NCBI RefSeq assembly: GCF_007483665.1
Contig: NZ_VIQO01000032.1
Coordinates: 1-64,000 of the forward strand
Source: Catellatospora sichuanensis
GTDB taxonomy: Bacteria; Actinomycetota; Actinomycetes; Mycobacteriales; Micromonosporaceae
Length of the DNA: 64,000 nt
Reading direction: 5' to 3'
Below are positions 1 through 64,000 of the stretch, piece by piece (position 1 is the stretch's first letter; every line of letters begins with the position of its first letter). The translations under genes were made by a program, and so were the position numbers. The notes under the pieces were generated by a model. The model made no database searches. It was not told the DNA's origin and worked only from the letters and a program-made list of their open reading frames with translations.

Positions 1-93
1 TACAACGCCAACCGTCTACATTCCACCCTCGGATACCGCACACCCACCGAGGTCCGCCTCGGGTATCGTCACGACCACGCCCTCGCAGCGTGA
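1..93 (+). pseudogene. 3' end of IS3-family transposase (window-truncated)
   Basis: The first 30 codons read as the C-terminal end of an IS3-family DDE transposase (OrfB). The diagnostic stretch is YNANRLHSTLGYRTPTEV, matching the Y-N-x-x-R-x-H-S-x-L-G-x-x-T-P block that follows the catalytic Glu in this family. It ends with TGA at 91-93. The rest lies outside the window, so I cannot say whether the gene is intact. The next gene begins within this stop codon or shortly after it, so the element's end was probably lost or has fused to the neighbour. Confidence 0.75.
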
Positions 94-542
94 GAACCCC
101 GGTGTCCGGTCCTGGGGTGGAAGCTCAGCGCCAGGTGACGCACGCGCACCCGGCGTCGACCGGCAGCAGCGCCGAGGCCGGCTGGTCGCCGCTGCTGCGC
201 ATCCGCCGCACAAGGCATCCTTACGGGCTGCGGCTGACCGGCGAGGCAGACCTCAGCAACCAGCAGGCGCTCGCAGCGGCGCTGGACGCCGTGCTGGACC
301 GACAGCCCGACCCCGCCGCCCCGATCCTGATCGACATCGCGGGCCTGTGGTTCGCCGACGCCGCCACCGCTACGCTGCTCGGCCAGCTCGCCCTGCGGGC
401 ACCGGCCGGTGTACACCTCGCCGGAGCCCAGCCTGCGGTGGAGACTGTTCTCGACCGGCTGGGCCTCACGCAGCTGAGTAAGATACGGCTGACCCACGCC
501 AAGCCCGGTACGAGCAGAACAGGGACGGAGGTGGTCGCATGA
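90..542 (+). CDS. STAS-domain anti-sigma factor antagonist
   Basis: A 150-residue protein whose residues ~45-140 form a STAS domain: an alternating strand/helix pattern, LRLTGEADLSNQQALAAAL, then LIDIAGLWFADAATATLL at the usual phosphoacceptor-loop position. STAS proteins bind anti-sigma factors in partner-switching cascades. The usual Ser/Thr at the phosphoacceptor is not obvious here (Ala in FADAATA), so it may not be phospho-regulated. The start is uncertain: the GTG at 90 overlaps the transposase stop, and a GTG at 135 would trim the unconserved leader. The stop overlaps the next start (ATGA at 539-542), so the gene is translationally coupled to the RsbA-like gene, as expected for a sensor/antagonist pair. 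Confidence 0.8.
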   Translation: MRTPVSGPGVEAQRQVTHAHPASTGSSAEAGWSPLLRIRRTRHPYGLRLTGEADLSNQQALAAALDAVLDRQPDPAAPILIDIAGLWFADAATATLLGQLALRAPAGVHLAGAQPAVETVLDRLGLTQLSKIRLTHAKPGTSRTGTEVVA

Positions 543-1480
543 GTACCGTTTCCGTGCAAGAGTTCGTCCACCCGGCGCTGCTCTACCGCAGCGACGAGGA
601 GTACCTGGCCGGGACCGTGCCCTTCATCCGTGACGGCCTGGCCGCCGGAGAACCGGTCGCGGTGGCCGTGCCCGGCGCGAACCTGCGACTGATCGCAGAC
701 GCTCTCGGCGCCGACGCCGAGCAGGTCCTGCTGAAGGACATGACCGTCGCCGGCCGCAACCCGGGCCGGATCATTCCCACTGTCCTGCTCGCCTTCGCCA
801 ACGCCCACCCCGGACGGCGAGTGCGCCTGATCGGCGAACCCATCTGGGCCGGGCGCAGCGAAGACGAGTATCCCGCCTGCGCCCAGCATGAAGCTCTCAT
901 CAACGCCGCGTTCAACGGCCGGCCGGCCACGATCCTGTGCCCCTACAACACCGAACTGCTGGACCCGGCGTGGATCGCCGACGCATACAAGACACACCCG
1001 GTCATGCTCGACGCCACCCGCCGCTTCGACAGCGTCCACTACGACGATCCGGTCGCGGTCGCGGCCGGCTTCAACCTGCCACTGCCCGACCCCCCGGCCG
1101 ACGCGGCGACCATCACCGTCGACCTTTACACCCTGGCGGCCGTGCGCCGCTTCGTCGCCGGGCACGCCCACCGGGCCGGGCTGACAACCGAGCGGATCAC
1201 CGACCTCACCATCGCGGTCAGCGAACTGGCCACCAATGCCATCAAGTACGGCGGCGGCACCGGCGAACTCGCCCTCTGGGTTCACGGCGACCACCTCATC
1301 TGCCAACTGACCGACAGCGGACACCTCAGCGATCCCCTCACCGGGCGGATCCCGGTACCGGCACACGCCCCAAACGGAGGCCGAGGACTGCTGCTGGTGA
1401 ACCAGCTCTGCGACCTGGTCCGCGTGCACACCACCGCGGTGGGGACGAGCACCCGCATCCACCTGCACCGCCGGGCCTGA
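539..1480 (+). CDS. MEDS-domain anti-sigma regulator with HATPase (RsbA-like)
   Basis: A 313-residue protein in two parts. Residues ~8-165 match the MEDS sensory domain: FVHPALLYRSDEEYLAGTVP, a 'GEPVAVAVPG' strand, then RVRLIGEPIWAGRS. Residues ~190-312 are an RsbW/SpoIIAB-type HATPase, with N-box ELATNAIKYGG and G-boxes DSG and NGGRGLLLV. Known relatives bind a sigma factor or STAS antagonist and phosphorylate or sequester it. The ATG overlaps the STAS gene stop by four bases, which indicates coupled production. The cognate sigma factor is not in the window. This is a cytoplasmic regulator and it looks intact. Confidence 0.85.
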   Translation: MSTVSVQEFVHPALLYRSDEEYLAGTVPFIRDGLAAGEPVAVAVPGANLRLIADALGADAEQVLLKDMTVAGRNPGRIIPTVLLAFANAHPGRRVRLIGEPIWAGRSEDEYPACAQHEALINAAFNGRPATILCPYNTELLDPAWIADAYKTHPVMLDATRRFDSVHYDDPVAVAAGFNLPLPDPPADAATITVDLYTLAAVRRFVAGHAHRAGLTTERITDLTIAVSELATNAIKYGGGTGELALWVHGDHLICQLTDSGHLSDPLTGRIPVPAHAPNGGRGLLLVNQLCDLVRVHTTAVGTSTRIHLHRRA

Positions 1481-1596
1481 GCAGTGCCGGTGCCGCGCCG
1501 ACCGGTTCCCACCGCGACCTGTGGCAAGGGTTCATCACCGGCTACATCAATACCCACTGCTCCATGCAGGTCGCCAACCGTGGCTTCGCCAACATT
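1481..1596. other. Short spacer with no supported gene
   Basis: About 115 bp between the anti-sigma gene and the point where similarity to the IS-A transposase begins. I see no start with a ribosome site and no hairpin. It is probably a remnant of DNA disrupted when IS-A was truncated. Confidence 0.4.
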
Positions 1597-2084
1597 GGGT
1601 CCGCCGACCGCGGGCCGGCCGGGGCGGTCGCAAGGCGTTCGTGTCGGGCAAGGCCCGCCAGAACACGATCAAAAGCACGGTGGTCAGCGACGAGACCGGC
1701 GCGACCCTGTGGTGCGGCAGCCACCGCCCGGGCCGGGTCCACGACCACACCGCGGTCCGCGTCGAAGGCATCGACGCGCTGCTCAACGCGTACCCGCAGG
1801 TGAGGGTCCTTGTGGACTCCGGATACCAGGACCTGGCCAAGAACCATCCCGGCCAGGTCGAGGCACCGCCGTTGAAGCTACGTCCAGGAGCCTGGGAACC
1901 CTACGTAATCGCCTACGCGAACAAGCGCAAGCAGCAGTCCAGCCAGCGGATCGCGGTCGAGCACGCCATCGCCAAACTGAAGTGGTGGCGGGTCCTGCAG
2001 CGCTTCACCGGACGACGCGAACTCCTGCCCGAGACCGTCGACGCCGTCGCCGCCCTGGTCTCCGACCACACCATCACCTGGTGA
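1597..2084 (+). pseudogene. IS-A transposase, 5'-truncated copy 1 (IS5-group, DDE_Tnp_4-like)
   Basis: The reading frame from RRPRAGRGGRKAFVSGKARQ to VAALVSDHTITW matches, almost residue for residue, the C-terminal ~160 residues of the minus-strand copy at 4748-5670. The DDE features LVDSGYQ and the final E in IAVEHAIAKLKWWR are present. The N-terminal ~140 residues are gone; similarity starts abruptly near 1597. It is nonfunctional. Its right end (CAAGATCG at ~2119-2126, then TAA) abuts the IS-B end directly. Confidence 0.85.
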
Positions 2085-2111
2085 AACGGCCGGAGCAGCT
2101 CATCGCGTGAC

Positions 2112-2152
2112 CTCAATTATTGCGCACAAGATCGTAAGGGCGTGTCTCATTT
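2112..2152. repeat. IS-A/IS-B junction, inverted copy at 4684-4721
   Basis: The IS-A terminus (TATTGCGCACAAGATCG) is followed by TAA and the IS-B terminus (GGGCGTGTCTCA). The same junction occurs in reverse complement at 4684-4721 with one visible difference. The two junctions bracket the IS-B/lectin islet as an inverted repeat that extends outward through the shared IS-A coding sequence. Confidence 0.85.
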
Positions 2153-3010
2153 GGTGAGGCGGCGGTAGCAGATCAGGGCGCTGGCGATCACGGCAGAGGC
2201 TTCGTAGTGCTCGCCCTTGCGGTCGTAGCGTCGGACCAGGCGCCGGTAGCGCATCAGCCAGGACAGGCACGCCTCGACGATCCAGCGGTGCCGGCCGAGC
2301 CGCTTGGAGGACTCGACGCCCTTTCGGGCGATGCGGACCTTGATCCCGCGACGTCGTACCTCTTCGCGCAAGGCGCGCACGTCGTAGGCCTTGTCGGCAT
2401 GCAGCTTGTCCGGGCGCCAGCGTCGGCGGCGGGCCGGTGTCAGGATCGCGGGCACGCAGTCCAGCATGGGTAGCAGGACCTGGCTGTCGTGCACGTTCGC
2501 CGCGGTGGCCAGCACGGCCAGGGGTACGCCGGTCCGTTCGCAGATCACATGGATCTTGCTGCCGGGCTTGCCTCGATCGACCAGGTTTGGCCCGGTCAGA
2601 TCGCCCCCTTTTCGGCTCGGACACTGATCGAGTCGACCACCGCCCGTGACCAGTCGATACGCCCTCCGCCGCCGAGCCGGTCGAGCAGCGCCTCGTGCAG
2701 CCGAAGCCATAACCCGGCGGCGGTCCACTCGGCGAAGCGCCGATGGGCGGTGGCCCGGGTGACCCCGAAGGAGACCTCGGGCAGCTTCCACCAGGAACAT
2801 CCCGCCTGGGTGACGTAGACGATCGCCGCCAGCACCGCCCGGTCGTCAGTTCTGCGCCGACCACCGCCCTGCCTGCGACGCGGCGCCGGCGGGATCAATG
2901 GCTCAGCGATCTCCCACAGCGTGTCCGGCGCCCACAGACGGATCATCGACTCGTCCACGGAACGACATCATGCCGCAGTCCAGCCCACGTCCAATTGAGA
3001 GATGGCCTTA
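2140..3010 (-). mobile_element. IS-B, IS5-family insertion sequence (IS427-like)
   Basis: An element of about 870 bp. Its left end is AGGGCGTGTCTCATTTGG, and its right end is AGGCCATCTCTCAATTGG when read inward. TA flanks both sides, which fits the two-base target duplication of the IS427 group. It carries one transposase split across two frames. A partial second copy lies in the same orientation at ~4489-4694. The two terminal repeats differ at about five positions, so mobility is uncertain. Confidence 0.75.
2147..2958 (-). CDS. IS-B transposase, two overlapping frames joined by -1 frameshift
   Basis: OrfA (2596-2958) is 120 residues and carries the DUF4096-type N-terminus: a WEIAEPLIPPAPRR segment, then VLAAIVYVTQAGCSWWKLP. 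OrfB contains the DDE catalytic part, including LHADKAYD and the final RHRWIVEACLSWLMRY, and ends at 2147. On the coding strand the overlap carries AAAGGGG (complement at 2605-2611), a canonical X-XXY-YYZ slippery heptamer in the OrfA frame. A -1 slip there joins the two frames in register. Programmed frameshifting is established for this IS5 subgroup, so I annotate one fused product of about 270 residues rather than a pseudogene. Confidence 0.8.
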
Positions 3011-3012
3011 AA

Positions 3013-3419
3013 CGGGCAAACCTCGACCTTGCGAAGGTCTCTGGGGCCATACTGTGGTCACACACCATCCTCTGTAGAGGAGATGGGTGAACCGTCGCCT
3101 CGATAGTCCGAATTGGGGGAGGTCATGGGATCTCCGCAGGCGTGGTGACCGAGGATCGCGGCGTGAGCGGGTACCGCCCGGGCGACTTCGCGTTTTCTAA
3201 GACGGCTCCGAGACCGTAGTACGGCGTTGTTTGGGGTAGTCGGGATCCACAAAACGGGCACCGGGCCTCGCCCTGGCCTGACGTGTCGTCCCGCCTGGTA
3301 CGAGAAAATGGTTCCGCAACCGCGCTTTGCGAGGTGGATGATATGTCCTGTGTCTGCGGAATCAACCGGGGAAACGGTTACGTAAAACCGCTGGAGTTTT
3401 GACATAAGGAGGATGGACC
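3013..3419. other. Intergenic 5' region of the lectin gene
   Basis: About 400 bp with lower GC than the flanks. I find no convincing gene. The last 20 bases hold a strong ribosome-binding site (AAGGAGG at ~3405-3411) for the gene at 3420. The promoter presumably lies here, but I cannot place -35/-10 boxes with confidence. Confidence 0.4.
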
Positions 3420-4388
3420 ATGCACCTGTCCCGCCGTCAACTCTTGCAGGCGGGCGGCGCTACGCTCGGCGCGCTCGCGCTGCCCCTGCTTCCGACGGGC
3501 CCCGCTTGGCATGAGGTTCCCGGCGGGGGTCGCACCAGGACGGAGCCCAGTGTAACCATTTTCAATGGCAATCAGGAACTGTTTGTCGTTGGCTACGATC
3601 GTCGTATCTATCGAAATACTTCGGGAAGCAATTTTCCCTTCACCTCATGGCTTGAGGTAGAAGGCGGCGGAGTGGCGGGTAGCACCGTATTGGCGGACCA
3701 GGGAGACCCGGATAAACTGGATAAACCTGGCAATTCGGACGCTGTCGAATTCATAACCGGACCAAATGCGGTGGCATTTAGCAACGAGCTGTATTTATTT
3801 ATTCGAGGCACGAATGACCGAGTGTACTACAACAAAACCGGCGGGGGACCTTTCGGACAATGGCAGCAGATTCAAGATCAAAAGTTTTATTGGGACGTCA
3901 GTGGCGTCGTATTTCTTAATCAGCTATACGTGTTCGCGACAAGGAATAAACAAATTTACGCGTGCAAGTCCAGCGGGGGAGCGTTCGATTCATGGGGCAG
4001 AGTCCCGACTAACGGCCAGACCGACCTCGGGCCTTGCGCCGTCGTTTTCGATAATGTTCTGAACCTTTTCGTGTGCGGCACCGATGGTCGGATATATAGG
4101 AACTCCTCGATTGGCGGTCCGTTCTTTGGCTGGTTGGAGGTCGAAGGTGGCGGAAGGACTCGGAACAAGCTGTGTGCAGTAGCATTCGGCAACACGTTAA
4201 ATTTGTTTGCGGTCGGTACAGACAACCGGATCTATCGCAATGAATCCACTGGCGGCCCTTTCGGCAGTTGGCTCGAAGTCGGAGGTAACGGACGTACTCT
4301 CTCGGGACTTACGGCCACTGTCTTCAACAACAGGATTCGTCTCTATGCACGTGGCACCAACAACGCGATCTACGTTAACGATATATAG
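3420..4388 (+). CDS. Tat-exported beta-propeller lectin-like protein
   Basis: A 322-residue secreted protein. The first ~29 residues are a twin-arginine signal (SRRQLLQAGGATLGALALPL). The mature part is five to six repeats of about 50 residues with the pattern 'A-V-x-F-N-N-x-L-x-L-F-V-x-G-T-D-x-R-I-Y-R-N ... GGPF-x-x-W-x-E-V'. This resembles PLL-like / fucose-lectin-type propellers, in which each blade makes a sugar pocket. No catalytic domain is fused to it, so the likely role is binding glycans outside the cell. Codon use is markedly more AT-rich than in neighbours (AAT, ATA and TTT codons are common), which suggests recent acquisition. The gene is bracketed by IS-B sequences. The lectin call rests on repeat pattern only. 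Confidence 0.7.
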   Translation: MHLSRRQLLQAGGATLGALALPLLPTGPAWHEVPGGGRTRTEPSVTIFNGNQELFVVGYDRRIYRNTSGSNFPFTSWLEVEGGGVAGSTVLADQGDPDKLDKPGNSDAVEFITGPNAVAFSNELYLFIRGTNDRVYYNKTGGGPFGQWQQIQDQKFYWDVSGVVFLNQLYVFATRNKQIYACKSSGGAFDSWGRVPTNGQTDLGPCAVVFDNVLNLFVCGTDGRIYRNSSIGGPFFGWLEVEGGGRTRNKLCAVAFGNTLNLFAVGTDNRIYRNESTGGPFGSWLEVGGNGRTLSGLTATVFNNRIRLYARGTNNAIYVNDI

Positions 4389-4488
4389 TGTATTTGAACG
4401 ATATAGCGTTAAAAGACTCCCTCGACGGGGATACGCGCCGACGGAAACGGCCCCGGATCGGGCGTGGCAGCCCGCATTAGCCGCGGCT
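4389..4488. other. Short AT-rich tail after the lectin gene
   Basis: About 100 bp between the lectin stop and the start of IS-B similarity. It has the islet's lower GC at first and then returns to high GC. No feature is supported. Confidence 0.3.
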
Positions 4489-4694
4489 AGCTGGGTGACG
4501 TAGACGATCGCCGCCAGCACGCACCACCCAGTCGCCAGTTCTGCGCCACCCACCGCCCTGGCTGCGACGCGGTGCCGGCGGGATCGAGCTCAGCGATCTC
4601 CCGCAGCGTGTCCGGCCGCCCACAGACGGATCATCGACTCGCCCACGGAACGACATCCTGCCTCAGCCCACCCGCCTCCAATTGAGACACGCCC
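4489..4694 (-). mobile_element. IS-B remnant (right end and transposase N-terminus)
   Basis: About 205 bp that align with 2808-3010 of IS-B in the same orientation, including the sequence behind the VTQAG segment and the terminal repeat CCAATTGAGACACGCCC. Several indels break the reading frame. Its end abuts IS-A copy 2 through TTA. It probably reflects a second IS-B insertion, or recombination, that trapped the lectin islet between direct IS-B copies. Confidence 0.8.
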
Positions 4695-4697
4695 TTA

Positions 4698-5729
4698 CGA
4701 TCTTGTGCGCAATAGTTGAGGTCGCGTGATGAGCCGCGCTAGGCGTTTCACCAGGTGATGGTGCGGTCGGAAACCAGTGCGGCGACGGCGTCGACGGTTT
4801 GCGGGAGGAGTTCGCGTCGTCCGGTGAAGCGCTGCAGGACCCGCCACCACTTCAGTTCGGCGATGGCGTGCTCGACGGCGATCCGCCGGCTGGACTGCTG
4901 CTTACGCTTGTCCTCGTAGGCGATCCGGTAGGGCTCCCAGGCCCCTGGACGCAGCTTCAACGGGGGTGACTCGACCTGGCCGGGATGCTTCTTGGCCAGG
5001 CCTTGGTATCCGGAGTCCACAAGGATTCTTACCTGGGGGTAGGCGTCAAGCAGCGCGTCGATGCCTTCGATGCGGACGGCGGTGTGGTCGTGGACCCGGC
5101 CGGGGCGGTGGGTGCCGCACCACAGGGTCGCACCGGTGCCGTCGCTGATCACGGTGCTTTTGATCGTGTTCTGGCGGGCCTTGCCCGACACGAACGCCTT
5201 GCGTCCGCCCCGGCCCGCCCGCGGGCGGCGGACCCTGATTTCGGTCGCGTCCATCCGTAGCGTCACGCCCTCGGCCGCGGCGTAGGCGAACACGTCAGCC
5301 AGGGTCCGGAGCCGCACCCCGGTCGCGGTCGCGAACCCGCGCCCGGCCAGCAGCGGCCGGACCTGCCCGATCGCCCGCGTGACGGTGGACCGATCCACCC
5401 CGAATGCCACCGCTACTGTAGCGCATCATGCGACAGGCCCGTCCGCAGGTGCGCGAGGGTGATCACCGCCCGGTCAGCCAGCGTCAGCGCGAACCTCCTG
5501 CCCGCGCCTGCAGCACGCCGACGGCGGCCACCGCGCCGAGCGTGCAGCCGGCCTTCCCGGCCGGCGACCCAGGCCGGGCCCACCTCGGCCAGGACCAGCC
5601 GCAGATGATGCCGGGAGATACCTGTGAACACCGGATGGCTGAAAACACGGCGAGCCCAGCGACGCGACATCCAGAAGGATCTGCGATCGGATCACGAGTC
5701 GCCACCGTCAACTATTGCGCACAAGATCG
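4698..5729 (-). mobile_element. IS-A copy 2, full-length IS5-group element
   Basis: A 1,032-bp element. Its left end is CGATCTTGTGCGCAATAG and its right end is the inverse complement. TTA flanks at 4695-4697 and 5730-5732 are consistent with a three-base TNA target duplication of the ISL2/IS1031 type. Its transposase gene carries a frame break. Copy 1 (1597-2126) is inverted relative to it, and a third fragment lies at 63805-63980. Confidence 0.85.
4748..5670 (-). pseudogene. IS-A transposase, copy 2 (frameshifted)
   Basis: The N-terminal frame (5413-5670) starts MSRRWARRVFSHPVFTG and reads to LRTGLSHDALQ before a stop. The next frame resumes immediately with VAVAFGVDRSTVTRAIG and runs to the end at 4748. 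Together they give about 305 residues, typical for a DDE_Tnp_4 IS5-group transposase with DATEIRV, LVDSGYQ and VEHAIAELKWW motifs. One base is missing near 5411. I see no slippery heptamer there, so I take it as a mutation rather than programmed shifting. Confidence 0.8.
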
Positions 5730-5731
5730 TT

Positions 5732-5941
5732 AGCACCGCGCTGAGCGACGGCCACTGGTGGCAGGTCAACGAATATGCGACCGAGCTGATCACTGCCGCG
5801 GCAGAGCTGGCGCTGGCCGCCGAGCAGGCCGAAAACGGGGCCGAGGTGAACGCCGCGGACGTGGTGCGACTCATCGGCCGCAGCAAGGCCCATTTGGCGC
5901 TGCTGCGTCAGCTGGCAGACCTCCCCGACCCCACCGGGTGA
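5732..5941 (+). pseudogene. 5'-truncated gene of unknown function cut by IS-A
   Basis: Open from the IS-A target duplication to TGA at 5939-5941. It encodes about 69 residues, mostly helical and Ala/Glu-rich (ELALAAEQAENGAEVNAADV), ending LADLPDPTG. The start and any ribosome site are missing because the IS replaced them. I do not recognise the family. It may be the end of a small regulatory or nucleoid-type protein. Confidence 0.5.
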
Positions 5942-7010
5942 CCCCAGCTCGCAGGCTGAAGCCGTGCTAACGGGACACGGATCGGCACGGCTGTACCCGG
6001 GGAAGCCGGCGGTACGGGATGAACCTCCTGGACATGCCCAGCCGGACCGGCGCGTGGAGAATCCGGCGATTCTGGCTGTCATGGTAGCCGTCTGCGCGAG
6101 CTTGTCCTGGAAGCGCGAACACCCTGGGACGGCTGTGACGGACAAGGGGTGAGTTCCGATGTGCGTCGGCAGCCTGCCTCTCGCGCGTCGAAGATCAGGC
6201 GCACTCTCGGCAGAGGTCCTTGCCTGCTGTAGCGCGCTGGCTGGTGTGGTGGATCAGGAAACACCTCGAGCATCGGAACTCGTCAGATTGGATGGGGACC
6301 ACCGCGACAACGAGTTCTTCGTCGAGTTGATCGGTGCCGGCCATCTCGAGCGAGGCCGCAATCTCACTGTCATCGGCGTCAATGGAATCCGTGCGGGGTT
6401 TGTCCAGGCCGGCCCGCAGGTCCTCAAGGGCTGTCCTCTTCTGATGCCTTCGAGCGGGGTGCGTCGTAGTCGGCGGTAGCCATTTATGCGCCTCTCTCTG
6501 GTCGCACCATCAACTGTGCACGCTCGGCTGAAGCATACCGGCTGAAGATCGTCATCGCTCTGCTGACGAATGATCACCGCCGGCGCCCACGCCGGAGCCG
6601 CGGCTGGCGCCTAGCGGAAACGAGAATGCGAGCCGATGGGGCGGCCCTTTGGGGCCGCCCCATCGTATGTGGCGGGCCAGCCCATCCCCCCGGAAACGCC
6701 TGACCCAGCATCCTCGACGTCAAGTTACCGCAGCTAAACACCCTTTGCCCGCGGTTTCCCGTGAGCCATCCCGCCGGCGATCCGTCATGCCGTTGACGCG
6801 GCGGCGGCTGGTCGGCGCCGGACTGTGCGCGGTGGGGAAGGGCCAGGACCGATGGCGACACGTCCGGGCCGGCTGCGCTCGGCGCGAGCCGCGCAGCCCG
6901 CCACTGCGATGCGGGGGAGTACTCGGCGTGGTGGTGCCGCCCCGATGACGAGGTCCAGTCCACCCTGTTCAGCGCTGCCGGACGGCCTTACCGAATTGAG
7001 AGGACCAACG
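5942..7010. other. Region without a supported gene
   Basis: About 1.07 kb. An ORF at 6159-6479 (106 aa, containing FVELIGAGHLERGRNLTVIG) is the best plus-strand candidate, but it lacks a clear ribosome site and recognisable domains. The rest is high-GC noise plus the hairpin at 6635-6664. Confidence 0.35.
6635..6664. terminator. Perfect GC-rich hairpin, terminator-like
   Basis: GATGGGGCGGCC is followed by a five-base loop (CTTTG) and its perfect reverse complement GGCCGCCCCATC, giving a 12-bp stem. There is no T-tract, which is usual for actinomycete terminators. It could serve either strand. Confidence 0.65.
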
Positions 7011-7304
7011 ATGGCACATCCGTCGCGACAAGTCATGTTCCGCCTGGCAACAATGGTGATGGCGGCGTTGGCACCGCTGCTCGTGGCGCCCGCGCCCGGG
7101 AGGCGGGACTCCGAACCGGAAGGTGGGCCGCATCGGGAAGTTGTCGATGGACGGTCGATGTCCTGGGAAGAGTTCGGCCGGGCGCTGGCGCCCTTCGAAG
7201 GGCGGCGCTTCCGCCTGATCATCGAGGATCCCTCGGTCGACCTTCGGGCTGAGCCGGAACCTACGAGGAGCAGCGGCATCGTGCCGTCGCCCACGGTCGG
7301 ATAG
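7011..7304 (+). CDS. Small hypothetical protein with N-terminal hydrophobic segment
   Basis: A 97-residue ORF starting MAHPSRQVMFRLATMVMAAL, with a hydrophobic core that looks like a signal peptide or single anchor, followed by a charged domain (SMSWEEFGRALAPFEGRRFR, LIIEDPSVDL). GAGAGG lies 8-10 bases before the ATG as a plausible ribosome site. An upstream in-frame start at 6825 would add 62 Arg/Pro-rich residues and is less likely. I do not recognise the family. Confidence 0.5.
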   Translation: MAHPSRQVMFRLATMVMAALAPLLVAPAPGRRDSEPEGGPHREVVDGRSMSWEEFGRALAPFEGRRFRLIIEDPSVDLRAEPEPTRSSGIVPSPTVG

Positions 7305-7488
7305 ATTGGGCACCTATGGCCGCGCAAAGCAGGGTGGTTGAAGGCCCTGGCGGCCGCAGCGGTCAACGCCCTGGCGAACGTTCAGTGTCGTTCGGACGTG
7401 GGTGTGGACACCGGCGGGCCGGTAGCGGACAAGGTTCCCCACTCGAGATGTCTCGAGGTCGACGACCCGGCTGTCGCCGCGCATGACC

Positions 7489-7938
7489 TCAGCTCACTCC
7501 TTCGCTCGATGCATGCTCGGGCGGGCCCGCGGTCCGGAGCACGAACGATGCGACGCGCCATCCCTCGCCCGTCTTCACGGCGAGGTAGGCCGCTCCGGCG
7601 TGGTCGATCTCCTTTCCTTCGCGGTCACGGCGAGAGAACAGGCCCTCGATGAAGGCGGCGTACGAGTCGAGCGGTCGGATGTCGAGTCGCAGCAGGTCGG
7701 TGCCGGCATACCCGGCGCGCAGCAGCGGGTCGATCGCATCGTGGGCGAATTGCAGTACCGCCTCACGGGTGGGCAGTACCCGGTAGCCGCCGTCGCTGAC
7801 GATCGTCATCGGCACGCCGTAGAAGTCGAGGAGCGCGTCCAGATCACCGCGCTGACCTGTCGCGAGGCTGACGAACGTGTCGAAGTAGGCGCTGTACCAC
7901 CCACGGACCTCGCTCTCGACGCTGTCTTGTGCGGACAT
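7489..7938 (-). CDS. SnoaL/NTF2-like fold protein
   Basis: A 149-residue protein reading MSAQDSVESEVRGWYSAYFD, then LLDFYGVPMTIVSDGGYRVL, and ending in a GWRVASFVLRT strand. The helix-helix-strand order and a C-terminal 'GEGWRVAS' strand are typical of SnoaL-like NTF2-fold proteins; DUF6841-type proteins look closest from memory. GAGAGGAG lies 9 bases before the ATG. Longer in-frame starts to 8385 would add low-complexity residues that overlap the integrase remnant, so I reject them. It has no catalytic signature and no operon partners; the specific function is unknown. Confidence 0.7.
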   Translation of the reverse strand: MSAQDSVESEVRGWYSAYFDTFVSLATGQRGDLDALLDFYGVPMTIVSDGGYRVLPTREAVLQFAHDAIDPLLRAGYAGTDLLRLDIRPLDSYAAFIEGLFSRRDREGKEIDHAGAAYLAVKTGEGWRVASFVLRTAGPPEHASSEGVS

Positions 7939-8137
7939 GGCAGGAACTCCTCTCCCCGAATCCGGCCCCTGGTCGCCCGGCGCGACATACAGGCGGCACC
8001 CCGTCCCCTTCAGTGCCGCGGCTGGGAGGGCGGCGACGGTTTCTGGCACCGTCCGCGCTTGCGTTCGGGACAATGTTTGAGCCGGGGTGTTTCCGGCATA
8101 CGGACCGCCCCTGGCCGTGGCAGCGAGGGGGCCGACG

Positions 8138-8490
8138 ATGGCGCGTACGGTGGCTGACCTGATCAAGATGCTCGGCCGGTCGCGACGTGCGGGCGACAGC
8201 GTGTACATGTTCACCGGGCGGACGAACACGCCGCTGCGGCCGGACAACATCACCGACCGGTTCAACAAGCTGTCGGCGACGCGGGCGTGCGGGTGCTCGG
8301 ACCGCACCAGGTCCGGCACATGCTGGTGTCGAGCCTGTTGGACGCCGGCTACAGCGTGCATGAGGTCGCCGAACGGCTTGGCCACGACCCCGCGACACTG
8401 ATGCGCTCCTACACCCGGGTAACGCGGTGCGTCGTCGGCAGCCCGCCGATGACGCCGCGGCGTTGGTCACCGGCGGGCTGCTGCTCACCG
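8138..8490 (+). pseudogene. Tyrosine recombinase (integrase) C-terminal remnant
   Basis: Translation in three frames gives MARTVADLIKMLGRSRR, then FTGRTNTPLRPDNITDRFNK, then (after a one-base slip near 8285) VRVLGPHQVRHMLVSSLLDA, EVAERLGHDPATLM and RSYTRV, with another slip near 8425. This carries the H-x-x-R (HQVR), the LGH and the catalytic Tyr of the tyrosine integrase box, so the family call is firm. Two frameshifts and the missing N-terminus make it inactive. It lies ~500 bp from a tRNA-Pro 3' half, the usual target of such integrases. Confidence 0.8.
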
Positions 8491-8797
8491 GGCGATCGGA
8501 CCGTCGGCGCCGTCGGTCCTACAGCAGCGGAAGCGAGCCACCCGCCGCCACAGTTGTCCGGTCGGATGAACCGGACCGCCGGTCTCAAGGAGTGGAGTGG
8601 ACGCTCGACACTGTCGGTGCGGCATCAGCGAGTACTTGGTCAGCTTGACTGGGTCAACACCGTGGTGGTCGGCAGGCCTGATCCCTGGGGAAACGCGCGT
8701 TAGTACAGCGTTTCTAGTCCGGTCGCCGCGCGGTCGTGGACGTGGGTGGGCCGAGGATTGGCGACTCAGCAGTTCGGTGAGACACGTCCTTTCAATT

Positions 8798-8900
8798 TGT
8801 CTATTTTGTCGCGCACTGATCGGCTATGCTGAATACCTGATGCGCCCTGAAGTGCTCGAACGTGGTGCTGGAATGGTGCAATCACAGACCCCTTGACTGG
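8798..8900 (+). repeat. ~103-bp diverged direct repeat, copy A (partner at 26487-26589)
   Basis: Aligns over its full length with 26487-26589 at roughly 75% identity. The last 45 bases are nearly identical (GAACGTGGTGCNGGAATGGTGCAATCACAG, then ACCCCTTGACYGG). In both copies a frame ending GAGMVQSQTP-stop is open. At the right-hand copy the repeat leads straight into a short-chain dehydrogenase reading frame, so it appears to be that gene's upstream region. Copy A has lost the dehydrogenase. The two copies flank the whole sugar locus. Confidence 0.7.
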
Positions 8901-8964
8901 CGTACTTTATACTTCTGGTGACCTCGGCAAACGTTGCCTAGTACACCGCTGACCCTTACAACAA

Positions 8965-9007
8965 CTGGGGGTCAAGGGGTCGTCGGTTCGAATCCGGCCA
9001 GCCCGAC
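8965..9007 (+). other. 3' half of tRNA-Pro(GGG), attachment-site scar
   Basis: CTGGGGGTCAAG is an anticodon loop with GGG plus the 3' side of the stem. It is followed by a variable loop, a TpsiC arm (GTCGG-TTCGAAT-CCGGC, paired) and the acceptor 3' strand CAGCCCG with discriminator A. The 5' half (acceptor, D-arm, 5' anticodon stem) is absent, so this is not a functional gene. A tRNA 3' half beside an integrase remnant is the classic footprint of a tRNA-targeting integrative element. The fragment boundary in the anticodon loop marks the likely crossover core. Confidence 0.8.
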
Positions 9008-9024
9008 GTTGTCTAATACCTGCT

Positions 9025-9060
9025 CAAAGCCCGTTTCTGGGATCCCGGAAGCGGGCTTTG
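9025..9060. terminator. Hairpin terminator downstream of the tRNA fragment
   Basis: CAAAGCCCG and CGGGCTTTG form a nine-base-pair stem. The interior (TTTC ... GAAG around GGGATCCC) extends it. It sits 17 bases after the tRNA half, as expected for the original tRNA terminator carried along with the attachment site. Confidence 0.7.
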
Positions 9061-10145
9061 ATGTTCTTCGAGACACGGTTTTCTACACGTACGAGCGTTC
9101 GGTTAGACGCGCGAGGCGCATGGACCGGGCGTTCCCGAGCTGGCCCACTGTAGTTGACCATGGGCCCAGCCCTTGGTGCCCTCTCCGTGACAGTCGACCA
9201 AATGCCCTGGTGAGACGGCCTGGCTGGTCCGCGGGGGAGTTGTCGCGATCATGCGAGTTCGACGTGTCGTGGAGTCGATCTGGCCGCGATTGCCGCTGGC
9301 GAGACGTGTGTTGTTTGTGGACAGGCGTGACCACCTCTGGGGCTGTCTAGCAGGCGAAGGTGTGAGGAGCGCGCTGGTAATGCCGGAGACGGCGCGCCAC
9401 CGACGTACGGCACTGCGGCGAGGCCGAGACGGTCAGTGAGCTGTTAGCGAGGGTCAGCCCGGCAGTCCGGCGCTGATGCGTTCGCCGAGCGCTACGACGT
9501 GGGCGCAGAGGACGGCGAGGGGTTCCCCGCGCCCTCGGCCTGGGGGTGCCGCGGTCCCGGCTACGGCGAGCAGCATTATGTGGGAGCAGTGGAACTGGTT
9601 GCACACCTCGCGGAGTTCTTTCCTGCCGGCTGAAGCCAGCCCGGAGCCCTTCGAGGGGGCAGGCTGGTGCCCCTTCGGAACCGCTTCGGGCTGCCCCATG
9701 GGCCCCTGCCGTGCAGAGACAAAGGGCGTCTGAAGAACGGAAATGCGGTTGAGGAGCAGGTTGGTCTCTCCGGCGGGATACATCCCAAAACTGCTCCCCT
9801 GTAGGGCGGTTGGCCATAGCGGTTGACCTGCCGATTGATAGCGAATGGTCGTGATCCACCATGGGTTCGTGGGGTGCGGTTGGCGGGGTCTGACGGCGCT
9901 CAGCCTGCTCCGTGCGGGGCTGAGCGTTGGGTTCGAGCGATGTTGGTCCGATGAACCGGAGGTTCGCGCGTCGCACGGGATCGTGAATGAAAGCCCCACA
10001 CCTCGCGCGGTCGGCCGTCCCAACGGAAGTCCACATCGGCTGGCGCCACCGCCCGAGCATGCAGCTCACGCCACAGGGCGCCATCGAGCAAGGGCGCCCC
10101 TCGCTCGAACCAGCCGCGAGAGGCGCCACGCAGCAGCTCTGACCC
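9061..10145. other. Region with one weak ORF
   Basis: About 1.1 kb. The only candidate is a minus-strand ORF at 9454-9783 (109 aa, MYPAGETNLLLNRISVLQTP), with GGGGAG ten bases before its ATG. It has no recognisable domain and the opposite strand is equally open. Nothing else is supported. Confidence 0.3.
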
Positions 10146-12224
10146 CTAGCGCCGGCCCGCCGGCTCTGGCGCGGCGAGTATCCGGGTGACGGGCGCCGAT
10201 GCGGCGAAAGGCCCGGGCACAACCTCACCTCGGAGGATCCCACAGAGGTCGGCGCTCAGGTCCAGGTCAGACCCGTCGGGGTTGGTGTAGCCCATCTCGG
10301 CTTGGTAGCTGGTCCCGAGGCGGTCGGTGGTCACCGGGGCGACCACGTGGGTGCTCGGGTGGGTCACCTCGACGCGAAGGGTGCCGGCTGCGGTGTCGAG
10401 CACCTCGACTCGCACGGGTGATGCGCCTGTGATGATGGCCGCGGGTTCCGCGCGGAACGGCTCGGCGCCCTCCGCGTAGAGGTTGCCCTCGATCCAGACC
10501 GGGAGGCGTGGCCCGGCCATCGCGCTGCCGTGCTCGTTCGGGTACTCCTGCGCCGTCGGGTAGGCGTCGTACTGCGAGGTGCCCACCGGGGTGGGCACGA
10601 AGGTGGCCTGCCCGGGCACGCCGTCCATGTCGATCGCGCCGGACCAGAAGCTCGCGAGCGTCGATTCCGACTGCGGTTCGGTGTGCTCGGCGCGCGCGCC
10701 GTCGCCGACGAAGACGTTGTTGTAGAACCGGTTGTCTCCACCGAGGATGTTCGAGACTCCGTATACGGCCGTGGAGTGCGGGAGGTGGTACGGGGTGTAC
10801 CGCTGGTGCTCGGTGCAGTTCGCGATGCGACCGGCGATGTAGTTGTGCACGTAGGCGCCGCCGCTGGACATGTCCTTGACCGCCCACGGTGACAGGAACA
10901 GGTTCGAGTCCACGAGGTACGGGCCGTGGCAGACCTCGACCATGAAGTCTTCGGCGGTGGAGGCGTAGAAGACGTTGCGCCGCACCAGGGTGCCCTGGGC
11001 CTGCCAGTCGAGCCACAGGGCACGGTGCGTGTGATGGATGGTGTTCCCGCTGATCACGGTGTCGATCGCGGCATGCAGCTTGATGCCGGCCACCTCGGCG
11101 CCGTGCCACTGACGCTTCACGTGGATGCGGGAGATGTGGTTGTCGCTGATGGTCGAGAACGCCGCCCCCAGGTGCCCGACGATGCCGGCCTGCTCGCAGT
11201 CCCGGATCGTGTTGCGGCGCACCGTGTGGGAGCCGACGTGATCCCGGTCCCACGGGTGCGGCTCGCCCGCGGCGGGCCCGCGCAGGGCGAGCGCCCGCTG
11301 GATCACCTCGCGCTCGCGCTGTGTGCCGCCCTTGGCGCCCTTCGGCCCTGCGGCGGCCTCGTTCTGCCCGGTGCTGGCCTCTTTGCCCAGCGAGACGCCG
11401 ACGTTCTTCGAGTCGGTGATCGTGTTGTCCTCGATCACCCAGCCCTTCGACCAGTGCGGGCCGATCAGGCCCTCTTGCAGCGCCGTGGGCGGGGCCCACT
11501 GCGTGGCGGCCTTCGTCAGGGTGAAGCCGCGCACCGTAATGTAGTCAATGCCCGTGGCGGCGGGCCAGAAGACGAACTTGCGCGCGTTGATCTCGATCTG
11601 GTGCTCCGCCGGGTCGGCGCCCCCGAAGTTCGCCCAGATCGCGGTGACGTCGTCGCCCACCTCGCAGTACCAGGTCAGCAGCGAACCCGCCTGGTCGAAC
11701 GAGTCCACGGTGACCTCGGGGTGCTCGACGCCGGCCATGGTCAGCGACTCGTACAACGACTTGCCGTCGAGATACACCTCGCCCGTGTGCCAGGTGTTGA
11801 CCTGGTCGAAGAACCAGTCCCCACCGATGCGCTCGAGGTAGGGGTTGCGCGACCCGAACAGGGAGTTCGGCACGGTCGCCACCCAGACCCGGCCCGCCGA
11901 GCCGGCGTGCGGATGCCAGTCGCCGATCACCTCAGCACCCGAGATCGTCACCTTCTCGAACAGGCCATCCGCGCCCAGCGCAGGCTGGTAGGTGATCGGC
12001 GCAGCAGCCGTACCGCCGCGCGGCGGGTTCACCCACTCGCGGTACACGCCTTCGTGCACGACGACGGTGTCCCCCGGCTGAGCCAGCGCCGCGGCAGCAG
12101 CGATCGTGAGCAGGGGGGCCTGCGCGGTTCCGGCGGCGGTGTCGGAACCAGACTTCGCGACGTGCAGCTCCACGCCGGTAACCTCAGCCTCAGGGACGGG
12201 GAGAGTAAGAGCGCTGCTGGCCAT
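10146..12224 (-). CDS. GH120 beta-xylosidase (parallel beta-helix)
   Basis: A 692-residue cytoplasmic enzyme, no signal peptide. The N-terminus (LHVAKSGSDTAAGTAQAPLL, then PGDTVVVHEGVYREW) and the repeated N-T-I turns of a right-handed beta-helix match GH120 xylosidases such as XylC of Thermoanaerobacterium. By position the nucleophile should be D406 (RALWLDWQAQG) and the acid/base E430 (DFMVEVCHGP). Their 24-residue spacing is close to that of the characterised pair. It would release xylose from imported xylo-oligosaccharides. It is the last gene of the minus-strand sugar unit, 124 bp after the GH36 gene, and its ribosome site is weak (GAGATC). The high length match makes the family call strong; substrate range is inferred. 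Confidence 0.85.
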   Translation of the reverse strand: MASSALTLPVPEAEVTGVELHVAKSGSDTAAGTAQAPLLTIAAAAALAQPGDTVVVHEGVYREWVNPPRGGTAAAPITYQPALGADGLFEKVTISGAEVIGDWHPHAGSAGRVWVATVPNSLFGSRNPYLERIGGDWFFDQVNTWHTGEVYLDGKSLYESLTMAGVEHPEVTVDSFDQAGSLLTWYCEVGDDVTAIWANFGGADPAEHQIEINARKFVFWPAATGIDYITVRGFTLTKAATQWAPPTALQEGLIGPHWSKGWVIEDNTITDSKNVGVSLGKEASTGQNEAAAGPKGAKGGTQREREVIQRALALRGPAAGEPHPWDRDHVGSHTVRRNTIRDCEQAGIVGHLGAAFSTISDNHISRIHVKRQWHGAEVAGIKLHAAIDTVISGNTIHHTHRALWLDWQAQGTLVRRNVFYASTAEDFMVEVCHGPYLVDSNLFLSPWAVKDMSSGGAYVHNYIAGRIANCTEHQRYTPYHLPHSTAVYGVSNILGGDNRFYNNVFVGDGARAEHTEPQSESTLASFWSGAIDMDGVPGQATFVPTPVGTSQYDAYPTAQEYPNEHGSAMAGPRLPVWIEGNLYAEGAEPFRAEPAAIITGASPVRVEVLDTAAGTLRVEVTHPSTHVVAPVTTDRLGTSYQAEMGYTNPDGSDLDLSADLCGILRGEVVPGPFAASAPVTRILAAPEPAGRR

Positions 12225-12348
12225 TGATGATCTCGATTTCTAGAGTTTCTATCGGTACCTGGAGGTCTGCGTCTGAGTGCGATTACCTTGCGAGACGATG
12301 GCGAGTCCTATTACGGCAGCCGGCGCGGATCGGGATTCCCGGCATATC

Positions 12349-14439
12349 TCACTCGATCTGCGTGAGCAGCAATGCCGCGGCAGAGAACGGCTCATTCAGC
12401 TCCACGGCTACTAGTTCCTCGGACAGCTTGACCACGATCTCGCGGTGGGAGTAGAGGTCGCTGACCTCGTACCTGCCCGGTGGCAAAGCAACCTCGATCG
12501 GAGTTCGCTCAGCGGCTCCGAACCGGTGGACGACGACCAGGATCTGGGCGCCGTCGTTGGACACTCGCCGGACTGCCTGCCACCCTTCGGGGTGCCGATA
12601 GCTGCTCACCTTCGGTCCGAACCGGTGACCGACACCGTTCTTGATCACCGGGACCGCCGCCCTGTAGAAGGTGATTGCCCGGGAGACCACAGCCCACTGC
12701 TCGTCACTCAGTTCGTGGATGTCGCCCGATAGGCACATCCGGCCGAGCATGGTCGCGGTGAGCGAGTACGCGAGCCGCTGTGGGGAGTCCTGCGCGCGCA
12801 GCACTGCCCAGATCTGGCTCTGCCGCGGGAGCAGTGCGCGTTGCACGTTGGCGGCGATGATGGGGATCTCCGCGCACTCGTGGGCGTCCGAGAATGACGA
12901 CATGCTTGTGAGGGCCAGCATCGAGGGCTCCAGCCGGTGGCCGCCGGACGCGCAGTTCTCCATCACGAGCTCCGGCATCTCCTCGCGGATCATCCGGAAG
13001 AAGCCCTGGACTGCGGCCATCTGCTGTCGCAACCCCTCACCGAGGGACTCTGCTCCGTCGCACCCGATTCCGATGCTGTTGTTGTAGTCGACTTTGAGAT
13101 AGCCGAAGCCGTTGGCCTTGAGGAAGTCGATCACCCGGTCTTTGAGGTACCCGATCACGAACGGATCGCGGAAGTCCCAGAAGCGCCGGCCGCCTACGGT
13201 GACGGGGACGCCGTCGCGCTTGAGCAGGTGGTCGGTCAGCGTGAATGACGTGGCCCGGGAGCCGACCGTCTCGAACTCGAACCAGATGCCGGGGATCATG
13301 CCGGCGGACCGCACGTGATCAAGCGCCTCGGTCAGTCCGTCGGGGAACGTTCGGCGGTCCAGTTCCCAGTCGCCGTGACCGTTGAACCATTCGCTGCCCT
13401 CGGCCTTGTACCAGCCGCTGTCGATGACGAGATATCGAATCCCTTTGCCCGCAAGCCGGTCGACGATCGCACCAAGGTTCTGCGGCGACGGCGAACCCCA
13501 GGTGGTGCAGTATTCATTGAAGATGACGGGCAGAGCCTCTTCGACCGCTGGCACATCCAGGAAGAGCTGGTGGCGAGCCGTCAACCGGTGGGCGGCGTCG
13601 TCCACTCCACCCTGCGTGACCGTCAGGTATGCGACGGGGGTACGGAACTCCTCCCCGGGAGCCACGCTCTTCGTCCAGTGGCCCAGCTCACGATCCGCTA
13701 GCCCGCCCGACAGGTTGAGGGCGGCGTCCGTCCGGCCTAGCTCGATCTGCCACGAGGCCGGGTGGGCAATCTGCACGCCCCAGCAGACGCCGGCGCGGCT
13801 GTCCTCGAGGAACGCCGTCGGGAAGAACCCTTGCACTGGCCAAGATCCGACCTGACCGAAGCGCAGGCACCGCTCCCAGCTGGCCCAGGCTGGCTCCAGG
13901 CTCAGGTCCTCGACGTGGTCAGACACCAGACGCCCCTCACCCGACCAGGCGCTGCGCAGCCTGTGCAGGATCAGATCGCCGGGGGCATCGTCGCCGGCGA
14001 AGGGTGTCAGACCAGTGAGCGAGAACGAGGAGAGCAGCTCTAGCGTCACCGTGTCCGGTCCCTCGTTGCGAAGGACAGCAAATGAGTCCAGCGCGGCCTC
14101 GCCCGATTGCCACCGCAGATGGTGTTCGACGAGGCACCCTTGGTGCGTGCGCAGGAGGGTCACGACCGTGACACCGGCGTCGGTCGTGACCTCGAGCTGC
14201 GACTCGAGGGTGAGCGTGGCGACAGTGCCTCCGTTCCGCAACGAACGACCGGCCGAACCGCCCGGGTATGTGTCACCGACGGTCTTGATCTGGACGAGCG
14301 AGTCGATGGCAGACGACTTCTCGGCGACCTGGCCTGCCATTGCTGCCGGGAAGAGCATCATTCCCACCGGCCCGCCCGGACCAGGCTGCAGGTAGCGGGC
14401 GATCGTGTCCCCGAGGACGTAGTCCTTCAGGACCTCCAC
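12349..14439 (-). CDS. GH36 alpha-galactosidase
   Basis: A 696-residue enzyme starting at GTG 14439, with AAGGAG five bases upstream. The frame stays open far upstream to 16980, but that part is antisense-type noise over the permease genes. The central barrel has IRYLVIDSGWYKAEG, IPGIWFEFETVG and then YLKVDYNN, with nucleophile D451. The acid/base is D518 in SSFSDAHE, and MENCASGGHR lies between. These are the GH36 signatures. No signal peptide, so it acts in the cytoplasm on imported alpha-galactosides (side chains of galactomannan or arabinogalactan oligomers, or raffinose-type sugars). It lies between the transporter genes and GH120 in the same orientation. Confidence 0.9.
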   Translation of the reverse strand: MEVLKDYVLGDTIARYLQPGPGGPVGMMLFPAAMAGQVAEKSSAIDSLVQIKTVGDTYPGGSAGRSLRNGGTVATLTLESQLEVTTDAGVTVVTLLRTHQGCLVEHHLRWQSGEAALDSFAVLRNEGPDTVTLELLSSFSLTGLTPFAGDDAPGDLILHRLRSAWSGEGRLVSDHVEDLSLEPAWASWERCLRFGQVGSWPVQGFFPTAFLEDSRAGVCWGVQIAHPASWQIELGRTDAALNLSGGLADRELGHWTKSVAPGEEFRTPVAYLTVTQGGVDDAAHRLTARHQLFLDVPAVEEALPVIFNEYCTTWGSPSPQNLGAIVDRLAGKGIRYLVIDSGWYKAEGSEWFNGHGDWELDRRTFPDGLTEALDHVRSAGMIPGIWFEFETVGSRATSFTLTDHLLKRDGVPVTVGGRRFWDFRDPFVIGYLKDRVIDFLKANGFGYLKVDYNNSIGIGCDGAESLGEGLRQQMAAVQGFFRMIREEMPELVMENCASGGHRLEPSMLALTSMSSFSDAHECAEIPIIAANVQRALLPRQSQIWAVLRAQDSPQRLAYSLTATMLGRMCLSGDIHELSDEQWAVVSRAITFYRAAVPVIKNGVGHRFGPKVSSYRHPEGWQAVRRVSNDGAQILVVVHRFGAAERTPIEVALPPGRYEVSDLYSHREIVVKLSEELVAVELNEPFSAAALLLTQIE

Positions 14440-14549
14440 GACTACTCCTTTCAAAGACCGTGTCGAAGTAGCACCCAGCGGTGGCCGCGATTGAGCGCAC
14501 GAAGGCCAACTACGGACTGCCGCACGGCTGTGGCCTCGGCTGGGGAGCG

Positions 14550-15104
14550 TCAGACCTCCGCCTCCTTCGGCTCCGGTTGCACGTACCCCCGGGCGACGAA
14601 GAACCCCTCGAGCAGGTAGCACCACCACAGGAGGATCAGGCCGGGCGCCACGAACACCGCGGGCATGAAGTTCCAGATGGCGACGCCCCCGAGGACCACG
14701 GCGAGCCCGAGCAGGAACGTCAGGCTGGGCGTCGTCAGCCCCAACGTGAGCCCGTTGAGCACCTGGCGCCAGGTGGGGTTGGTGAAGCGGGCTGCGAGGG
14801 GGAGGCACCAGAAGACCAGGACCAGGAGGAAAAGTCCGACGACGGTGAGCGGCACCCAGACCTCGGCCAGCCCGAGAGTGGGCAGGTAGGAGAGCGTGAG
14901 GATGCCCACGGCCGCGACCGGGACGGCCAGCAGGCCGATGACGGTCGCCTGCCTCCAGCTCTGCCGCAAGGCCTTCGTGGCGATGGCCCAGAGGCCTGCG
15001 TCCTTGCCCAGGACGTACCGGCGGCACACCTCGTAGGCGACCACCGTTCCCGCTCCCGCCGTCACGACGAGGCCGAGGCTCACGAGCCAGAACAGGCTGA
15101 TCAC
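14550..15104 (-). CDS. DUF624 (YesL-like) membrane protein
   Basis: A protein of at least 184 residues with four to five hydrophobic helices (LVVTAGAGTVVAYEV, ATVIGLLAVPVAAVGILTL, VVGLFLLVLVFWCLP, SLTFLLGLAVVLGGVAIW). DUF624 proteins commonly sit beside LplB/YtcP-type sugar permeases, as here; their role is unproven. Odd point: homologous-looking sequence continues upstream (TIFRYHPASRLWRILDSLGS) to the permease stop at 15251 with no ATG, GTG or TTG in frame. The GTG at 15104 therefore truncates the first helix. Either a rare start codon or a lost start is likely. Confidence 0.75.
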   Translation of the reverse strand: MISLFWLVSLGLVVTAGAGTVVAYEVCRRYVLGKDAGLWAIATKALRQSWRQATVIGLLAVPVAAVGILTLSYLPTLGLAEVWVPLTVVGLFLLVLVFWCLPLAARFTNPTWRQVLNGLTLGLTTPSLTFLLGLAVVLGGVAIWNFMPAVFVAPGLILLWWCYLLEGFFVARGYVQPEPKEAEV

Positions 15105-15248
15105 GATGACGGAGCCGAGCGAGTCCAGGATGCGCCACAGTCGCGACGCGGGGTGGTAACGGAAGATGGTCGGCGCCTTTCCGGGTGCGGAGTTGCGGGG
15201 TGCTGAGGACGGGGTCGGCCTGCCGCGGCGGGCGGGAGCCCGGCGCCG

Positions 15249-16202
15249 TCAGCCCTTCACGGAGCCGATCACGAGACCGGACACGAAGTGCTTCTGCAGG
15301 AACGGGTAGACGAGCAGGATGGGGACGGCCGCCACCACGGTGATCGTCGATCGCAGCGCGATCGGTGTGGTGACCTGCCCGCCAGACTGCGCGCTGCCCG
15401 TGGCGGCCACGGAGTTCATGCCGGCGTTCATCGAGCTCGCCAGTAGTTTCTGCAACTCGTACTGCAGGGTGGACAACGCCTGATCGCCCGAGTTGTAGAG
15501 CAGGGTGTCCAGCCAGGAGTTCCAGCTGGCCACGGCCACGAACAGACCCACCACGGCCAGCGCGGGCTTGCACAGCGGCATCACGATCTGCCACCACATG
15601 CGGAACTCGCCCGCGCCGTCGGTCCGTGCCGACTCGATGATCTCGTCGGGGATCGACTTCATGTACGTGCGCAGGACGATCAGGTTGAACGCGCTGATGA
15701 TCGTCGGCACCCAGTAGGCCTGGAAGCTGTTCAGCATGCCCAGGTCCCTGATGAGCAGGTAGTTGGGGATCAGCCCGGCGTCGAAGTACATCGTCAGCAC
15801 GAAGATCAGGGTGATCGAGCGGCGGAAGATGAACTCTTTGCGGCTGAGCGCGTAGGCGAGCATCGAGGTGAAGACCAGGTTTGTCGCCACCACCACGACC
15901 GTCTTCAGGACGCTCATGACGAACGCCTGGTAGATCGTGGTCATGTTGAACACGACGTTGTAGTTCTGCAGCGAGAAGACCCGAGGCCAGATGCCGATCC
16001 CGCCACGGACGGCGTCGTTGCCGTCGTTCAGGGAGATGGCGAGCGTGTTCAGCAGCGGGTAGATCATGAGCGCCGCGAGGGCCAGCAGGAAGGTCGTGTT
16101 GAGCGTCGTGAAGATGATCTGCTCGACCGTCCGCTTGCGACGCCGTGACCCGCCTCGTGATGCGCGCCGCGTCAGAGGCTTCGCGACAGTGGTGCCTGAC
16201 AT
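15249..16202 (-). CDS. CUT1 ABC sugar permease (MalG/YtcP type)
   Basis: A 317-residue inner-membrane permease with six predicted helices after a basic N-terminal tail (RRASRGGSRRRKRTVEQ). The EAA loop ESARTDGAGEFRMWWQIVMP contacts the ATPase. The long insert near residues 245-285 (LASSMNAGMNSVAATG) is a feature of YtcP-like proteins paired with LplA/LplB. It lies nine bases after the second permease, with an AGGAGG site (complement at ~16207-16212), so the two are co-transcribed. No ATPase gene is present in the window. Confidence 0.9.
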   Translation of the reverse strand: MSGTTVAKPLTRRASRGGSRRRKRTVEQIIFTTLNTTFLLALAALMIYPLLNTLAISLNDGNDAVRGGIGIWPRVFSLQNYNVVFNMTTIYQAFVMSVLKTVVVVATNLVFTSMLAYALSRKEFIFRRSITLIFVLTMYFDAGLIPNYLLIRDLGMLNSFQAYWVPTIISAFNLIVLRTYMKSIPDEIIESARTDGAGEFRMWWQIVMPLCKPALAVVGLFVAVASWNSWLDTLLYNSGDQALSTLQYELQKLLASSMNAGMNSVAATGSAQSGGQVTTPIALRSTITVVAAVPILLVYPFLQKHFVSGLVIGSVKG

Positions 16203-16211
16203 GAAGTCCTC

Positions 16212-17264
16212 CTAGACCAGCGTCTCTTGGTTGAGGCGCTTGGCCGCTAGGTTCGCCGAGCCCACCAGGATGACGGCGACGATGGTCTTGAAGATGCCCG
16301 CGACGACGGCGAGGCTGTAGTTGCCCAGCTGGTAGCCATAGCGCAGCACGAAGACGTCGATGGTCTCGGACTTTTCGGACACCAGGCCGTTGCCGAGGAA
16401 GTACGGCAGCTCGAAGTTCGTGGACAGGATCCAGCCGCTGTTGATGATGAGCAGCACGACGATCGTGGGCCTGATGCTCGGGAGCGTGATGCTGAACATC
16501 TTGCGATAGCGGCCCGCTCCGTCGACCTCGGCGGCCTCGTACAGGCCCGGATCGATCGCAGTGATCGCGGCCAGGTAGAGGATCGTGTTCCAGCCCAGCT
16601 CCTTCCACAGGTTCGTCCCGGCGACGATCTCCCAGAAGTAGTTCGGCTGGGTCAGGAACAGGACCGGCTCGTCGACGATGTGCAGGTTCATGAGGCCCTG
16701 GTTGATGAACCCGCCGGAGGAGGGCAGCGAGAGCGCCACCGATGCCAGGCTCGCCACGATCACCCAGCTGAGGAAGTGGGGCATGTACGTGATGTTCTGC
16801 ATGATCCGCTTGAACGGCAGGTTCTTTACCTCGTTCAGCAGCAGCGCCAGGACAATGGCCCCGAAGGTCCCGACGATCAGGGTCAGGACCGACTGTCCCA
16901 TCGTGTTGACCACGACCTGGCGGAACCGCTCGCCGTTGACACCGGTGAACAGGTTGTGGAAGTTTTCGAGGCCCACCCACTGCTGGTTCCAGATGCTGCC
17001 GCGACCCGGCTTGTAGTGCTGGAAGGCGATCGCCCAGCCGTAGACCGGGACGTACTTGAACAGGATCTGGTACAGCAGCAGCGGGACGGACATCGCCAGC
17101 AGGGCTCGCTGCGCCCAGACCCTGTCCCAGGTGATCTTGCGCTTGGGATCCTTCGCTGCCTTCTTTCGGGCCTTGCGCTTCTGGGCACGCGAGCTGCTCG
17201 CCGGCTCCGGGGCCGGTTCGAGCCCGGTGGCGGGCACAGGGGTGCTGACCGTGGCGTCCGTCAT
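16212..17264 (-). CDS. CUT1 ABC sugar permease (LplB/UgpA type)
   Basis: A 350-residue permease. A Lys/Arg/Ala-rich cytoplasmic tail (residues ~20-50) precedes six helices. The segment VYGWAIAFQHYKPGRGS and the EAA loop YEAAEVDGAGRYRKMFSITL identify the LplB branch of CUT1 importers. It forms the heterodimeric channel with the downstream MalG-type subunit and receives sugar from the lipoprotein encoded 90 bp upstream. The ATG at 17264 follows a weak GAGG site. Confidence 0.9.
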   Translation of the reverse strand: MTDATVSTPVPATGLEPAPEPASSSRAQKRKARKKAAKDPKRKITWDRVWAQRALLAMSVPLLLYQILFKYVPVYGWAIAFQHYKPGRGSIWNQQWVGLENFHNLFTGVNGERFRQVVVNTMGQSVLTLIVGTFGAIVLALLLNEVKNLPFKRIMQNITYMPHFLSWVIVASLASVALSLPSSGGFINQGLMNLHIVDEPVLFLTQPNYFWEIVAGTNLWKELGWNTILYLAAITAIDPGLYEAAEVDGAGRYRKMFSITLPSIRPTIVVLLIINSGWILSTNFELPYFLGNGLVSEKSETIDVFVLRYGYQLGNYSLAVVAGIFKTIVAVILVGSANLAAKRLNQETLV

Positions 17265-17354
17265 CTGTCCAACCTCGTCAGGAGCAGTGGGTGGTAATCG
17301 AGAACGCGTCGTGGTGGGGGGCGCACGCCGCCCACCACGACTGCTCGCAGACTG

Positions 17355-19049
17355 TTACCAGTTGGCCAGACGGTTCTTGATGCCGGCGTTGACTGCGTCC
17401 TCGTACACCTTGACGTCGACCTTGTGGATGGAGTCGACGTAGGCCTGCCAGTTCTTGTCGAAGTCGGCGGGCTTGCCGGCGATGATCTTCGGCAGGTTCT
17501 GCACGCTGGTGTCGGTCAGCTGCTGGTTGACCTGGTTGGCGCCGTCGGAGAGCTTGATGTTCCACGCCGGGTAGTACTTGGGGTTGTCCGGCACCTTGTT
17601 CATGAAGTCAAGCCAGGTCTTCTTGTTGCCGTACTTCGCCATGAAGTTCTTGTCGTAGTCGCTCAGCGTCGCGTAGAACTCGGCGGGCTGGTCGTCGGGG
17701 CTGTAGGCGTTGCCGTCGGAGAACTTGCCCTGGTGCTTGGGCAGCATGTCGAGCAGCGCGTCGAGACGGTTGTGGGAACGCCAGGTGATGTCCTTGTAGT
17801 TCTTCCGCTGCTGGTCCGTGCGGGAGAAGACGCCGTCGGCGCCGACCTGGTAGTCCTCGCCGGCGATGCCCCAGGAGAGCGTCTTCTGCCACTCCTCGCT
17901 GAGCATGGTGTCGAGGAACTTCAGTGCCTTCTTCGGCTGCTTGCTGGAGACCGAGACGCCGAACCCCTGGTTGATGTTCATGACGGCGCGGTCGGCGTAC
18001 CAGGGCGTCACCCCGTCGTAGACGGGCATGAGGGGCACGTAGGTGTTCTCGTCCTTGCCGGCGCTCTGCAGCGACTGGGTGGCGGTCCCGAAGTTCCAGC
18101 CCTGGTCGTGCATGCCGAGGACGGCGCCGGTGGCCAGCTTCGCGGTGTACTGGTCGAACGTCAGGGTGAAGGACTCGCGGTCGACGAGGCCCGCGTTGTA
18201 CTGCTGGTTGAGGACCTTGTAGAAGTTTTTCGCGACGTCCTTGTCGGCGTAGATCGACGCGTTGTTGTTGCTGTCGACGATGACGCCACCGTTGTTCGGG
18301 GAGCCTGTCAGCAGCGCCGGCGGGTTGGTCATGCCCCACTCACGGCCCTTGGACGCCAGAATCTCGAAGCCGACGGTGGGGGCGCCGTTGGTCTGGGGGT
18401 GCTTCGCCTTGTAGTCCGAGATGAGCTGGAAGTAGCGGTCGAGCGTCATGTTGCCGAGGTCCGGGTAGCCGGCGTCCGCGAGCACACGCTTCTGGATCCA
18501 GAACGCGGGACCGTAGTAGGTGCCGCCGGTGATGTCGCCGTAGAAGCGGTTGTAGTTCGGGAAGATGTACAGGCCCTTGTCCACCTCGTCGCCCGAGTAG
18601 CTCATCTTCTTGACGTCGTCCTTGACGTGCGCAGCGAGGTCGGGGTAGTGCCCCGTCGTCAGCATGTCGTCCAGGCGCCGGAGAGCGCCGCCCTCCAGGA
18701 AACGCTGCTTCAGGTCGCCGGTGCCGACGAGGTCGGGGTACTGACCGCCCGCGAGCATGACACCGATCTTCTGGTCCTCGTTGTCCGGCGTGACGATCTC
18801 GTACGTGAGGGTGACACCGAGCTTGTCCTTGAGCAGCTTGGTGATCTTGTTGTCGGGTGCCGGGGCCTGCTGGGCCGACGTGATCCAGACCGAGAGCGTC
18901 GTCGGGTTGCTGGGGCTCAGCGTTTCCGAGTCGTCCGCGCTTTCGTCCGACGTGCAGGCAGGCAGGGCGATCAGTGCCATGGCCGTGGCGGCCACGGTGA
19001 GCTGCCGCCCGGCCCGGCGCAGGCCGCCGAGTCTAAGGTTGCGCTTCAT
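17355..19049 (-). CDS. Extracellular solute-binding lipoprotein (LplA-like, CUT1)
   Basis: A 564-residue lipoprotein. The start ATG at 19049 has AAAGGAGAG just upstream. The N-terminus is basic, then hydrophobic (VAATAMALIALPAC), with lipobox LPAC and Cys near residue 27, followed by a Ser/Asp-rich linker. The mature part (TLSVWITSAQQAPAPDNKIT, then YDGVTPWYADRAVMNINQGF) is the large type found with LplB/YtcP permeases. It captures oligosaccharides outside the membrane. It is first in the minus-strand unit and an operator-like palindrome lies ~120 bp upstream. An upstream in-frame extension to 19616 is not coding. Confidence 0.9.
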   Translation of the reverse strand: MKRNLRLGGLRRAGRQLTVAATAMALIALPACTSDESADDSETLSPSNPTTLSVWITSAQQAPAPDNKITKLLKDKLGVTLTYEIVTPDNEDQKIGVMLAGGQYPDLVGTGDLKQRFLEGGALRRLDDMLTTGHYPDLAAHVKDDVKKMSYSGDEVDKGLYIFPNYNRFYGDITGGTYYGPAFWIQKRVLADAGYPDLGNMTLDRYFQLISDYKAKHPQTNGAPTVGFEILASKGREWGMTNPPALLTGSPNNGGVIVDSNNNASIYADKDVAKNFYKVLNQQYNAGLVDRESFTLTFDQYTAKLATGAVLGMHDQGWNFGTATQSLQSAGKDENTYVPLMPVYDGVTPWYADRAVMNINQGFGVSVSSKQPKKALKFLDTMLSEEWQKTLSWGIAGEDYQVGADGVFSRTDQQRKNYKDITWRSHNRLDALLDMLPKHQGKFSDGNAYSPDDQPAEFYATLSDYDKNFMAKYGNKKTWLDFMNKVPDNPKYYPAWNIKLSDGANQVNQQLTDTSVQNLPKIIAGKPADFDKNWQAYVDSIHKVDVKVYEDAVNAGIKNRLANW

Positions 19050-19168
19050 GTCTCTCCTTTCGGAACTGTCCGGACGTCTCTGCTGTGAGAAAACTGTCCG
19101 GGCGATGTTGACCGGAAGCTGTGCGCTGCGGACGCGAAATTCGGCCTCGCGTCTTAACCGCGGCGTGA

Positions 19169-19181
19169 TTTTAGCGATAAA
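19169..19181. promoter_or_regulatory. LacI-type operator, transporter side
   Basis: TTTTAGCGATAAA: 10 of 12 positions of TTTAGCGATAAA are palindromic, with a central CG as in LacI-family operators. It lies between the binding-protein start and the divergent lacI gene, in the expected promoter zone. It is similar to the second site at 19807-19820. Confidence 0.55.
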
Positions 19182-19806
19182 GTAGAGAGGCGATCGAGTT
19201 CCGTCAAGCCCCGCGCACGAACCGAGACTCCGCCGTGACGTCCCGGTCCACACGCAAGGAGCCGCATGCGCCACACCCTCCGGAACGACGCCCTGTCGGC
19301 GTACAGGTCGGCGTGGGCAGGTAGGTACGGCTGAACGTATCCAGCTCGCCGTACGCGATCGATCTCGCAGCGCGACTGTCTGTTCACTTTGGCCACTTCG
19401 GCGGTGGCGGTGGTAGGCCGAAGTCACGGCGAAAGGGATGGGCTCGATCGAGGGATACCCCGTCGTCGGCCTTCCAGGGCGGGCATGGCCAGCCGAATCC
19501 TGCCGGCATTGCCCGCCGGATGGACATCGGGAAAGGCACGCGGACTGCGCGTCCGGGGCGGTGACGCCGCCGATCTCGAGTGGCGGGACAGGGTGCTGTC
19601 GACCATGATGCTTCACGCCTTGGCGACGCGTGAGGTGACCATCGACGTGCCCGGAGACGGGCAGGTGCGCATCAGGCGCAGGGTGTCGCTGCAGGCCGGC
19701 GCGACGGTGACCGTGGTGGCGCCGTAGGCGTGGGATGGTGCCGCACCCTCACATGGTCAGCAGAAGCTCGCCCCGTCAGGCGAGGTGGACCACTTGCCAA
19801 GCCGCA
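19182..19806. other. Divergent intergenic region with a possible gene remnant
   Basis: About 625 bp. Near 19545-19727 a plus-strand frame reads DLEWRDRVLSTMMLHALATR, then VTIDVPGDGQVRIRRR, and ends in TVTVVAP. It looks like the C-terminal strand-rich end of some larger protein. It has no start or partner and I treat it as debris. Promoters for both directions should lie at the two ends. Confidence 0.35.
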
Positions 19807-19820
19807 TTTTATCGATAATA
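19807..19820. promoter_or_regulatory. LacI-type operator, autoregulatory side
   Basis: TTTTATCGATAATA contains the perfect palindrome TTATCGATAA (19809-19818), about 90 bp before the lacI start. The shared TTWNCGATAA core with the site at 19169 suggests one regulator controls both directions. Confidence 0.6.
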
Positions 19821-19906
19821 TGACGGCACCCCGCGGTATGTCCGAGCCGCGAGCCTCTCGTCAGAGGTTGCTGGGCTGGCAGAACGTCGCGGACAGGAGG
19901 ATACAC

Positions 19907-20917
19907 ATGGCGAGGGTGACGATGGCGGATGTCGCCCGTGAGGCGGGCGTGTCGACCATGACCGTGTCGAACGTCCTCAACGAGCGCCTCCCGGTCAACG
20001 AGCCGACGCGTGCCCGCGTCATGGCCGCCGTCGCGGCTCTAGGGTACGAGGTCAACCTGACCGCGCGACACCTGCGCGCGGGACGGACCGACACCGTCGC
20101 CTTCATCGTGCCCAGCTTCCACGACTACTTCGGTGAGATCGCAGACAAGATCGCGCCGCTGATCGAGGCCGACGGGCGGCACCTCGTCCTCGAGCGGACG
20201 AGCGCCAGCCCGGAGCATGAGATGGCGGCGCTGAGCGTCGCGCGACTCCAGTACTACGACGGCGTCCTGCTGTCCGTCGCCGGCCTCGACCGCGACCAGC
20301 TGGACCGCGTGCGCACGCCCAAGCCGATCGTGCTGCTCGGCGAGCGCGACGTGCCCGACCGCTTCAACCACGTGCGGCTGGCGAACGAAGAGGGCGCCCG
20401 CCTCGCGACGGCGCACATGATCGAGCACGGCTCGCGACGCATCCTTGCGCTGGGCTGCACGTTCGACACCGCGCACATGATGTCGTCGGACCGCCGCGCT
20501 GGCTGGGAGCGCGCACTTCGCGATGCCGGCCTCGATGTCGACGCACGCCATGTGGTGCCCGTCTCCACCTACACGTCGGCGGCCGGACGCGATGCCCTGC
20601 TCGACGTCATCGCGTCCGGTCTGCCCTTCGACGGCGTCTTCGCCGTCACCGACGTCATCGCGCTCGGCGCGATCGCGGCCCTGGCAGAGAGCGGGCTTCG
20701 GGTGCCCGTCGACGTCCAGCTCGCCGGGTTCGACAACCTCGACATGGCGAACTTCGTCCCGCCCGGCCTCACCTCCGTCGACGCGGACCATGAAGGTGTC
20801 GCCGAGACCGCGGTGGGTCTGCTGCGCCGGCAGATGGCGGGCTGGACCGGCCCGGCCGAGCACGTCGTCGCGCCCGTCAGCCTCGTGGTGCGTGGCTCCA
20901 CCCGCGGTGGCGCCTAG
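19907..20917 (+). CDS. LacI-family transcriptional repressor
   Basis: A 336-residue regulator. The start at 19907 (MARVTMADVAREAGVSTMTV) has AGGAGG eight bases upstream. Residues 6-25 are the LacI helix-turn-helix, followed by the hinge (LRAGRTDTVAFIVPSF) and a periplasmic-binding-like sensor domain. Residues FAVTDVIALGAIAALAESGL and LAGFDNLDMA are typical of the effector/dimer core. It sits between the transporter unit and the plus-strand glycosidases, and both flanks carry TTWNCGATAA palindromes. It most likely represses import and hydrolysis until an arabinose- or xylose-type sugar binds. Confidence 0.9.
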   Translation: MARVTMADVAREAGVSTMTVSNVLNERLPVNEPTRARVMAAVAALGYEVNLTARHLRAGRTDTVAFIVPSFHDYFGEIADKIAPLIEADGRHLVLERTSASPEHEMAALSVARLQYYDGVLLSVAGLDRDQLDRVRTPKPIVLLGERDVPDRFNHVRLANEEGARLATAHMIEHGSRRILALGCTFDTAHMMSSDRRAGWERALRDAGLDVDARHVVPVSTYTSAAGRDALLDVIASGLPFDGVFAVTDVIALGAIAALAESGLRVPVDVQLAGFDNLDMANFVPPGLTSVDADHEGVAETAVGLLRRQMAGWTGPAEHVVAPVSLVVRGSTRGGA

Positions 20918-21066
20918 GGCCGTGCACTCACGCGCGGAACGCCGCGCGCCCCTCTAGCCCGGTTCGGTCGAAGGGAACCAAGCTGTGAGCACCTCTGCGC
21001 GCACGTCCGCCTTGCGCGCCGGCGTGTACGCCGGTCCGCCGAGGCGGCGGATCGGCTCTGCCCTCT

Positions 21067-21120
21067 TGCTGCGCAGGAGCTCCGTTTCCTCTCCGGCCTG
21101 AAGGCCGGAGTATCCACGGA
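21067..21120. repeat. Leader hairpin repeat, copy 1 (IS200/IS605-type remnant?)
   Basis: A 54-bp block nearly identical to 24613-24666. It contains the perfect hairpin CTCCGGCCTGAAGGCCGGAG (21091-21110) and ends ~10 bases before the GH51 start. The same hairpin type is found at the 3' end of actinobacterial tnpB elements, where the reverse strand encodes [10 protein letters not shown], as it does here. It now forms the 5' leader of GH51. Confidence 0.65.
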
Positions 21121-21129
21121 AGGAATCTG

Positions 21130-22656
21130 ATGACGACGAGCACGATCGCAGTGATCGACCTCGACCTGCCCGGCGCCACGATCAGCCGGCACGTGTACGG
21201 GCACTTCGCCGAGCACCTGGGGCGGTGCATCTACGGCGGGTTCTGGGTGGGCGAGGACTCGCCGGTCGCGAACGTGCGGGGCATCCGCTCGGACGTGGTC
21301 GAGGCGTTGCGGGCAATCTCGATCCCGAACCTGCGCTGGCCGGGCGGCTGCTTCGCCGACGACTACCACTGGCGTGACGGCGTCGGCCCGCGCGAGAGCC
21401 GCCCGCGGATGGTCAACTCGCACTGGGGCGACGTGGTGGAGGACAACGCGTTCGGCACGCACGAGTTCATGGACCTGTGCGAGCTGCTCGGTGCGGACCC
21501 GTACGTGTCGGGGAACGTGGGGTCCGGGTCGGTGGCGGAGATGTCGGAGTGGGTGGAGTACCTGACCCGGGCGGACGACTCACCGATGGCGGCGCTGCGG
21601 CGGGCGAACGGGCGCGAGCAGCCGTGGCGGGTGCCGTTCTGGGGACTGGGCAACGAGGCGTGGGGCTGCGGCGGCAACCTGCGCGCCGAACAGTTCGCGT
21701 CGCTGGCCCGGCAGTACGCCACCTACTGCCGCAACCACGGCGGCAACCTGCTGTACCGGATCGCGGCGGGCGCGAACGAGGCCGACCTGCACTGGACCGA
21801 GACGCTCATGCGCTCGTTCGACGACCTGGCAGCGGACCGAGCCGGTTCGGCGGGCCCGTTCCAGGCCGTGTCGCTGCACTACTACACGATGGCCGGGCCG
21901 TGGTCGGACAAGGGCGACGCCACCGGGTTCAGCACGGACCAGTGGTACGTGACCATGGCCCGCGCCCGGCGCATGGAAGAGCTGCTCACCCGGCACTCCA
22001 CGGTCATGGACCGCTACGACCCGCACCGCAAGGTCGGCCTGGTCGTGGACGAGTGGGGCACGTGGTGGAACGTGGAGAAGGGCACCAACCCCGGGTTCCT
22101 GTACCAGCAGAACACGCTGCGCGACGCCCTGGTCGCCTCCGTGCACTTCGACGCGTTCCACCGTCACGCCGAGCGCGTGGTCATGGCGAACATCGCCCAG
22201 ACCGTCAACGTGCTGCAGGCCATGATCCTCACCGACCCCGACAGCGGGGCGCTCGTGCTCACCCCGACGTACCACGTCTTCGCCATGAACACCGGCCATC
22301 ACGACGGCGCCGCCCTCGCGGTGCACCTGCGCGGCGTCGAGACTCGCGCCGTCGGCGCGACCGAGCTGCCGCTCGTCTCGGCGTCCGCGTCGGTCAAGGG
22401 CGACACCGCCCTGGTCTCGCTGTCCAACCTCGACGCCGAGACGGACCGCACCCTCGTCCTGGACCTGCGCGGCCGCGATGTCGTCGGGCACACCGCGCGG
22501 GTGCTGACCGCCAAGGCGCTCGACGCGCACAACACTCCCGAACAGCTCGACGCCGTCGCCCCTACCGACCATGCCGGCGTGCACCCCCACCCCCGGGGGC
22601 TCGAGGTCGAGCTGCCTGCCCACTGCTACGTCACCGTGGCGCTCGAGCTGCGCTGA
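21130..22656 (+). CDS. GH51 alpha-L-arabinofuranosidase
   Basis: A 508-residue intracellular enzyme. The barrel carries [20 protein letters not shown], acid/base E176 in [13 protein letters not shown] and nucleophile E308 in [11 protein letters not shown], the exact GH51 pattern. A C-terminal beta-sandwich follows, ending [11 protein letters not shown]. It removes L-arabinose from arabinoxylan or arabinan oligosaccharides. GGAAGG lies seven bases before the ATG, just after the hairpin repeat. Its TGA overlaps the GH43 ATG by one base (TGATG), so the two are translationally coupled. Confidence 0.95.
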
Positions 22657-24356
22657 TGGACCGACCGGAGGTGAACATCCGCGACGGCGGGGCGCGGGCA
22701 GACGTCACCAACCCCGTCATCTTCGCGGACGTGCCCGACCCGGACGTCATCTTCGACGGCCGGTACTACTACATGGTCAGCACGACCATGTACTTCGCGC
22801 CGAGCGTCCCGATCATGCGCTCGGGCGACCTGGTGCACTGGTCCATCGCCGGGTACACCGCGGCGATCCTCGACGACACGGACGCGCTGGCGCTGCGCAA
22901 CGGCCAGGACGCGTACGGCCAGGGCAGCTGGGCAGCGAGCATCAGGTTCCATGACGGGACCTACTACGTGTCGGTCGGCAGCCTCACCACGCAGCAGACG
23001 TACGTCTACTCGACTCCCAACATCGAGCACGGGCCGTGGACCAGGTCGGTGCTCGACGGGTACGCCCACGATCAGTCGCTGCTGTTCGACGGCGACGACG
23101 TCTGGCTTGTCTACGGTGGCGGGTCGATCGACCTGCGCAGGCTGCGGCGGCACGACGACGGGACCCTTGCCTGGGGCGGCCCGGCGGCCCGGCTCGTCGA
23201 GGACGCCAACGTCGACCAGACCAGCGGACTGAACGCCGAGGGCGCGCACGCGTACAAGATCGGGGACTACTACTACGTCTTCATGATCGAGTGGCCGTCG
23301 GGTGGCATCCGCCAGGAGGTGCTGTGGCGGTCGACGTCGCTGACGCCGCAGTCGGCCGGCGGCGTGTGGGAGGGCCGGGTCGTGCTCAGCCAGGGCGTGA
23401 CGGTCGGGGGCCGACCCGGAACCGGCGTCGCCCAGGGAGGAGTCGTTCAGACATCCGACGGACAGTGGTACGCCATGCTGTTCCAGGACGAGGGCCCGCT
23501 GGGTCGTGCGCCTCAGCTCATTGGCGTGACCTGGGACGACGATGGGTGGCCGGTGTTCGCTCTCCATCCGCAAGCGCCCGCGGCGGCCGCACGGACGGCC
23601 GGTGACGGGGCCGCCGTCGTCGCCTCGGACGACTTCGACAACCTCCTCGAGCGCGCGGGCCACTGGAACACGGCCAACGCGGACCTCCTGGCAGAGTCCG
23701 CCGAGAACGCATGGAACGGGTCGGACCTGGGGCTCCAGTGGCAGTGGAACCACAACCCGGACAACCGGTTCTGGTCGCTCACCGAGCGGCCCGGACACCT
23801 GCGGCTGACCACGGGCAGCGTCGCGTCGAGCATCCTCGATGCGCGCAACACGCTCACCCAACGCACGCTCGGACCCGCGAGCTCCGGCGCCATCTCGCTG
23901 GACGTCTCGCACATGAAGGACGGGGACGTCGCAGGCATCTCCGCCTACCAGCGCAAGTACGGATACATCGCCGTGACGATGGAGGGCGGGACCAAGAGCC
24001 TGGTGATGCGCCGGGCGGGCGGCGACGGCGTCATCGCCTTCACCAGCGCACCGGTGCCGCTGCGGGCGGACGTCGTCTACCTGCGCGCTGACGTCGACTT
24101 CCGGGATGCCGTCGATACGGCGTCGTTCGCGTACTCGTACGACTGCAGCAACTGGACGCGGCTGGGCGACACCCTGCGGATGCAATACGACCTCGCGCAC
24201 TTCACCGGGTACCGGTTCGCCCTCTTCAACTACGCCACTGCCGAGCCCGGAGGCTACGTCGACGTGGACTGGTTCCGTGTCAGCGACCCCACCGGGCTCG
24301 CAAGCCCTACTCACCGACGGAGCGAAGGAGCTGTTCTTGACATCTCCCCCAGCTGA
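22656..24356 (+). CDS. GH43 beta-xylosidase / arabinofuranosidase with C-terminal sandwich
   Basis: A 566-residue enzyme. The five-bladed propeller has the three GH43 acids: base D28 in DVPDPDVIF, pKa-setting D139 in YAHDQSLLF, and acid E195 in GLNAEGAHAYK. Residues ~330-555 are a concanavalin-like beta-sandwich typical of two-domain GH43 xylosidases. No signal peptide. The start overlaps the GH51 stop. The last seven codons (VLDISPS) and the stop lie inside an IS605-type terminal hairpin, so the natural C-terminus was replaced by insertion. The loss seems slight because the sandwich ends before it. Exact specificity is not decidable here. Confidence 0.9.
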   Translation: MDRPEVNIRDGGARADVTNPVIFADVPDPDVIFDGRYYYMVSTTMYFAPSVPIMRSGDLVHWSIAGYTAAILDDTDALALRNGQDAYGQGSWAASIRFHDGTYYVSVGSLTTQQTYVYSTPNIEHGPWTRSVLDGYAHDQSLLFDGDDVWLVYGGGSIDLRRLRRHDDGTLAWGGPAARLVEDANVDQTSGLNAEGAHAYKIGDYYYVFMIEWPSGGIRQEVLWRSTSLTPQSAGGVWEGRVVLSQGVTVGGRPGTGVAQGGVVQTSDGQWYAMLFQDEGPLGRAPQLIGVTWDDDGWPVFALHPQAPAAAARTAGDGAAVVASDDFDNLLERAGHWNTANADLLAESAENAWNGSDLGLQWQWNHNPDNRFWSLTERPGHLRLTTGSVASSILDARNTLTQRTLGPASSGAISLDVSHMKDGDVAGISAYQRKYGYIAVTMEGGTKSLVMRRAGGDGVIAFTSAPVPLRADVVYLRADVDFRDAVDTASFAYSYDCSNWTRLGDTLRMQYDLAHFTGYRFALFNYATAEPGGYVDVDWFRVSDPTGLASPTHRRSEGAVLDISPS

Positions 24357-24666
24357 AGCAGGGGGATTCGACCCTCGCGGGTTGAACTTTCTGCTTCGCA
24401 GCCCGTTGCCGACCTGGGTTACCAGCAAGGAGCGGTGGGCCGCTCATCGGTCTTACACAAGCTCCACAGACCTGACTTCCCGCCAGCCCGGCGGTAGGCC
24501 CGGCCGGCTTGGTTTTCGCCGGCCAGGCCACAACAAATTAGCACACCTGTCCACTTGTGCGACACCGGCGTACGCCGGATTCGCCTTGGCGGCGAACCGC
24601 CTTTTCCTGCCCTGCTCCGCAGGAGTTCCGTTTCCTCTCCGGCCTGAAGGCCGGAGTACCCACGGA
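24337..24666 (-). mobile_element. Decayed IS200/IS605-type (tnpB) right-end remnant
   Basis: Read on the minus strand, the block begins with the [10 protein letters not shown]-encoding hairpin (24637-24656). It passes through ~250 bp of structured but non-coding sequence and ends with GAATCCCCCTGCTTCAGCTG-GGGGAGATGTCAA. That closing hairpin plus TTGACAT at 24337 is the usual right end of actinobacterial IS605-group elements, which also specifies the 3' end of the TnpB guide RNA. No tnpB catalytic part remains. It separates GH43 from GH39 and supplies the GH39 leader (54-bp repeat copy 2 at 24613-24666). Confidence 0.6.
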
Positions 24667-24674
24667 GGCATTCG

Positions 24675-26369
24675 ATGACTGAGCAGGCGACGTCAGCCCT
24701 GCTGATCGACGGACAGGAACCCGCCGAGGTGCGGCTGCATCATGTGTGGAACGAGTGCGTCGGTGCTGGCCGCGCGAATGAGGCGTTGCGGGCGGACTGG
24801 CAGGCGCACTTCCGCGAGGCCGTCCAGGTGCTGGGCGCCCGGCACGTGCGCTTCCACGGCCTGTTCCACGACGACATGTTCGTCTACCGGACGGACAACG
24901 GCGGCGGCTTCGGCCCGAACCAGCCGCTGCCCGAGCCGGTCTACACGTTCGCATATGTCGACAAGGTGTTCGACGCAATCCTCGACGCGGGCGCCCGCCC
25001 GTTCGTGGAGCTCGGGTTCATGCCGCGCGAGCTCGCCACCCAGACCGAGACGCTGTTCTGGTGGAAGGCGCACTGCAGCCCGCCCAAGGAGATGGGCCAA
25101 TGGGTCGCGCTGGTCGACGCCACCGTGCGGCACTGGATCGAGCGGTACGGCATCGACGAGGTGCGGCGGTGGCCGTTCGAGGTGTGGAACGAGCCGAACC
25201 TCGTGCCCAACTTCTGGACCGGGACGCGCACCGAGTACTTCGAGCTATACGAGGCCACGGCGCGCGCGATCAAGGCCATCGACCCCCGGCTGCGGGTCGG
25301 CGGCCCGTCGACGAGCGTGTTCGTCCCCGACGCCCGTTACTCCGGAGAGACCCACGACCCGTCGCTCGAGGTCGAGACCGCGGTGGCCACCGACCCCGAC
25401 GAGCTCGACTGGCAGCCGGTGTGGATCCACGAGCTGATCGAGTACTGCGCGCAGCGCGGGCTGCCGATCGACTTCCTCTCCACCCACCTGTATCCGACCG
25501 ACTACGCGGCGGACTCCCTGGGCAACCTCAAAGCGATCACGCGCCAGAAGGACGCCACGTACGTCGACCTGCAGGTCCTGCGCACGATCATCGAGAACAG
25601 CCCGTACCCGGATGCCGAGCTGCACATCACCGAGTGGTCGACCTCGCCGTCGAGCCGCGACGCGATCCACGACACGCTCTTCGCCGCCGCGTACATCGTC
25701 CGGGCGTTCCTCAAGGGCGCGCCGCTGGCCGACTCGATCTCCTACTGGACCTTCACCGACGTGTTCGAGGAGGGCGGCGGCGGCATCGGCCCCTTCCACG
25801 GAGGCTTCGGGTTCGTTAACGAGAACGGCCTGCACAAGCCGACGTTCCACGCGATGGCCATGCTCCACCGCCTCGGTGACCGCCTCCTGGCCGAGCTGCC
25901 CGACGGCGCCATCACCCGCTCGTCCGCGACGGGTGACGTGTCGGCCATCTTCTACAACTACCCCGCCGATATGGGCACGACGGGGCTCGCGTCCCGCAAC
26001 GGCTACGCCGAGACGCGAGCCCTCGCCGAGATGGGCCCCGAGCGCCGCGTCCGGCACCGGGTCGAGGGACTGCGCCCGGGCACCGAGCTCACCGTGGAGA
26101 TCCTCGACTGGGAGCACGGGAACGTCGCCGAGGCCTGGTACCAGATGGGCGCCCCGCTCAACATCACGCGGGAACAGACCGCCGAGCTGCGCCACGTCGC
26201 CGACGGCCTCCACCGCAGCACGCTGACCGTCGGCGACGACGGCGTTCTCGACATCGACCTCACGCTGCCCGCCTGGGCGGTCGCCTCGGTCGCGCCGACG
26301 CTTGCCCGCGCCGCTGCTTGCCGCATTCCAGGAGCTCTTCGACCACGAGGAGGGTCTATTCGGCACTGA
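24675..26369 (+). CDS. GH39 beta-xylosidase
   Basis: A 564-residue enzyme. Residues ~20-340 form the GH39 barrel: VRFHGLFHDDMFVYR, acid/base E173 in FEVWNEPNL, and nucleophile E320 in LHITEWSTSPSSRD, with WTFTDVFEE nearby. C-terminal beta-strands follow to about residue 545. The last ~20 residues (ACRIPGALRPRGGS) look like read-through into non-coding DNA and are unlike family ends. GGAGG lies seven bases before the ATG, directly after the leader repeat. It is cytoplasmic and would remove xylose from non-reducing ends alongside GH43 and GH120. Confidence 0.9.
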   Translation: MTEQATSALLIDGQEPAEVRLHHVWNECVGAGRANEALRADWQAHFREAVQVLGARHVRFHGLFHDDMFVYRTDNGGGFGPNQPLPEPVYTFAYVDKVFDAILDAGARPFVELGFMPRELATQTETLFWWKAHCSPPKEMGQWVALVDATVRHWIERYGIDEVRRWPFEVWNEPNLVPNFWTGTRTEYFELYEATARAIKAIDPRLRVGGPSTSVFVPDARYSGETHDPSLEVETAVATDPDELDWQPVWIHELIEYCAQRGLPIDFLSTHLYPTDYAADSLGNLKAITRQKDATYVDLQVLRTIIENSPYPDAELHITEWSTSPSSRDAIHDTLFAAAYIVRAFLKGAPLADSISYWTFTDVFEEGGGGIGPFHGGFGFVNENGLHKPTFHAMAMLHRLGDRLLAELPDGAITRSSATGDVSAIFYNYPADMGTTGLASRNGYAETRALAEMGPERRVRHRVEGLRPGTELTVEILDWEHGNVAEAWYQMGAPLNITREQTAELRHVADGLHRSTLTVGDDGVLDIDLTLPAWAVASVAPTLARAAACRIPGALRPRGGSIRH

Positions 26370-26486
26370 GGACGCGTACATGTGCAAGTACACCGACGAC
26401 GGTGCCTACTGGTGCGGATTGGACATGCCGCACGTCACCACAGGGTTGGCAACGTCGCCAACTAGAGGGCGCGCGGAATCATATGT
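26370..26486. other. Short spacer after GH39
   Basis: About 117 bp. A frame overlapping the GH39 end reads FQELFDHEEGLFGTEDAYM and CKYTDDGAYWCGLDMP, which looks coding-like but has no supported start or end. It may be a gene fragment. Confidence 0.3.
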
Positions 26487-26589
26487 TGTCCATTTTGGCA
26501 TGATGCGATCCGCTACGCTGAATGCGGTATGTGCCGTGAACTGGGTGAACGTGGTGCCGGAATGGTGCAATCACAGACCCCTTGACCGG
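26487..26589 (+). repeat. ~103-bp diverged direct repeat, copy B
   Basis: Partner of 8798-8900. Here it runs directly into the short-chain dehydrogenase frame. The TGA of GAGMVQSQTP overlaps a TTG that would start MTGKTAFISG if one extra G (near 26588) were removed, which suggests a coupled upstream frame in the ancestral locus. Confidence 0.65.
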
Positions 26590-26865
26590 GCAAGACAGCG
26601 TTCATCAGCGGATCGACCCAGGGAATCGGTTACGCGACCGCGAAGGCCCTGGCCACCGAAGGCGCCGACATCATCCTCAACGGCCGTGATCCGCAGAGGC
26701 TGACCGAGGCCGTCGACAGGCCGCGCCGCGAGGTGCCTGGTGCGTCGGTCAGCGGTCAGACTTCGCGGTCACCGAAGACGTCGATCGGCTGTGCGACCGG
26801 GTCCCGAGCGTGGACATCCTGGTCAACAACGTCGGGTCGTTCGAGTTCAAGCCGGTCGAGAAGAT
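26582..26865 (+). pseudogene. Short-chain dehydrogenase, 5' part, frameshifted
   Basis: Reads GKTAFISGSTQGIGYATAKA, then LATEGADIILNGRDPQRLTE, which is the SDR Rossmann fingerprint (TGxxxGIG variant SGSTQGIG). After a slip near 26755 it gives DFAVTEDVDRLCDRVPSVDI and LVNNVGSFEFKPVE, the NNxG motif. The sequence then leaves the family at ~26865, before the catalytic Tyr-x-x-x-Lys. It is inactive, and the cut coincides with a minus-strand transposase fragment. Confidence 0.8.
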
Positions 26866-26985
26866 GAAGTACCGGCAGGTCATCGAGACGTTGCCGGTGA
26901 CTTCTTCGACATGGCGGATGATCGCCAGCCGGCGTTTGCCGTCGCGGTCGAGCGGGGGGACGTCCATACAGTCTCCAACTTCGAT
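26855..26985 (-). pseudogene. Transposase N-terminal fragment (IS481/IS3-like HTH)
   Basis: The minus strand reads PPLDRDGKRRLAIIRHVEEV, then TGNVSMTCRYF. This is the start of the helix-turn-helix seen in IS481-type integrase-like transposases, normally followed by 'GISRQ'. It stops where the dehydrogenase fragment begins. A remnant only. Confidence 0.5.
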
Positions 26986-27132
26986 GGAGCCCTGTAGGTG
27001 TCAACCGACTTCGTCAGTTTTATATAGACCACTGATTGTCATGCGGTACCCGTGGGCATGCGGGATGTGTCTAGTCTGCGGCAAGCGTAGGTCCTGGCAG
27101 CATTCGTGTATCCGGATGGGACGGTGTGAAAC

Positions 27133-29622
27133 TTGACTACCTATGGAGATGATGAGCCGGTCATCGGCCGGGCGCGGCCGCCCGCGCCGCCGGCGACCGG
27201 CCGGGCCGAGGCCCCCCGAGCCGGTGCCCCGGCCCCGGTCGCGGGCCGGGAGCAGGCGTCCCGAGCCGGCGTCCCGTCCCTGGCGGGCCGGGCTGGCGGG
27301 GCGGCGCAGCCCGTGGCCGAGAAGAAGCGCAGCCCGCGGCGTCGGCGGGCGCTGATCGCGGGCATGATCGGCGTCGCCGTCGTGCTGTCCGGCGTCGGGC
27401 TGATCGCGGGCACCTGGTTCTACAGCAGCGTGCCCCGCCCGGAGCAGCTGCCGCTGAAGGAGAACACCGAGGTGCTGTCCGTCGACGGCAAGGCGATCGC
27501 CAAGCTGGGCGCGGAGAACCGGACCCTGATCCAGATCGGCACGCTGCCGGAGCCGGTGCGCAACGCGCTGATCGCGGGCGAGGACAAGAACTTCTACAGC
27601 CACGACGGCATCGACCTGGCGGGCATCGCCCGCGCCGCCTGGAACAACCTGACCGGCGGCGAGACCCAGGGCGCGTCGACCATCACCCAGCAGTACGCCC
27701 GCGCCGCCGCCGACGACCTGGAGATCACGTACGCGCGCAAGATGCGCGAGGCGGTGATGGCCCGCAAGCTGGAGGACGAGTACGACAAGCTGGAGATCGC
27801 CGGGTTCTACCTGAACACCGTCTACTTCGGCCGCGGCTCCTACGGCGTCGGCGCGGCCGCGCAGGCGTTCTTCGGCAAGGAGGCGGCGAAGCTGACCGTG
27901 GCCGAGGCGGCGGTGCTGGGCGCGGTCCTGCGCCAGCCCGAGCCCAGCGACAACCACGGCGGCTACGACCCGCAGAACAGTCCCGAGGCGGCCAAGGCCC
28001 GCTGGGGGTACGTGCTGGACAACATGGTCGAGATGGGCTGGCTGAGCGCCACCGACCGGGCCGCCGCGGCCTATCCCGACCAGACGCTGAAGGCGTACAA
28101 GGCGGGCCAGAACGCGGGGGAGTGGGGCTACCAGGACCGCGGCACCGGTAACGTGATCAACTACGTGGGCGCGGAGATGCGCGCCTGGAACGTGCCGGAC
28201 TGGCGCAGCGGCGGCTACCGCATCACCACCTCGATCGACAGCCGCGCGCAGAAGGCGCTGGAGAGCCAGGTCTACCGCGCGCACCAGTTCGAACGCACCT
28301 GCCAGACCAAGGAAGGCAAGGAGACCTGCACCGAGACCCTGAAAGCTGCTGTCGACGGCAAGGGCACCCTGCTGGAGGGCCAGCCGAAGAATCTGATGGC
28401 CGCGGCGGTCGCGATCGACCCGAACAGCGGCCGGGTGATCGCGTACTACGGCGGCAACAGCGGCACCGGCGTCGACTACGCGGGGCGCAACGCCATCGGC
28501 ACCGAGAAGGAGTACGGCGGCCACCCGCCCGCGTCCTCGTTCAAGATCTACACCTTGGCGGCGGCGCTGGAGGACGGCTACTCCATCAAGAGCCACTTCG
28601 ACCCGACGCCGCTGTCCAAAGCGAACGGCGACCCGGACAACGTGCAGAACGCGGGCCGGGACAACGACGCCAGCTGCGGCAAGTTCTGCACGCTGGAGCA
28701 GATGACGGTGAAGTCGTACAACGTGCCGTTCTACAAGATCACGCGGGACATCGGTCAGGACAAGGTCGTCGACATGGCCCGCCGCGCCGGAGTCACCACC
28801 GTCTGGGGCACCGACGGCAAGCCGATGCGCCTGGCCGGGGCCGAAGCCGGCCGCATCAAGAGCACGTTCGGCTACCAGGTCGGCTTCGGGCAGTACCCGA
28901 TCACCGTGCTCGATCACGCCTCCGGCGCGGCCACCTTCGCCGCGCACGGCGTCTGGCGCAAGCCGCACTTCGTCGTGAAGGTCGAGAAGAAGGACAAGGA
29001 CACCGGCGAATGGAAGCCGGTCGATGGTCTCGGCGAGAAGGTCGAGTCCCGGCAGGCGATGCGCGCCGAGATCGCCGACGAGGTCACCTCGGTGCTCCGG
29101 CAGATCCCCGGCGCGCACGCGCTGTCCGGCCGCCAGTCCGCCGCCAAGACCGGCACCTGGGAGAACGGCCGCCTCAAACCCAACGGCCAGAAGATGTTCC
29201 CCGGAGAGAACGCGCACGCGTGGTTCATCGGATACACCCCCCAGATCGCCACCGCGGTCTGGGTCGGCAACGTCCGCGAGGAGCTGCCGCTGCGCGACCG
29301 CGACAAAGACAAGATCGGCGGATCGGCGCTACCTGGGCAGATCTGGGAGCAGTTCATGAACGACGCGCACCAGGCGATGAACCTCAAGGCCCAGCCGCTC
29401 GCCGACGGCAGCGACGGCAACCTCGGCGACCCCGACCGCGGCGACGGCGCGTCCCCCGCCCCGTCGGCAGCCCCCTCCAGCGCTGCCCCCGAGCCCTCAA
29501 CCTCCTGCGGCCCGGACCAGCCCTGCGGCGGCGACCCGTCCCCCGAGCCCAGCCCCGAGCCCAGCCCGAAACCCAGCCCGTCGACCAGCCCCAAACCATC
29601 CCCGTCCCCCCGGCGCCCGTGA
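27133..29622 (+). CDS. Class A penicillin-binding protein (bifunctional)
   Basis: An 829-residue cell-wall synthase. After a Pro/Ala-rich cytoplasmic tail (1-70) and one membrane helix (~72-95) comes the GT51 glycosyltransferase, with E150 in AGEDKNFYSHDG and GASTITQQYARA. Next is the transpeptidase, with SxxK S468-K471 (ASSFK), SYN 528-530 and KTG 672-674. The tail is low-complexity Pro/Ser (PSPEPSPEPSPKPS). It polymerises and cross-links peptidoglycan at the outer membrane face. The in-frame start is TTG 27133, six bases after an in-frame TGA, with no good ribosome site. The original start may have been altered by the adjacent transposition debris. Catalytic motifs are all intact. Confidence 0.9.
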   Translation: MTTYGDDEPVIGRARPPAPPATGRAEAPRAGAPAPVAGREQASRAGVPSLAGRAGGAAQPVAEKKRSPRRRRALIAGMIGVAVVLSGVGLIAGTWFYSSVPRPEQLPLKENTEVLSVDGKAIAKLGAENRTLIQIGTLPEPVRNALIAGEDKNFYSHDGIDLAGIARAAWNNLTGGETQGASTITQQYARAAADDLEITYARKMREAVMARKLEDEYDKLEIAGFYLNTVYFGRGSYGVGAAAQAFFGKEAAKLTVAEAAVLGAVLRQPEPSDNHGGYDPQNSPEAAKARWGYVLDNMVEMGWLSATDRAAAAYPDQTLKAYKAGQNAGEWGYQDRGTGNVINYVGAEMRAWNVPDWRSGGYRITTSIDSRAQKALESQVYRAHQFERTCQTKEGKETCTETLKAAVDGKGTLLEGQPKNLMAAAVAIDPNSGRVIAYYGGNSGTGVDYAGRNAIGTEKEYGGHPPASSFKIYTLAAALEDGYSIKSHFDPTPLSKANGDPDNVQNAGRDNDASCGKFCTLEQMTVKSYNVPFYKITRDIGQDKVVDMARRAGVTTVWGTDGKPMRLAGAEAGRIKSTFGYQVGFGQYPITVLDHASGAATFAAHGVWRKPHFVVKVEKKDKDTGEWKPVDGLGEKVESRQAMRAEIADEVTSVLRQIPGAHALSGRQSAAKTGTWENGRLKPNGQKMFPGENAHAWFIGYTPQIATAVWVGNVREELPLRDRDKDKIGGSALPGQIWEQFMNDAHQAMNLKAQPLADGSDGNLGDPDRGDGASPAPSAAPSSAAPEPSTSCGPDQPCGGDPSPEPSPEPSPKPSPSTSPKPSPSPRRP

Positions 29623-29651
29623 CCGTCCAGCGGCCTCGCGACGCTTGAGGC

Positions 29652-29712
29652 GATCGGTGTCCGTGGCCGGAACGTCGTATCACACCACGTGTTCCGGCCA
29701 CGGACGCCGATC
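29652..29712. terminator. Strong bidirectional hairpin terminator
   Basis: GATCGGTGTCCGTGGCCGGAAC and its near-perfect complement GTTCCGGCCACGGACGCCGATC form a ~21-bp stem around a 17-base loop. It lies between the convergent PBP gene and the large minus-strand operon, so it should stop both. Confidence 0.8.
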
Positions 29713-29772
29713 CTCGTCAGAAGAAGCGGAGGTAGAGCGTCGGGTCCTCGGGGCGGGACGGGTCTGGGCGGT

Positions 29773-31464
29773 CTAGCCGGTGACGGTCCTCGGCGGGATT
29801 GCTGCGTCGTACTGGAGGTTGCTGGCAGCCTCGCCCTGGCCTGTCTGCGCACGACGGCTGGTCCAGCCGAAGACGCCACCACCGTGCCAGCGGGTCAGCA
29901 CCGGTGTCCTGGTGACGTGCACACCGGCTCGGGAGATCTCCTCGTCCCGGAACATGACCGGGCCGTCCGTGCGTTCCAGGATCCGCCCCGCTGGCAGCAC
30001 CGGTTCCAGGCGCACACCGTGCTCGTCGAAGCGCGGGATCCGGCCGCGCCGGAACTTCACCGCATCCGACCCGGGCCGCAACGGCACAGCCACGAGCGGG
30101 ATCCAGTGCTCGGGCACGGGTGTCTCCAGCCGGTAGGTGAGCGCGTCGGCCGACAGCTGCACAGCCTCCGGCTCGGGCGTTTCGGTGTGCCGAGGCCGGG
30201 GCCGCCCGGTGGCGCCCTGCACGACCCGCTCGATCGCCCACCCGAGGTTTGCCATTTCGTCCCGTACGAACATGACCTCCTCTACCGGGGGGCCTTCCAC
30301 GAGGTGGCCCGCGGTGGGTGGCAGTGGCAGCCAGGCCGGCCCCGGCCGCCCCGTCACGGCGTCGGTGAGGCGGAACACCGACCAGCCGTCCTCGTGAACG
30401 AGGTCGGTGGGTTCGATGTCGACCTCGTCGCCGAACGTGTCGGTGACGGTCAGCGACTTGATCCGGTGCAGCAGGCCGACCTTCAGATCGACCGGGATGA
30501 TCCACCAGTCGTTGCCATACACGTTGGCGAACGAGACGAGCAGCAGCCGGGCGAGATCGACCGGTCCGGCATTGATCGCCGGCAGGTTGACCGTGTCGTC
30601 CTCGAACTCCCACCACCGCTCGGCCGGCATCCCCGGATACCCGGCGCGTGTGGCCAGCGTCCGCGTCTCCGGCGACTCGACCAGCTTCGGCGCCGCGCCG
30701 AGCCCGCGCCCGGGCCGCAGGTCGATGTCGAAGTGGTACCCCTCGACCCGGCCGCCGCTGAACTCCGGCACGGTCAGCCCCACCTCCTGGCCGGGGAACG
30801 AGGCGCCCAGGCTGAACCGGTGCTCCAGCCGCTCCGACACCCAGCACGCCTTACCCGCACCGGGATGCTCGGCGGCGAACCACGCCAGCCACCGCTTTGC
30901 GGTGTCCCGGAAGCGGCCGACCTGGTCACCGGCCAGCCCGGACGGCTGCCAGCCCTCACGGAGCCTGCGGGCGAGCGCGACCGCATCCGGTGCCCGCGCC
31001 GCCAGTACCCGGTGCAGTGACTGCCCGGCCGTGTCGCGGGCATGGATCCCAGCGTCCGGCAGGGGACACGATGCGAGCACGTCGTCGACGGCCTGGTCGG
31101 GGACGGGGCCGAGCATGGTGAGGAACCGCAGCCCGCAACGGGCTGTCTCGCGTACGGTCAGGCCGAGGTCGGTGCCGTGCTCGACCAGGTGCTCCAGCGG
31201 CCGGTCGGTGGGCAGGTCCACTAGGTCACCGGTCTCGCCGGGACGGAACCGGCTGATCGGCGTCGCCTCCGTCGTCAGGCGCGACGCGATGGGCGAACCG
31301 CCGTCCTCACCCTGGAACTCGGCCAGCTGCCACTGCCTGGCCAGCAGGAACAGGGGGTCGGCCACGGTCGCGGCGAGCGCGTCCTCCAGCGACCCGCCGT
31401 GCCGGTCGGGGCGGGTGCGCGGCTCCAGCCGCTGGTACTGCGCGAATCTGGTGTCGTCGGCCAC
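29773..31464 (-). CDS. Giant-operon protein F (unknown, 563 aa)
   Basis: The start is GTG 31464, three bases after the upstream stop, with GGAGAGCGGAG as ribosome site. The N-terminus is LFLLARQWQLAEFQGEDGGS, then IASRLTTEATPISRF. A central GYPGMPAERWWEFEDDTVNL and LLLVSFANVYGNDWWIIPVD follow, and the C-terminal region has WLPLPPTAGHLVEGPPVEEV. It has no signal peptide, no helix long enough for a membrane, and no known catalytic motif. Trp-rich conserved blocks suggest a structural, mixed alpha/beta protein. I recall uncharacterised proteins with the 'RQWQ-G-E-F-x-E-D-x-x-S-P' block in other bacteria, but no function. It is the last gene of the operon; a truncated duplicate lies at 51486-51640. 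Confidence 0.8.
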   Translation of the reverse strand: MADDTRFAQYQRLEPRTRPDRHGGSLEDALAATVADPLFLLARQWQLAEFQGEDGGSPIASRLTTEATPISRFRPGETGDLVDLPTDRPLEHLVEHGTDLGLTVRETARCGLRFLTMLGPVPDQAVDDVLASCPLPDAGIHARDTAGQSLHRVLAARAPDAVALARRLREGWQPSGLAGDQVGRFRDTAKRWLAWFAAEHPGAGKACWVSERLEHRFSLGASFPGQEVGLTVPEFSGGRVEGYHFDIDLRPGRGLGAAPKLVESPETRTLATRAGYPGMPAERWWEFEDDTVNLPAINAGPVDLARLLLVSFANVYGNDWWIIPVDLKVGLLHRIKSLTVTDTFGDEVDIEPTDLVHEDGWSVFRLTDAVTGRPGPAWLPLPPTAGHLVEGPPVEEVMFVRDEMANLGWAIERVVQGATGRPRPRHTETPEPEAVQLSADALTYRLETPVPEHWIPLVAVPLRPGSDAVKFRRGRIPRFDEHGVRLEPVLPAGRILERTDGPVMFRDEEISRAGVHVTRTPVLTRWHGGGVFGWTSRRAQTGQGEAASNLQYDAAIPPRTVTG

Positions 31465-31466
31465 CG

Positions 31467-34400
31467 CTATGACTCCGCTCTCCGGAATTCCGTGAAGCCG
31501 GGCTTGGCGGCCGTCTTCAGGACCAGGTCCTTGAACTTGATGCCCGGCGTGGTGCCGATGGCGCCGTCGGGTAGGTACGCGGCGGGCAGGTAACGGCCGA
31601 GCCAGGTCAGCGTCTCCAGGTCGACCAGGCGCAGCTGTGCGAGGTCGAGCGTCTCGCGCAGTAGCGCGGCCAGGCTGTCCGTGGTCCACGCCGCTCCGGG
31701 CACCGCGGGCATGGCCAGCAGCATCGTGTTGGGCGGCCGCGCGCCGGGCGCGTCGAAGTGGAACGACACGCCGGCGGACTGGACCTCGTCGGGGATCTGC
31801 TCGGCCCACGTGTCGATGACGAGCGCCGCGGTCGGCTTGGACAGGTCGGCGTCGTCCGGTCCGTGGATCACCAGCCCGGTCGCGGGCACCACGGGCGCCG
31901 GACTGCCGTCGTCGAGGCGGTCGGCGCCGATCCACCGGTCTCCGGCGGCGAACGGGGTCTGCCCGGCGCGTAGGGCCAGCGCCCGGCCGGTGCCCGCCGC
32001 GTCGGCGTACAGGAGGAGGTCGCTGAGCGCGGCGACCGCGGGCCGCACCGTGCCGGCCCGGTCGAGCCAGGTCCGGACCGGGTCCCGGGCCGGATCGCCG
32101 CGCCGCAGGTCCGGGCCGAGGGAGCTGTTGAGCACGGCCCCGTTCGGTGGGATGAACAGGTCCGCGGCGCGGAATCCCGGGCCGAACAATGCGGCCAGCG
32201 CCTCCCCGAGGGCATACGTGTCGGCGTCCGATGCGGACCCCCCGTTCAGCGCTGTGCGGGCCGCGTCTAGGCGTGTCTTGGCGACCTTCGCGGCCGACGC
32301 CTTCGCGGCGCGTAGTTCCGCGCTGTTGCCGGTCAGGGCGGTGACCGGGTCGGTGACGCCGTACGCGGCGAGCTGCTGCAGCCATTCTCGTCGCTGCTCA
32401 TCGGTGCCGGTCCCGTCCGGTGGGGCGGTGAGCAGCAGCCGATCCAGGTCATCCAGCGCGCGGGTGACCCGGTTGCGCAGGTCGGCGGGAGGTTCGGCCT
32501 GCGGCGGGTGGGCCGCGGGGGCGAGGTCCGCGGCCGTGGCGGCCCGGCCGGCGGCGAGCGCCGCCGCGACGGCACGGGCCAGCGCGATCAGCTCACCGGC
32601 CCCGACGGCGGTCCGCAGCCACGCCGTGTCCCGGTCGTGGGCCAGCTGCGGCACGGCCTGGGGCGGGGCGCCGGATGGGCGTTGCGCACCCGACCGGGCG
32701 AGCAGCAGCGCTTCGAGGGTGTCGTCGGCCGCGAGCGCGACCACGTCCAGCGCGCATTCGTCGGCCAGGGGCCACGCGTGCTCGGTGATCACGGGCGGGG
32801 CGGTCACGTTCGGGACGTGCCAGGCGATGCGGAGCCGGAGCCGTTCGGTCGGGCCGAACAGGTGACCGGCCCAGGCGTCCAGGCGCGGCTCGGCCAGCGC
32901 CCGCGGCCGCTGCCGCCGCTGCCCGTCCCATCCGGCGGCCGGGGCGAGGCTGCCGGGCACGGCGACGAGGACCCGGTGCGTCACCGGGGTAGCGGAGCGG
33001 ACCAGGTCAAGCACCTGGGGCCGGGGTGGGGGCTGCCCGCCGGCCGCCAGCGAGTCGAGGGTCGCCCCGGCCCGTTCCGGGTTGCCGTGGGCGAGCTGAT
33101 GCACGCTGTCGGCCAGCAGGAGGTCCGCGACGGCGTCGACGTCGTCCTGCAGGGTGTCGAGCGCAGCCCGCAAGGCCTGCTCCTCGGCCGCCGACCATGC
33201 CGGGCGGTCGCCCTGCAGCCTGCCACGGAGCAGGCCGAGCGCCGCGTCGGTGCCCAGCTCGGCCAGCCGAGCGCCGTCGACGACGTCGTGCGCGGCGATG
33301 AACTCCTGCGCCTGCGCCAGAGGGTCCGCCGGGTGGTGGAGCCGGGGCAGGGGCGCGATCTCCCGCAGCGGGTGGATGAACCGGTCGAGTTCGAGCCGGT
33401 CGGCCGGTTCGGCCGCCTCCCGGGCGTCGTGCAGGCGGCGCTCCAGCCGGTAGCCGAACAGCGCCCCGATGTGCTGGCCGCGGCGTACGCCGTCGAGGAT
33501 CGCCATCGCGACCCGCATCCGCCGCGACGACAGGTCGACGGCGAACGCTCCCGGATCGCTCGGGTGCGCGAGGGCGCCGCTGCGCAGGATCGCCGCGGTC
33601 GTCGCCTGCCGCAGCGACGGGGCGAGGATCGAGCCGTCGCTGCGCTGTGCCTCCGGGCGCGGGTGCAGGTCGGTGACCCAGCCGTAGGAGCCCAGCTGGA
33701 TGCCGTGCGGCCGGCGCGACGCGTCGCGCATGGCGGCGAGCCGGGTGGTGGCCAGCGATGTGATCCAGGCGTCGAGCCGGTGCGACACCAGGTCCAGGCA
33801 CTCTCCGAGCAGCCGTTCGACCGCCGGGAACGGGTCCTCGCCCCGGGCGTGCCAGTCCCGGACCCGGCGGGCCAGGTACTGCAGGGCGGCGTCGGCCTCG
33901 ACAAGCCGGGCGCTCCACGGGCGCTTCGGCAGCTTCGCGGCGATGCTCACGTCGGCGTCCAGCCGCCCGTTGCCGAGCCGGGCCTTGCCGACTTCGGTGG
34001 CCAGGACAGCCCGGTCGGCCTGCAGCAGCTGCACGATCGGGGTGTCGGCCTCGGCGGGCAGCTTGGCGTCGAGCAGCGCGCCGGCGTGGAACACCTTCGC
34101 GAGCAGGCCCGTCTTCACCTGGAGCGCCGCCCGGTCGGCCGGGCTGGTGCGGCTGAACACCACTTCCTCGGTGCGCACCTTCGCGTCGGTGACCACCTGG
34201 CCCCAGCGGGCGGTGTGCGCGGCGGCCATGGCGTACTCCCGGTTCGCCGCGTGGCGCAGCAGGGCCTCCAGCAGGGTGGCGGCCTGCTCCGGACCGGTGG
34301 CCAGCAGCAGCGGCTCGACCTGGCTGACCACGTCCTCCAGGAAGCCGGCCAGCACCTCCACCGGGTCGCCGCCGTCCGACGGGAGGCGGCGCACCCAGGG

Positions 34401-36275
34401 CAGCCACAGCCGCGGTGGATCGTCGCCGCCGTCGTTCTGGTGCAGATTGACAACTGGCTGCTGGTAGCCCAGCCACTCGTCCAGGCCGAGCGCACGCGTC
34501 AGCGCCTCGGCGAACCGCCGCTCAGGCGTGTCGTCGCCGCACTGAATCTCGATGTCGCCGAGCACGTTGCGGTAGCAGGCGTTCAGTGCGCCGCGCACGC
34601 CGCGCACCCGGACCGTGCGCGACACCGGCGACAGGCCGAGGGCGCGCAGCACGTCTCGGGCCGCTTTCGGCACCTCCAGGTGCTCACCCGGCTGATCGGG
34701 GCCGCCGACCCGCGGCAGGGTCGGCACCCCGTCCGCCCACAGCGGGCGCAGCGTCTCCAGCAACAGGTGCATCCGGGCCAGCGCGGGCGGTTCCCCCGCA
34801 CCGGCCTGCCAGCCACGGAAGGAGGTGACGGGGAGCAGCCCGTACGGCTGCGCGCCCAGCCGCAGCACCGGCAGCGGCCCGCGAGCGCGTACGTTGTCCA
34901 CGAAGTGGCCGCGCAGCCAGTCGCGGTTCGCGGCGCTGACCGCCTCCCGGTCGCGGCTGGCGCTCTCCATCAGATCGTCGAGGAAGTGCTCGCCGGTCGC
35001 CGTCCACAGCGCCAGTTGCAGGGCGCGCGCGTCGGCCTGCTCGGTGTCGTCGGTGCCCGGGATCCGGGCGAGGCTCTGCGCGGTGACGCCCAGCGCCCGT
35101 GCGACGATGTTGCCGTTGGCGAGCGGGTCGCTCGGCGGGATCTCGTCTCCGGCCAGCAGCAGATCGTCCACGTCGAGCGGTGCTGTCCGCTGCCTGGTGG
35201 CGGTGACGGTGTTGTTGGTCGGCGAGCCCTGCGCCACGAACTCGGCGGTTCCCGTCTCGCGGTGGCCGCGCAGCATCTCCTCCAGCCGGGCAGCGGACGC
35301 GTCGGGGTCCAGCGAGGCCGACACTCCGAGCACCAGCACGTGCGAGAGCAGCGGCACCCGGGCCGGGTCGTGGCCCTGCAGCGGCACGGTGACGGCCAGC
35401 CCGATCTCCTCCGCCGCGCTGTACTCGATCATCCAGCGCAGCGCCAGGTCGGCGACGCCCGCGGCCGACCCGGCGTGCAGGTCGGGGCCGATCGGCACCA
35501 CGTCGGGTACGGTCCGCCCGGCCTTGGCGGCCACCAGGCGGTCACCCTGGTAGGCGAGCACCACGAATCGGTCCGGCAGTGTCGACGCGTGTGCTGCCCT
35601 GCCCCACGCCCGGCCACGCCGCACCAGGTCCGAGGGGAACTGCGGCGAGGGTTCTGCCGCGTCGTCGGGCAGCGGCTGTTCGGGCCGGTCGTCGTGTACG
35701 GGGGTGAGCCGGCGCGCCACCCAGGCGGCCCTGGCCGCACCGAGCGCACCGGCCAGCTGGTCCCACGCCGCGAGCTGGATCCGGCCGCGCTCGGCGCCGG
35801 TGCGCCCGGCCCGCCAGACCGTCCGCCAGTACCGCTCGCCGAGCTGGACCTCGCCGTCGGTCAGCGCCGGCTCGTGCTCCTCGATGTGGACGGCGTCGGG
35901 GAAGATGCGCACCTGCATCGTCGTGGGCGGACCACTGGCCGGCCGCAGCCGCGTCTCGATCCGCACAGGCGTGAGCAGCAGCGGCACCGCGGGATCCAGC
36001 GCGGCGGCCAGCTCGTCGAAGCCGACCGGCTCGTCCAGCTCGGCCCGCAGCAGGCCGTCCAGCGCGCCGCGCCGCGTGGCCACCTCGTCGACGAGCGCGG
36101 CCCGGCCGTGGTCGCGGTCGGTCTCGGCGGCTGTGCTGGGCCGCGTGCCGGCCGCGGCCTGCTCACCGGCCGTGGCGGCGGTGGCCAGGTCGAAGTCGAG
36201 CAGCGCCGACTCCGCAACCGCGACGGCGTGACGCAGGGAGGCGGCCTCGGTGCGAAGCCGCTGGATGTCAACCAT
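31467..36275 (-). CDS. Giant-operon protein E (unknown, 1602 aa)
   Basis: The ATG at 36275 has GGAAGG upstream and overlaps the stop of gene D by eight bases. The N-terminal ~90 residues are helical (VDIQRLRTEAASLRHAVAVA). Recognisable blocks are PLLLTPVRIETRLRP, RVGGPDQPGEHLEVPKAARD and LRLGAQPYGLLPVTSFRGWQ. The C-terminal region has VSFHFDAPGARPPNTMLLAM followed by TLDLAQLRLVDLETLTWLGR. No signal peptide, transmembrane helix or enzyme motif is visible. The size and the lack of repeats suggest a multidomain scaffold. Its C-terminal third (about residues 990-1580) is duplicated in decayed form at 51640-53465, which shows this family once existed in a second locus. Confidence 0.8.
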   Translation of the reverse strand: MVDIQRLRTEAASLRHAVAVAESALLDFDLATAATAGEQAAAGTRPSTAAETDRDHGRAALVDEVATRRGALDGLLRAELDEPVGFDELAAALDPAVPLLLTPVRIETRLRPASGPPTTMQVRIFPDAVHIEEHEPALTDGEVQLGERYWRTVWRAGRTGAERGRIQLAAWDQLAGALGAARAAWVARRLTPVHDDRPEQPLPDDAAEPSPQFPSDLVRRGRAWGRAAHASTLPDRFVVLAYQGDRLVAAKAGRTVPDVVPIGPDLHAGSAAGVADLALRWMIEYSAAEEIGLAVTVPLQGHDPARVPLLSHVLVLGVSASLDPDASAARLEEMLRGHRETGTAEFVAQGSPTNNTVTATRQRTAPLDVDDLLLAGDEIPPSDPLANGNIVARALGVTAQSLARIPGTDDTEQADARALQLALWTATGEHFLDDLMESASRDREAVSAANRDWLRGHFVDNVRARGPLPVLRLGAQPYGLLPVTSFRGWQAGAGEPPALARMHLLLETLRPLWADGVPTLPRVGGPDQPGEHLEVPKAARDVLRALGLSPVSRTVRVRGVRGALNACYRNVLGDIEIQCGDDTPERRFAEALTRALGLDEWLGYQQPVVNLHQNDGGDDPPRLWLPWVRRLPSDGGDPVEVLAGFLEDVVSQVEPLLLATGPEQAATLLEALLRHAANREYAMAAAHTARWGQVVTDAKVRTEEVVFSRTSPADRAALQVKTGLLAKVFHAGALLDAKLPAEADTPIVQLLQADRAVLATEVGKARLGNGRLDADVSIAAKLPKRPWSARLVEADAALQYLARRVRDWHARGEDPFPAVERLLGECLDLVSHRLDAWITSLATTRLAAMRDASRRPHGIQLGSYGWVTDLHPRPEAQRSDGSILAPSLRQATTAAILRSGALAHPSDPGAFAVDLSSRRMRVAMAILDGVRRGQHIGALFGYRLERRLHDAREAAEPADRLELDRFIHPLREIAPLPRLHHPADPLAQAQEFIAAHDVVDGARLAELGTDAALGLLRGRLQGDRPAWSAAEEQALRAALDTLQDDVDAVADLLLADSVHQLAHGNPERAGATLDSLAAGGQPPPRPQVLDLVRSATPVTHRVLVAVPGSLAPAAGWDGQRRQRPRALAEPRLDAWAGHLFGPTERLRLRIAWHVPNVTAPPVITEHAWPLADECALDVVALAADDTLEALLLARSGAQRPSGAPPQAVPQLAHDRDTAWLRTAVGAGELIALARAVAAALAAGRAATAADLAPAAHPPQAEPPADLRNRVTRALDDLDRLLLTAPPDGTGTDEQRREWLQQLAAYGVTDPVTALTGNSAELRAAKASAAKVAKTRLDAARTALNGGSASDADTYALGEALAALFGPGFRAADLFIPPNGAVLNSSLGPDLRRGDPARDPVRTWLDRAGTVRPAVAALSDLLLYADAAGTGRALALRAGQTPFAAGDRWIGADRLDDGSPAPVVPATGLVIHGPDDADLSKPTAALVIDTWAEQIPDEVQSAGVSFHFDAPGARPPNTMLLAMPAVPGAAWTTDSLAALLRETLDLAQLRLVDLETLTWLGRYLPAAYLPDGAIGTTPGIKFKDLVLKTAAKPGFTEFRRAES

Positions 36276-37317
36276 GTACGCCTTCCGTTACAGGACCACG
36301 GGCGGGCACCTCGGCCGCGCCGGGGGACGGGGAGAGCAGCCGGGCGGCCGGGAGCACCAACCGCACCGGCTGCTGGAAGTAGAAGCCCGCCGCGGCGGCG
36401 GAGTTGCCCACCGGCGGCGCCGCGAAGGCCGGGGTGTCGTCGGCCGGGGGCAGGCTGTCGATGCCGAACCGGGGCTCGCATGGCTGCTCGGCTATGACGA
36501 AGCACCACGGCGAGTCGAGCAGCACCTGCTCGGGCAGGTCGAAGCCGATGAACGTGGTCTCCGCGTCGAGAGCGCCCCGGAACATCGGATAGCAGGCCCG
36601 ACCGTCGTCGGGCTGCCGGTCGGCTCCGGTCCCGGTGACCGGCGCGGCGTAGATGACCGCACCCGGGTAGCGGCGCAGCAGTGCGCTGCGCAGCAGCAGC
36701 ACGATCCGGTCGGCGTCCGCGTCGCTGTCGTCGAGCAGGGTGTCCGCGGGCCAGGTGTGCAGCGGAGCGACGTCCGGCCCCGACCCCCAGAACACCGCGA
36801 AGTAGGTGCCGCGCTGGTCGGTGGGGTACTCGCGCCAGCGCAGCTCGCGGGCGAACTCGTGATTGGCGCCCACCAGGTACGACCGGACGAACGCAGCGTT
36901 GGTCAGGGCGACGCAGGCCGTGTCGGGCGGCAGATTGTCCAGCCCGGCCAGCAGCCAGTCGTTGGACAGCGAGCGCCACATCGGCTCTGGGAACGACGGA
37001 GCCCACTGCACCGGGTCCGTGTCGTCGGCCGCCTCCGCGCCCGGCGGCCGCTTGATGCGCGCGCCGAACACCGCCCGCAGCGACCGCACCGGATCGGTCA
37101 GCTCGACCACCGAGCGCCGGACGTCGTCCAGCGGCAGCGTCGCCCGCGGATCGAGCGCGGGCAGGTCCGACGCGTGCAGCAGCCGCTCGTGCGCGTCGAC
37201 GACCATGGCGATCACGTCGGCCCGGGTGGTGCCGAGCACCGCCCGCAGCGGCAGCCGGCCGGCCACCAGCACACGCGCCGCCGACGAGACGATCTTGCTC
37301 AGGGGTGTTTCGGGCAC
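36268..37317 (-). CDS. Giant-operon protein D (unknown, 349 aa)
   Basis: GTG 37317 starts three bases after the stop of gene C. The upstream open frame to 37803 is a shadow of the TPR repeats and is excluded. Features are SKIVSSAARVLVAGRLPLRA, WLLAGLDNLPPDTACVALTN and REYPTDQRGTYFAVFWGSGP, then a C-terminal FYFQQPVRLVLPAARLLSPS. No signal, membrane or catalytic motif. It overlaps gene E, so stoichiometric coupling with protein E is likely. I do not recognise the family. The Trp-rich FWGSGPDV block and the final strand region suggest a globular structural protein. Confidence 0.8.
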   Translation of the reverse strand: MPETPLSKIVSSAARVLVAGRLPLRAVLGTTRADVIAMVVDAHERLLHASDLPALDPRATLPLDDVRRSVVELTDPVRSLRAVFGARIKRPPGAEAADDTDPVQWAPSFPEPMWRSLSNDWLLAGLDNLPPDTACVALTNAAFVRSYLVGANHEFARELRWREYPTDQRGTYFAVFWGSGPDVAPLHTWPADTLLDDSDADADRIVLLLRSALLRRYPGAVIYAAPVTGTGADRQPDDGRACYPMFRGALDAETTFIGFDLPEQVLLDSPWCFVIAEQPCEPRFGIDSLPPADDTPAFAAPPVGNSAAAAGFYFQQPVRLVLPAARLLSPSPGAAEVPARGPVTEGVHG

Positions 37318-37319
37318 GG

Positions 37320-40300
37320 CTATCTCCCGTCGTCGGGCAGTCCGGCCGCGGCGCGGTAGCTCTTGAGCTCCCCCTGTGCCGCGGACAGGAACTGCTTGAA
37401 CCGGTCGGGGTCGAGTTCGGTCAGGGGCTGGAAGGTTTCGACGGCGCGTTCGGCGTAGGGCACCGCCTCTGCCGGCCGGCCGTGTTCGCGGAGCGCTTTC
37501 GCGGCCCAGCGCATGGCCTGCCCGGCGTTGCCGGCGGCGTCGCGGTGGCGTTTGTCGGTGGTGGGGAAGCGCTGCGCCTGGCTGGTGAAGTGGGCGATGG
37601 CACGGTCGACGGAGGCGACGTAGCCGTCGACCGGCCCGATGACGTAGCGGTCGGTGGTCAGCTCCGTCAGGCTCCCCACCAAGAAGGCGTCGTACTTGGC
37701 GGGATCGGCTCCGGCCAGGGGCAGGAAGATCTCGACGGCGCGTTCGGCGTAGGGCACGGCCTCTTCCCGCCGGCCGTGTTCGCGCAGGGCCCTGGCGGCC
37801 CATCGCATGGCCTGCCCGGCGTTGCCGGCGGCGTCGCGGTGGCGTTTGTCGGTGGTGGGGAAGCGCTGCGCCTGGCCCGTGAAGTGGGCGATGGCGCGCT
37901 CGCTCAGGGCGATGAAACCGTCGACGGGGCCGAAGACGTAGCGGTCGCCGGCCAGCTCCGGCAGGCAGGCGATCAGAAAGGCGTCGTAGGTGGCGGGGTC
38001 GAGCCCGGCCAGGGGCAGGAACGTCTCGACGGCGCGTTCGGCGTGGGGCACCGCCTCTTCACGCCGGCCGTGTTCGCGGAGGGCTTTGGCGATCCAGCGC
38101 ATGATCTGCCCGGCGTTGGCGGCGGCGTCGCGGTGGCGTTTGTCGTCGGTCGGGAAGAGCTGCGCCTGGGCGCTGAAGTGGGCGATCACGCGTTCGGCCA
38201 GGGCGATGAACTCCTCGATCGGGCCGATGGTGTTTCGGTCGCCGGCCAGCTCTCCCAGGCTCGCGGCAAGCCACACGTCGTGCCTGGCGGGGTCGAGCTC
38301 GGCCAGGGGCAGGAAGGTCTCGACGGCGCGCTGGGCGTGGGGCACGGCCTCCTCGCGCCGGCCGTGTTCGCGGAGGGCTTTGGCGATCCAGCGCATGATC
38401 TGCCCGGCGTTGGCGGCGGCGTCGCGGTGGCGTTTGTCGTCGGTCGGGAAGAGCTGCGCCTGGGCGCTGAAGTGGGCGATCACGCGTTCGGCCAGGGCGA
38501 TGAACTCCTCGATCGGGCCGACGGTGTACCGGTCGCCGGCCAGCTCCGTCAGGCTCGCCACCACGGAGGCGTTGTACCCGGCGGGGTCCGGACCGGCCAG
38601 GCGGAGGAACGCTTCGACGGCGCGGTGCGCGTAGGCGGCCGATTCTTCGAGCCGGCCCTGCTGGCGCAGCGACTGCCCCAGCGACCGCCACGTAGTGGCC
38701 AGTTTCAGCAGCTGGTCGCCGTCCAGCGAGTCCAGATCGACGGCCAGCGGAATGACGTCGGATACGGGCATGGTGTTTCCATTCGGGAATCGGATGTTGC
38801 CGGACTCGTCGAGCCGGGACTCGGTGAAGAACGATTCCGGCGCCTCGATCTCGGCCATGGTGGACAGCACGAGCGAGTCGTCCAGCAGCGCGTCCGTCAG
38901 GTCCGGCGCGTTCTGCAGGGCGGCGGCGTCGACGATCCGGCGGTTCGCCCGATCGGCGAGCTGCTGCTGGGCCCCGGCCCAGTCGAGCAGGGGCTGGCCC
39001 GACGGCGTCAGGGCCTTCCAGTACGCGGCCAGCCGCGCCCCGTGCAGGATCGCGTCCGGCGCCGTCCGGAAGGTGACCGCGCCGTCCGGCTGCCGGTACG
39101 GCGCGGCCAGCCCGGCCGGGGTCCTGGCCAGCGCGCTGACCGTCTGCCGGAACGGGAAACGGTCGCCGGCGCCCGCCACGCTCGCCGCGACGCGGCGGCT
39201 GAGTGGGCCGCGGGGGCTGGTCGCGCGGTGGTAGGCGAGGGACGCGGTGCCGTCGGGCAGGCCGCTGTCGCGGACCTCACCGTGCAGCGTGAGCGCTCCG
39301 CGTGGCACCCGCGCCTGTAGCGGCAGGCTGACCTCGAACGCCTCCTCCGGGCTGAGCGGGTCGAGGTGGCGCCGGTGCAGCGAGCGCCCGACCAGCCTGG
39401 CGAACCGGCCGAGGTTGAGGAACCGGTTGGCCTCGCGGATGTCGGCGAGCTGCCGCCACGCCGACGCCATGAGCCGCTCCTGGTCGCTCTGCACCGCCAG
39501 CGTGCCCAGGCCTGCGGCCACCCGCCAGCGCGGATCGAGGTTGAGCTCGGCGAACCAGCCGCTCTCGGCGAGCCCGACCCGGTCGCGTACGCGGTGGAAC
39601 CCGCCGTAGCGCGGGGGCAGGACCTCCGGATCGGGGTCGTCGTCGCCGACCGGGGCCGGGGTCAGCCGCCGGTCGAGATCCGCCCGCCACCGCGTGCTCG
39701 TCTCGTCGAAGGGCCAGCCGGCCCGCGTGCCGTCGGTGCCCGTCCGGCGCAGCGCGCTCTCGACCTGGACGGTGAAGCGCCCGGCGCCGTTGCCGACCAC
39801 CATCGGGCGTTGGCCGACGTCGGCGGGCAGGGGCCAGTTGCGCAGCCGGTCGGCGAGGATCTCGAAGTCGCCGGGCTCGCCGGTCCGGAACTCCCAGGAG
39901 AAGTACACCGGGAGTTCGGTCTCCTCGTCGTTGCGCCACGACGGCGACAGGTCGCCCTCCTCGTCGTCGCCGAGTCCCGCCAGGCGTCCCGCCTCGAACG
40001 CGGGCACGACGCATGCGACGTAGTCGGTGAACGCCCGCAGCAGGCGCGAGGCCAGCAGCCGCGAGATCGAGCGGCGCGGGTCGGCTCCGGGTCCCAGGAA
40101 CCCGGCCACCTCCGCGTGCTCGGCGATCACCTGCGAGTGCGCCCACAGGTGCAGCGACAGCGGGTCGGGCAGCTGGTCGCCGGGCGCCCGCAGCACGGGC
40201 AGCGGGCGGCCGGCCTCCCGCCGGGGCTTCCAGCGGGCGGGCAGGCACACCAGCGCCAGCCACGGGCGCAGCGGACCGCGGTCGGGCCCCCGCAGCGGGG

Positions 40301-40589
40301 TGAACATCCACGGCAGGTCGGCCCGGTCGAACTCGACGAGCGGGAAGTTCGTCGTCTCGGCGTCGGCGGTCCCGGGCGGCGGGTAGACGCGCACGATCTG
40401 GCGCTGGTCCAGCGACAGCACGTCACCCGGCCCGTAGAGGGTGATCGGGTTGGCCCTCGAGTTCCCGCCGACCGCGACCGACACCTCGAGCCGCCCGCGG
40501 GCCGGGGCGGGCCGCCGAGTGTCGTCCAGGTCGGACAGCGAGGCGGCAGCGCCGGCCCGTACCCAGGCCAGGAACTGGTAATTGTTCAT
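37320..40589 (-). CDS. Giant-operon protein C with four TPR-like repeats (1089 aa)
   Basis: The ATG at 40589 overlaps the stop of gene B (ATGA). Residues 1-~640 are an unrecognised module starting NNYQFLAWVRAGAAASLSD, with LVEFDRADLPWMFTPLRG and PLRPWLALVCLPARW. Residues ~675-1066 are four tandem 98-residue repeats, each 'ELAGDR-Y-x-x-GP ... HFxxQAQxFPTxDKRHRDAA-NAGQxMRW-ALREHGR-EEAVP-AxRAVExFLPL'. These are TPR-like helical pairs. The repeats are near-identical in protein and DNA, so they were amplified or homogenised recently. TPR arrays usually bind partner proteins; here probably D, E or F. No signal peptide. Confidence 0.8.
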   Translation of the reverse strand: MNNYQFLAWVRAGAAASLSDLDDTRRPAPARGRLEVSVAVGGNSRANPITLYGPGDVLSLDQRQIVRVYPPPGTADAETTNFPLVEFDRADLPWMFTPLRGPDRGPLRPWLALVCLPARWKPRREAGRPLPVLRAPGDQLPDPLSLHLWAHSQVIAEHAEVAGFLGPGADPRRSISRLLASRLLRAFTDYVACVVPAFEAGRLAGLGDDEEGDLSPSWRNDEETELPVYFSWEFRTGEPGDFEILADRLRNWPLPADVGQRPMVVGNGAGRFTVQVESALRRTGTDGTRAGWPFDETSTRWRADLDRRLTPAPVGDDDPDPEVLPPRYGGFHRVRDRVGLAESGWFAELNLDPRWRVAAGLGTLAVQSDQERLMASAWRQLADIREANRFLNLGRFARLVGRSLHRRHLDPLSPEEAFEVSLPLQARVPRGALTLHGEVRDSGLPDGTASLAYHRATSPRGPLSRRVAASVAGAGDRFPFRQTVSALARTPAGLAAPYRQPDGAVTFRTAPDAILHGARLAAYWKALTPSGQPLLDWAGAQQQLADRANRRIVDAAALQNAPDLTDALLDDSLVLSTMAEIEAPESFFTESRLDESGNIRFPNGNTMPVSDVIPLAVDLDSLDGDQLLKLATTWRSLGQSLRQQGRLEESAAYAHRAVEAFLRLAGPDPAGYNASVVASLTELAGDRYTVGPIEEFIALAERVIAHFSAQAQLFPTDDKRHRDAAANAGQIMRWIAKALREHGRREEAVPHAQRAVETFLPLAELDPARHDVWLAASLGELAGDRNTIGPIEEFIALAERVIAHFSAQAQLFPTDDKRHRDAAANAGQIMRWIAKALREHGRREEAVPHAERAVETFLPLAGLDPATYDAFLIACLPELAGDRYVFGPVDGFIALSERAIAHFTGQAQRFPTTDKRHRDAAGNAGQAMRWAARALREHGRREEAVPYAERAVEIFLPLAGADPAKYDAFLVGSLTELTTDRYVIGPVDGYVASVDRAIAHFTSQAQRFPTTDKRHRDAAGNAGQAMRWAAKALREHGRPAEAVPYAERAVETFQPLTELDPDRFKQFLSAAQGELKSYRAAAGLPDDGR
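37392..38567 (-). repeat. Four tandem 294-bp repeats inside gene C
   Basis: Units are 37392-37685, 37686-37979, 37980-38273 and 38274-38567, each encoding 98 residues. The two upstream-most units in the protein are almost identical (shared 'IEEFIALAERVIAHFSAQAQ'). The other pair shares 'RFPTTDKRHRDAAGNAGQAM'. The pairwise pattern suggests stepwise duplication. Confidence 0.9.
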
Positions 40590-43500
40590 CGGCGCACCTC
40601 GTGGGCGGGGATCAGCTGCAGGTTGTCCCGCTGCGCCGCACCGGCGAGCTGCGCGGCGGCTTCGGTGAAGGTCTGCCGGCGGGGCCGGGTGATGTCCTCG
40701 GTGAGCGTGCGGGTGTCCGCCGTCGCGTATGCCCGGGGCAGCAGGATCGGCTCGCGTTCCGGCTGGGCGAGGGCGCGGTCGTCGTCGCGGATGGTGCTGC
40801 GGGCCACGGCGTTGTTGGCCAGTGCCGCCTCGACGAACGCGGCGTCGGCCAGCCGGGTGCCGAGGCTCAGCCCGTCGCCGACCCATTTGGTCTCGTACTC
40901 CATCCGGCGGGACTCGCGCGGCATGGCGAGCGCCGCCGGGGTAGGCGGGACCAGCTCCGCGCCGGAGCGCAGCGGCTCGAAGGCGGGCTCGTGCAGTTTC
41001 TGCTCGTCGGTGAGGTCGAAGAAGTCCGCGCGGGCGAACTGTTCGCGCGTCTGCTTCGTGTGTTCCGGCCCGCCGGCGGCGAAGCCGACCGCCACCTCGA
41101 ACGTCGTCGCCGCGGGCAGGCGCCCCGGCCCGAAGCGGGTCACGGGCACGCCGAGCGGCACCACCCGCTGGCTGAACCGCACCCGCCCCAGCGGATGCAG
41201 CAGGCCCTCCTGGCGGGAGTCGAGCACCACGATGGGCTCGGCGCCCAGCGGCGGCAGCGGCGCCCAGGACCTCGGGTCGCGTACGGCCTTGTCCAGCAGC
41301 GACGCCACATCCGGCGGTGCGGGGGCGGTGATCTGCCCCGTGCAGGCCCAGCTTTCATCGAACGGGAACGACACGGTGGCCAGCGCGATCCGGACCCGCG
41401 CCCGGCCTGCGACGTGCCAGCAGGGCGTAGGGCCCTCCACGAGCACGCTGATGCTCACCGAGCACAGGGTCTCGCCGGCGATCCGCAGCCGGAACGAGCC
41501 GCCGGCCCGCAGCGAGACGCCGAAACTGGGCTCCCAGCGCATCAGCGCGTCGAAGCCCAGCGATCCGCTGACCCCGGTGCTCGACGTCCCCACGTTGACG
41601 TCGAGCTGCGCTCCGATCTGGAGCGTGCCCGGCGTGATCGCCACGTACCCGCGGAAGATGATGCGCAGGAACGGGGTGTCGGCGAGCGGGACCGTCAGCC
41701 GCTTGGGCACCGGGAAGTCCGCGGGGACCGGGAACCCGTCGCGGAAGCCCCCGGCGGAGAGCAGGAACATGGGGTGGTCGCCGGCCTCGACGCGCATGGC
41801 CAGGCCGCCGTCGATCGCGAACAGCGCCAGCCGGGACCCCGTCAGCGTGGCGTCAAGCTGGACCCGGCCACCCGCGGCGTCGATGGTGCCCTTGAACGCG
41901 GCGCGCAGGTCCACGACGGGCGCCTGCGGGGCCGGCAGCGCCATCCGCAGCCGGCCGAGGATCACCGTCCGGCCGGAGTGCAGCTCCAGGATCACGCCCA
42001 GATCCGCGGTGAGGAACGAGACCGGCCTGCCCCAGCCGAGGCGCACCATCGGCCCGACCAGCGCACCGCCCCGCCGCTCACGGAACACCGACGCCAGCGT
42101 GGCGACGACCTGCGGGGCGGCGCTCGCGGAGTCGGCCGGGAACAGCAGGTGGTCGAGGTGGCCGCTCTGGACCGCGGCGCTCAGCCCGTCGTCGTCGACG
42201 GCGTAGTTGACCCCGACCACGCCGCCGATCGCGTTGAGGGTGAACGCGAGACCAAGCTCGATCGGTGGAGTGAAGTGCGCGCTGAGCACGATGAGCAGCG
42301 AGAACGGGTCCGCGCGCAGCAGGCCGAACGCCGCGACGTCGACGATCCCCATCCGGAGCACGAACGCGCCGCCGTACCGGCCGTCGGGGCGCTCGCGCAG
42401 GTAGCCGGCGCCGCGCGCGGGTCCGAGCGCCACGACCAGCCCGGCGCCCGCCGGTGGGACCGGACGCAGCGACGGGGCGGCCCCCGGGGCGGGCAGGCTC
42501 ACCTCGATGCCGGTACCGTCGAGGGTCGCGGCCATGCCGAGCAGGGTGGCGCCCAACGATGCCGTCAGCCGGATGCCGTCTCCCGCCGCGAGCGGCGCGA
42601 GGTTGAGCGACGGAGCCGAGACGCCGTGCGGCACCCCGGACAAGGGCACGTCGATTCCGCCGCTGCTGCCGCCGGTGAACCGTACGCCCTTGGCGTCGGC
42701 GGTGGCGCCCACGCGGCCCTCCAGCACCGCCGCGCCGGGCACCATGAGGTTGAGCAGGCCGCCTGCGGGGAGTCTGACCCGCAGCCGGTCGATCGTGAAC
42801 GACAGTGCCGCCGCCGTCGGGTCGGTGGGCAGCGTCAGGCGCAGCGTGACCGAATCGGCGTCGAGCGCGCCCGCCAGGCGCAGCGCGGGCAGCGTGAAGA
42901 CGAGTTCGGCCGGGTCGGGAACAGTCGTGCCGGTGGCGGTGACCCCGGTCGGGCCCGCCGTCACGACGCCGGGGACGCGCAGGCTCCAGTCAGGCCGCGC
43001 CTGCTCGGCGGCGGCCGCCATGACACGCGTCAGCGCGGTCCACAGCGCGGGTCGCTCGGGTGCCTGGCCCGTATCGAGATCGGTGAGGCTGCGCAGCAGG
43101 TCCCCGGGCTCCAGACCGGGCACCCCGAGCACTTCCGCCAGCGCCGCCCGCCGCGTGTCCGGGCTGGGATCATGCAGCCTGTCCATGGCGGACACGAGCC
43201 TGCTCCGCGTGCCCGCGGCCTGCTCGCCGACCGGCTGCGCAGCACCGGTCTCCCCGGGCTGGCCACCACCCATCCCCGTGGGCGTGGCTTGATAGGTGAA
43301 CTCGGTGAACGGGGGGAACTGCGGGGACACGCCCCTCGGCGTCGTCACCGTGACGGTCACGGTCCCGCCGGTCGGATGTGCCGGCACCGGCACCTCGATC
43401 TCGTCGGGCCGCTCGTCGAGAACACGCAGCCCGGTCAGGTCGGCAGACGCGGAGCCGAAGCTGACCGCCTGCGTGACCGGCCCGAGCCGGTAGCCCAGCA

Positions 43501-44659
43501 CCCTGACCCGGGTGCCGGGGGCGCCCGCAGCGGGCATCAGGCCGAGGACCAGCGGACCTAGGGCGGGAAGCGGGCCGGGAGGCTCGGGGCCGACGTACAC
43601 CCAGGTGTCCTCCCAGGGGGACACGCAGCCGCCTGCCCGGGTGAACACGTTGATGCTGACGATCCCCGTCACCCCGGGGGGCACGACGATGTCGAGCCGT
43701 TCCGGAGTGGCGTCATTGTTGACGATCGTGGTTGCCCATACGTTGCCCACGGAGACGGCTCGCACATCCCACATGCCGGGGCCGAGGATCGTGAACTCCT
43801 TGCCGGTCACGGCGATGCGCTCGGGCAGCTCGATCGTCGTGGGCGCGACCAGGTCGACGATCCCGTCCCCGTCGTCGTCGCGCCAGCCCCAGTACAACGG
43901 AGTGTTCGGGCACAGGTCCGGGGTGCCATGGTTCATGAGGCAGGGCACCTGGTTCAGGTTGAGGACTGCGGGCACCCCGTCGTCGGTGGCGGGGATGATC
44001 GTCGCGCAGTTCGTGTTGACCGTGTCGTACGGCCCGCGCACCTCGGTGGTCAGGCAGTGGGGAAGCCCGTTGGGGAAGTTGCCCGGATATTCGTCAGGGG
44101 CCTGGAAGACGTGGCCGATCTCATGCGCGACAACTTCGTTCAGCATTTTCGAGTGGGTGGCCAGCAGCCACGGCCAGTCGATCACCACGTACCCCTCAGG
44201 AGGCGCGAAGGCCTGGTGATGGCAGTGGTATTTGGTGACGAACAGGGGGACGGCATCGGCCACGCCCCTGCCGCCGAAGGCTGTTGTTCTCAGAACGTCG
44301 CGCAGGGTCCTGATCCGCTGCTCAAAGGGGCCCTCCAGGCCCATCTTCCGGGTCGCGGTATCCATCCATTCCTGGTCGTGCTGCTTGGCCTTCTCCCAGT
44401 CGGGTTCCTTCGGCCACGGCGGCAGGGCCAGTTGACGGGTGCCGTGGGTGACCGTGAACGTGCAGATCCGGCGCACCGGCACCGGCTGCGCGTTGCCCCA
44501 CTGCTCGGAGAGCCTGCGCAATATCCCGGTGCCGGCGTACACCGCCCTGAGCACGGCGGTCTTCTCCGCCTGGGTGAAGCCCGCCGACGAGCCCGCGGGG
44601 CCGTCGGCGAAGACGACCGACACGAGGATGAGTCCGGCCATGGGCCGATAAGGCGTCAT
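40586..44659 (-). CDS. Giant-operon protein B: zinc protease / TIG / DUF6603-like (1357 aa)
   Basis: The ATG at 44659 follows the stop of gene A by one base. Residues 1-~260 contain H179-E-I-G-H183 followed by VFQAPDEY with D189, a metzincin-style zinc site (HExxHxxxxxD). A DDDGDGIVD calcium-type loop lies at 261-269. Residues ~367-456 are an IPT/TIG immunoglobulin-like fold (GAPGTRVRVLGYRLGPV). Residues ~600-1110 have DUF6603 character: LAFTLNAIGGVVGVNYAVDD, DHLLFPAD and a late RVRIALATVSFPFDESW. No classical signal peptide, although residues 7-18 are hydrophobic. A protease fused to a large beta-rich DUF6603 module suggests a self-processing or target-cleaving structural component. Domain calls are pattern-based. 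Confidence 0.8.
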   Translation of the reverse strand: MTPYRPMAGLILVSVVFADGPAGSSAGFTQAEKTAVLRAVYAGTGILRRLSEQWGNAQPVPVRRICTFTVTHGTRQLALPPWPKEPDWEKAKQHDQEWMDTATRKMGLEGPFEQRIRTLRDVLRTTAFGGRGVADAVPLFVTKYHCHHQAFAPPEGYVVIDWPWLLATHSKMLNEVVAHEIGHVFQAPDEYPGNFPNGLPHCLTTEVRGPYDTVNTNCATIIPATDDGVPAVLNLNQVPCLMNHGTPDLCPNTPLYWGWRDDDGDGIVDLVAPTTIELPERIAVTGKEFTILGPGMWDVRAVSVGNVWATTIVNNDATPERLDIVVPPGVTGIVSINVFTRAGGCVSPWEDTWVYVGPEPPGPLPALGPLVLGLMPAAGAPGTRVRVLGYRLGPVTQAVSFGSASADLTGLRVLDERPDEIEVPVPAHPTGGTVTVTVTTPRGVSPQFPPFTEFTYQATPTGMGGGQPGETGAAQPVGEQAAGTRSRLVSAMDRLHDPSPDTRRAALAEVLGVPGLEPGDLLRSLTDLDTGQAPERPALWTALTRVMAAAAEQARPDWSLRVPGVVTAGPTGVTATGTTVPDPAELVFTLPALRLAGALDADSVTLRLTLPTDPTAAALSFTIDRLRVRLPAGGLLNLMVPGAAVLEGRVGATADAKGVRFTGGSSGGIDVPLSGVPHGVSAPSLNLAPLAAGDGIRLTASLGATLLGMAATLDGTGIEVSLPAPGAAPSLRPVPPAGAGLVVALGPARGAGYLRERPDGRYGGAFVLRMGIVDVAAFGLLRADPFSLLIVLSAHFTPPIELGLAFTLNAIGGVVGVNYAVDDDGLSAAVQSGHLDHLLFPADSASAAPQVVATLASVFRERRGGALVGPMVRLGWGRPVSFLTADLGVILELHSGRTVILGRLRMALPAPQAPVVDLRAAFKGTIDAAGGRVQLDATLTGSRLALFAIDGGLAMRVEAGDHPMFLLSAGGFRDGFPVPADFPVPKRLTVPLADTPFLRIIFRGYVAITPGTLQIGAQLDVNVGTSSTGVSGSLGFDALMRWEPSFGVSLRAGGSFRLRIAGETLCSVSISVLVEGPTPCWHVAGRARVRIALATVSFPFDESWACTGQITAPAPPDVASLLDKAVRDPRSWAPLPPLGAEPIVVLDSRQEGLLHPLGRVRFSQRVVPLGVPVTRFGPGRLPAATTFEVAVGFAAGGPEHTKQTREQFARADFFDLTDEQKLHEPAFEPLRSGAELVPPTPAALAMPRESRRMEYETKWVGDGLSLGTRLADAAFVEAALANNAVARSTIRDDDRALAQPEREPILLPRAYATADTRTLTEDITRPRRQTFTEAAAQLAGAAQRDNLQLIPAHEVRR

Positions 44660-44660
44660 C

Positions 44661-45326
44661 TCACAGCTCCCTGACGCAGCCGCCCAGGTCGGGCCTGGGT
44701 CCGTCGAGGCGGTGTGGGTCGAGTTGGGCGAGCAGGTAGGCCGGGTCCAGCATGGAGATCCACGCGGCGACGGACTCGGCCGTCTCCGTGTCGAGGCCGT
44801 CGGGGATCACCGGCGAGTCCGGGGTCACCACGCCGGCGAGCAGCGTGCCGACCATGGCGTCCAGCGTGTCGCGGGTCGCCTGCCCGCCGCCCACCGCCGA
44901 CGCCAGGCGGCCCAGGCCGAGCAGGATCTGGCCGCCGGACCGCTCGACAGCGGCCCGCGCGGCGATCAGGTCGTCGTCGGTGGCCGAGGGCACCGCGACC
45001 ATGAGCATGCCGAGACTCCCGTGGGCCTCGGACAGCGCGGCGATCTCGTCGAGCCGGATGACGGTACGCGGCCCGATGTCGTCGATGACCTCCGCGACCG
45101 GCACGCCCAGCTCCTCGTGCTTGAACCGCGCCACGGCGGCGGCCGTCTCGTTGCCGTAATCGCCGTCAGGCCCGCTGGCAGGCAGGCACGAGGGGTCCCA
45201 CAGCAGCAGCGCGGTCTGCGCCCGGCGCACGGCGGGGGATCTGCGGTGCCGCTGCCGGGAGATCCGCTCCTGGTCCAGGGCGATCGCCTCCAGCAGCGGG
45301 TCACCCGCGAACAGCTGGGACAGCAT
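44661..45326 (-). CDS. Giant-operon protein A: peptidoglycan-binding-like (221 aa)
   Basis: First gene of the six-gene operon. The ATG at 45326 has GGAGG four bases upstream. Residues ~30-95 resemble a PG_binding_1 three-helix domain: AVRRAQTALLLWDPSCLP, DGDYGNETAAAVARFKHEEL, then IGPRTVIRLDEIA. The remaining residues are helical (AWISMLDPAYLLAQLDPH) without known motifs. No signal peptide, so binding to the wall would require non-classical release or delivery. A ~50-bp leader shared with the SNase operon lies 35 bp upstream. The stop precedes the gene B start by one base (TGAGATG). Confidence 0.8.
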   Translation of the reverse strand: MLSQLFAGDPLLEAIALDQERISRQRHRRSPAVRRAQTALLLWDPSCLPASGPDGDYGNETAAAVARFKHEELGVPVAEVIDDIGPRTVIRLDEIAALSEAHGSLGMLMVAVPSATDDDLIAARAAVERSGGQILLGLGRLASAVGGGQATRDTLDAMVGTLLAGVVTPDSPVIPDGLDTETAESVAAWISMLDPAYLLAQLDPHRLDGPRPDLGGCVREL

Positions 45327-45361
45327 CCGGCCTCCGCATGTCGATTCGTGGCGGCGATCCC

Positions 45362-45411
45362 TAAAGGGGCAATTAGCCTGAATCGGACTCTACTGGCCGG
45401 ATAGCGAAGAC
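45362..45411 (-). promoter_or_regulatory. Shared operon leader, copy 1
   Basis: A 50-bp block ~90% identical to 54764-54813, in the same orientation relative to the downstream gene. On the minus strand it reads GTCTTCGCTATCCGGCCAGT, AGAGTCCGATTCAGGCTAAT, then TGCCCC. TAGAGT would fit an actinobacterial -10 (TANNNT). I see no good -35, so an alternative sigma factor or activator is possible. Confidence 0.65.
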
Positions 45412-45442
45412 GGCTGGACTATTTCGAACGTGTCTTGGCAGG

Positions 45443-45934
45443 TTAGAGCTGTTTGGCCGCCGACGCGTGCAGCCGGTGGCGACGTCGAGTCACCACCGGC
45501 TGCACGGTCACGCGGCCCATGATCGCCGCGGTCGGGGTGGTGTTGCGGTCTTCAGCGATGCGGACCTGTTCGCGCAGGCCGTCGTGTAGTCGGGTGAGGG
45601 TGCCGTCACGCGTCCAGGTCCGGAAGTAGTGGTAGACCGTCGGCCATGGCGGGAAGCCGACCGGCAGCGCCCGCCACACGCATCCGTTGTGGGCCAGGTA
45701 GCGGATGGCGTCGACGATGTCGCGGCGCGGGTAGAACACTGCGCGGCGGAGGCCGCCGGCCGGCACGTAGCGGGCCATGACCTGCCACTCCGCGTCGGTG
45801 GTGTCCGACGGGTACCGGCGTGCGCGGCCGGTGGGCAGGTGCTGGACCTGAGGTGCCGGGGGTGCGGGATCGGCCCGGCCGCAGACCAGGTAGAAAGACA
45901 CTGTGGGGCCTTCGGGACGGCTTGGCGTAGACAA
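45443..45934 (-). pseudogene. IS5-family transposase, 3'-truncated
   Basis: The N-terminal ~120 residues are a DUF4096-type domain: RRYPSDTTDAEWQVMARYVP, DAIRYLAHNGCVWRALPVGF, then HYFRTWTRDGTLTRLHDGLR. After NTTPTAAI the family sequence stops, and 30 unrelated residues follow to the stop. The DDE catalytic half is missing. A 12-bp inverted repeat (45468-45504, TGCAGCCGGTGG and its complement) marks the broken end. It separates the giant operon's promoter from the satellite block. Confidence 0.75.
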
Positions 45935-46047
45935 CCAAAGCCATACCTGAAGGCCCCACTCTCGTCAGCCCGACACACCGAAACAGACTCAGGTTCTGTC
46001 GTGCCTCAACCGGCGGCCAGTCGGCTGACCTCGCTAATTAACGGGCA

Positions 46048-46300
46048 CTAAGGTTCCGCTGCTGGGCCGCACCCCCAGCTTCGAGGATGCCGAACGCTAC
46101 GAAGAGCGACTCCAAGACCGGCACCGGTTGATCATGAATGGCCTCCGCAGCCTGAGCTGGCTGGATTCCGACGTGCGTGCGCAGATCGGCGACGACCAGG
46201 CCGAGGCGATGCGGCTGATTCACGAGCTGCTGGAACGGCAGACGTCCGGTCCGTCCAGCCCGGTGGCGCGGCAGGCGCAGGTTGACCCCGGCTCCGTCAC
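46048..46300 (+). pseudogene. Truncated gene fragment, unknown family
   Basis: Open from the transposase debris: KVPLLGRTPSFEDAERYEER, LIMNGLRSLSWLDSDVRAQI, then EAMRLIHELLERQTSGPSSP. It looks like a helical interior piece of a protein; start and end are lost. No family is recognised. The metallophosphoesterase gene ends at 46361 on the other strand. Confidence 0.4.
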
Positions 46301-46360
46301 CGCCTTCCTGCCGACCAGCAACCGGCCAAACCGGGCCGTCTACTACCCGGGTCGACGTCG

Positions 46361-48160
46361 TCACGGTGCTTTCCCATTGCGGCCGACGAGAATCGGCGGC
46401 TCGATCAGTCGTGGCCGCCGCAGCGGCTCGGCGGGCACCGGCCGCTTGCGGCCGTCCGTGTCGGCCGCGAGATCCCAGTCATGACATACCTTGTCGATGA
46501 GGATGGGATACAGCGTCAGGTTCCCGTCGGCGCCGATGTGCATGCGGACGAAGCCCTTGTGGTCCTCGATCGACTGGGCGGACATCTGCCAGTCTGCCGC
46601 GACCCCGGTCCCGGCGAGCCGGATGTAGGCGGCGAACGCGAAGCACCCCACCAGCCCGGTCAGCACGCCGGTGCAGGCGAGACATATGGTCAGCACCACC
46701 CATCCAGGCCACGAGTCCGGCCACGGCATCGCCGTGGCGACGGCCAGGCCGCCGATCGCCACGCACAGCTGGAACAGAAACGCGATCACCGGCGCCGGGG
46801 GAGTGCGTGGCGCCCGCAGGGTCAGCACCGGTTTGAAGGAGTACGCCAGCACGACTACGGCCGTGACGATGAGCAGCCACAGCCCCAGTCCCATCGCGGC
46901 GAGGGGGCTGCCGTCGCGGACGGCGCCGATCGGCGAGGACCCTTCCAGCAGACCCAACAGCGGGATCAGCACGATGAACACGATCATGTGCAGAATGCCC
47001 ACCAGCGGCCAGAACCCCGGGTTGCGGAAGGGCAGGCCGCGAGCTGTAGGTGACAGAACGCCCCACGACAGCAGACGGGACAGCCGTTCGTCGGGATATC
47101 GGGTTCGCAGCGTGAACTCGGCCGAGGGCTCCTTCTCCCGTATCCGCGAGTTGGCCTGCGGGATGTGCAGCGTGGCCGGCAGGTCGTGGGTGGCGGAAAG
47201 ATATGCCCCGCCCATGCCGCACGTCACCATCTGGCGAGCCGCCGCGGGATCCGGGCTCGGCTCCGCGTAGCGGGCATAGTGGTGCCTGTCCCCGGTGATC
47301 CACAGGCGGACGCTCGCGCCGGTCGGCGTCGGCTGACCGGTCTGCGCATCGGGGCGGCATTGAATGATCTGCCGGTCGAAGTAGTGCATCGCGTTGAACG
47401 CCTCGACGTCGTCGGTCTCGGCCTTCACCCAGGTGGGGGCCGCGGCGCAGACGATGACCGCGTCACCCGGCCGTAGGTTGGCCGTGACGTGTTCGCGGAA
47501 GAAGCGCAGCTGCGGCTCGTCAATGTAAGCTCCGAGCTGGCTGTCCAGGCCGATCAGCCACCATCGGTGTGGCAGCTGCAGTGCGAAATAGCTGCGGTTC
47601 TGGACCGTGCGCCAGCCGCCCACGTCGCTTCCCTGCGTGAAGATCCGCAGGAACGAGGTGAGGCCGTCGTACCAGTCGTGATTGCCCGGCAGCGCGACCA
47701 GTATCGGCCGCGTCTGGTCGGCGGTCGGCAGCGCGGCGCGGTACGGCCCCGTCAGGCGATCCTCATACGCGCGCGCCGACGCGGTGGGGTAGACCTCATC
47801 ACCGCCGAGCACCAGTAGGGAAGCTCGGGGAAGCACGTGCGGGATCGGGCCGTCCGCCGGGTCCACGTCGAGCTTCTCGTTCGCGATCAGCGAGGCTACC
47901 GTGTAAGTCGCGTCGAATCCGTCGCCCAGGTCGGCCACGAAGTCGATCCACAGTTCCCTGCCGTCGCCGACCAGGCATTCGACTGTCGCCGCCGGTAGGC
48001 TGGCCTGGATCTCCCGCTTGTCGGAGTAGTTCGCGAAGATCGACGAGAGGACGACCTTCACCGCCGTACGACACAGCTCGACGGGGGCGAGCCAACGCAC
48101 CGACGGCTGCGGACTGAAGCCCAGCTCGTCTGCGTGACGGCACAACCGTGCGAGTTTCAT
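46361..48160 (-). CDS. Membrane-anchored metallophosphoesterase
   Basis: A 599-residue protein starting at ATG 48160, with GGGGAG nine bases upstream. Residues ~60-330 carry calcineurin-type motifs: DLGDGFD, GGDEVYP, GNHDWYDGLTSFL, and a late GDRHHYARY in place of GHxH. A Cys-Ala-Ala-Ala segment (VIVCAAAPTWV) replaces the usual 'sHH'. Residues ~385-525 contain four to five transmembrane helices (FWPLVGILHMIVFIVLIPLL). The catalytic part probably faces one side of the membrane and cleaves a phosphodiester or nucleotide. It lies in line with the lysin and SNase genes of the satellite block. Substrate unknown. Confidence 0.8.
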   Translation of the reverse strand: MKLARLCRHADELGFSPQPSVRWLAPVELCRTAVKVVLSSIFANYSDKREIQASLPAATVECLVGDGRELWIDFVADLGDGFDATYTVASLIANEKLDVDPADGPIPHVLPRASLLVLGGDEVYPTASARAYEDRLTGPYRAALPTADQTRPILVALPGNHDWYDGLTSFLRIFTQGSDVGGWRTVQNRSYFALQLPHRWWLIGLDSQLGAYIDEPQLRFFREHVTANLRPGDAVIVCAAAPTWVKAETDDVEAFNAMHYFDRQIIQCRPDAQTGQPTPTGASVRLWITGDRHHYARYAEPSPDPAAARQMVTCGMGGAYLSATHDLPATLHIPQANSRIREKEPSAEFTLRTRYPDERLSRLLSWGVLSPTARGLPFRNPGFWPLVGILHMIVFIVLIPLLGLLEGSSPIGAVRDGSPLAAMGLGLWLLIVTAVVVLAYSFKPVLTLRAPRTPPAPVIAFLFQLCVAIGGLAVATAMPWPDSWPGWVVLTICLACTGVLTGLVGCFAFAAYIRLAGTGVAADWQMSAQSIEDHKGFVRMHIGADGNLTLYPILIDKVCHDWDLAADTDGRKRPVPAEPLRRPRLIEPPILVGRNGKAP

Positions 48161-48281
48161 CGGAGCACTCCCCTTTTGGCGTGTATCGATCCGGTGCTGA
48201 GCCTGTCGTGCGGGTCCGCGGTCCTGGCGGGCCGGCGGCAGACCAGGCTGTTCGGTGGTCTTCTGGCACGGCGCCTGCTAA

Positions 48282-49086
48282 TCGGCGACTCCGCTCAGGT
48301 TGATGGTCATGGTCTTCAAGACGGGCTCGGTCAGGGTCGACCTCGATGACGCGCGGCTGCCCGGAGAGGTCCGCGGCCAGCACGTTGACGAGGCCCTGCG
48401 GTGCGTAGACGCGCTGCACCTCCTCGGCCCGGTCATACTCCAAGACGATCTCCTTGTCCTCGACTTGGATGCCGTTGCGGAACTGAACGACAGCAGCGAC
48501 GAGTTCAGCCCGCCACTGGCCGCCGGTGCGGAGCTGAGCGGCGGTCCCAGCGGGCGCGGCAATGCTGTGGGCAGTTCGGACGGGCGGTTCGGCCCGGGCA
48601 CGCCCGGGTGCCAGATGGGCCTGGCGGTCGCGGGTCGACCGGCGTGGCGCTGCGGAGCTGCGGCAGAAGGCTCAGCAGCGTAGATCCGGTGCAGATCCGC
48701 CGTGACGCGCTCCGGGAGGGTTGGTCGCAGGGCGGTGAGCGTGAGCCGGTACAAGACCCCGACGGGCGCGTCGTCGGCCTGCAACACCTGCCGGAGCATG
48801 GCGGTGCCGACATCCGAGAGCTGGACGCTGAGCACCGCCACGTTGTCGCCGACCAGCGAGCGCACGGTGGGCCGAGACGCAACGCGGTCTCGAGCATCAG
48901 TAACCCGCCACCGCGATCACCCTCGACCGCCCCGGATCGGGTGAGGACGAGGCTGAAGGCCGGGCCGTCCTCCCGTTCGGCCAGGCTCACCGGCGCTGGC
49001 AGGTACCAGAACTGGTGGGGATCGGCGTCGTCCGTGAATACTGTGATTCTCTCGGCCAGCAGCGGTGCCATGCTGAGCTGCGGCAT
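48282..49086 (-). pseudogene. Frameshifted relative of the giant-operon class
   Basis: Starts MPQLSMAPLLAERITVF with GAGGAGG upstream, then FWYLPAPVSLAEREDGPAFS and LVLTRSGAVEGDRGGGLLML. It continues in a second frame (RSLVGDNVAVLSVQLSDVGT, then LYRLTLTALRPTLPERVTAD), a third (LVNVLAADLSGQPRVIEVD) and a fourth, ending VLKTMTINLSGVAD. At least three frameshifts make it nonfunctional. It was a ~270-residue protein with a 'Q-F-W-Y-L-P' start that I cannot assign to a known family. It sits between the lysin and the phosphoesterase. Confidence 0.65.
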
Positions 49087-49297
49087 CCGTTGGCCTCCTC
49101 GGTCAGCTCCGTGCGACAGCGCGGGATGTCGCGAGTGACGGCGGTGCCCTGCACGCCCACGCAGACCGGGTCGCGCCGGAGTCTCACTTCCGGCGTCGGC
49201 CACATCTGTGCAGCGCCGGCGGTACGGCCCGTTCTGGCACAGGCGGCAGGGGCCGCCGTGAGGTGTTCAGTCAATCCGCTGGAGCACCCGAGCGGGC

Positions 49298-50542
49298 TCA
49301 CACCACCGCCGGGGCGTTGATGAGCTTGGCGAAGTCCGCCACCGTGCCTCGGAAGGCGTTGGCGTCGCAGGTCTGCTGGCCGCCGATAACGGCACGGCTG
49401 CCGAACTGCCAGATGGCGGGAACCCTACCGCTGTACTCGACCCAGCCGCGGCCGGTGTCGCCGCCGCGCGCCTCGTAGAGGTCCTTGAAATTGTCGATGG
49501 CGTTGGGACCGTAGTCGCTGGACCACAGCGGATCGCCGCTGCCGATCGTGTCGCCGTAGCACCAGTTCGGCGCGTAGAGCACCGCGCTCTTGGTGGTGCG
49601 TTTCTCGAGCTGCTCGCACATCTCGAGGCCCACCCAGGGCGGTACGAGGTCGTATGGCCCGTTTTGGTCGGACCAGTGTTCGAGGTCGACCTGCCAGAAC
49701 CAGCCGGGCAGCGTCGCCCAGCCCGGGAACTGCTTGGTCGTCTCGGCCAGGGCGAACTCGACCTGCTGCGTGACCCCGCCGTGGCCGTTGTTGCCCGGTG
49801 TGCGGGGCACGATGTACGCGCCGATGAACGGGATGTCCGCGGCCTTGGCCGCCTTGAACTTCTCACCGGCCCGTGTGTGGACGGTTCTGGTGCCCTCGGT
49901 CACCTTGTGGGTGAAGAAGCTGATCCCCTCCTTGGCCGCGGCCGTGATGTGCGCGGCCCGCATCCCGCGGGTGTGGTCGAAGTCGGAGGCGTCCCAGCCG
50001 AAGAGCCTGCTCGTCGTGGCGACGGGCGTGATCCGGTGGGTCGCCTTGGGCTTGGCCGTTCCCCACTTCTGCTGCGCGCGGGACTCCATTTTCCCCAGCA
50101 GCACCGCCGAGGTGGCGTAGTGCACGTGGTTGTCGTGATCAGGGATCCCGCTCGACGGCTTCTGCGCCCTGATGTTGAAACCGTTGTCGTCACTGAACGG
50201 AGTGGTGTGGAACATCTCGACCGTGAGGTCCCCGAAGTTCTCGTACAGCCACTTCGCCAGGTCCCGCATCTTCGCGGAGTCGACTCCGTTCTTGCCCAGC
50301 TTGCCTGAGCCCGGTCGGCCGAAGGTGACGAAGTCGACCGCGGCGGTAGGCGAGCCGTTGTAGATCTGACCGTTGTGGTGCGACCAGGTGCCGCCATCGG
50401 CTTCGAAGGGCCGGTATGCGGAGCTGACGAAGACTTCATCGGCGGCCGGATACCACTTCTCGACGAAGTCGACGAGCTTGCGGCCGTTCGGGCCGACGGA
50501 CGCCACCCAGTCCGGGCGGAAATTCCATAGTGTGACAGGCAT
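49298..50542 (-). CDS. Bimodular lysin: M15-like peptidase plus GH25 muramidase
   Basis: A 414-residue protein starting at ATG 50542 (AAGGGG upstream). Residues ~40-145 resemble an M15/VanY-type fold: SSAYRPFEADGGTWSHHNG, AVDFVTFG and DHDNHVHYATS supply His/Asp metal ligands. Residues ~185-410 are a GH25 muramidase: LFGWDASDFDHTRGM, EGISFFTHKVTEG, catalytic D-x-E in WQVDLEHWSD, and YAPNWCYG. The pair would cut both glycan and peptide of peptidoglycan, like a phage endolysin. There is no signal peptide, so export needs a holin, lysis or another route. No phage genes are adjacent; it lies in the satellite block of the giant operon. Confidence 0.85.
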   Translation of the reverse strand: MPVTLWNFRPDWVASVGPNGRKLVDFVEKWYPAADEVFVSSAYRPFEADGGTWSHHNGQIYNGSPTAAVDFVTFGRPGSGKLGKNGVDSAKMRDLAKWLYENFGDLTVEMFHTTPFSDDNGFNIRAQKPSSGIPDHDNHVHYATSAVLLGKMESRAQQKWGTAKPKATHRITPVATTSRLFGWDASDFDHTRGMRAAHITAAAKEGISFFTHKVTEGTRTVHTRAGEKFKAAKAADIPFIGAYIVPRTPGNNGHGGVTQQVEFALAETTKQFPGWATLPGWFWQVDLEHWSDQNGPYDLVPPWVGLEMCEQLEKRTTKSAVLYAPNWCYGDTIGSGDPLWSSDYGPNAIDNFKDLYEARGGDTGRGWVEYSGRVPAIWQFGSRAVIGGQQTCDANAFRGTVADFAKLINAPAVV

Positions 50543-50967
50543 GGTATTCCCCTTCTCCGAGGCAGGCCGCGTCGCGGCCCGTGGGACCAGAGACGATTGC
50601 TCGGTAGCGGAACGCTTGAGGGAATGGAATCGAGTCTGCTCGGTTGTGGATCCGGCAGCTCCGGAGGAGGCATCGTCGCCCGATGCGGGACCTTGACTCG
50701 GTCTTCAAAAGACCCTTGATCAGTCCTCAAACAGGATTCTACCAGGAATGATCGGATAGCGTCCCATATAGAAGGAAAACGAAGTAGTACTGCCCGATGC
50801 AAGTTGCATCAACCGGAATAAGCCCCTCGCGGGCAGCCGGCGCGTCCCCGACCTGTGGCGGGCGTCTGACCTGCCGGCCGACCAGCTGGCGTCACCGCGA
50901 GCGTGATTCCGCCGATTCGGCCCTGGAACATCCGTAGACAAACGCCCTGAAATGGGAAGACAATTCA
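50543..50967. other. Divergent intergenic region
   Basis: About 425 bp between the lysin and the plus-strand protease remnant. GGATTCTACC ... GGATAGCG at 50734-50761 partly matches the shared leader (GGACTCTACT ... GGATAGCG) with a longer spacer, so it may be a third member. A small hairpin GGTCTT-CAA-AAGACC lies at ~50700-50714. No gene is supported. Confidence 0.4.
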
Positions 50968-51480
50968 ATGAAGCTGGCGGTCCTACCGCTCTGGTGTGCC
51001 GACACGCCTCGGGTCACCGACTTCGACCAGGCGTGGATGGGCGGACTCGTCGACCAGATCGCACAGTACTTCGCGAAGCAGTCCGGCGACCGGGTGGGCA
51101 TCACCTTCTCGGTACTCGACTGGTTCCAACTGCCCTACACCAGCCAGCAGTGGAACGACCTCGGCTTCGATGCCGGGCCGGTCGTCGAAGCCCGCCTCGG
51201 TGTCGACCTGACCGACTCCAGCCACTTCGCGCTGGTGATCGACAAGTTCGATGCCCGGCGGCGCGGCGGTGTCGCCGCTGCATCCCACCCACGTCCACGT
51301 CGGCGCGCAGAGCTTCGACCCGGCGCTGCTTGCGCACGAGATCGGACACTTCTTCGGCACTGAGCAGGCCAACCTCGACTCGCCCAACGGACCAAGGGAG
51401 TACGACGACCGGTTCTGCCTCATGGGCCGGAAGGGCCCGAAAGCGAGCTTCGCGCACCCGGCGCTCAACCGGTGGCGCGC
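50968..51480 (+). pseudogene. HExxH metalloprotease, frameshifted and 3'-truncated
   Basis: MKLAVLPLWCADTPRVTDFD leads to WFQLPYTSQQWNDLGFDAG and FALVIDKFDAR. After a slip near 51262 it gives THVHVGAQSFDPALLAHEIG, HFFGTEQANLDSP and DRFCLMGRKGP. HEIGH plus a CLMG Met-turn mark a metzincin-like protease of the kind fused in protein B. Coding similarity ends at ~51480, where the minus-strand duplicate of gene F begins. It has no signal peptide and is inactive. Confidence 0.7.
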
Positions 51481-51485
51481 CGTGC

Positions 51486-53506
51486 TGGACCAGGTACTCC
51501 AGTGGCCTGTCCGCGGGCAGGTCCACCGGGTTGTCGGTGTGCCGGGCCGGAACCGGCTGATCGGTGTCGCCTCCGTCACGAGCTGCGACGCGATCGGCGC
51601 CCCGCCGTCCTCACCCTGGAACTCGGCCAGCTGCCATTGCCTGTTGAACTTGATTCCGGGCACGGTGCCGACCGCGCCGTCGGGCAGGTACACCGCCGGC
51701 AGGTAGCGCCCGAGCCAGGTCAGCATCTCAAGATCGACCAGGCGCAGCTGTGCGAGATCGAGCGTCTCTCGCAGCAGTCCGGCCAGGTTGTCGGTCGTCC
51801 ACGCCGCCCCGGGCACCGCGGGCACGGCCAGCAGCATCGTCTTGGGCGGCCGCGCTCCCGGCGCGTCGAAGTGGAACGAGACCCCGCCGACTGGATCTCT
51901 TCGGGGATCTGCTCGGCCCACGTGTCGATCACGAGCGCCGCGGTCGGCACGGACATGTCGACGCCGTCCGGCCCGCGGATCACCAGGCCGGTCGCGGGGA
52001 CGACGGCCGAGGGCGGGCCGTCGTCGAGCCGGGCCGCGCCGACCCACCGTCCCCGGCCGCGAACGGTGTCTGCCCGGCGTGCAGGACCAGCGCCTGGCCG
52101 GTGCCCGCCGCGTCGGCGTACAGCAGCAGGTCGCTGAGGCGCAGCCACCGCCGGCCGGACCGTGCCCGTACGGTCGAGCCAGGTCCGGACCGGATCCCGG
52201 CCCGGATCACCGTGCCGCACGCCCGGACCCAGGGAGCTGTGAAGCACCGTCGCGTTCGGCGGGATGAACAGGTCCGCGGCGCGAAATCCCGGACCGAACA
52301 GCGCGGTCAGCGCCTCACTGAGGGCGTACGCGTCGGCCGAGCCGGGCTCACCGTCCGACGCGGCCGCAGCCGTGTCCAGGCGCGCCTTGACCGACTTCCT
52401 GGCCGACACCAGTCCCACGACGAGCTCGTCGCCGGTGCCGTCGGGGCCGTTGCGGGGTTGGCGACGCCGAACGCGGCGACCTTGAGCAGCCACTGCCGCA
52501 CCAGCTCGTCCGAGCTGATCCCCCCGGCGCGGCGACCTTCAGCCGCCACCGCCGCACCAGCTCATCCGAACCGAGCTCCTCCGGTGGGGCGTCGTCCAGC
52601 ACCTGTCGCAGGCTCTGCAATGCGCCGTCGACCCGCGCCCGCAGATCGGCAGGGGGCTCGACCTGCGGCGGGTGTGCCGCCGGCGCGAAGTCCGCGGCCG
52701 TCGCGGCCCGGCCCGCGGCGAGCGCGGCGGCGAGGGCACGCGCCAGCGCGATCAGCTCACCCGCCCCGACGACCGTCCGCGGCCACGCTGTGTCTCGGTC
52801 GTGGCTCAGCCGCGGCACGGCATGGGGCGCGACACCGGCCGGCTGCCGCGGACCCGACCGCGCGAGCAGCACCGCTTCGAGGGTGTCGTCCGCGGCGAGC
52901 GCGACCACGTCCAGCGCACACCCGTCGACCAGCGGCCAGGGATACTCGGTGACCACGGGCGGGGACCCGGCATCCCCGTCCGGGACACGCCAGGCGATGC
53001 GGACCCGAAGCCGGTCGGTCGGACCGAGCAGATGTCCGGCCCAGGCGTCCAGGCACGGCTCGGCCAGCGCCCAGGGCCGCTCCCGAAGCCGCGGCTCGCC
53101 CCAGCCGGACGCCAGCGCGAGGCTGCCGGGCACGGCGACGAGGACCCGGTGCGTCACCGGGGTCGCAGAGCGGACCGTGTCGAGCACCTGGGGCCGGGGA
53201 GGGGGTGCCCCGCTGGCGGCCAGCGAGTCGAGGGTCGCCCCGGTCCGTTCCGGGTTGCCGTGGGCGAGCTGGTGCACGCTGTCGGCCAGCAGGAGGTCGG
53301 CGACGGCGTCGACGTCGTCCTGGAGACTGCCGAGCGCGGCCCGCAGTGCCTGCTCCTCGGCTGCCGACCAGGCCGGACGACCGCCCTGCAGCCGGCCGCG
53401 GAGCAGATCGAGCGCCGCGTCGGCGGCGCCCAACTCGGCAAGCCGCGCACCGTTGACGACATCGTGCGCGGCGACGCGGGTCCGCAGCGAACAGCTGAGA
53501 CAGCAT
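51486..53506 (-). pseudogene. Collapsed duplicate of the giant operon (A'-E'-F' fusion)
   Basis: Read from 53506: MLSQLFAADP, the start of gene A. It then jumps to the gene E sequence (AHDVVNGARLAELGAADAAL, matching E's AHDVVDGARLAELGTDAALG) and follows E's C-terminal third with several frameshifts and a short tandem duplication near 52500. At VPGIKFN it jumps again into gene F (RQWQLAEFQGEDGGAPIASQ). Identity to the intact copies is high but decayed. Two deletions at matching genes therefore reduced a whole second operon to ~2 kb. It is nonfunctional as a set, but direct evidence that the operon existed twice. Confidence 0.85.
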
Positions 53507-53536
53507 GAAGTCCCCGCTGCCGTCGAGACGGCGGTA

Positions 53537-53779
53537 TCAGCCTTCGTTGACAATCCTGAGCACGGTGACCTCGCGGACCCCGGCGATCTGCGTGCTCAGC
53601 TCCAGCAGCGCGGTCTGCAGGAAGGACATGTCGTCGCACGCCAGGTGGCCGACGATCTCACCGTCGGGATGCATGGCTGCGGTGCCCAGCTTGCAGTTGC
53701 CCAGGCTCCTGGTCCGCAGCTGCTCCTCGACGTCGCGCACGGCCGGATCGCACTCCAACATGATGTAGGCCCGCAGCAT
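53537..53779 (-). CDS. AsnC/Lrp-type ligand-binding (RAM) domain protein
   Basis: An 80-residue protein from ATG 53779 (MLRAYIMLECDPAVRDVEEQ). A GTG at 53797 would overlap the SNase stop (GTGA) and add six residues. The strand-helix-strand layout and VGHLACDDMSFLQTALLELS resemble the RAM/ACT-like effector domain of Lrp/AsnC regulators without the DNA-binding part. Stand-alone RAM proteins form oligomers and bind amino acids. It is co-transcribed with the SNase-like gene. Function in this locus is unknown. Confidence 0.65.
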   Translation of the reverse strand: MLRAYIMLECDPAVRDVEEQLRTRSLGNCKLGTAAMHPDGEIVGHLACDDMSFLQTALLELSTQIAGVREVTVLRIVNEG

Positions 53780-53793
53780 GGTCGCCCGCCGTG

Positions 53794-54705
53794 TCACTCA
53801 GCGGCCGCGAGCCGCGGCGACGGGGTCAGGTTGAGCCGGGGGACAGCCTCGCTGAGATCCTGCGGCCAGATCCACAACCGGTGCTCGGGTTGGACGGTGA
53901 AGTAGTCGTCGGGGTCGTGCAACACGCGGGTGGTCACGTCGGCGCAGTAGCGCTCGCGCCAGGTGAACAGGCTGTCCGGTTCCTGCGGCTGGTCGGAGAC
54001 CTTCTTACGGGTGATGTGGAACAGCTTCTCCATCGCGCGGTACTCGTAGGCCAGCAGCGTCACCGGTTGCGACCAGATGCCGCGCAGCGCGGCGCGCGCC
54101 TCGGCGGCCCTGCGGATCAGCAGCGCCAGGTCGGGCGCGCTGGGGATGGACGGGTAGATGACGAACGGCGCGGCGTGCCCGGCGGCGACCAGGTCTAGGT
54201 TGAACGTCGCCCGTTGCTCGCGGCTGAGCTGTGCCAGTTCCGCGCGGGAGAAGTTCGGAGCCAGGTAGGCCAGCAGGCGGGAGTTGCCGTCGAAGGGTGC
54301 GTCGGCGATGCGGATGAACAGGTTGCGCTTGGTGCCGTCGGGGCGCAGCAGTCGGTCCTCCATGTTCTGTTTGGCGAACGCCGATGCCGCCTGCCCCTGC
54401 TCGAACTGCAGCGTGCCCGCCTTGCCGGTCTCGAGCTTCGGCAGCATGAACTCGGCCAGCCGGGCGTCGATCGGCGCCTGGCCGTCCCGGATCCAGGTGG
54501 CCAGCTGCTGGAAGTTCTGGTCCATCTCGTGTGCGCGCTCTTCGGTGCGGGCGGTGACCTCCGGGGTGTCGACCGACAGCATCCGCACGGGCATGCGCAG
54601 GTTCGGAGTGTCGCCGTCGGTCGTGTCGAGCAACGCCCGAGACCCGAGGGAAGGCATCGAGGTCCCTGCCGGAGCCCAGAAGATTTGCACAGCTTGTTCG
54701 GTCAC
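53794..54705 (-). CDS. SNase-like (thermonuclease-fold) protein
   Basis: A 303-residue protein. The SNase fold is visible as RMPVRMLSVDTPEVTARTEE (the family's D-T-P-E loop), NLFIRIADAPFDGNSRLLAY (Arg in the xGRxLAY position) and FNLDLVAAGHAAPFVIYPS. A long helical insert lies between (residues ~65-150). C-terminal residues include RERYCADVTTRVLHDPDDYF. Secreted relatives cut DNA/RNA with Ca2+; this one has no signal peptide and the insert is unusual, so a binding or intracellular role is equally possible. It is first in its operon, behind the leader shared with the giant operon. Confidence 0.75.
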   Translation of the reverse strand: MTEQAVQIFWAPAGTSMPSLGSRALLDTTDGDTPNLRMPVRMLSVDTPEVTARTEERAHEMDQNFQQLATWIRDGQAPIDARLAEFMLPKLETGKAGTLQFEQGQAASAFAKQNMEDRLLRPDGTKRNLFIRIADAPFDGNSRLLAYLAPNFSRAELAQLSREQRATFNLDLVAAGHAAPFVIYPSIPSAPDLALLIRRAAEARAALRGIWSQPVTLLAYEYRAMEKLFHITRKKVSDQPQEPDSLFTWRERYCADVTTRVLHDPDDYFTVQPEHRLWIWPQDLSEAVPRLNLTPSPRLAAAE

Positions 54706-54763
54706 GGTAGCTCCCGGGGTCGGTGGCCGCAGGCGGTCACGGCACGCGGCCGCCTATCCCCTT

Positions 54764-54813
54764 AATAGGGGCAATTAGCCTGATTCGGACTCTACTAGCC
54801 GCATAGCGAAGAC
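54764..54813 (-). promoter_or_regulatory. Shared operon leader, copy 2
   Basis: AATAGGGGCAATTAGCCTGA, then TTCGGACTCTACTAGCCGCA and TAGCGAAGAC; five or six mismatches in 50 against 45362-45411. Similarity fades on both sides. It lies ~60 bp upstream of the SNase start, a sensible promoter position. Confidence 0.65.
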
Positions 54814-54829
54814 GCCGGACCATTCCCCA

Positions 54830-55655
54830 CGTGTCCTGGGAGGTCGGTGCTAACTGGGCGACGCCTTTCCGGCCTGTCGCAGACGGCTCGCGGCCGGACC
54901 TCGGGCCGACACGAAGGTGGCGCGGGCGGCCCCGCCGTTGGCGGTCCACCCCAGTCCGTCCCGGCCGGACTGATCGCCGCACCGTTGACCCGCCAGGTCT
55001 GGTTGGCGCGCTGCCGGCCGGGTATCGGCGTGCTATGACCTCACGCGGAAGGACATGGCTGATGCCTTTTCATGAACGAAAACGTCTCTACCGCCGTCGA
55101 CCTGGCCGAGAGCAGCCCTGCGACAGCGGGGCAGCTGGTCGCCGACCATGCCGGCCAGGCACAGCGCGCCCTTGCCGACACGGCGCCGTCAGCGTGGTCG
55201 TCCAGCCGTTGACGTACGGGTGGGACTGCCGCGCGGCACGGTGAAGGTGGCGACGGTCGCACAGACGCCCGCGCCGAAGCCGCCGTGGCCAAGGACACAG
55301 CGCTGGAAGCCGCCGCAGCGCTCAAGGACCGGGCCGCTGCGACGGTGCAGGCGGTTTCTTGCGGCCACGCCGCCGGGCCCAATACTCGGCCAGGCGTGAC
55401 TTGGCCGGTACAGATGCGAGCGCCAGTTCGACGATGGCCTCCGCCCGGGACTCGCGGCCCAGCGCCTCGCGCACGACCCTGGCCGCCGTGGCCGGATCCC
55501 TTGTCTCGGTGAGCAGGCTGACGTCGCGTCGCGTGCCCGTCGGGCAGGCCGGCCAGCTGGCTTTTCATCTCGGGCAGCAGCTCCGCGATCTCGGATACGA
55601 GACGCCTACTTGGCCGCCTCTCCTGTCCCCGCCTCCATGGTGCGTCACCGGCCGG
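54830..55655. other. Decayed region (possible holin-like/DUF3618-like debris)
   Basis: About 825 bp. A plus-strand frame at 55073 reads MNENVSTAVDLAESSPATAG and QLVADHAGQAQRALAD, then stops. It resembles the start of the actinobacterial phage-holin-III-type family. Next, DARAEAAVAKDTALEAAAAL resembles DUF3618-type helical proteins. A minus-strand frame near 55390-55560 reads SLLTETRDPATAARVVREAL. All are broken; no intact gene. Confidence 0.4.
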
Positions 55656-56717
55656 TCACGGATCGGGGAGCGGTCGGCTCGCCCCGGCGAGGGGACAGTT
55701 CGGCATGAGCGCGGACTCGCCGTCGCGCTGGGGCCCACGTACGTTGTCCAGAACCTTCCTGCCTTGCACGTCCACCAGGCGCGTGACGCTCTCCTGCGCG
55801 ACACCGAAGATGACCGCCCAGGCCAGGATCTGAGCGGAGCTGTCCAGGTTTGACAGTCCCGGCACGAATCCGCCGTGTACCAGCACCAGGCCCATGAGAG
55901 CCGTCAGCGCACCGACCGGAAGCCTGAGCAGGACCAGCATCAGCGGCACCCAGTAGGGCGTGGAGGTGCCCTGGATGCCGCGCAGTGAGATCGCGGCGGC
56001 CAGCGCGGCGGCCCCGGCTCCGAACGCCTCCACGAGCAGGACGTCCTGCCCGCTCGGCGTGTCCCCGATCGGACACACGACTCTGGTCTCTTCGGGGGTG
56101 AAGCAGAGCTTCGATGCGATCGGGATGGGGTCCTGGTAGGCCCAAAAGATGAACAACACCGCTATCGTTGCGGTCACCAGGATCGAGGCCAGGAGTATGT
56201 TACGGAAGCTGCGTGCCTGCGCGCGCTCCTGCTCCTCGGCCACCTGGGAAGCCAGCAGCACGGAGACGGCCAGCTCTCGCATGTCCTCCGTCACCTTGTA
56301 GCCGTTCTCATTGAGCCGGCCTTCCAGTGCCACGAGCCGCTGGTCGCTGGGCCTGAGATGTTGTTTGCCCGTCTCAACCAGGTACGGGCCCATTTCGGCG
56401 AGTTCCTCGGGCGGAGCGAGGCGCAGTATCTTTATCTCGGCGCGGTGGATGTTGGCGAAGGCGCGGTCGATGTCCGAGCCGGCGAGGTCCGGCAACAGCC
56501 GTCTCCGCTTGTTGGCGACGTCTCGCGCCGCCTGCAGATGCGTGTCCGCCTTGTCGGCTATCCGCTGCTGTGCCGTGGTGAGGTCACGAGTCCTGCTGGT
56601 GTTGAGCTGGGCCTGGAGCTCGGCAACGTACGCGCTGGTGCGCTGCCACCAGGAAGACTTTCGGTGGTATCCGGCGACGTCCTTGTCGCTGTCGATGAAG
56701 TTTCTCTTCCGCCACAT
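55656..56717 (-). CDS. Four-helix membrane protein, unknown function
   Basis: A 353-residue protein. Residues 1-~165 are cytoplasmic and helical (coiled-coil-like YVAELQAQLNTSRTRDL, then QVAEEQERAQARSFR). Four hydrophobic helices follow: ILVTATIAVLFIFWAY, EAFGAGAAALAAAISL, PYWVPLMLVLLRLPVGALTA and AQILAWAVIFGVAQESVTRL. A Cys pair (KLCFTPEETRVVCPIG) lies in the loop between helices 1 and 2, probably an exposed disulfide. The end RLVDVQGRKVLDNVRG is cytoplasmic. The ATG at 56717 has a moderate GGAGGT site. I do not recognise the family. Confidence 0.65.
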   Translation of the reverse strand: MWRKRNFIDSDKDVAGYHRKSSWWQRTSAYVAELQAQLNTSRTRDLTTAQQRIADKADTHLQAARDVANKRRRLLPDLAGSDIDRAFANIHRAEIKILRLAPPEELAEMGPYLVETGKQHLRPSDQRLVALEGRLNENGYKVTEDMRELAVSVLLASQVAEEQERAQARSFRNILLASILVTATIAVLFIFWAYQDPIPIASKLCFTPEETRVVCPIGDTPSGQDVLLVEAFGAGAAALAAAISLRGIQGTSTPYWVPLMLVLLRLPVGALTALMGLVLVHGGFVPGLSNLDSSAQILAWAVIFGVAQESVTRLVDVQGRKVLDNVRGPQRDGESALMPNCPLAGASRPLPDP

Positions 56718-56749
56718 GGCGAACCTCCAGCTCAGCTCACAGCTTCAAG

Positions 56750-58032
56750 GCTATTGCCGCCGCTGGCGGCGAGGCGACAGATCGGACGAAGCCGCATCCG
56801 CGCTCAGCGAGCTACGGACGTCCGGCATTCGGGCGGGATCGCACGTCGGTTGCCTGGAACACGCGTGGCATCGGTGTACCGGATGGACAGGCCCGCTCCA
56901 GCAGGTAGGCGGCGAACTTGTCGTCACGGTCCGATCCACACCCGGTGAGCAGCGACCCGGCGTCGCCGTACCGGTCACCCCGCATGCGAACGGAAGGCCC
57001 GTGAACCGCACTTGACCACCGGCGCGCGCTGCTAAAGTCGAACACGCCGGGTCAATTTGGCCAATACGCCCGGAACTGTTCAGCCTGCCGCGCGGGAGAC
57101 GGTTATCGAGTGCTCGACATCCAAGGCGGGAGAATGGGCCGATTCATCTGCCGACGCTCATCCTTGACGGACTCCGCGGAGATGCCGGGATCAGGCAGCG
57201 GTCCTGATAGTACTGGGGGTTGCCACGTGCACCAGTACCAGCGGGAGCTTCACTTGCCGGTCCACCGCGCCCTGGTCCCCGGGCTGTCATCGTCCCACCT
57301 CAACTTCCTCGCTGAGCTGCTGGCCGAGCAAGCCGGCAGACCGGCTGCCGACGGTGCAAGCCCTCAGCCGCCCGGCAGGCGCTGTGGGCGCCGTGCAACG
57401 GGCACGTCCGGTCGTGCGAGGGCCGGCGATGGCGCATCGTCCTGTGCACGGCGACCGCCAAGAGGTGATCATGACCTCGGCAGACCAGCAGCGGATGGCG
57501 GTGACCGACGGCGACGAACAGCTCCTGATGCTCAAAGCGAGAGGTCATCAGCCACAGCCAACACCCCGGGGCACCCGAAGCACCGAACCTTGAATAACAA
57601 CCTCGTGGAGGGACGCCATGCCTCAGGTCACCTACGGCGGCAGGCAGGGGGAGACGGCCCGGACCCGCAGCCGTCGGTCGTTGCTCAGCGGACCGGTGCC
57701 CGGTCCGGAAGCGGCGCTGGTGGACGGGATGGATCAGGTGCTCACCCCTCCCGAGGTGGGGGTGGAGGGCTACCGTCGGCGCGACCACCAGGCCCGCTCG
57801 ACCGAGCAGATCCGGCAGGCGCTGCGGCAAACTTCTGACGTCTGCTTCGCCGGCAGGGAACACGCTGCGCCGCTCGTGCGACCGTATCGAGCCGCAGAAC
57901 GGTCAGTGGTCCGCCGACGGCCACAGCGCGTGGTACGGGCGCGGCCGCCTTGACGCCGCGACGCCGTGCAGCTGGCCACCCTCAACCTGCCGACCGGCTG
58001 GTCATCTCGCGCATGTTGAACGGGTCCGGTCC
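56750..58032. other. Region without an intact gene
   Basis: About 1.28 kb of high-GC sequence. One plus-strand stretch near 57220-57340 (HQYQRELHLPVHRALVPGLS, then HLNFLAELLAEQAG) and an ORF at 57618-57953 (MPQVTYGGRQGETAR, ending in basic residues) look partly coding but shift frame. They may belong to the peptidase whose P-domain remnant follows. Nothing firm. Confidence 0.35.
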
Positions 58033-58361
58033 CGGACGCCGCACGGGTCACCGTGTACGTCAGTGAGGCGAGGCGGCTGTCCGACCTGATAGTCCAGGCG
58101 GACATCGAACATGCGTTCGTGGGCGACCTGGTGGTGACCATCGTGCCGCCTCCGGAGATGAACGCCGAGCCGGTGAGGCTGCACGATCGAACGGGCGGCC
58201 GCGGCCGGGAGCTACGCCGCACGTACGACGCGCTGGTACGCCGGGGCTGAACGAAAACTCAAGGACAAATACGCGCGTGGCAGTTGGGCGCTCGAGGTAC
58301 GCAACAACACGCCGGAGACGGCAAGCATCAGGTCGTTCGGACTTGAGTTCGTCTTCGGGTG
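58033..58361 (+). pseudogene. P-domain (proprotein convertase-type) remnant, frameshifted
   Basis: VTVYVSEARRLSDLIVQADI, then EHAFVGDLVVTIVPPPEMNA and EPVRLHDRTGGRGREL lead to a stop. One frame over, at ~58250, it continues KLKDKYARGSWALEVRNNTP and ends FGLEFVFG. This order (I-x-H-x-F-x-G-D-L, L-x-D-R-T-G-G, G-x-W-x-L-x-V) is the P-domain that caps subtilisin- and metallopeptidase-type secreted proteases. The catalytic part is missing, so it is nonfunctional. Confidence 0.7.
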
Positions 58362-58400
58362 AACCGAGCGGCGGTGGCCACGAACAGATCTGGGGGGCCG

Positions 58401-58733
58401 ATGGCGAGCCTGGCTGAGATGCCGTTAGACGGCGGCGGTTGGATCCTGGTTGAGGCGCCGGAGGCGACCGGTGGGCCGGTGAAGGCGGGGCGGCTCGGCG
58501 AGGCGATCCGGGAGTTGCCGACGAGCTTGCAGACGGCGTTGGCACCGGTGGCGGACGCGGCCAGGACCATATTGGAAGAGCTGCGCAAGGCCGGCCCGAC
58601 TGAGGTTGAGGTGGAGTTCGGGGTCGACCTGGCTATGCAGGCCGGGGCGGTGATCGCTAAGAGCGAGACGTCCTGTCATCTGAAGGTGCGGCTGACCTGG
58701 CAGAACGGCGGCGCCAACCAGACTGTCGGCTGA
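58401..58733 (+). CDS. Trypco1 (trypsin-co-occurring domain, CU044_2847-like) protein
   Basis: A 110-residue protein: MPLDGGGWILVEAPEATGGP, then ALAPVADAARTILEELRKAG and PTEVEVEFGVDLAMQAGAVI, ending HLKVRLTWQNG. This is the Trypco1 fold, known to be encoded next to trypsin-containing STAND proteins and proposed to be their partner or substrate. A G-rich site precedes the ATG at 58401. An upstream in-frame start (58359) overlaps the P-domain debris and is less likely. It lies 27 bp before the trypsin-STAND-WD40 gene, so the two form a module. Confidence 0.85.
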   Translation: MASLAEMPLDGGGWILVEAPEATGGPVKAGRLGEAIRELPTSLQTALAPVADAARTILEELRKAGPTEVEVEFGVDLAMQAGAVIAKSETSCHLKVRLTWQNGGANQTVG

Positions 58734-58760
58734 GGCGGGTGGCTATGGAGGGAGATGGTG

Positions 58761-61700
58761 ATGGCGACTCCCGGCGACGGGCCGAATTCGGGGCGGGCCG
58801 GCGCGGTCGCGCAAATCCTCGACGCCGAGGGTGTGGTGGCCGGGGCGGGGTTTCTGGTCGGCACGGATCTGCTGGTCACCTGCGCGCACGTGGTGTTGGC
58901 TGCCGGGGGCAGCCCAGGTGGGCGGTTGTGGCTGGTCTTCCCCCATGCGGACGGTGCGCCGCGGGTGGCCGGGCAGGTGTTGGCCCCGGCATGGCGTGCA
59001 CCGGAGGCGGAGGATGTGGCGGTGGTGCAGTTGGACAGCGCGCCGGTAGGCGCCTCGGTGCAAGGATTGGGATCCGCGGCGGGGTGTCGGGGGCGCCGGG
59101 TGTCCTCGTTCGGGTTCCCTGCCCAGGCCCCGCCCGGCGGCCATTACGGCTATGGGATGGCCGGTGATCTGCTTTCGCTCACGGACGCTGGTGAGCTCCT
59201 GCAGTTGACCGACGCCAATGATCTTACGACCGGGTTCAGCGGTGGGCCGGTGATCGATGAGGTTACCGGTTTGGTGATCGGCATGATCACCGCGATCAGC
59301 CCTGTGGATACCCATCTACGCGGCACGGGTATCGCCTATGCCACCCCGACCCAGACCCTCCGCCAGGTGTGGCCAGAACTGGCTGAGCAGCAAGTATGCC
59401 CTTACCGGGGTCTGGAGCCGTTCACCGCCGAGCACACCGGATGGTTCCACGGCCGGACAACCGCAGTGAATCACGTGCTCGACGGGCTGGCCGGGCCACG
59501 ACGGGCGCTGCTGCTGCTGGGGCCCTCCGGCGCGGGCAAATCTTCCCTGGTGCAAGCTGGCGTGCTGCCTGCGCTGGCCACCGGTGGGCTGCCCGGCAGC
59601 GACCGATGGATCCCTGTGCTGGCCCGCCCCGGGCAGGACCTGCTAGCCGAACTCGACCGCGCCGGGCTGCCCGGGGTTGATGATGGGCCGGTCGCCGAAG
59701 CGGTCGAGCGCAGGCTGGCAGACGAGCCGGCCGGCACACGGCTGCTGCTGATCATCGACCAGTTCGAAGAGCTGCTGACCCCGCTGGCCGCCGGGCAGGC
59801 CGGCGGCCCTCGCGACGTGCTTGACCGGCTCCGGGAGGCGATCGACTCGACCGCCGCGCTGACCCTGGTCCTCGTGATGCGCGATGACTTCTACCCGCAG
59901 CTGGCCGCACAGGCGCCGGAACTGCTGGAGGCTCTGACATCGGGCCTGGTCAACGTGCCAGCCACCCTGAGCACGCAGGATCTGCACGATATTGTCACCA
60001 AACCCGCTGCGGCTGTGGGACTTCGCTGCCAGGACGGGCTCGTCGAACGCATCATCACCGACGTGCTTGCTGTTGGCCCCGACGCCTCCGCCCACCACGC
60101 GCCGATCACCGTGCTGCCCCTGCTGGAACTGACGCTGCAGCAGCTCTGGCAGCGCCGGCAGGACGGCTACCTGACCCACGAGGCCTACCAGCGCATCGGC
60201 GGAGTCACCGGCAGCCTGGCCACCTGGTGCGACACCGCGATCAACCAACTGAGTCCCGCTCAACGACCTGCCGCGCAACGGATCCTCACCGCGCTGGTCC
60301 GCCCCGCCGACGAGGCCCACCACATTCCCGGCGTCCGCCAACAACGCACCCTGGACGTGCTTCGCGAGCTGGCCGACGGGGACGACCCCGCCTCCGGCGG
60401 CCAGCCCACCGATCAAGCCGACGAGGTGCTGGCCATTCTGACCAGCCAACGAATCGTCACCACCCACGCCGTCCCCGGCACCGGTCGGCCCCAGGACGCC
60501 CCCGCCCTCCCAGTCGCCGAACTGGTCCATGACACCCTCATCCGCGACTGGCACACCCTCCGCGACTGGGTCACCAGGGACCACGACTTCCACGACTGGC
60601 TGTGCCGCGTCGACGAAAAACGCACCCGCTGGGCCGGTCCCCAGAACCCCGACGACCTGCTGCACGGCACCGACCTGGCCGAAGGCCTCGACTGGGCCAA
60701 GCAGCGCCACCTACCCCACGACATCGCCGTCTTCCTGACCGCCAGCCATCAACGCCAACAAGCCGGACAGCGGCGTGCCAGGCGCCTGAACATCATTCTG
60801 GCCACCCTGCTCGTGATCGCCCTCGCCGCCGCGGGACTGGCCCTGTGGCAGCGGCAGACCGCCGCCGCCGCACAGCGCGCCGCTGTCGCCGCACAGCGCG
60901 AGGCCCAGTCCCGCCAACTCGCCGCACAGTCCACCACCCTCATCGATGCCAATTCCGATCTGGCCTCGCTGCTGGCCGTCCTCGCCTACCGGACCAGCCC
61001 AACCACCGAAGCCATTGCCAGCCTCTACGCCGCCGCAGCTCTGCCTCTTCGGCACCGCCTGAGCCACACCAGCAGCGTGTCGTCGGTGGCGTTCAGCCCC
61101 GACGGGAACACCCTGGCCACCGGCAGCGCCGACCGCACGGCGCGGTTGTGGGACCCGGCCACCAGGCAGACTCGCAAGACCCTGACCGGCCACACCGGCG
61201 GCGTGTCTTCGGTGGCGTTCAGCCCCGACGGGAACACCCTAGCCACCGGCAGCGAAGACGCCACGGTGCGGCTGTGGGATGTGGCGACCGGGCAGTCCGG
61301 CGAGACCCTGACCGGCCACACCGGCCCCGTGTTGTCGGTGGCGTTCAGCCCGGACGGGCGCACCCTCGCCACGGCCAGTCAGGATGGCACGGTGCGGATG
61401 TGGGATCCGGCCACCGAGAAGACCCGCATCACCCTGACCGGCCACACCAGCTGGGTGAACGCGATGGCGTTCAGCCCGGACGGGCGCACCCTGGCCACGG
61501 CCAGCGACGATAAGACCGTGCGGCTGTGGGACCCGGACACAGGGAAGACCCGCACCACCCTGACCGGCCACACCAATCCCGTGTGGTCGGTGGCGTTCTC
61601 CCCGGACGGGCGTACCCTTGCCACCGCCAGCACCGATAAGACCGTGCGGCTGTGGGACCCGGACACAGGGAAGACCCGCACCACCCTGACCGGCCACACC

Positions 61701-63794
61701 GACCCCGTGTCCTCGGTGGCGTTCAGCCTGGACGGGAACACCCTGGCCACCGGCAGCTACGACGGGACGGTGCGGTTGTGGGACCCGGCCACCGGGAAGA
61801 CCCGCACCATCCTGACCGGCCACACCGGCCTCGTGTGGTCGCTGGCGTTCAGCCCGGACGGGCGCACCCTGGCCACCGGCAGCAACGACGCCACGGTGCG
61901 GTTGTGGGACCCGGCCACCGGACAGCCCGGCAAGGCCCTGACCGGCCACACCGGCCCCGTGTTGTCGGTGGTGTTCAGCCCGGACGGGCGCGCCCTGGCC
62001 ACCGGGGGCGACGACGGGACCGCGCGGTTGTGGGACCCGGCCACCGGACAGCCCGGCAAGACCCTGACCGGCCACACCGGCCCCGTGTTGTCGGTGGTGT
62101 TCAGCCCGGACGGGCGCGCCCTGGCCACCGGCAGCATCGACGGCACAGCGCAGTTGTGGGACCCGGACACCGGGCAGGCCCGCACCCCCCTGACCGGCCA
62201 CACCGGCTGGGTGAACGCGGTGGCGTTCAGCCCCGACGGGCGCACCCTGGCCACGGCGAGCGACGACGGGACCGTGCGGTTGTGGGACCCGGCCACCGGG
62301 AAGACCCGCACCACCCTGACCGGCCACACCGGCGGCGTGCGGTCGGTGGTGTTCAGCCCGGACGGGCGCGCCCTGGCCACCGGCAGCGACGACGCCACGG
62401 TGCGGTTGTGGGACCCGGACACCGGACAGCCCGGCAAGACCCTGACCGGCCACACCGGCCATGTGTTGTCGGTGGTGTTCAGCCCGGACGGGCGCGCCCT
62501 GGCCACCGGCAGCGACGACGGGACCGTGCGGTTGTGGGACCCGGCCACCGGGAAGACCCGCACCACCCTGACCGGCCACACCGGCACCATGGGGTCGGTG
62601 GCGTTCAGTCCGGACGGGCACACCGTGGCCACGGCCAGCTCCGGAACGGTGCGGTTGTGGGACCCGGACACCGGGCAGGCCCGCACCACCCTGACCGGCC
62701 ACACAGGCTGGGTGAACGCGGTGGCGTTCAGCCCGAACGGGCACACCCTGGCCACCGGCAGCTCCGACGACACGGTGCGGTTGTGGAACCCGGCCACCGA
62801 GCGCATCACCCTGACCGGCCACACCGGCGGCGTGCGGTCGGTGGCGTTCAGCCCGGACGGGCGCACCCTGGCCACCGGCGGCGAAGACGGGACGGTGCGG
62901 TTGTGGGACCCGGCCACCGGGAAGACCCGCACCACCCTGACCGGCCACACCGGCCACGTGTTGTCAGTGGCGTTCAGCCCCGACGGCCGCACCCTGGCCA
63001 CCGGCGGCAACGACGGCACGGCCCGGTTGTGGAACCCGGACAGCGGCCAGATAGGCAAGAATCTGACCGGCCACACCGGCCATGTGTTGTCGGTGGCGTT
63101 CAGCCCGGACGGGCACACCCTGGCCACGGCCGGCTCCGACGGGGCGGTGCGGTTGTGGGACCCGGCCACCAGGCAGACCCGCACCACCCTCGGCCAGAAC
63201 GACCTTGTGTCCTCGGTGGCGTTCAGCCCGGACGGGCGCACCCTGGCTACCGGCGGCAACGACGGGGCGGTGCGGTTGTGGGACCCGGCCACCGGGAAGA
63301 CCCGCACCACCCTGATCGGCCACACCGACCTTGTGTCCTCGGTGGCGTTCAGCCCGGACGGGCGCACCCTGGCCACGGCCAGCTCCGACGGGACGGTGCG
63401 GTTGTGGGACCCGGCAACCGGGAAGACCCGCACCACCCTGACCGGCCACACAGGCTGGGTGAACGCGGTGGCGTTCAGCCCGGACGGGCGCACCCTGGCC
63501 ACAGCGAGCGACGACGGCACCGTGCGGTTGTGGGACCCGGACACCGGGCAGACCCGCGGCACCCCGACCGGGCACACCCGCCCAGTCTCCTCGGTGGCGT
63601 TCAGCCCGGACGGCCGCACCCTGGCCACTGGCGGCTACGACGGCAGGGCGCGGTTGTGGAGCATCACACCGCAAGACCCAGTCGCCGCCATCAACAAAAT
63701 CTGCTCGGCCATCCACCGGGACCTCAGCCCCCTTGAAAGGGACGCGTACCTGCCGCCGGACCAACCGCTCGCGGCCGTATGCCCTCCCTCCTGA
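58761..63794 (+). CDS. Trypsin-STAND NTPase-WD40 conflict protein
   Basis: A 1,677-residue protein. The start is ATG 58761, six bases after GGAGGGAG; ATG 58755 is also possible. Residues ~10-200 are a trypsin-like protease with triad H43 (TCAHVVLA), D85 (AEDVAVVQ) and S160 (TGFSGGPV). Residues ~212-640 are an nSTAND1-type NTPase: Walker A GPSGAGKSS (254-262), Walker B LLIIDQFEE. One hydrophobic helix lies at ~675-697 (IILATLLVIALAAAGLALW). Residues 769-~1635 hold 21 WD40 repeats, then a short tail ending AAVCPPS. In this architecture the WD propellers sense a ligand, the STAND module oligomerises, and the protease is the effector. It is probably anti-phage or cell-suicide, with Trypco1 as partner. 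All active-site residues are present. Confidence 0.9.
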   Translation: MATPGDGPNSGRAGAVAQILDAEGVVAGAGFLVGTDLLVTCAHVVLAAGGSPGGRLWLVFPHADGAPRVAGQVLAPAWRAPEAEDVAVVQLDSAPVGASVQGLGSAAGCRGRRVSSFGFPAQAPPGGHYGYGMAGDLLSLTDAGELLQLTDANDLTTGFSGGPVIDEVTGLVIGMITAISPVDTHLRGTGIAYATPTQTLRQVWPELAEQQVCPYRGLEPFTAEHTGWFHGRTTAVNHVLDGLAGPRRALLLLGPSGAGKSSLVQAGVLPALATGGLPGSDRWIPVLARPGQDLLAELDRAGLPGVDDGPVAEAVERRLADEPAGTRLLLIIDQFEELLTPLAAGQAGGPRDVLDRLREAIDSTAALTLVLVMRDDFYPQLAAQAPELLEALTSGLVNVPATLSTQDLHDIVTKPAAAVGLRCQDGLVERIITDVLAVGPDASAHHAPITVLPLLELTLQQLWQRRQDGYLTHEAYQRIGGVTGSLATWCDTAINQLSPAQRPAAQRILTALVRPADEAHHIPGVRQQRTLDVLRELADGDDPASGGQPTDQADEVLAILTSQRIVTTHAVPGTGRPQDAPALPVAELVHDTLIRDWHTLRDWVTRDHDFHDWLCRVDEKRTRWAGPQNPDDLLHGTDLAEGLDWAKQRHLPHDIAVFLTASHQRQQAGQRRARRLNIILATLLVIALAAAGLALWQRQTAAAAQRAAVAAQREAQSRQLAAQSTTLIDANSDLASLLAVLAYRTSPTTEAIASLYAAAALPLRHRLSHTSSVSSVAFSPDGNTLATGSADRTARLWDPATRQTRKTLTGHTGGVSSVAFSPDGNTLATGSEDATVRLWDVATGQSGETLTGHTGPVLSVAFSPDGRTLATASQDGTVRMWDPATEKTRITLTGHTSWVNAMAFSPDGRTLATASDDKTVRLWDPDTGKTRTTLTGHTNPVWSVAFSPDGRTLATASTDKTVRLWDPDTGKTRTTLTGHTDPVSSVAFSLDGNTLATGSYDGTVRLWDPATGKTRTILTGHTGLVWSLAFSPDGRTLATGSNDATVRLWDPATGQPGKALTGHTGPVLSVVFSPDGRALATGGDDGTARLWDPATGQPGKTLTGHTGPVLSVVFSPDGRALATGSIDGTAQLWDPDTGQARTPLTGHTGWVNAVAFSPDGRTLATASDDGTVRLWDPATGKTRTTLTGHTGGVRSVVFSPDGRALATGSDDATVRLWDPDTGQPGKTLTGHTGHVLSVVFSPDGRALATGSDDGTVRLWDPATGKTRTTLTGHTGTMGSVAFSPDGHTVATASSGTVRLWDPDTGQARTTLTGHTGWVNAVAFSPNGHTLATGSSDDTVRLWNPATERITLTGHTGGVRSVAFSPDGRTLATGGEDGTVRLWDPATGKTRTTLTGHTGHVLSVAFSPDGRTLATGGNDGTARLWNPDSGQIGKNLTGHTGHVLSVAFSPDGHTLATAGSDGAVRLWDPATRQTRTTLGQNDLVSSVAFSPDGRTLATGGNDGAVRLWDPATGKTRTTLIGHTDLVSSVAFSPDGRTLATASSDGTVRLWDPATGKTRTTLTGHTGWVNAVAFSPDGRTLATASDDGTVRLWDPDTGQTRGTPTGHTRPVSSVAFSPDGRTLATGGYDGRARLWSITPQDPVAAINKICSAIHRDLSPLERDAYLPPDQPLAAVCPPS
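61065..63660 (+). repeat. 21 tandem WD40 repeats (~126 bp each)
   Basis: Each unit encodes ~42 residues of the form 'HTxxVxSVAFSPDGRTLATxSxDGTVRLWDPATGKTRTTLTG'. I count 21, which fits three seven-bladed propellers. Neighbouring units are close to identical in DNA as well as protein. Units 13, 14 and 18 are one or two residues short. The array's length and identity make it prone to copy-number change and misassembly. Confidence 0.9.
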
Positions 63795-63804
63795 ACAGCG
63801 TTTC

Positions 63805-63980
63805 GGCACCCCGGCGACCCACCCCGGACCCACCTCGGCCAGAACCAGCCGCAGATGATGTCGGGAGATCCCGGTGAATACCGGATGGCTGAAGACACGA
63901 CGAGCCCACCGACGCGGCATCCACAAAGGATCGACGATCCGTGCAGCCCACGCCACTAGCAGCTATTGCGCACAAGATCG
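63805..63980 (-). mobile_element. IS-A fragment 3 (right end and transposase N-terminus)
   Basis: The minus strand reads MPRRWARRVFSHPVFTGISR, HHLRLVLAEVGPGWVAG, matching the N-terminus of the IS-A transposase. The terminal repeat TATTGCGCACAAGATCG followed by TTA ends near 63982. Similarity stops ~15 bp after the WD40 gene's stop codon. This is the third IS-A copy in the window and it bounds the conflict module on the right. Confidence 0.85.
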
Positions 63981-64000
63981 TTAGTGGCTGCTAGAGATAA

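Follow-up and report, generated by a model that had tools for sequence, protein, structure and literature searches.

An operon of giant proteins in Catellatospora sichuanensis belongs to a conserved cassette with two variable positions

The locus considered here lies on contig NZ_VIQO01000032.1 of the Catellatospora sichuanensis assembly GCF_007483665.1 (9.45 Mb in 65 contigs), within a stretch of 64,000 nucleotides (positions 1-64,000) that we term the window. Translation of the window reveals an operon of six coupled minus-strand genes, A to F, at positions 29773-45326 (Table 1). The tight coupling proposed in the initial annotation is borne out by the coordinates and the translated frames: a single base separates A from B, B and C overlap by 4 bases, C and D lie 2 bases apart, D and E overlap by 8, and E and F again lie 2 bases apart. 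A home-made codon-usage gene caller, whose training set included several of these same operon genes, finds all six and places the start of B 18 bases later. It is plausible that the encoded proteins would form a complex of fixed ratio.

Table 1. Positions of the operon genes, the repeat array, the decayed duplicate and the upstream element in the window
Feature	Position	Strand	Size	Description
Gene A	44661-45326	-	221 aa	PG-binding-like domain in first ~100 aa, then a C-terminal part with no domain assigned; accessory slot gene
Gene B	40586-44659	-	1357 aa	N-terminal HEIGH protease-like and TIG part; DUF6603 C-terminal (41003-42580)
Gene C	37320-40589	-	1089 aa	Conserved N-terminal part, then TPR-like repeat insert
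Gene D	36268-37317	-	349 aa, GTG start	Conserved C-terminal part of the usual C-D protein
Gene E	31467-36275	-	1602 aa	Core, without recognised domain
Gene F	29773-31464	-	563 aa, GTG start	Core, without recognised domain
Tandem repeat array within C	37406-38657	-	4.3 copies of 294 bases	85% matching
Upstream element, copy 1	45365-45443	-		Upstream of A; matches copy 2 at 86% over 79 bases
Decayed duplicate	51479-53475	-		Fragments from the C-terminal half of E and the N-terminal part of F; DNA identity 80-86%
SNase-like gene	53794-54633	-		Slot position of the decayed duplicate
Upstream element, copy 2	54767-54844	-		Upstream of the SNase gene

The domains initially assigned to these proteins stood up in part. 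The DUF6603 region (PF20248) of B scores 303.7 bits against a cut-off of 27 (E 3e-90) and is a member of that family, and the TIG domain of B and the TPR repeats of C likewise pass their curated cut-offs. The HEIGH motif is present in B, with a weak M6-domain match (E 0.0029) that stays below the cut-off, but the PG_binding_1-like match in A reaches only 18.6 bits in Pfam, under the cut-off of 23. D, E and F are as unrecognisable as first described, having nothing above curated cut-offs in Pfam or NCBIfam and weak matches at most in PHROGs, and the operon contains, again in agreement with the first reading, no recognised phage, tail or secretion gene. No function has been assigned to the DUF6603 family, which among the core proteins accounts for a single part of B. 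A second context for this family was observed in genomes without F, where it occurs in open frames of 3316-3543 aa (G004:C29:33679, G007:C1:5374671 and G179:C22:74617).

A profile of F searched against 84,980 genomes recovered 278 stretches encoding a relative, of which the best 80 were kept. Among these 80, 61 loci extend at least 9 kb upstream of F, and every one of them has C, D and E ahead of F with order and strand unchanged; a DUF6603-type B gene is present in 39 of the 40 upstream regions fetched, the exception being L172. B, C, D, E and F also lie together, in the same order, in 5 of the 6 loci of the first relatives, the sixth being a 6.3-kb contig with E and F only. The window has all five parts on one strand and in this order. 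F and DUF6603 further co-occur across genomes: in a family sample of 150 genomes F is present in 21 and DUF6603 in 23, with 19 shared (Fisher p 3e-18), and in a phylum sample of 396 genomes the corresponding counts are 10, 12 and 8 (Fisher p 2e-12). Of the genomes with F only, those of the family sample show no more than a fragment where a contig begins (G100) and a remnant of 34 residues (G144), and those of the phylum sample show partial matches (G471, G510); four genomes per sample have DUF6603 without F (G004, G007, G013 and G179; and G013, G448, G463 and G546). In plasmids, F occurs in 14 records and B in 13, all 13 of them shared, the odd one having F without B in the record. Finally, distances between pairs of loci, compared over 70 of 76 loci, agree among C, D, E and F with r of 0.92-0.97, against a largest value of 0.14 in 500 shuffles, as expected for genes travelling as a block.

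An architecture in which B (by its DUF6603 part), C, D, E and F form one conserved unit is well supported. The earlier suggestion of a co-inherited set of giant proteins that can be placed in no known system is sustained by gene order, co-occurrence and domain searches; an independent occurrence of the families in other genomes, named at the outset as a refutation, is not borne out for B (DUF6603 part), C, D, E and F, whereas A lies outside the core. Of the core parts only DUF6603, itself a family without function, could be placed. None of the libraries searched gives the core families a named function, and genes that together exceed 10 kb and keep their order across ten phylum-level groups, including archaea, point to a whole unnamed biological system.

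The first of two variable places in the cassette lies between the C and D parts. Of 79 loci, 76 encode C and D as a single continuous frame (one locus, retrieved from two collections as L023 and L062, being counted twice), so that their description as separate genes does not reflect the norm. In the window the frame is interrupted by a stop and restarts two bases on; C and D are also apart in two other fetched loci and in L053, a likely frameshift. The C-D protein ranges from about 859 to 1773 aa, the starts being approximate, and carries a middle insert of varying length. A domain scan of 40 of the 76 proteins at E 0.01 identified FG-GAP_3 in 8, DUF3892 in 4, and a laminin-G-like domain and a weak Kelch match in 1 each; in the window the 294-base repeat array occupies the middle. 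The insert aligns in all 38 close pairs measured of 45 listed (one pair being a single locus fetched twice), with 62-100% identity, and the alignment of inserts between close relatives indicates that insert turnover is slow. In the 7 close pairs of relatives analysed for constraint, the dN/dS of the core genes is 0.03-0.68, below 1 in all 7; constraint on the insert is weaker than on C, E and F in 7 of 7 pairs and weaker than on D in 6 of 7.

The second variable place is the slot beside B. A same-strand gene lies within 400 bases of B in 30 of 40 upstream regions and is absent in the other 10. Of the 30 slot genes, 28 were scanned, leaving out L150 (similar to L148) and L169 (a 120-aa call); with one protein able to match several families, the matches comprise PhoD in 13, DUF7800 in 4, PG_binding_1 in 3, peptidase M64 in 2, and PLD and a ferritin-like family in 1 each, and the slot gene of L185 seems to have been split off from B. 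In the window the slot is occupied by gene A, which is accessory. Its domain turned up nowhere but in the window, in 2 of the 30 genomes or records searched and in 2 of 72,556 plasmid records, and A can therefore not be retained as a core member. In these two plasmid records, from Streptomyces and Nocardia, the A domain respectively begins a PLD protein and lies inside an S8 peptidase, both near the cassette. The idea that the assembly engages the cell wall drew on this accessory domain and is accordingly weak. Likewise, core status of the protease and TIG half of B finds no support: all six B genes compared from sister Streptomyces align only from about residue 473-521 of window B. Enzymes of the T6SS Tle1-like lipase and PLD types both occur near the cassette on one Streptomyces plasmid, but no T6SS gene is listed in the 41.7-kb stretch of that plasmid (its gene table being incomplete), and the lipase and PLD are accessory there. 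Upstream of A, the window contains a minus-strand gene at 46361-48160 with a calcineurin-like phosphoesterase match just below the cut-off and a hydrophobic C-terminal part; by Pfam it does not belong to the PhoD type that occupies the slot in relatives.

The contents of the two variable places bear on whether the cassette could specify a released extracellular multi-enzyme complex, dedicated to nutrient (notably phosphate) scavenging or to envelope remodelling. PhoD-like phosphatases (PF09423), of which the window operon has none, are the commonest recognised product of the slot among relatives (13 of 28), and PLD and SNase likewise act on phosphodiesters. The FG-GAP and laminin-G-like inserts, together with the names given to haloarchaeal plasmid versions of the cassette (L108, L113 and L115, with E of up to 3124 aa), in which F is annotated as a lamin tail domain protein and a BGTF-surface name also appears, are in keeping with such a complex, as FG-GAP, laminin-G-like, lamin-tail and BGTF-surface domains are all typical of surface proteins. 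However, a strict hydropathy heuristic detects a signal-like N-terminus in 0 of 28 slot proteins and 0 of 74 F proteins, so that release would need lysis or another route. Classical PhoD is Tat-exported, whereas the PhoD-like slot proteins have no signal-like N-terminus by this heuristic. We consider a secreted scavenging or remodelling complex unlikely, though still a serious rival. The heuristic suggests that core and slot proteins are without export signals, with one exception that qualifies the initial statement that the operon encodes no signal peptides: five of the six window proteins have no signal-like stretch, but window B, alone among 28 B proteins, has one, being hydrophobic from residue 6. 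As to membrane helices, no 19-residue window in the six proteins has a mean hydropathy above 1.67; some B proteins of relatives have single 19-residue windows of 1.9-2.05, which were not counted as membrane helices.

A decayed duplicate of the operon lies upstream of it in the window (Table 1). Just upstream of the duplicated E and F pieces are a stretch matching 9 of the first 10 residues of A, an 80-aa frame and the SNase-like gene. Both A and the SNase gene are preceded by a 48-base core of the upstream element, with 94% identity between the copies; within the window, 30 bases of this core are found at these two places and nowhere else (none expected by chance), and of the fetched loci only two, which overlap the same places, contain a 24-base part. 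Because of the E and F pieces, the match to the start of A, the SNase gene and the shared element, the whole stretch of 51479-54844 may be read as the remains of a second operon whose slot contained a nuclease and whose middle was later lost. Other features were noted nearby: an IS4/5-family transposase fragment (DUF4096; 45443-45934, minus strand) adjoins the operon upstream, a GH25-like protein below the Pfam cut-off (49298-50542, minus strand) lies between the intact and decayed copies, and a plus-strand frame at 51251-51706 with the motif HEIGHFFG resembles a metalloprotease fragment, with no Pfam match.

The phyletic spread of the cassette was traced with an alignment of 74 F proteins (the window, 69 of the best 80 loci and 4 first relatives), which left out close relatives and L081, whose frame has a stop. 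The resulting tree spans ten labelled phylum-level groups, two haloarchaea included, and shows 21 label changes, against a minimum of 9 and a shuffled mean of 40.3. The window F groups with those of six Streptomyces (100/100), apart from the F proteins of the same genus in L021 and L062, and F is present in 3 of 11 genomes of the window's genus, its own included. This patchy distribution is the pattern of probable horizontal movement, to which paralogy and bin errors could contribute.

Patchy spread and carriage on plasmids would also suit an intracellular immunity complex, in which a product of a phage or plasmid would be sensed by the insert, and the enzyme from the slot would act inside the cell, with no need of export. 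The apparent lack of export signals and the variety of slot enzymes (nuclease, phosphatase, lipase, protease) speak for it, but no NTPase or known sensor domain is recognised in the core, and the inserts change slowly. Across 105 outer neighbours, PADLOC matches are likewise dispersed, with at most 3 per family among the 25 of 32 families listed, a count made without background control. We judge an immunity function rather improbable, while keeping it in contention.

Comparisons with known machines yielded few affinities. Sequence searches with F, E, C-D and B turned up no relative whose structure is known. F, the sole protein modelled, gave a fair model with a mean pLDDT of 81.5 and a pTM of 0.79, and one structural comparison of this model returned no convincing match. 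With contractile injection systems the cassette shares, by analogy only, a constant core, a variable binding part and a variable enzyme; those systems have a sheath, tail and baseplate, whereas the six operon proteins match no tail, sheath, tube or baseplate family in Pfam, NCBIfam or PHROGs. That the cassette could be an accessory or cargo set of such systems receives some encouragement from a sheath gene in 19 of 29 genomes selected among those with F (in 16 of them above the cut-off) and from a weak association of sheath with DUF6603 in the phylum sample (4 of 12 genomes with DUF6603 against 32 of 384 without; p 0.017). Yet six of the 29 are related Streptomyces, the phylum sample shows no association of sheath with F (2 of 10 with F against 34 of 386 without; p 0.23), the nearest linkage of cassette and sheath seen spans about 24 kb in one genome, and no sheath was matched in the genome of the window itself, all of which makes this relationship very unlikely. 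An origin as a phage or prophage module is more improbable still and is largely ruled out by near-absence from phage collections: a single record of 50,697, unannotated, unverified and labelled Bacteriophage sp., carries B to F, IMG/VR contributed one marginal partial match, and none of the six proteins has a PHROGs structural match.

The reading that we favour, to which we assign a probability of about 0.4, is that the cassette encodes a scaffold built in the cytoplasm and equipped with an exchangeable enzyme and an exchangeable binding module, probably for use in biological conflict. The operon would be one member of a widespread and probably horizontally moved cassette, whose core proteins B (DUF6603), C-D, E and F would come together in the cytoplasm as a single large, soluble scaffold. 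The insert between the C and D parts might then serve as a binding-type module (FG-GAP, singly Kelch or laminin-G-like, and TPR-like in the window), and the gene beside B would often supply an enzyme or docking domain, such as a PhoD-like phosphatase, an M64 peptidase, PLD or a PG-binding-like domain. In the window this part may be played by A and the HEIGH protease-like part fused to B, and by SNase in the decayed copy. Target recognition by the insert could allow the scaffold to bring the enzyme to its target, in action against other cells or mobile elements. From the directly observed conservation, order and co-occurrence of the cassette, the matching distances and the two variable places, together with the patchy spread and the SNase gene of the decayed copy, we infer a physical complex, roles for the insert and slot, and a role in conflict; the A domain in plasmid PLD and S8 proteins, and slot and F proteins without signal-like N-termini, also count in favour. 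Against the conflict scaffold stand the slow turnover of the inserts, the 10 empty slots in 40, outer neighbours without a theme, the signal-like stretch of window B, the four genomes per sample with DUF6603 and no F, and the slot gene of L185 as a likely piece of B. Moreover, a PhoD-like phosphatase would be atypical as a toxin, and neither an immunity gene nor a delivery apparatus was identified. More tentatively, the cassette could represent an undescribed class of machine, derived from neither phage tails nor known secretion systems and common to bacteria and haloarchaea; its core scaffold would carry plug-in target binders and hydrolases against other cells or mobile elements. Because the core is constant while its binding and enzyme positions can be exchanged, the function is directly testable.

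Beyond the cassette, a scan of 105 of the 137 listed outer neighbours shows no shared theme, with no Pfam or PADLOC family shown having more than 5 members. The gene after F falls into one BLAST group in all seven sister Streptomyces loci (L027-L033), and 5 of 28 scanned downstream genes match WD40, with five of the 28 coming from L027-L033 and L031 among the named matches; a plasmid sister also has a WD40 protein after F. Elsewhere in the window, at 59157-63794 on the plus strand, a large protein combines an nSTAND1 NTPase domain with more than 20 WD40 repeats, encoded by repeat DNA with a period of about 126 bases and copies that are 80-84% identical.
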